Source of the DNA: Zelonia costaricensis
Lineage: Eukaryota; Euglenozoa; Kinetoplastea; Trypanosomatida; Trypanosomatidae
Direction of reading: 5' to 3'
Assembly (NCBI GenBank): GCA_030849075.1
Contig: JASAOO010003140.1
Span: forward strand, 1 to 24,738
Length of the DNA: 24,738 bases
The notes under the pieces were generated by a model, which made no database searches, had not been told where the DNA came from, and worked only from the letters and a program-made list of their open reading frames with translations. Both the position numbers and the translations under genes were made by a program. Below, in pieces: positions 1 to 24,738 of this stretch (position 1 is its first letter; each line of letters starts with the position of its first letter).

Positions 1-98
1 CCGAAGCGGGCGTACGGCAGGACGACGTGGAGAAGCAGCCGCAGCTGATCCTCGGCACCCCCGCCGCGCGGCCACGGCTCGGGTGTAGAAGAGGACAT
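1..98 (-). CDS. N-terminal fragment of an unidentified gene, cut by the left edge
   Basis: On the minus strand an ATG at 98-96 opens a frame that stays open to the window edge, giving 32 codons plus two bases. The peptide starts MSSSTPEPWPRGGG and continues with a Leu/Val-rich stretch (LRLLLHVVLPYARF). Almost every codon ends in G or C, as in the four complete genes here, while the flanking TG-repeat DNA does not. A good pyrimidine tract with an AG acceptor lies about 160 bases upstream, where a trans-splice site is expected. It would be the next gene after the calcium channel in the same transcription unit. Too little is present to name a family. The plus strand has a short open stretch over the same bases, but it ends at position 104 and would require a convergent gene. 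Confidence 0.6.
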   Translation of the reverse strand, partial: MSSSTPEPWPRGGGAEDQLRLLLHVVLPYARF

Positions 99-112
99 TT
101 GTGAGACAGCAA

Positions 113-186
113 CGTGTGTGTCTGTGTGTTCCTGTGTGCGTGTGTGTGTGTGTGTGTGTTCCTGTGTGTGTGTGTGTGTGTGTGTC
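113..186. repeat. TG microsatellite, interrupted
   Basis: TG dinucleotides run through this stretch, broken by two TTCC interruptions of the same form. On the transcribed minus strand this is a CA repeat within the presumed 5' UTR of the left-edge gene. The small open frames across it are simple-sequence artefacts. Confidence 0.9.
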
Positions 187-260
187 AGCGGTGCGTGTGG
201 ATGCACGGCAGGTTCACTTTCAAGGACCACAAGATGCAAAACAGAAGAGAACGGAGAATG

Positions 261-292
261 CTGAAACACCAAAAGGAAAAAAAGAAGAGGGG
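261..292 (-). promoter_or_regulatory. candidate spliced-leader acceptor for the left-edge gene
   Basis: Read on the minus strand, a nearly pure pyrimidine tract covers 292-271 and is followed by the first AG at 262-261. This is the usual layout of a trypanosomatid trans-splice acceptor. It would give the left-edge gene a 5' UTR of about 160 bases. The tract also probably directs polyadenylation of the calcium channel mRNA, since the two events are coupled in these organisms. Inferred from sequence pattern only. Confidence 0.45.
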
Positions 293-307
293 ATGACGGT
301 GAATGCA

Positions 308-350
308 GTGTGAGTGTGTGTGTGTGTGTGTATGTACGTGAGTGTGTGTG
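308..350. repeat. TG microsatellite
   Basis: About 40 bases are almost entirely TG, with TATG/TACG and AG interruptions. It lies between the calcium channel stop and the left-edge gene. Confidence 0.85.
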
Positions 351-570
351 AGACTGACAGCGCAGACACTTGGTGGGGGAGTGACGGAGGCAAGTAGACG
401 GGTGACCTGGGCTTGAGAGCGGTAAGAGCAGCGAAGGAAGCTGATGTTTCTTCGTGTGTGTGTGCGTCAGAGTAGGTCAGCGTGAGAATTGGTTGCGCGA
501 GACAGAGCGAGAGAGAGAGATGAGGTGGATGATGGACGCCAGTAGTCAACCTCCTTCGCTTCTCGTTCTC

Positions 571-604
571 GTGTGTGTGTGTGTGCGTGTGTGTGTGTGT
601 GTGT
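571..604. repeat. TG microsatellite
   Basis: A TG run of 34 bases with a single C substitution, in the 3' flank of the calcium channel gene. Confidence 0.9.
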
Positions 605-1288
605 ATTTCTTTCAACTCAACGATGGGGGTGGTACGTTCGGCGCCTTCTTACTGCATGGGTGCGCTTGCGCCTCCCTTCGTGTTGGCCCTGTCGTACGTG
701 TGTGTGTGGGAAGGGGGGGTGTTGGTGTGTGTTTTCTTTTGCTTGGGAGGGAGGGGGCAAGAAGTCTTGTGTGTACACAGGTGACGTGTTCCACCCAGAA
801 GCCCAGTAAACAAAGAGCAAACAGGATTTGTCTTCTCCGGCAGGCGTCAGTTTGTGAAGGAAATTGCCGATCTCTTGACGCATGCTGCAGCTTCAGCGGC
901 CCTGTACCTGATTTGCGCGCAGTGCGTGTGTGTGTGAGAGAGACGCTGCGGCTGCAGACGTACGGACCGGCGCGACTTCGAAGACACGCCTTATGTGTGT
1001 GTGGGGGGGGGACATGAACAGGAGAGACCCAAGGGTAGAGTCGGGCAAGAGATTGGCTCTCGGCATGATGCAGGACGTTCAGGAAGGGTGGCGCATTCAA
1101 CAAAGGAGACGGTGCAACGCCGAGGCGCCGATGAAGACCCAACCTGTACAGTGCAATCCAGCGCCGAGCGATAAAGAGGGAGGAGGGGCGAAGGACGGGG
1201 CCTCCCGCCTCTGTGTTCCCTCGTCGACGCCTTCCACTGCACGTCGGCAGCGGTGTCCGAGCAATGGAGAAGAAGAAAAGACTGACAA

Positions 1289-1312
1289 GCGCGCTGATGA
1301 GCGCGCTGATGA
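1289..1312. repeat. 12-base tandem duplication
   Basis: The unit gcgcgctgatga occurs twice back to back, about 210 bases downstream of the calcium channel stop codon. It lies in the presumed 3' UTR. No function is evident. Confidence 0.85.
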
Positions 1313-1520
1313 GCCTGCGCCATCTGCATCTCGTCTAGTTGACTGACGTCGGGATCATTTTCTTGTCTTTTGTGCGAGCAAATCGCTGCGCCACAACCTC
1401 CGCGCTCGCCAAGCTTCCCAGCTCACCACGCGCACCGTCCCCGCAGCGTCCGTGCGGCACCCTTGGCACCACCACCACCACCTCGCCGCCCCCCTCCTTC
1501 CTTCCCTATACTCACCGGCA

Positions 1521-4500
1521 CTACGAGGACTGCGACGCACGTCGCAGGGCAGCTTCCTTGTCCCGCAGTAGCTCCTGGAGGCGCTGGTGCTCTGCCTCGG
1601 CGCGCTGCCGCAACTGCCGCTCCGCGTCCAGCTGCGTCTGCAATGCCCGATACGCACCACCACCACCAGCGCCGCTAGTGTGAACAGCGCTGCCGCCACC
1701 CCCGTCAGCCGACATCGCGTGGCCGGCGGCACCGGCCGCGGAGGGTGGCAGCCCGTACTCCTCGGCGGACGACGACGGTGGGGCTGTGTAGTGGATACTG
1801 TGCGGGCTGCGCGTCTCGGCCCGCGCGGAGCGGTGCCGCGCCTGCGCCCCGTTCCGCCCGCGCTCTTTGTGGACACCCACGCCGCTGCTGCGCGACGCTG
1901 TCGCCGCAGTGCCACCTCCCTTGTCTGCGCTGTTCGACGTGTGCCGCGTGCGGTCCGTGCGCCCGTCGCACGCGCCGGCGTCCGTCATCATGGCCCCTGC
2001 CCCCACGCTGCGGGAGGTGAGCTCGAGCTGCTGCAGGACGGCCTTGAGCCGCAGCAGGTCGCCCTGCCACTCCTTCACGTACGCATTGACCGTCTCCCGG
2101 GCAAGAGTAAGCTCCTTCATCGCGGCGCGCGCGTTGGCCGCCGTGGCGCTCGCCGTGGCGTCCGGGCTCGCCTCGGCGTTCCAGCTCTCCTCCTCCTCCT
2201 CACCCAGCGCCGCCGCCGCCTGCGCCGCCGCTGCGTTCTCCTCCTGCTGCTCCATCAGCGAGATGCAGTCCTCCTCTGGGAAGAAGGCCAGACTGCCGCG
2301 CCGGATGTAGGCGTTCACGTAGCTCTCCTGCCCCGTGTAGTCGGACGGGTCCTTGCGGCGGAGGTGGTGCATAAAGTTGAGGTACATCCACATGTTGTGC
2401 TCCGCCTTGACGTGGTTGGCGAAGCCCTTGCTGCTGCCCTTCTCGAGCGTGTCGGCGTCGAGTCCGCAGATGAAGCACAGGCCGTGCATGTCCGCATCCT
2501 TCTCCCGCTTCTCATCCCGCATCTGCCCAAACGTGTCGATGATGATACCAAACAGGATGTTCAAGAAGACGACCGTGACAAGGGCGTAGAAGAGCATGTC
2601 GTACGCGAGCCGCAGCATCATGCGCGGCGTGTCCCACGCCCACGGCTGCATCACGTCGCCGACGCCGCCGCCCGCGCGCAGGCCTTGATCGAGGATGTAC
2701 ACAAAGCAGTGCAGGAGCGTCTCGCAGTTCGTCATCGCCGCGGCGTCGGCGTCGCTGTCGCCGTCCGCGTTATACTGGTTCGGAAAGAGCAGGAACCCAA
2801 CAATGCTGAAGAGGTATAGCATGATGACGCCCATGAAGGAGGTGAGGAGCAGCTGGCGGCCATTCATCGTGATGGCCGCGATGAACGTGCGCAGAGTCGG
2901 GATGCTGTACACGACGAGCATGAGGTTGAAGGCGGCGAAGTAGTGCGAGACGGTGCAGCTCAGCACGGCGAAGACAAAGAGCAGGAGGCGGAACTGCATA
3001 TCGAACCACGTCATGAACGTGTGGAGCCGCTCGCGCGCGGTGAGGCCGGCGTACGCCTCGGCCAGCTCCACATTCATCCGCAGCTTCGTGGCACCGACGC
3101 GCTGCTTGTTCTTGTACACGCTGTAGAGCCGCACGGGGAAGAGCACGGCGATGTACACGATGCACAGGAAGACGCAAACGACCGTCTGCAGCACGCACAG
3201 CACGGACACGGTGGCGTTGCCGTAGGTCTGCTCCATGCCCTCTGCACGCGCGCGCCGACTGCCTGCCGAGGCCGACCCGCCGCCGCCGCCCTCCATCGCG
3301 ATGAGGATCGTGTTCGTCAGCACGGCCAGCACCATGGAGACCGTGTCGTAGCGCGACAGCTCGTACGGCAGCAGCGCCGCGGCGACGAAGCTGTTGTGGA
3401 ACACCTTGAAGGCACGCACGCTGCGGTGCACCAGCCCGAAACGGCCACGCGCGGTCTCGTCGACGTACGGCACCGTGTACCGGGTCCAGGCGCGCAGCTT
3501 GCGGTGAAAGGCGTGGTTCCACTCGACGGCGAAGATGAGCTCGTCGGACTTGTGCAGGAAGTCGGCCAGCTTCGTCGCCCGGCTGGTGCGGTCCACCGTC
3601 CACAGCACCTCGTTCTTGCGCTCCTGCGTGAGGCTTGTGCAGATAGTAGGGATGCGGAAGTACACACGCTCCAGGCCATCGGCGCGGCGAATCTCGATGC
3701 TGCCGAGGTAGCGAGAGACCGACTCGGAGCTAAGCAGCAGGGCCGCCACCCCGGCGTCGACCCCCTCCATCGCCGCGTACGGCTGCACAGACCACAGGTA
3801 GATCATCCAGTTGAACATCGCCGCGACGCGGTCGTTCTCTTCGAACTGATCCTCGTCGTGGACGATGTAGTGCAGGGTGGAGGGGTGCAAGGCGTATTGC
3901 ACCTCGAGCGCCACGGTGGTCAGCGGGATCTGACGCAGCACGCGGCGGTACGCATCCGCCTCGCGACAGCCCTCGAGCAAGGCCAGCAGCGTGTTGCTCA
4001 CCGAGACACGCAGCCGGTCCGCATCGCCGACGTGCAACGCGTTCATGACATCGCCGCCGCCGCCCAGCTCCATGACGGCCTCCGCGTTGTTGGTGGTGCC
4101 AGTGGTGGAAGCGCGGCTGCTCGTGTGCGTGCGCTGTGTTGCTGTTGCCGTTGCGGTCGCCACCGTGAATCGGTCGACCGACTGGTCCTGCAGGTACTCG
4201 ACCACGTGCCGCACGACGCGACAGGCGCCGTAGTCGATCAGGCTCTGCTGGTTCAGCCGGCACGGCCCCTGGCACACCTCCGTCAGGAACTCAAAGCCCT
4301 GCAGGATGACGCGGAAGTTGCTGGGCGTAACAAAGGTGCTCACCTCCTCCATGAACACCATCGCCTCGTGGATGATGTTGGCGCTGTGCAGGTTGTCGTG
4401 CTGGGCGCGAATGTAGTTCTGCAGCCCCGCGTAGTGCCCCTCGCAGAACAGCTGCAGGAGACGAAAGAGGAAGGTGATGAGCTTCAGCCGGCGGCTGCCG

Positions 4501-7500
4501 CGCACGCGCGCCCAGCCGGAGACCTGCGCCGCGCCGCTGGCCACGGTGGTGCGCCAGCGCTGCGAGGAGCCGCCGCTGCCGTGCAGCGCCGCCACGTACG
4601 ACCGCGACGCCGAGAAGACTTCGAGGTTGGCGTCCACGGCGCTGGCGAAGGCCGAGGCGTGCTGCGGCGGGTTCAGCGCCGTGACGAGCTGTATGTTCGA
4701 TGCCGCGACGGCGCTCTTCGACTGACCCGCGTGCATGCCGCGCTTCATGAGGTAGAACTGGTGCTCCGCGTTCGTCTTCTCCACCCACGTCAGGTTCTTG
4801 CGCAGTACGTCGCGTACGTTGTAGAAGAAGCTCTCCTCGCGTGTCACGAAGAAGCTCAGCAGCCGGCTCTGCGCGTGGCGGTTGCCGCCCTCGAGCATCA
4901 GGACACCGAGGCGGATCGCGTTGAGAGAAATGACGTCCTCCTCGAGGCCGCAGAGCGAGATGACCACGTTCAGCATGCCGGCGTCGTTGAAGGCCGTCTG
5001 CATGGCGTAGCCGAGGCTCTCGAGCGGCACCGCGGCGTCGGGGTTGTACCAGCTGGCGCTGTCACCGTCGAAGGTCGGAGAGGAATAGGAGAGCGGCAGC
5101 CCCGCATCCACCGAGGCGGTGGCCGCCGCAGCGTTGGCACCACCGCCGCTGCTGGTGCTCGTGGTGGCGGCGAGGGCGCTGACGAGCTGCGGGTAGTGCA
5201 GCGCGGCGTCGAGTGCGTTCGCCAACAGGTTCAGCACGCCGACGAACGTGCGCGGCCGGAAGAGGTGCTCGCGCATCGCCTCGAGAACGCACGAGATCGC
5301 CTCCTGCATCGCCTCGTCGCCGGCGCAGCGCAAGAGATGCCGCGTCGCGATCATCGCGGTCTCCGAAGGGCCGCGGCGCAGGGACGGCACGATGGTGTCG
5401 CCCCGCAGCGTCGACCGCAGCGACGCCCGCACGGCGGCCACCCCGCGGTCGCTCGACAGCACCCCAGGCAGCAGCAGGCCCACACTGTTCAAGCCGTTCA
5501 TGTCCGTCCCATCCGCCTCCGCCGCTCCCCCGCCACCGCCGCTTCCGCCACTCGGCGCCACCGCGAGCCCCGCCGCCTCGAGCGCCTCCTGCGAGCGCAG
5601 CTGCGCCGTCGACACGGCCTCCTCGGCGAACAGCAGCCGAAAGGCGCCCATGTCGTCTTCGTTGTCGTGCAGGCGGCCACCCGCCCGCAGGCGCCGCGCT
5701 AGCGCGTGCGCCGCTGCCGCTGCGTGTGCGGCCGTTGGGAACGCAGGGGCCTCGACGCCGCTGCCTGCGTCGGCCTGCAGGACCGCCAGCTCCAGGTCGC
5801 GCTGCTGGGCCGCCAGCCACACCCGCATCCGCTGCTTCGTGGCCTCGCAGAGGTCCACGATCTTGGCCAGGTTTGCGGCCGGGTGTGGGTCGTCGAGCCT
5901 CTGCAGGCGGTACTTGAGCGTGCCCAGCGCGCGGCGGTGATTCACCACCTCTTCCACCGTCAGCCCGAGTGCGCCGATGTGCTGCATGAGCAAGGCCCCG
6001 AAGCGGGCGCAGCTGGCGCTGAGGTCCGTGAAGGCGCGGCCAATCACCTCCTTCTGGAACCGCACGTAGGCCTCGTTGCTGAAGCAGTTCATGAAAAACG
6101 CTGCGACGGCTACCGGGATGGTCGAGCCCAGCAGCGTGCGGTACACTCGCACGGCGGCGACACCTCGGTTGACGACGCGCGCGGACGCGCCACTGCCACC
6201 ACCACCAGCGCCGTCCCGCTCCATGGCGTCGCTGACGGTGTTGAGCGCCTGCGTGAACAGCTTCGCGATGCCCCAAAACTGTGCGTTGCCCATCCACAGC
6301 AGGCAGCGCCGCCTGCTGTCGTCGTCGCTGTCGTTCTTCGGAATAAAGTACAGCGCGACGAGCAGGCGTATGTACGGGTTCAGCAGCTTCAGCGCGGCGA
6401 CCGAGTGCGGCGTCGCGGACAGCTCGAGCGACTCGGTGGCGCGCTGGGCACTGTACGATACCTCCATCAGCGCGGATGGCAGCGACTGCACGATGCGCTT
6501 CTGCAGAATGACGCCGCAGATCTGCTCCGCCGGCAGCATGCTACGCGCCAGCGTCAGCACACTTGTGTGCGAGCCGCAGATGCCGCAGATGAGGTTGACC
6601 AGGGCGGACATGAACAGCACCTCGGACAGGGTTGGGTTGATGCGCACGCGCGACAGGTTCGACAGCGTGCCGTGCTCGCGGAACAGTATCATCATGCGAC
6701 GCCGCACCACCGGCGAGACCGAGCTCTTCGAAAAGATGTACTGGCTCAGCATGTTCACCAGCTCCGGGTCCGGCAGCTTCGTGTACAGCTCATCCTTCAC
6801 GTGCCCCACGAGCGCCTCCAGCAGCGGCTGCGTCAGGAAGTCCTCCACGTTCGTCTTGCACCGCAGAATGCGCACAACCACGTGGAGGCACACTGTCGAC
6901 GACGCGGTGTTGGGGTACAGCTTGTCGAGAAAGAGAACCACATACGGCTGCAGCAGCAGCGCGTTGCTCTCGGAGAAGGTGAAGAGATAGAAGAACTGCA
7001 GCGCGGAGCGGAAGGTCTCGCTCGATGGGTCGAGGCTGGGCAACATCGCGAGCACCGACTCGTGCACCTTCCAGTGCGCCATCATCTCCGCTCGAATGAT
7101 GGTGTTGAGCGGGATGGTGCTCGTCTCGGAGAGACCCATCGCGCGGCGCCGGTTGCGGATTGTGGTGTTGTAGACGAGCATGCGCACGGCGCCGGAGGTC
7201 TTGCTCCAGAGCGCGCTGACGCGCTGCTGCCGCCGACGCCGCCGCTGCGACGCTGACAGGGCGGCAACGTCCTCCTCGCCCACACCGCGCCCCTCCGCCA
7301 TCGACGCATTCGCGGATGCGCCGGCCGCCGCAAAGGAGGCCGAGGCGACCGCAGCGGCAGCGGGCGGTGCGTCGCTGCGGCCGTGCGCCTCCGGCCCCGG
7401 CCCCGGCCCCGGCGCATTGCCGGTGTCGCTCGCCTCCCCCTCCCCGTCGTCCTCCTCGTCCGCGAAGGAGGCCGCGAACAGCTCCTCCACGCTGCTGCCA

Positions 7501-10500
7501 CGCATCGAGTCGTACATTTGCCGCAGGTGCGCCGTGCGCCGCGTGCGGCCGGCATACTCCGCTGGCGCGGCCGCGTCCGCAGCGTCAGCGGGTGCGGCGC
7601 TGTCACGGCCGTCGGGCGACTCCGCTGCAGCTGGCGATGGCCCACGCAGCGCGTGCAGCGCAGCTGTCACCGCCGTCTCCCACCGCGCCGACCGCTCCGC
7701 CGGCGCGGCCATCGCCGCGGTGGTGCACTCCTGCGCCTCTCGGAGCTGCACGGCGACTTCGTACATCTTGTCGAAGCCGCGCAGCACCTCGACGGATGGT
7801 AGCGTGTTCACCTTGAGAACGAGCTGCGCGATCGACCGCTTCACGACGCAGAGCTGGACGAGCAGGTTCATGGCTTGCACGGTGAGGGGGCTGCAGTCGT
7901 AGCGGGTCAGGTCGAAGAGACACGGCACGAGCCGCGCCGGGGTGAAGTACGCCGCGATGCAGCTCGTGTGGTAGTCCAGACACGCCTGCACCTCCGCCGC
8001 GGACACGCCGGCCACAGCGCCCCGCTGCCGTCGGCTGCGGCCAAGGCCACAGCTAGCGCTGCGCTGCGGCGGCGACGGCACCCTGCGGCCCTTGCCACCA
8101 CGCACGGTGCTCGCCTTCTCCGCCACCTCCGCCTCGGAGTCGGATGACGAGTCGGACGAGGAGAGCGCCGCAAACGCGGACTCGACATCGTCGCCGAGGT
8201 GCCGCGACGTCCACGACGCGGAGAACACCGCCGACGACGCAGACGCCGCCTGATGCGGCGACGGCAGGTCGACGCTGCCCACCTGCGATACGCTGGCTTC
8301 ATGGACGCCGTCGTCGTCCTCGTCGTCGTCGCTGTGCAGCTCCGCGTAGCCGTCGGCGCGGCGGCGCGCTGCGAGCGCCGTGCGCTTATCGCGCTCCGCA
8401 CCCCCTGCCGTCACAGGCAAGGTGCGCGCGCGGGGCCCCGGCGACAGCGGGCCCTGCGGCGGCAAGAGCGGCGTTGTCTCCGTCCCGCCGGCGCCCACCC
8501 GCTGCGCCGCCGCGGCGATGCCTGAGCGCACCGTGTCCAGCGGCGCGGTGAAAGGCACGCTCACCGCCGCCGCCGCGCTCAGCACGCCACGCAAGACACC
8601 GCGTCCCTCTCCGTGTCCATCCGCACCGGTGTCGCCGTGCGACTTCGCGGTGTAGGCGTCGTGCAAGGCGACAATCACACTGTCCGCAGCGCGGAACACT
8701 TCGTGTTGCAGCACCAGGAACAGCGCCTGGCACACCATCTCCCGCACCCGCATGAGGTGCACGCTCTCCTCCTTGTGCACCAGTCGAGCCGTGCCGCGCC
8801 GGCCACTGCCGCTGTCACTGCGACTCTCCGTCCCCCAGCCGCTGCTGCCGCCGCCAGCCCCATCGACGGCGCCACCGCCGCTGCTGATCCACGTTGCACC
8901 ACCGAGGCCGCCACTGTCGTCCTCGCCAGAAGACACGGATGACACCGACGACGGCTGCGACCTCGCGCCGCTGCTGCGCTGCTGTTGCTGCTGCAGCACC
9001 CGCCCGTCGACGACATCGCGCGTGCCATCAAGGAGCTGCATCAGCAGCGGCAGCACCTCCAGCGCCTCCGCGTGTGAGTACTGCCGGTACCGCGTCAGCT
9101 TCAGCCACATGCTTACAGCCGAGCGCATCAGCACGCTGCGGCCGATGTCGTCTTGTACAAAAAACGGGTTCGCGCGCAGCAGCGCCTTGACCACCGTCTT
9201 GAGCGCGCCCGTCATGCTGTCGTCGGGCAGGCCCGAGTACACGGGCGAGTCGCGCTGGCGGAGCTGACTGGAGCCGAAGAGCACGGTGCTCACGCGCAGC
9301 TGCACCGCCGGCACCGAAATCCTCGGCAAGACAAAGCACTGCGTCGCAAGGCGAATGAGGTGGCTGCGCAGCTCGTCGTGGGCGCAGCGCCGCCCCACCA
9401 CCTGCTCCCCGGTCCACACAAACGACTCCAGCACGCTCTGCATCGCCGCGGCGGGGAAGAGCTGCTGCACGACGCGGCGGCACTCGTCTGGGCAGCCGTC
9501 GTAGCAGAGCCGCGCGAAGAGGGCAATTTGATTTTGCACAAACGCGACCTGCTTCTTGTCCTTCCAGCTGCGGAAGAACTCCGTGAAGGGCACGTAGCCG
9601 GGCGGCGGCGCCGACAGCGTCCCACACGGCGGCGGCGGAGAGGACGACGGTCGCGACCGATCCCCTGCAGCGTCCGTGATGGGTGTGCCGCCCCGCACGG
9701 AGGACTTGTGCGACGCCGCCCCACTCTGCCCGCCGCCGCCACCGCCCTCGCTCTCCGAGTCCGTGCCCACGTCTGCCTTCTCGTTCGGAAGGATGTACAC
9801 GACCCCGTCCGTCGCCGCGGACTTGCCGGGAGGCACGACCACGACGAAGCGGCAGAGCGACTGCGGGTTCTCGACGAGCAGCTTCTGACAAACAAAGGCC
9901 TGGCGCTCGGGGACACCGCGGTACTTGATGGTGCACGCCGCGCCGAGGAAATCCATGTACACGCCGCGGCGAATCTCGCGCGCGACATGGATGAAGTGCT
10001 CGGACACCTGCCGCACGGCTCGAACGGGGATGTGTGGGTTGTCGGTGAAGAGCTCCTGCATCGTGTCCACCACGTGCAGCCGCAGGCCATCGAGGCGGAG
10101 CAGTGCCGGGATGTACGCACTCCACCCCCGTGCGTACGTCGCCGCGCCGTCCTTGATGAGCTGCCGTAACAGCCGCAGCGCCAGCCGAAGCAGCAGGTGC
10201 AGCTCACGGTGCATCGGCAGCATAATCTCCTTCTCATCCATGATTCCCCCAAAGGGGGCGCCGCCACCACCACCAGCACCACCACCGCTGCGATGCGCGG
10301 CACTACGCGACCCGCCGTGTGGGTCGGGCAAAAACTCCTTGTACGCGTCGCAGCCTCCCCCGCCGCCGCCGGCGCTGCTGCTGCCGCTGCTGTGCCACAT
10401 GCCGCTCCACACGCAGCTCATGTCCGCCTGCTGCTGCTGCGCGAGTCGGAGCTGATCAAAGACTTCGTCAAAGGTGCCCGTGTCGGAGTGCATGAGGGCG

Positions 10501-13500
10501 GCGATGTTGTTGGCCGCCGCGGCGCGGTACACGTCCGAGCTGTCGCCGCCCACGGCGTCCAGCAGCACAAAAGGGGCCTGCACGACGTCGAACAGGAGGC
10601 GGTGAAAGCGCATCTCGTGAAAGAGCGCCTGCCGCGACGAGATCGGCAAGCCCTCGCGCCGCAGCACGTTGGACTCGTCCGACTCGGTGCAGAAGGTCAG
10701 GAGGGCAATTAGGGCCCGCTGGCAGAGGCGGATCGTGTGACGCATGGCCGCGTACGGCGGGGCGGTCTCGGTGCCGCTGCGAACTCCGGGCACCGCGTGC
10801 TCCCCCGAGGGCACGGCACCCCCGCCCCCGCCCCCAGCCGCAGCCGCAGCACTGCCAGTGGTAGGCACGTGGCTCGCGTACTTCACGAAGCTACCGCCGA
10901 GTCCGCCGCCGTGGTTGCCGTGAGACGCGCTGCTGCTATTGTAGAGGCTGTGATAGGTCGCCTCCAGCGGCGCCGTCCAGTCGCGGCCCCTGGGCGAGGC
11001 TGCTGAGGACGGAGAGGCCAGCATGCTCGTCTGGCCGCCCAGCGCCCGCTCGCGTCGCTGCAGCAGCTCGACGTCCGGGTCCGCCACCTTGTACAGCGGC
11101 TTGAGCTGCGCCGGCAGATCGTCAAGGTACGCCTGCTCCGCCGCCAAATGCGACGCCGCGCCTGCGTCGCCCCTCGCCGCGGCCGCCTTCACCGCGCTGC
11201 GGGCGTGCTGCTGCGCGCGCACAAGCGCCTGCATCTCCGCGCGGAACCGCGCCAGCCACGCGCACTGGCCCGCCACAAACCGCGCGTCCAGCTGGAGCTG
11301 GTGCGGGACGTACGAGGCGATGACGGGGTCCGCCGTGGACGGCTGCCAGTCCAGCGACAGCGCCACGTCGCTGCCGTCCACCTCGCTCGCCGTGGCCACG
11401 TACATCTCTGTCAGCACATTGCGCAGCGCGAGGCAGCTCTGCTCGATGAGGTAGACCGAGTCCGTGGCGTACATGGGCTCAACAGAGAAGAGCGACGCCG
11501 CCAGCTCCTGCCGCGTGCGCGGGGCGGGGATGAGACAGAGGCGCGTCTCGCGCGCGGCGTGGGTGGTGGCAGCGGCCGCCACTGCCAGGGAGATGCCGAT
11601 CTGCTCCGGCTCCGCCGCCGTCGCGCCTGCACGGGGAGCACTCGTGGTGGTGGCGGCTGCGGTGACGACTTGCGCGGTCCTGCGATGCGCGGTGAAGGAT
11701 GACGAGGTGGTACTCGACGCGCACGTCACAGGGGAGGAGGCGCTGCTGCTGACTGTCGGACTGGTGGGTGGGTGGGGAGCTGGAGGAGCCGCCACAGCGG
11801 CAGCCGTTGCCACCGGCGCTGATGCCGCACAGTCGATCTCGCTGCCGTCCTTCGAGGAGGCGCGGTCGCCGTCGCTGAAGTCCGCCAGCATCGCGTCCAC
11901 CGCCGACCCGCAGACCGCCACGTACATGCCCGACACGACGTGGCGAAGGCGGTAGCGCCAGGCACCGCCCAGCCGCACCGGCCCGCCAAGCGACGGCTCC
12001 TCGTGCTCGAAGGCCCACAGCGTCGTGCAGTACGAGTGCGCCTCGGCCGTCGACTGGTCCGCCCCCGCGGCCATCACCGCGGCGCCGCCACCCAGTCGAT
12101 TGCCGCCACGGTGCCCGGCGCCAGCTGTGTCGCCACCCGTCGCCGCAAACACCGGAAAGGGGAAGCGCCGCCCGTCGCCAGTGTCGATGAGGCCGTCGGT
12201 GCGCAGGGCGCGCTCTCGATGTTGCTGCTCGCGCAGCTGCATCGCCGTCGTGTAGGACACGTTCTCCATCGGGGAGCCGGCGGCGGGCGGCGACGCCTCG
12301 AGGGAGCCCTGGGAACCCGCTGCAGCTACGGTGAAGCCGGAGGCGGCTGCAGCCCCCGTCCCGGCCGCACCACTACCGCCACTGCCACCGCCAGCAGCAG
12401 CAGTAGCGGCGGTCCTTCGAATTGCACCCGACGCCCCCGTGGCGGCCTTCACCCCCGCCAGGGAGGCCCTGGGCTGCCGCGACGAGACCGCCAGCGAGCC
12501 GAGCCCGTCATCGCTGTCCACGTCCAGCGCATCCGCCGCCGCCGCAGGCCGCCGCGTGGAGGGCGTCCGTGATGCGGGCCCACCCGGACCCCCCTCCGCA
12601 CCGGCCCCCGCAACGCCCCCGTTCCCGTGCGGTGGGGCACCCGCTGAGACCGCCGCCACCGCCGACGATGCCGTGCCGTCGCCGCTAGTCTGCGTGGCGC
12701 TGGTCATGAGGAACGACTCACGTTCGCGGTGAAAGAGGGCCACCGGTACGCCGCACGCGACGTACGGGCGGGTGAGGCGCAGCTGGGCGCGCTGTCGGTT
12801 GGCCCGGTCGGTGCCAACGTCGTAGCGGTGCAGCGTGAAGGTCACCCCGCCCTCCTCACACGCGTTCACCTCATCGAGGTACTCCCGCGTGAGGGCCTCG
12901 ACGGCGACATCGGTGCAGCACCGCGGCGGCACCGCCATCGCCGCCGCGGCGCTCGCCGGAAGTGCGAAGCTGCCGCCGAGGCTCAGCGAGGAGGGGGCCG
13001 GCACCATGCCAGTGGCCCCGGCCCCTTCCGCCGCGGATGCAGCGGCGGCCGCGGCAGTCGTGGCGGCGGCGGAGACGCTGCCCGGCGTCGGTCCTGCGGC
13101 GTTGCCTGCCGGGCCGGACTGCCCCTTCTGCGTGAAGGGCAGGCTGCTGCCCAGGCGGAACGTGCGGTGCAGCAGCTCCGCGTCGCCGATGTTGTTCGCC
13201 ACGGCCTCCATGATGGGCGGGGCCGAGACGTGCAGGAACATGGGGTGCCCGGCCAGCCGGATCAGCACGCTGTCGGCGCGGCACAGCTTGTCTCCATCGG
13301 CGTGGATCTTGTACCGCGACACGAGCGACAGCTCGCACGACGGCGACTGCGCCGCGGACGGCTTCACCAGCACCACGCTGAGGCAGTCTGGGTCGTTCTC
13401 GGACGGCAGCGCCGTGGCCACGCTGAGGAAGAGCCCGCTCGCCTCATGCACGAGGGAGAAGCTCTTGCCGTACGTGATCTCCTCCACGTCAATGATGTCC

Positions 13501-13856
13501 GCCGTACTGCGTGGGTCGTAGGCAAAGTACGCGTCGCCCGCCGCCGCCCCCTCGCCTCCGGCGCCGGTAGTGCTCGAGCCCGCCGCAGCGCCGCCCCTGG
13601 CGTGGGCGCGCGCCGCCCCGCTCGCGCTCCTCACCGACATCGCCGCCGCCTGCGAGCTCAGCGTGGGCACGACGCGGAACACACACGCGTCGGCGAAGCC
13701 AAAGAACGGCAGCACCTCATCGGCGGTCTCCCCGACCACGGCGGGGGCGCGGAGGAAGAGCCGCTCCCCCTCCAGCCCGGACGATGCCAGGAAGCCGTCC
13801 TTGCACTGGAAGTAGATCAGCCCATAGAGCTTCACGGTGCGCCGCCCCCGGTCCAT
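1521..13856 (-). CDS. inositol 1,4,5-trisphosphate receptor-type calcium release channel
   Basis: Predicted IP3-gated Ca2+ release channel of 4111 residues. The N-terminus enters a beta-trefoil like the IP3R suppressor domain within ten residues of the ATG, which supports this start. MIR-like segments follow (about 110-235, 630-650, 800-825), then helical RIH-type regions (about 1035-1320 and 2245-2400) and a RIH-associated domain (about 3115-3220) with the family signature CQGPCRLNQ. Six membrane segments lie at about 3500-3522, 3550-3574, 3617-3640, 3640-3660, 3667-3690 and 3750-3773. The pore filter GGGVGD is residues 3729-3734. After S6 come the IIDTF motif and a C2H2 finger (Cys3794, Cys3797, His3815, His3820) followed by the NMW motif, as in IP3 receptors. 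The C-terminus is a heptad coiled coil (about 4068-4111). Animal receptors have about 2700 residues; the excess is Ala/Gly/Ser- and acidic-rich inserts. In T. brucei the homologue lies on acidocalcisomes; location here is inferred. A ryanodine receptor is less likely because SPRY repeats are not seen. Confidence 0.95.
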   Translation of the reverse strand: MDRGRRTVKLYGLIYFQCKDGFLASSGLEGERLFLRAPAVVGETADEVLPFFGFADACVFRVVPTLSSQAAAMSVRSASGAARAHARGGAAAGSSTTGAGGEGAAAGDAYFAYDPRSTADIIDVEEITYGKSFSLVHEASGLFLSVATALPSENDPDCLSVVLVKPSAAQSPSCELSLVSRYKIHADGDKLCRADSVLIRLAGHPMFLHVSAPPIMEAVANNIGDAELLHRTFRLGSSLPFTQKGQSGPAGNAAGPTPGSVSAAATTAAAAAASAAEGAGATGMVPAPSSLSLGGSFALPASAAAAMAVPPRCCTDVAVEALTREYLDEVNACEEGGVTFTLHRYDVGTDRANRQRAQLRLTRPYVACGVPVALFHRERESFLMTSATQTSGDGTASSAVAAVSAGAPPHGNGGVAGAGAEGGPGGPASRTPSTRRPAAAADALDVDSDDGLGSLAVSSRQPRASLAGVKAATGASGAIRRTAATAAAGGGSGGSGAAGTGAAAASGFTVAAAGSQGSLEASPPAAGSPMENVSYTTAMQLREQQHRERALRTDGLIDTGDGRRFPFPVFAATGGDTAGAGHRGGNRLGGGAAVMAAGADQSTAEAHSYCTTLWAFEHEEPSLGGPVRLGGAWRYRLRHVVSGMYVAVCGSAVDAMLADFSDGDRASSKDGSEIDCAASAPVATAAAVAAPPAPHPPTSPTVSSSASSPVTCASSTTSSSFTAHRRTAQVVTAAATTTSAPRAGATAAEPEQIGISLAVAAAATTHAARETRLCLIPAPRTRQELAASLFSVEPMYATDSVYLIEQSCLALRNVLTEMYVATASEVDGSDVALSLDWQPSTADPVIASYVPHQLQLDARFVAGQCAWLARFRAEMQALVRAQQHARSAVKAAAARGDAGAASHLAAEQAYLDDLPAQLKPLYKVADPDVELLQRRERALGGQTSMLASPSSAASPRGRDWTAPLEATYHSLYNSSSASHGNHGGGLGGSFVKYASHVPTTGSAAAAAGGGGGGAVPSGEHAVPGVRSGTETAPPYAAMRHTIRLCQRALIALLTFCTESDESNVLRREGLPISSRQALFHEMRFHRLLFDVVQAPFVLLDAVGGDSSDVYRAAAANNIAALMHSDTGTFDEVFDQLRLAQQQQADMSCVWSGMWHSSGSSSAGGGGGGCDAYKEFLPDPHGGSRSAAHRSGGGAGGGGGAPFGGIMDEKEIMLPMHRELHLLLRLALRLLRQLIKDGAATYARGWSAYIPALLRLDGLRLHVVDTMQELFTDNPHIPVRAVRQVSEHFIHVAREIRRGVYMDFLGAACTIKYRGVPERQAFVCQKLLVENPQSLCRFVVVVPPGKSAATDGVVYILPNEKADVGTDSESEGGGGGGQSGAASHKSSVRGGTPITDAAGDRSRPSSSPPPPCGTLSAPPPGYVPFTEFFRSWKDKKQVAFVQNQIALFARLCYDGCPDECRRVVQQLFPAAAMQSVLESFVWTGEQVVGRRCAHDELRSHLIRLATQCFVLPRISVPAVQLRVSTVLFGSSQLRQRDSPVYSGLPDDSMTGALKTVVKALLRANPFFVQDDIGRSVLMRSAVSMWLKLTRYRQYSHAEALEVLPLLMQLLDGTRDVVDGRVLQQQQQRSSGARSQPSSVSSVSSGEDDSGGLGGATWISSGGGAVDGAGGGSSGWGTESRSDSGSGRRGTARLVHKEESVHLMRVREMVCQALFLVLQHEVFRAADSVIVALHDAYTAKSHGDTGADGHGEGRGVLRGVLSAAAAVSVPFTAPLDTVRSGIAAAAQRVGAGGTETTPLLPPQGPLSPGPRARTLPVTAGGAERDKRTALAARRRADGYAELHSDDDEDDDGVHEASVSQVGSVDLPSPHQAASASSAVFSASWTSRHLGDDVESAFAALSSSDSSSDSEAEVAEKASTVRGGKGRRVPSPPQRSASCGLGRSRRQRGAVAGVSAAEVQACLDYHTSCIAAYFTPARLVPCLFDLTRYDCSPLTVQAMNLLVQLCVVKRSIAQLVLKVNTLPSVEVLRGFDKMYEVAVQLREAQECTTAAMAAPAERSARWETAVTAALHALRGPSPAAAESPDGRDSAAPADAADAAAPAEYAGRTRRTAHLRQMYDSMRGSSVEELFAASFADEEDDGEGEASDTGNAPGPGPGPEAHGRSDAPPAAAAVASASFAAAGASANASMAEGRGVGEEDVAALSASQRRRRRQQRVSALWSKTSGAVRMLVYNTTIRNRRRAMGLSETSTIPLNTIIRAEMMAHWKVHESVLAMLPSLDPSSETFRSALQFFYLFTFSESNALLLQPYVVLFLDKLYPNTASSTVCLHVVVRILRCKTNVEDFLTQPLLEALVGHVKDELYTKLPDPELVNMLSQYIFSKSSVSPVVRRRMMILFREHGTLSNLSRVRINPTLSEVLFMSALVNLICGICGSHTSVLTLARSMLPAEQICGVILQKRIVQSLPSALMEVSYSAQRATESLELSATPHSVAALKLLNPYIRLLVALYFIPKNDSDDDSRRRCLLWMGNAQFWGIAKLFTQALNTVSDAMERDGAGGGGSGASARVVNRGVAAVRVYRTLLGSTIPVAVAAFFMNCFSNEAYVRFQKEVIGRAFTDLSASCARFGALLMQHIGALGLTVEEVVNHRRALGTLKYRLQRLDDPHPAANLAKIVDLCEATKQRMRVWLAAQQRDLELAVLQADAGSGVEAPAFPTAAHAAAAAHALARRLRAGGRLHDNEDDMGAFRLLFAEEAVSTAQLRSQEALEAAGLAVAPSGGSGGGGGAAEADGTDMNGLNSVGLLLPGVLSSDRGVAAVRASLRSTLRGDTIVPSLRRGPSETAMIATRHLLRCAGDEAMQEAISCVLEAMREHLFRPRTFVGVLNLLANALDAALHYPQLVSALAATTSTSSGGGANAAAATASVDAGLPLSYSSPTFDGDSASWYNPDAAVPLESLGYAMQTAFNDAGMLNVVISLCGLEEDVISLNAIRLGVLMLEGGNRHAQSRLLSFFVTREESFFYNVRDVLRKNLTWVEKTNAEHQFYLMKRGMHAGQSKSAVAASNIQLVTALNPPQHASAFASAVDANLEVFSASRSYVAALHGSGGSSQRWRTTVASGAAQVSGWARVRGSRRLKLITFLFRLLQLFCEGHYAGLQNYIRAQHDNLHSANIIHEAMVFMEEVSTFVTPSNFRVILQGFEFLTEVCQGPCRLNQQSLIDYGACRVVRHVVEYLQDQSVDRFTVATATATATQRTHTSSRASTTGTTNNAEAVMELGGGGDVMNALHVGDADRLRVSVSNTLLALLEGCREADAYRRVLRQIPLTTVALEVQYALHPSTLHYIVHDEDQFEENDRVAAMFNWMIYLWSVQPYAAMEGVDAGVAALLLSSESVSRYLGSIEIRRADGLERVYFRIPTICTSLTQERKNEVLWTVDRTSRATKLADFLHKSDELIFAVEWNHAFHRKLRAWTRYTVPYVDETARGRFGLVHRSVRAFKVFHNSFVAAALLPYELSRYDTVSMVLAVLTNTILIAMEGGGGGSASAGSRRARAEGMEQTYGNATVSVLCVLQTVVCVFLCIVYIAVLFPVRLYSVYKNKQRVGATKLRMNVELAEAYAGLTARERLHTFMTWFDMQFRLLLFVFAVLSCTVSHYFAAFNLMLVVYSIPTLRTFIAAITMNGRQLLLTSFMGVIMLYLFSIVGFLLFPNQYNADGDSDADAAAMTNCETLLHCFVYILDQGLRAGGGVGDVMQPWAWDTPRMMLRLAYDMLFYALVTVVFLNILFGIIIDTFGQMRDEKREKDADMHGLCFICGLDADTLEKGSSKGFANHVKAEHNMWMYLNFMHHLRRKDPSDYTGQESYVNAYIRRGSLAFFPEEDCISLMEQQEENAAAAQAAAALGEEEEESWNAEASPDATASATAANARAAMKELTLARETVNAYVKEWQGDLLRLKAVLQQLELTSRSVGAGAMMTDAGACDGRTDRTRHTSNSADKGGGTAATASRSSGVGVHKERGRNGAQARHRSARAETRSPHSIHYTAPPSSSAEEYGLPPSAAGAAGHAMSADGGGGSAVHTSGAGGGGAYRALQTQLDAERQLRQRAEAEHQRLQELLRDKEAALRRASQSS

Positions 13857-13903
13857 TGCAAACCCCGCGTCTCGCGGTGCGTGGGGGTGGGTGTGCGTGT
13901 TTT

Positions 13904-13932
13904 CTTTTTGAGGGTAGGAGAGAGGAAAGAAG
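13904..13932 (-). promoter_or_regulatory. candidate spliced-leader acceptor for the calcium channel gene
   Basis: On the minus strand a pyrimidine-rich tract (13932-13910) is followed by AAAAAG, with the first AG at 13905-13904. This would leave a 5' UTR of about 47 bases before the ATG. A second pyrimidine tract at 14042-14024 could serve an alternative site. Confidence 0.45.
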
Positions 13933-13965
13933 GTAACTTATTGAGTTGACTTTGCCCTGCTCGCG

Positions 13966-13998
13966 TGTGACTGTGTGTGTGTCTGTGTGTGTGTTTGT
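13966..13998. repeat. TG microsatellite
   Basis: An imperfect TG run with C and TT interruptions, just upstream of the candidate acceptor of the calcium channel gene. Confidence 0.8.
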
Positions 13999-14109
13999 CT
14001 TTGCGTGACACGGGGAAGCGAGCAAGACGAGAAAGAAGAAGGTGAACACGTGCTACCACGCAGCGAAAAGAGGAGGAGGAACGAGCGAACAGAACCAGAG
14101 CCAGGCCAC

Positions 14110-14145
14110 GACTCGATTGATCGAGTCACAAAAGATCGACTCGAT
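14110..14145. repeat. three-copy octamer: inverted plus direct repeat
   Basis: The octamer GACTCGAT occurs at 14110-14117, its exact reverse complement ATCGAGTC at 14120-14127, and GACTCGAT again at 14138-14145. In RNA the middle copy could pair with either flank; the pairing with the third copy leaves a 10-base loop. It lies in the spacer about 250 bases upstream of the calcium channel ATG. Confidence 0.85.
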
Positions 14146-14592
14146 GCACGTAGAAAACAGGAACCTTCGGGGAGAGAAAAAAAAACAGAAAGGGGGGTTT
14201 GTGGAGCAGCTGGAGGCAAAGAGAAGAGAGCAGAGAAACAGTGCCGCGATGCAACCCTCATGCGAGTCACGCACTGGTCGACTGCACTCGCTGTCCGCTG
14301 TCGTGTGTTGTTGTTGGTCGTTGTTGTGCGATCGTGCGGAGGCGGGAAGTGGAAACACAAATAGGGCGCTGTGCGAGATGTGGTGGCATGCACACAGACA
14401 CCGGACACCAAACGCACACGCACGCCGTCCTAGACGCAGCGCCTTGACAGGGGGTCCTACCTACTTTGTTTTCTCTGCTTGGACACCGAACGACTTTCAG
14501 TAATTTACCCCACTGGACAGGCACAGACACCACGCTGGGGAAGAAAAGAGAAGCACCGACACCGTCGCAAGTGGAGAGCTGTGGAAGTGCGT

Positions 14593-14615
14593 ATATGTGT
14601 GTGTGTGTGTGTGTG
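14593..14615. repeat. TG microsatellite
   Basis: A short, nearly perfect TG run in the spacer between the GTPase and calcium channel genes. Confidence 0.85.
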
Positions 14616-14659
14616 AAGCATGCCAGTCGATGCGCGGGTTGGCGTGCGGAGCGGCGTAT

Positions 14660-14689
14660 GGGGGGGGGGGGAGTGGGAGGGGGGAGGGG
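14660..14689 (+). other. G-rich tract with G-quadruplex potential
   Basis: Four or more runs of at least three G separated by one to three bases occur on the plus strand (a G run of about 13, then GGG, GGGGGG, GGGG). The plus strand is the template for the genes here, so the transcript carries the C-rich complement, which may also act as a pyrimidine tract for processing. Confidence 0.5.
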
Positions 14690-15198
14690 CACATCAGCGA
14701 GCAGGAGAGGAAGGCATGAGGGAGAAGTGCGGGAAAGCGGCGGATGCAGGGTAGCGATCCAAGCCGCTGTCTCTGTGTGCGACGGAACGCCACAGTGTGT
14801 GGGAGAGGCAGTACACGAAGCACGCTGCCAAGCGCATGGGGAGGTGCCTCCCCCCACCGCCAACACCACAGCGCCTCGCCTACTCACGGCGAGAGCGCAC
14901 TTTAGCACTTCTTTTTCTTCTTCGTTGTTGTTATGCTCGCTGCACGACTGCGTGCAGACGCTGGCAGCAGGGCGGCACCGTGCGAGCCGCGCATCTTTAA
15001 CAGTTCCCACATCCTCGCATTGTGTGCAGCGCAGAGGCTGCCGCGACAGCAGCCCAGAAAAAAGGAAAACTGTGAACAACTAAACACACGGTCATGACGC
15101 CACGACGGAGCTGCTTGATCAGCTCAGCACTTTACAGGCACCTCACACACACACACAAACAGCTGCGCATTGCAGGCGGCGCAAGCAGAGCCTCGCGC

Positions 15199-16794
15199 TC
15201 ACACGATGCTGCTGAAGTCCGCTGTGGCGCCGTGCAGGGGGTCGTCCGCCGCGGCGAGGCTGCCCAGCAGCTCCTGCACCTTGTCGATTCCCGCGATGCG
15301 CAGCGAGCTCGTGAGTAGCATCTCCTTGCACTGCGTGTAGCGTACGAGCTGGCTGCGGGTGAAGTCGGTCAGCCGCGCGAGGTGGCGAATGGGCGCCGCG
15401 TCGGTCTTTGTGAGCACCACGCAAAATGGAATCTGGTACGTTTCCAGCAGGTCGCAGTAGGCATAGTCGAGGTGCTGCAGCCCCTGCGCCGAGGCACAGA
15501 GGAAGACGCGCTTCAAGTTGCGAGGCTGGTAGACCATGGGCGCACCGCCACTGCGGTCGTGAGGGTGGGTCGGTGCGCCAGCCTTGGCGCCCCCGTCCGC
15601 ACCGCGCATCCCCTCCCAGTCATCCGCGTCCTCGCTCCGCTTCGCCGCCGCGCTGCTGCCACTGCGGTGAGAGGGGTTCGATTCTGCATCAGCGGGGGCA
15701 CCGCCCGGCCCGCCCTCCGCGTGGCTGCGGTGGCCACGGTTCTGCTCGCTGTGCTGCAGGCGGCGGAGGGCAGCGGGGGCGGCACCGGTCCGCAAGTACG
15801 CCCGCATCGCGCGCACGGCGTTCTCGGCGTCGATGGGCGGAGTCATCATCGGGTCGTAGTGCCCGTAGCCGGGGCAGTCGACCAGCACAAGGCGGTGGGC
15901 CACGTCGTAGAAGCGGACCCCGCTGGTGGTGCCGCGCAGGTGACCGTACGGCGTGATCATCGCGTTCACGACGGCGTTCACCAGCGACGACTTCCCGCTC
16001 GAGGTGCGGCCAATAAAAGCCACCTCGGGCAGCAGGTCGTGCCGTGGGTGCAGCTGCGCGGTTGGCTTGGCCCGGTGCCGCGACGGCGACTTGCCTCGAC
16101 GATCATGCGTACCAGCCAACGAGGACGGCGAAGCGGCTGCCGCAGACGTCGCGCCACGCCGCAGGAGCAGGGGGAAGTGCTGCGGGTGTGTGGCGGAGCG
16201 GACCAGCTTGATGTCCCCACCAAACGCGAACGTCTGCTGTGCCTTCTGTGAGGTATTGAAGACCGGCGCGGTGCCGTCGCCCTTCGTGATCCAGTGCTCC
16301 CACGACACGCCCCGCTTGAGCTTTCGCTCGATGCGGCGACCGTGGAGGCCGAGGTAGATCTCCTGCAGAATCGCCCGGTCGAGTGGGCGTTGACGCAGCT
16401 GCTCGCGGAACGAGGTCGTGCTCGGCTGAAGCGTCTCGCGCACGGCCCCCTCCACCCCGAACTCCTCCACGAGTTTCTGCTGCTTGCGCAGGTGCGACTT
16501 GGAGGAGCGCCAGACCTGCTCCGCCGCGGCGGCGTTGCCGTCCCGGAAGGCGTCCACCTGCTGTGCCCGCCGCAGCTCCGCGGCACTCTCGCTGGGCAGG
16601 AGGGGCGCCACCCCGGCGTGAACGTGGCGGTGCGCCGCGTACTCGTGGGCGCCCGCGGCGGGCGAAGATCCTGCAGCGCCAACGTCGTCTCCCCCTGCGC
16701 CGCCACTGCCGAAGCTGGAGAGCGGGGGGATGATAATCTTGTGCCGCGAGCCCTGCAGAAGCAGACGGCGCGACGGCCGAAACAAGCCGCTCAT
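15199..16794 (-). CDS. EngB/YihA-type GTPase, probably mitochondrial
   Basis: A P-loop GTPase of 531 residues. G1 is GRTSSGKS (about 262-269). A T-T-S stretch provides G2. G3 is DCPGYG (about 305-310), close to the DLPGYG that marks the EngB/YihA family. G4 is TKTD (about 461-464), and TSS near 491 fits the SS-type G5. Bacterial EngB has about 200 residues and acts in large ribosomal subunit assembly. This protein adds roughly 250 N-terminal residues and an Ala/Gly/Ser/His-rich insert of about 80 residues (about 335-418) between G3 and G4. The N-terminus (MSGLFRPSRRLLLQGSRHK) is basic, hydrophobic and without acidic residues, as in a mitochondrial presequence, so a role in mitoribosome assembly is a reasonable inference. 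The ATG at 16794-16792 is the first in frame and is preceded by a pyrimidine tract. The GTPase class is secure; the exact substrate is not. Confidence 0.88.
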   Translation of the reverse strand: MSGLFRPSRRLLLQGSRHKIIIPPLSSFGSGGAGGDDVGAAGSSPAAGAHEYAAHRHVHAGVAPLLPSESAAELRRAQQVDAFRDGNAAAAEQVWRSSKSHLRKQQKLVEEFGVEGAVRETLQPSTTSFREQLRQRPLDRAILQEIYLGLHGRRIERKLKRGVSWEHWITKGDGTAPVFNTSQKAQQTFAFGGDIKLVRSATHPQHFPLLLRRGATSAAAASPSSLAGTHDRRGKSPSRHRAKPTAQLHPRHDLLPEVAFIGRTSSGKSSLVNAVVNAMITPYGHLRGTTSGVRFYDVAHRLVLVDCPGYGHYDPMMTPPIDAENAVRAMRAYLRTGAAPAALRRLQHSEQNRGHRSHAEGGPGGAPADAESNPSHRSGSSAAAKRSEDADDWEGMRGADGGAKAGAPTHPHDRSGGAPMVYQPRNLKRVFLCASAQGLQHLDYAYCDLLETYQIPFCVVLTKTDAAPIRHLARLTDFTRSQLVRYTQCKEMLLTSSLRIAGIDKVQELLGSLAAADDPLHGATADFSSIV

Positions 16795-16935
16795 CCTACG
16801 AGATGCGCTTGTGGGTGTGTGTGGGTGTGTGTCTGTGTGTTGTGGAAGGATCGAGCGGAGTCTGCAGCGCCGAGCACGTGCCTACTCGAGCGCAAGAATA
16901 CCAAGAAGCTCCCGCCGCACAGTCGAGTTGCTGCA

Positions 16936-16961
16936 CTGTTCCGCGCGTGAGAGAGAAAAAA
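16936..16961 (-). promoter_or_regulatory. candidate spliced-leader acceptor for the GTPase gene
   Basis: On the minus strand a T-rich pyrimidine tract (about 16961-16947) is followed by a short GC-rich stretch and the first AG at 16937-16936. The implied 5' UTR is about 140 bases. Another pyrimidine tract at about 17015-16996 is an alternative. Confidence 0.4.
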
Positions 16962-17304
16962 AGTGGGAGAACACGGCATGGCGGTGCAGCGGTGGTGAGG
17001 AGAGAGAGGGGTGAGGAGGGGCAGGCGAAGCGAGAGCAACGCGGGAAAGGATGGGGAGGGCAACGCGCGGGCCGTCTGGTTCCATGTAAAACCTCAAGCA
17101 TACGCTCAGTGTTCACCCCTGCGCCCCCGTACCCCACTGTGCAGCTTTGGCTCAGCTCGTTGAGCTGGGTGTCGTGCAGCTTGAGGTACCTCTTCTGCAA
17201 AGCAGACACCAGTAGGCCAAGCACGTACCTTTTTTTCTCAAGGAGGCGAGCGGCAGATGCAGCTGCTTGACGATCGCGTCGACTCCTCATCTCTCGCAGC
17301 GTTT

Positions 17305-17319
17305 GTTCTCGGAGAGAAC
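17305..17319. other. short inverted repeat
   Basis: GTTCTC and its complement GAGAAC are separated by GGA, giving a six-base-pair hairpin with a three-base loop, in the spacer upstream of the GTPase gene. It may be chance. Confidence 0.4.
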
Positions 17320-17698
17320 GAGTCAGCACGACCTCATAGAGGCCACAGTGAACCCTGAACTTCGCAACCAACTCTCCCCCCCCCTCCTCGTTTGGCTATC
17401 GTTTTCTTTTTTTTCTTCGATTTGCGGTGCTTTCTCTGAGGTGGTGTATCACCGTTGCTCATCGCAAAGGTGGTTGGCGCGTGTCCTGGCAAGAGGCCAC
17501 CGGTCACCGTTAAAGCGAGGGTGGCGGGACTGCACAGCGTCCTGTTTCGTGGCGCGCACACACGCGGACACACACACGGACGCACAAAACCGCGTCAGGG
17601 TGGGGAAAAACGAAGATGATGAGAGAAGGGGGACAGTTCTGTTTAAGAAGTTTGACAAGAAGAAGAGAATGCGCGAGACGCGGCGTAGCAGGTTTATC

Positions 17699-17708
17699 TG
17701 TGTTTGTG

Positions 17709-17785
<77 letters not shown>

Positions 17786-17822
17786 CTGTGGGTCTGTGTG
17801 TGTGTGTTTGTGTGTGTGTGTG
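17699..17822. repeat. long TG microsatellite
   Basis: About 124 bases are almost wholly TG, with regular TTTG and occasional CTG/GGG interruptions. It is the longest simple repeat in the window. On the transcribed strand it is a CA repeat in the 3' flank of the 751-residue protein gene. Confidence 0.95.
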
Positions 17823-18131
17823 GAGGGGTGGGAGAACCCATGCGTTCCGATGTACGGGAGGAGAGAACGCCTCCTCCCCCTCCCCGCGCGCGACACAAAC
17901 CGAAACAACAGCAGAAAAAAAAAAAGGGGTGCGCAGCGGTGGACACCGCCAAGGCAGAGCGTTCTGCCACCCATTGTGTCGCCAACCGGCCTCAACACGT
18001 ACACACACGCACATGTATGGAAGCAAAAAAGAAAATGCCAAATCAGTTTCCGTCATCACACAGCTTTAGCCACTCGCCATTGCCCTCTCCTTCCTTCCTT
18101 CCTCACCCCGTGCCTCCCGCGTTACTTCTCA

Positions 18132-20387
18132 TCACCTCGCAGCGAAGGGAACACAGAGAAGGCGAAGGGCCTCGTCCGGGTTCGTCAGGCACTCCACGTT
18201 GAACCAGGAGCCATTCCAAAGGTAGCTCGGCAGCGGCTCGCCGGAGCTCCCCGTGAGGTGGCCCTCGGCGCTCCCGGAAATTTGCACCGTCGTCGTCGGC
18301 ATTTGCACTTCAACCGGCGCGGAGTTGACGTCCACGATGCCGCCGGCAGCAAGCACCTCGTCGGCGCGGTACCACAGCGAGCGCCCCTGCGTGTGGGTCG
18401 GCGACGCGTGCGTGGCAACGAAGCGGGCGACCGCCACTTCATCGAGCTCCGCCGCCTCGTCGCCGACAGCAGTCGCGCCGCCGCCGTCGCAGCTGCTGCT
18501 GTCGTCACTGCCAGTGCCACTCGAGGCATCGTCTGAGCCAGGGTTCTCAGGGAGCTCACACGCACCCGTGTGGGGTGCCCCGGCCTTTGCGTCTGCGGAC
18601 GGGGGAGTCTCGGTGTTGTGGTGCGCCGCCGTCGGCAGCAACGCCGCGGCCACCTCAGGGCGATCGAGAAGAAGACGCTCGTACGTCAGGGCTGCGTAAG
18701 GCAGCCGCCGTCCAGTCGCCCCCGCGAGTGGGATGCGGGGGCTTTCCAGTTCAGCCGACAGTACGTCAGACGGGACGAGGTAGCTGTCGGGGAAGTGAAC
18801 TTGTGAGATGTGGTACCAGTACTCCTTCTTGTGGCCCAGGTACGCGGCGTTGGTCGGTGCCTCACTCACGGGGTCGGCCAAGGGCCCTCCCAACCCGTCA
18901 GCGTGGTGTGCCGCGCTGCTGCCGTGATGGGATGCCACCCTGTCTTGGCCCAATCCGGACCATACGTCTCCATCGCCGGAGCGTGGGGAGACAGCGACGT
19001 CGCGACCTGCCGTCTGCAGTCCAGCGATGTCCTGCATGCTGCACACCCGCACCACCGCCCTCTTGGAGGGATGGAAGCCGACCGCGTCGGGACGGAGAGT
19101 CAGCCCCATGGCGTGCACTTGTCGCCCGGTGAAGAAGAGCGGCAGCTTCCACTTGTTCACCCTCATGTCCTCTTGAAGCAACTCATAGAAATCTTTTTCC
19201 GAACTCCCGTCGTACAACGCAGCAGCGTGCGATGGTGAAGCTCCCATAAAAGGCCTTTCAGAACCCGACGGCGCACCGTCCAGGGCTGTGGCAGCGGACG
19301 TCGCCGCGAAGTCCGAGGCTTCGAAGTGGTAACACAATTGTCGTCGTTTCGCCGAGATGCTGCACTTCTCCATCACAGCCGCCGCGTCGGCGAGGAGCGA
19401 GATGTGGACGAGCTTGGAGGTGACGAGCACGGGAATGACGTGCTCGTACTGACCAGGTTGGGAGATGGCGCCGGCGGCCAGCCACTGAGAGATTGTCCCC
19501 CACCACACAGACTCGTAGCCGTGCCTTTTGGCCAACGTTTGCAGGTCGAGCTGACGTGCTCCATTGAACGGGCGGCGCGACGCGACTGAGTACATCGTGC
19601 GCCCCTGTCGGAAGAGGTCAAGGCACTGTGAGGGATTCGGGAACCGCTGCTGCAGTTCGAGAACACTACCAGCCAAGGAAATCTCCGCCGACCACATCAG
19701 CGCCTTGGTGGGCCTCGACAGCGACAGGGAGGCGGAGGCTGCGGCGTGCAGCGGCGCGCCGCGCGAGACACTGAGTGCCGCGCGCGCCGTGTAGTTGGAC
19801 GGCGTGAAGTCCACGCTGTCCTCATTCTTTTCACCGGCACCGTCTAGGCTAAGGGCAGCTCCGATCGACGAGCTCCCGCGGTACCGCATCTGATCCATGT
19901 TGTAGAGATAGAGAGGCTTGGTCGCAGTCAGCGCGCAGATGGGAACCTCGTAGGCCGTGTTGTCTTCGCGTGTATCCGCTGCGCCCGTCGTGCGCTTTGC
20001 GATTGCAGCTGCCGAGGACCCCTGTGGGCGCCCACGGGGCCGCTTTGGCAGAGCTGCGGGGGCCTGCACGTCGTCGGCCACATGCCGATCCCCCTTTCGA
20101 GGGCGACCAAGCTGCCTGCCGTGTGCCGTGTGTGGTGAGCTCGCGAGCCCCTTGTGCGAGGCATAGCGAGACAAGGTCGGATGATGGGCGTAGGGGTCGA
20201 TGCGCAGCGGGCACGGAAGCCCACGTAGACGTGCCCTTGAGTTCACCCATTCAAAGTCGTTTTGATCGAGCCAGAGACACGACGACGAAAATGGGTTGGA
20301 CGGCAGAAATCGTTGCTGGGCAAAGCGCTGCAGTGCCGGAAACCCTTGCGTGAAGACGACCAGCCAGCGGCGACTGTGTGTGAGCAT
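18132..20387 (-). CDS. putative mitochondrial protein with degenerate head/tail repeats (larger paralogue)
   Basis: A protein of 751 residues from a family I do not recognise. The frame stays open upstream to a TTG at 20573, but the first ATG is 20387-20385. From there the N-terminus ([20 protein letters not shown]) is basic, hydrophobic and without acidic residues, as in a mitochondrial presequence. Two GRP cores (GRPRK at 94-98, RPRGRP at 116-121) resemble AT-hooks. Repeated aromatic/Thr 'heads' include CLWLDQNDF (37-45), VWWGTISQ (around 295), FFTGRQ (418-423), YWYHISQ (523-529) and LWYRADE (around 671). 'Tails' include YNMDQM (162-167) and the C-terminal [12 protein letters not shown] (from 729). 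The same motifs occur in the neighbouring 349-residue protein, with closely similar C-termini. Ser/Asp/Gly-rich linkers, notably before residue 671, separate the repeats. Function unknown; a mitochondrial RNA- or ribosome-related role is only a guess. Confidence 0.85.
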
Positions 20388-20474
20388 GAGACACGCGTGT
20401 GGGTCGGACGCGCGGACCTCGCGCAGCACATGTCCTCGTCTCTTCCCACGCTCCCTTCCCTCAGCTTGAGGGAG

Positions 20475-20520
20475 CTGATGTGTGAGCAAGGTACGTTGCG
20501 GAGGAGGGGTGCGAGGGGAC
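20475..20520 (-). promoter_or_regulatory. candidate spliced-leader acceptor for the 751-residue protein gene
   Basis: On the minus strand a C/T-rich tract (20520-20502) is followed by the first good AG at 20476-20475, about 88 bases before the ATG at 20387. If used, it would exclude the upstream TTG extension from the mRNA. The tract is weaker than those of the other genes. Confidence 0.3.
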
Positions 20521-20655
20521 TGGCTCCCACTGAGTCGTGAGAAGCGTGGCGTGTGCACTGGAGGGCCGCGCAACTGGATGCGCAGCTCCCTCCTTCCGCC
20601 TTCTGGTTCGCGTAGCCGTAGCCCGCGCGGTCTCAGCGCCGAGAGCGGTGGTCAG

Positions 20656-20685
20656 ATGTGTGTGTGTGTGTGTGTTTGTGTGTCT
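20656..20685. repeat. TG microsatellite
   Basis: A short TG run with one TTTG interruption, upstream of the 751-residue protein gene. Confidence 0.85.
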
Positions 20686-20740
20686 CTGAGGAGCGTCAAG
20701 AGCGCGTCGTGGTGAATGCAGGACGAAGACGCAGAATGGA

Positions 20741-20762
20741 GACTCTGGAGAGTCGCGACTCT
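20741..20762. repeat. three-copy hexamer: inverted plus direct repeat
   Basis: GACTCT occurs at 20741-20746, its reverse complement AGAGTC at 20749-20754, and GACTCT again at 20757-20762, with two-base spacers. The arrangement (copy, inverted copy, copy) matches the octamer cluster upstream of the calcium channel gene, and both units begin GACTC. Confidence 0.8.
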
Positions 20763-21174
20763 GCGAGCCGCAGTGCCCAGCTGACGTCTGTGGTACAAGG
20801 TCCGATGTGGACTTCTTTCCGTGAAGGTTTATGTGCGTGTGTATTGTTGTTGTTGGGGGGTGGTGTGGGGCAAAAGGGGCGTGCGGCGCGAGCTCATACG
20901 CACGCTGCGCGACGTCTTCGCGACGTGTTGAGGGGACGGGACGGGGGGGGGGGCGTGCTTGTGAATTGTTTTTTGGGGGTAAGCCAGTCGTAAGACGAAC
21001 ATGTTACGACGAGTTTCGGTGTGTGTTGTCAGCAAATAGGCAAGTCCTAAAGATTTCATGGGCTGGCGCCTCCAGTTCTTTTGCGGATCTCAGAGAATGA
21101 GGCGAAGGCCCAGAAAGAACCTGACCCTGTCCTTAACCTCCGCTTCATGAACGGCAGGCAACAAATGACGCGAT

Positions 21175-21442
21175 CGCACCCGCCGGGTGACGCTGCGGCA
21201 AGCTGCGCACGCGAAGCGACAGGGCTCGATCCCGGTCCCAGCCCGCCTACAAAGCGCCTGGCACAGTAGCAGAACCAAAGCCAGCAGACTCACGCTGGCG
21301 CAGCTGCTCCGCCCCTCGCCGCGCAGGGGCTGCCTCTCCTTCATGCGCGCCGTGCGAGACACACGCGTGCCCTCGATACCTGCACGCAAGCACGAACACG
21401 CGCCGAGTCAATAAGGCGCGCGTATCGCCCTTTTTTTTTTTT
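21175..21442 (+). other. tRNA-like, possibly Pol III-type or SINE-derived stretch
   Basis: On the plus strand, antisense to the genes, an A-box-like TGACGCTGCGG (21188-21198) is followed 24 bases later by a B-box-like GGCTCGATCCC (21223-21233; 9 of 11 positions fit GGTTCGANTCC). No run of four or more T occurs after it until a 12-base T run at 21431-21442, which could end a Pol III transcript. Nearby are two perfect small hairpins (CACCC/GGGTG at 21177-21189; GCCCCT/AGGGGC at 21311-21330). The T-arm does not pair well and the box spacing is short, so this is not a tRNA. A decayed tRNA-derived retroposon (trypanosomatids carry SIDER elements in UTRs) or chance are the alternatives. Confidence 0.25.
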
Positions 21443-22285
21443 CGGTTTTCCGCTGTGCCTTCGCTTCGCCTTTTTTTCTTGTTTTTTGGTTCGCTTTGAC
21501 GTGTTGTCAGTTGCGTTGTGCGTACACACGCACACAGACACAGACCCAAACATGGGTCTGACAGGAACGGAGAAGACAGCCGTTAACGCCGCGCGCGCTC
21601 TTACGCAGGGGAGCCCCACCTACACACAGACACCTACTCGCACACGCAATCAATCAGTCACGCAAACCGTCCATCACACGCACGCCAACAAAAAAAAAAA
21701 AAGAACAAGAAACTCAAGCGGTCATCTACCCGACAGAACAGGCGAACAGCATGAATCAAACAGCCCCCCACACACACTTGCGCGCACGCCAGCGGCATCA
21801 AAAGAAAAAACACAAAAACGCTTCTCGTTCTTCTCGCAGTCAACAAGGCACTGCGCGCTTTCTTGTTTCTTTTTCGTACTACACGCTCGGCACATCGGCG
21901 GGCTTCTCTGCCGACACCGCGCAAACTCTATGATGGTCCACAGCAACAGCAGTAGCAGCAGCGAACACCGGTGCTGCCACCTCGCTGACCCAGCACGCCC
22001 TTCCATGGAACTCCTTGTACGCTTCAAAGGGGAAGGACGGTGCGAACCTTGAAGGGAGGCAAAGTTAAAAAAAAAAAAAGAAAATAGCGTGTGGCCCCCC
22101 CTCCGGAAGGCAGAGACAGCAAGCCACAAGCGCACACGCAACGTAAGACTCTTCTATGAAAGAAACAAAACTGGGTCCTTGCGTGACTGACCTTGCACAC
22201 CCATACCCACTTCTGCCGCCTACTCGACAGCGCCCTCTCGCTTTCTTCTCACTTCTCGAGTGTCTCGGTCACTCTCCGCGCACCG

Positions 22286-22302
22286 GCACACACACACACA
22301 CA
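22286..22302. repeat. CA microsatellite
   Basis: A short CA run on the plus strand in the 3' flank of the 349-residue protein gene. Its orientation is opposite to the TG repeats of the other spacers. Confidence 0.8.
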
Positions 22303-22500
22303 GGCACGCACGGACAGGGACACGATTAGGCGCGCGCACGTCTGCCCCCTTCACGGGTCCCAGACGGGCATCGCCGCAGACAGCAAGCGAGAAAAGGAAA
22401 AAAAAAAGCGGGCGAAGAGCGACCTCAGCAGCGCGCGACAAGTCGGACGCTCGATGAGACTCGGCTGCTCTTCTTGTTGGTTTGTTTGTTTGTTTTTGCT

Positions 22501-23550
22501 TTACTGCACGAAAAGGCCGGCACGCGCGAAGGCCTCGTCGGGGTTCGACAGCTGCTCCACGTTGAACATCTCGTACTGCACCGGGGCCGAGTTGCCGCTG
22601 CTGAAGGGGACGCCGCGGCGCTTCTCGCTGTCCTTGATGGGCCACTGGTAGAGCTCCGCATCGCGGCCCGTCAGCCAGTAGTTGCTGCGGAAGGTCTTGG
22701 GGAACTTCTTGCTCGCCTCGGACATGATCGGCTCACCCGACAGCAGGAAGGTCGGCACGTTCACCGGCGCGCGCTGCAGCGTCTTCAGGGCGAGGTGAGG
22801 GTCCTCCAGCTGGTCCACGTTGTAGATGACGTGGCGGTCGCCCGACGAGGCCTCCTGCACTACCGGGATCTGGTCCGGCAGCGGGGAGAGCTTGAAGAAC
22901 TCGAGCTGGCGCCGCGTGAAGTACAGACCGCTGTTGAAGTCGTTCGACTTGATGTGGTCTTGCAGAACTTGGAAGATGTCGCCCCGCTTGCTGTACAGCC
23001 GGCGGCTGCCACCGCTGACCGGGTACTGCTGCAGCGCTTCGCCGCCGCTCAGCTGGCTGCTGTGGAACAGCTTGATCTGCGACTTGGTGAGGATGATGCA
23101 GGAGCGGGTGTTGGCTTTAAACTGCAGGTTCTCCTTGTGGGCCTGGCTCCGGGTGATCCACCACTTGCTGAGGTAGCTGTGGCGCTGGGCGCGGTCGTTC
23201 AGCTCGAACTGCAGCCGCTCGCCGTACACCTTACGGCTGCTGTAGCTGCTGTGTTTCGGTGCCTCCATCACCTCCGGCGGGGAGAGGAGCTGGTCGAAGT
23301 TGTACAGCTCCAGCTGCTTGTCCACAAGGAGCGGCGTCGGCAGCGCGCCGGGCTCCGGCTTCATGCCGAGCCGCTCGACCTCCCAGTCCTCAATCCAGAC
23401 GTTGCTCGGGCTGTTGCGCGCCTTCTGGTTGCTCTCGAGAATGTGGTGCTGCTGGCTAAACACCACAATCGTGCGAGCGGCGGCGGCGACGGCGGCGGAC
23501 ACCGCCGTCGCACGGGGCACGACGGCAGACGACGTGAGTCGGCGGAACAT
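22501..23550 (-). CDS. putative mitochondrial protein with degenerate head/tail repeats (smaller paralogue)
   Basis: A protein of 349 residues from a family I do not recognise. The frame is open upstream to a TTG at 23796, but the first ATG is 23550-23548. The N-terminus from that ATG (MFRRLTSSAVVPRATAVSAA) is a good mitochondrial presequence. The body is repetitive. 'Heads' lie at VWIEDWE (51-57), WWITRSQ (130-136), IILTKSQIKLF (152-162), YFTRRQLEFF (210-219), possibly FLLSGEP (268-274), and YWLTGRDAEL (291-300). 'Tails' lie at LYNFDQLLSPPEV (82-94), IYNVDQLEDPHLAL (242-255) and the C-terminal FNVEQLSNPDEAF (329-341). The 751-residue neighbour shares the head motif, the tail motif and the same C-terminal ending, so the two are probably an old tandem duplication. 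The repeats suggest a small domain used several times. No catalytic motif is visible, and no function is assigned. Confidence 0.88.
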   Translation of the reverse strand: MFRRLTSSAVVPRATAVSAAVAAAARTIVVFSQQHHILESNQKARNSPSNVWIEDWEVERLGMKPEPGALPTPLLVDKQLELYNFDQLLSPPEVMEAPKHSSYSSRKVYGERLQFELNDRAQRHSYLSKWWITRSQAHKENLQFKANTRSCIILTKSQIKLFHSSQLSGGEALQQYPVSGGSRRLYSKRGDIFQVLQDHIKSNDFNSGLYFTRRQLEFFKLSPLPDQIPVVQEASSGDRHVIYNVDQLEDPHLALKTLQRAPVNVPTFLLSGEPIMSEASKKFPKTFRSNYWLTGRDAELYQWPIKDSEKRRGVPFSSGNSAPVQYEMFNVEQLSNPDEAFARAGLFVQ

Positions 23551-23577
23551 CCCGCTAGTGCGTGTGACTGTATGTGT

Positions 23578-23607
23578 GGGGGGGGGAAGGGGGAGGGGGC
23601 GCGGGGG
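23578..23607 (+). other. G-rich tract with G-quadruplex potential
   Basis: Runs of nine, five, five and about six G, separated by one to three bases, lie on the plus (template) strand just upstream of the 349-residue protein gene. The transcript carries the C-rich complement. Confidence 0.5.
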
Positions 23608-23647
23608 GTTGTGTTTGACGCTGCGCTCTGTGGCAGTGTCACAACAC

Positions 23648-23663
23648 CTCGGAAAGAGAAAAT
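23648..23663 (-). promoter_or_regulatory. candidate spliced-leader acceptor for the 349-residue protein gene
   Basis: On the minus strand a pyrimidine-rich tract (23663-23651) is followed at once by CGAG, with the AG at 23649-23648. The 5' UTR would be about 97 bases. A C-rich tract at 23599-23578 with an AG at 23569-23568 is an alternative giving a 17-base leader. Confidence 0.4.
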
Positions 23664-23999
23664 AGGGAAGATGAGCGCGGCACGGCGAGGGAGGACGACG
23701 AAGGAGTCGGGGGAAGGGTATTGAAGAGATCCAGTGGGTGAGAGAGCAAGGTGACGCGATCGAGGCCGGAAGTAAGGCGGGGAAGATGGAAAACAAAGAA
23801 GATGATGAACGCGGTGCACACGGCAGAGGTGATACGGAGCTCTATTGCAGGCACACGGGGTGGGAGAGTGTGCGGAGGGGAGGGGAAAAAGGAGGGGGGC
23901 GCCCGAAACTCGCGGATCGTGTGTGTGCACCTACGGTGGAGGACGCGGGAAAGAAGAAAGCGGAGACGTACAAGGCGTCTTCTCTCTTTCTATGTATGC

Positions 24000-24095
24000 T
24001 TGTGGGTGGGTGTGGGTGTGGGTGTGGGTGTATGATAGTGGTGCTTGTGGGAGTGTGTGTGTGTGGGAGCGTGTGCGTGTGTGTATGTTTTTTTT
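24000..24095. repeat. TGTGGG/TG simple repeat
   Basis: Starts as repeated GGGTGT hexamers (24004-24031) and continues as TG-rich sequence ending in a T run at about 24087-24096. It lies in the spacer upstream of the 349-residue protein gene. Confidence 0.85.
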
Positions 24096-24655
24096 TCGTT
24101 CTTTGGGACATGTGACGCAGGCGGCGAAGAATGGCATCGGTGCGTGCACGAATGCATGCAGGCGTATGGGTGAGCGGGGGTGTGTGGGTGGGGGGAGCAA
24201 GAGAGGGGGGGGTTGCACGGGTGGGTGTGACGAGGACACGCACAGAGATGGTGGAGAAAGAGGGCGGGGCAAGCGGCAAAGAGGAGTGGCGTGTGGGTGA
24301 GAGGCAAAACGACAGGGAGGGGAGGGTGTGGGTGTGGGTGTGTGGGTGTACGCCGACGTGACAGACGCAGCACAACGCGCAATGGCGTAGCATCCACGCG
24401 GCAAGACGAGGAGAGGGGGCCCGAGAAGCCGGTGAGGCGCCAACGCCTCGAATGAATCGTTGTGGCAGATGCGGAAACGAGCGCCAAAAGTGCCATCGCT
24501 GACTCTGACAACTCCTTTTATTTCTCTTGGCTGTTATCCAATCTCCTTTTTCTTCTTCTGTGTTATCGTGACAGAGCAGGTGTGTCTGATGCCCATGCAT
24601 AGGGCTATCGATTCAGCACCCGGAATGTGCTGGAGTGCCGACACCTCCATCTGCA

Positions 24656-24673
24656 AGCACACACACACACATA
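24656..24673. repeat. CA microsatellite
   Basis: A short CA run on the plus strand just downstream of the right-edge gene. Confidence 0.8.
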
Positions 24674-24709
24674 CACGAGTACAGTCATGGAATCAGTAGC
24701 TGGAGAGGG

Positions 24710-24738
24710 CTACGAGGAGTTGTAGTGCTTGCGGAAGG
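24710..24738 (-). CDS. possible C-terminal fragment of an upstream gene, cut by the right edge
   Basis: On the minus strand one frame from the window edge reads FRKHYNSS and then TAG at 24712-24710. All eight codons end in G or C, the pattern of the real genes here. The two other minus frames (ending in SSY and LIP) use many A/T-ending codons. It would be the gene transcribed just before the 349-residue protein gene. The evidence is a few codons only. Confidence 0.4.

Follow-up and report, generated by a model that had tools for sequence, protein, structure and literature searches.

Two neighbouring genes of the trypanosomatid Zelonia costaricensis very probably represent p38, a protein already known from mitochondrial DNA replication, and a tandem paralogue, here called L, that derive from an array of four ArdC-N units, amplified and then duplicated as a whole, with roles related to kinetoplast DNA (kDNA). 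They lie in the 24,738-nucleotide stretch of DNA that was analysed (the window). This reading links an anonymous-looking repeat to a known story, the recruitment of a plasmid antirestriction DNA-binding domain to kinetoplastid mitochondrial DNA maintenance, and places next to p38 a rapidly evolving tandem gene that carries an AT-hook core and is a candidate for a kDNA-binding protein specific to its lineage. Activity of L at the kinetoplast, if confirmed, may help to explain differences in kDNA factors between Leishmania relatives and trypanosomes.

The tandem genes and their family

Segment 18132..23550 of the window holds two open frames, both on the minus strand, and the adjacent genes of 349 and 751 residues described in an earlier note were both recovered (Table 1). 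That note was also right that the two proteins end in the same motif. It had called both N-termini presequence-like, which by eye holds for p38, while in L 9 residues precede the conserved VVF.

Judged by sequence, the 349-residue protein is an orthologue of p38/Tc38/RBP38 (T. brucei Tb927.8.2740 and L. mexicana LmxM.23.0760; PMC6529878). It is similar over its full length to named RBP38-type proteins across trypanosomatids, with 69% to Trypanosoma equiperdum, 72% to Strigomonas culicis and 87% to L. braziliensis at 100% coverage each. Among the 26 relatives found, 24 are 61-98% identical to it over 89-100% of its length, and two show 41-43% identity over 99%.

Table 1. Genes, repeat units and AT-hook core in the window.
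Feature	Position	Strand	Residues	Remarks
p38/Tc38/RBP38 gene	22501..23550	-	349 aa	ATG at 23550, stop 22501-22503
p38 unit 1	23263..23472	-	27-96	head SNVWIEDWE, squiggle YNFDQL
p38 unit 2	23032..23247	-	102-173	head SKWWITRSQA, squiggle FHSSQL
p38 unit 3	22783..23016	-	179-256	head SGLYFTRRQL, squiggle YNVDQL
p38 unit 4	22522..22767	-	262-343	head SNYWLTGRDAEL, squiggle FNVEQL
Paralogue L	18132..20387	-	751 aa	Tc-38 family; ATG at 20387, stop 18132-18134
L unit 1	19872..20375	-	5-172	interrupted by long insert; squiggle YNMDQM
L unit 2	19362..19664	-	242-342	head recognised; squiggle Q replaced (VHISLL)
L unit 3	18768..19361	-	343-540	head recognised, tail YHISQV, long variable insert
L unit 4	18156..18767	-	541-744	head recognised, tail FNVECL, variable inserts
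AT-hook core KRPRGRPQG	20019..20045	-	115-123	within L unit 1 insert

The repeated module, at first taken to be unrecognised, is the Tc-38/ArdC-N domain, which is curated in Pfam and already discussed in PMC5512222, PMC7213743 and PMC10719067. Comparison of both proteins with Pfam placed the two genes in the same Tc-38 family (PF20054) rather than in different ones: p38 at E 4.2e-33 and 113.3 bits, above the curated cut-off, and L at 32.1 bits against a cut-off of 23.2. All 24 p38 and all 15 L sequences matched Tc-38 at E<=0.01. Whole p38 also exceeded the curated cut-off of ArdC-N (PF08401; 23.9 bits versus 22.6, E 5e-05) through residues 102-159, within unit 2, and whole L fell under it with 21.2 bits. 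In a six-frame search of the genome with ArdC-N the single match was L unit 2 (23.6 bits), p38 having no listed match. Six other Tc-38 frames of the genome (contigs C736, C506, C490, C742, C619 and C384) all scored above the Tc-38 cut-off; L is closer to p38 than any of them.

The predicted model of p38, whose units were compared by the order of their secondary-structure elements, suggests an ArdC-like fold resembling ArdC-N of R388 ArdC (PDB 6I89/6SNA), and the head motif (KGYRSAYWFTYRQAKELG in ArdC) and squiggle motif are shared as well. The AlphaFold model of L was too poor in quality for its units to be superposed. ArdC, as described in PMC7213743, combines one unit with a C-terminal metalloprotease domain, whereas four units are found here and no peptidase family matched p38 or L in Pfam at E<=1, so that neither has the metalloprotease of ArdC proper. 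XPC/Rad4 is a further proposed relative, its beta-hairpin domains BHD1-3 being unified with ArdC-N and the Tc38 family in PMC5512222; three tandem BHD domains form a DNA-binding surface (PMC7213743). Rad4 differs in having a transglutaminase-fold domain, and Pfam returned neither a transglutaminase-like nor a BHD1-3 family for p38 or L at E<=1. Its absence among the Foldseek and VIA matches listed is not evidence against kinship.

Neither PHROGs nor NCBIfam yielded a family for p38 or L at E<=1. The earlier note had suggested searching mitochondrial complexes for orthologues; among solved complexes, those of the mitoribosome and of RNA editing included, the best PDB sequence matches were at noise level (p38 E 0.58, L E 1.4), and a p38 profile retrieved nothing from solved structures at E<=10.

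At least 14 relatives of L were found in protein databases, and a search with the L alignment gave the identical 14 proteins. No Trypanosoma protein was among the L matches listed, which does not imply absence, the search having relied on shared exact words and length and having scored a capped number of candidates. A literature search, judged mostly by titles, found no title about L.

Candidate roles at the kinetoplast

The binding and location of p38 are taken by analogy from literature on other species; that p38 and L act on kDNA here, and every function given for L, are what we infer. The four beta-hairpin modules of p38 would most likely hold exposed kDNA single strands during replication and maintenance, the proposed targets being minicircle replication origins and their G/T-rich strand. 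For L, the most likely role would be that of a lineage-specific helper of p38 which binds kinetoplast DNA both as single strands and as AT-rich duplex.

An RGR(P) core with basic or proline flanks, as in AT-hooks, was found in L only. Across insert residues 77-145 of L, 90% conservation is reached at R118, G119 and R120 alone. RGRP occurs in 11 of 15 L sequences, against an expectation of 0.08 from shuffling each insert, and in none of 24 p38s; the remaining four L sequences have altered cores (RGRS twice, KGRQ and RRKP). As a motif, this putative hook points to DNA. We tentatively suggest, as a possibility that we do not favour outright, that L is a Leishmaniinae-specific kDNA factor in which a four-module ArdC-N array for single strands is joined with an AT-hook for AT-rich duplex. 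Such a protein could link melted origins to the double-stranded network of minicircles or maxicircles, and its fast evolution would reflect co-evolution with lineage-specific kDNA sequences.

The name RBP38 and the database label 'mitochondrial RNA binding protein' of several p38 orthologues imply that the four-unit proteins might instead act mainly on mitochondrial RNA, in its stability or processing, with DNA binding secondary. We regard this as unlikely, since ArdC prefers single-stranded over double-stranded DNA (PMC7213743), RBP38 is reported to bind origin template strands (PMC10719067), and the hook core of L points the same way. L could also be a nuclear or telomeric single-strand-binding protein using its AT-hook on nuclear DNA, as the short N-terminal extension ahead of its conserved core would allow. 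This seems improbable, given that published work describes Tc38 itself as essentially mitochondrial, that a Leptomonas orthologue of L is named 'putative mitochondrial hypothetical protein', and that some homologues of TAC53, a protein linked to kDNA, likewise carry AT-hook motifs (PMC12453217).

Origin of the tandem pair

The earlier note's view that the genes are paralogues from an amplified module and a whole-gene duplication stands, with one revision: amplification was thought to have occurred within each protein, and a single amplification ahead of the duplication is the likely order. A plasmid-type ArdC-N domain binding single-stranded DNA would have multiplied into a four-unit array in an ancestral kinetoplastid, and the whole four-unit gene would later have been copied in tandem, the copy so far being seen in Leishmaniinae. 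p38 would have been kept under strong constraint while L diverged fast, its linkers inside units stretching, parts of the squiggle being lost in units 2 and 4, and an AT-hook being gained in unit 1. L shares family and unit order with p38 but is twice as long and far more diverged, with inserts, one of which bears the hook core.

Unit-by-unit best matches between L and p38 fall on the diagonal in four of four cases, with hhalign E values of 6.8e-05 for unit 1 (spanning only 17 columns, at the tail), 1.1e-06 for unit 3 and 7.3e-06 for unit 4. L might alternatively have come from another Tc-38 member and been placed beside p38, and a 612-residue member (contig C742) does match L unit 2 (E 1.7e-06) and whole L (E 1.2e-05). 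However, whole L as a single sequence matches p38 at E 4.1e-08, the best of the seven family members compared in the genome, the units are collinear, and the genes adjoin here as their Porcisia relatives do by consecutive locus tags (JKF63_04849 and JKF63_04850). We consider such an origin of L rather unlikely.

Repeat motifs and their statistics

Heads and tails in p38 lie at residues 49/83, 128/162, 207/243 and 289/329, making four of each where about five or six heads and three tails had been counted; L, credited with at least five heads and two or three tails, has four units in the order of p38. The motifs quoted earlier as shared are present, although some units of L have decayed versions. 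The tail pattern [YF][NH]xxQ[LIVM] occurs four times in p38 (shuffle mean 0.032) and twice in L (0.021), counts that none of 2000 shuffles reached. In p38 a head regular expression hit unit 3 and unit 4 twice each and missed the other two units, and a looser one gave three matches in L (two of one head, one outside any head), a number reached by 19 of 2000 shuffles. Because these expressions are weak, support for the heads comes from profile comparisons.

Five of six unit pairs in p38 beat 60 of 60 shuffles and the sixth 58, so the internal repeats that had been anticipated are significant there; in L alone they are not, at least 10 of 60 shuffles reaching the observed score in all six pairs. 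The latter result and the weak head expressions might hint at chance similarity of low-complexity or biased sequence, a reading that is refuted for p38 and practically negligible overall, as each of the four diagonal matches of L to p38 units beats 60 of 60 shuffles.

The squiggle Q is missing from L units 2 and 4 in 15 of 15 sequences, and N and Q in unit 1 and H and Q in unit 3 are kept in all 15. In the p38 family, where many residues are invariant across all four units, the squiggle N (H in unit 2) is present in 24 of 24 sequences at every unit and the Q in 21, 24, 24 and 23 of 24 for units 1-4 (one gap).

The Tc-38 module and its carriers

Both proteins were assigned by Pfam to Tc-38, the trypanosomatid p38 family (PF20054, curated cut-off 23.2 bits), with 113.3 bits for p38 (p38/Tc38/RBP38) and 32.1 bits for its tandem neighbour, here called L. 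ArdcN (PF08401, cut-off 22.6 bits) was also matched in both, at 23.9 bits in p38, which alone passed the cut-off, and at 21.2 bits in L. By these scores, the module that the earlier note could not match to any named domain is Tc-38/ArdcN, and all 24 p38 and all 15 L sequences matched the two models at E<=0.01. The frames lie 2.1 kb apart on the minus strand. The listed frame of L, 813 aa long, opens with TTG; the alternative ATG at 20387 agrees with the start in 12 of the 15 aligned L sequences (that of the window included), and the other three, all database entries, have longer N-termini.

Database searches gave 26 relatives of p38; among them are named proteins from Leishmania, Porcisia, Strigomonas, Angomonas, Phytomonas and four Trypanosoma species, several of which bear the annotation "mitochondrial RNA binding protein". 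For L, 14 relatives were found, named as hypothetical or Tc-38-domain proteins, and a second, profile-based search returned the identical 14. The 11 with an organism name belong to Leishmania, Porcisia, Leptomonas and Novymonas, all Leishmaniinae; Trypanosoma is absent among these 11, within the limited sensitivity of the search. Published work already covers the module, where it came from and p38 itself (PMC5512222); L is a new member of the known Tc-38 family.

Four units and the origin of L

Each protein was cut into four units at its head and tail motifs, and the unit profiles were compared, with scores set against 60 column shuffles. Internal repeats, claimed earlier for both proteins, were borne out in p38, where five of six unit pairs scored above 60/60 shuffles and units 1 and 2 above 58/60, but not in L taken alone, where none of the six pairs was convincing (observed score reached by 10 to 55 of 60 shuffles). 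Between the proteins, the best p38 partner of every L unit was the unit in the same position (E 6.8e-05, 1.3e-13, 1.1e-06 and 7.3e-06 for units 1 to 4, the first over 17 tail columns only), each above 60/60 shuffles, which upholds the proposed whole-gene duplication of an amplified module. Off the diagonal, four of 12 pairs likewise exceeded all shuffles (best E 5.5e-05, for p38 unit 3 against L unit 4), which is expected if all units descend from a common ancestor. Whole-profile comparison aligned p38 101-234 to L 266-442, placing units 2-3 on units 2-3. The simplest history is a single amplification to four units, followed by whole-gene duplication and fast divergence of L, rather than amplification within each protein as previously suggested.

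Measured against the same species, L has diverged much further than p38, with identities to the window proteins of 39% versus 83% in Porcisia, 38% versus 86% in L. tarentolae and 39% versus 87% in L. braziliensis. The two genes carry consecutive locus tags in Porcisia (JKF63_04849, JKF63_04850), and in all three species the longest contigs listed for p38 and for L are equally long, consistent with their lying on one chromosome. A plain p38-sequence search of the window's genome recovered p38 only, so that the kinship with L is visible with profiles only. Unit 2 has an invariant histidine in both families (24/24 p38, 15/15 L) where p38 units 1, 3 and 4 have asparagine; since L unit 3 likewise has histidine there, this is weak support for kinship. 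For these two reasons our confidence is slightly lowered, and we still consider it very probable that the pair is p38 and its tandem four-unit paralogue, roles on kDNA included.

AT-hook core and proposed roles on kDNA

L unit 1 is interrupted by an insert (residues 77-145 in the window protein) nearly devoid of conservation, in which only R118, G119 and R120 reach 90% across the 15 sequences. These residues form the core of a predicted AT-hook, KRPRGRPQG in the window's L, a feature absent from the earlier note. RGRP occurs in this insert in 11 of 15 sequences (altered in four), against 0.08 expected by shuffling each insert, a mere yardstick because the L sequences are related, and in none of the 24 p38 sequences. 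A better argument than shuffling is that the three other L inserts, inside units 3 and 4, have no 90%-conserved columns (0/83, 0/62, 0/33). The top PDB sequence match of L, HMG-I/Y through the window's hook, was non-significant (E 1.4). AT-hooks are found also in some homologues of TAC53, a kDNA-linked protein (PMC12453217), and kDNA of another species, T. brucei, is >70% AT (PMC5737332).

p38/RBP38 has an ArdC-type domain and binds the universal minicircle sequence and the hexamer on their template strands (PMC10719067). It is located at the antipodal sites (PMC10719067, PMC6529878), termed surprising in a review, initiation being thought to occur elsewhere (PMC10719067). T. cruzi Tc38, proposed earlier as an RNA-stability factor, binds [dT-dG]-rich single strands and moves around the kDNA with the cell cycle (PMC2654453). 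ArdC-N entered eukaryotes on two occasions, once for XPC/Rad4 and once for the Tc38 family, the latter having become part of the system that replicates kinetoplast minicircles (PMC5512222). We infer that the four successive ArdC-N modules of p38 would grip a stretch of exposed single strand; a role for L would be deduced from its kinship to p38 and the AT-hook core. The literature search, mainly of papers free of subscription, returned no experiment on L, and none of the titles listed was about it.

Other family members and neighbouring features

At least six more Tc-38 open frames lie on other contigs of the genome, making at least eight with those of the window. L stands nearer to p38 (E 4.1e-08) than to any of these six, the best of which reaches E 1.2e-05. 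Part of the 612-aa member is similar to the second unit of L (E 1.7e-06 by hhalign), a hint that its branch and that of L may be more closely related. The GTPase of the window may be a ribosome-assembly GTPase of the EngB/YihA type.

Features of the window and Tc-38-family open frames on other contigs
Feature	Position	Strand	Remarks
IP3/ryanodine-receptor-like calcium channel	1521-13856	minus	4111-aa frame; Pfam Ins145_P3_rec, RYDR_ITPR, RIH_assoc, Ion_trans
GTPase, N-terminal extension	15199-16794	minus	531 aa; Pfam MMR_HSR1 5.3e-10
Long GT/TG simple repeat	17700-17820		between GTPase gene and L
L gene	18132-20387	minus	open frame, 751 residues
Long inserts, L units 3 and 4	18768-19361 and 18156-18767	minus	Ser-, Gly-, Ala-, acidic-rich by eye
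p38 gene	22501-23550	minus	open frame, 349 residues
Tc-38 frame, locus L012	contig C736		818 aa; above Pfam cut-off
Tc-38 frame, locus L013	contig C506		309 aa; above Pfam cut-off
Tc-38 frame, locus L014	contig C490		588 aa; above Pfam cut-off
Tc-38 frame, locus L015	contig C742 (L015:1802-3640)		612 aa; above Pfam cut-off
Tc-38 frame, locus L016	contig C619		315 aa; above Pfam cut-off
Tc-38 frame, locus L017	contig C384		383 aa; above Pfam cut-off
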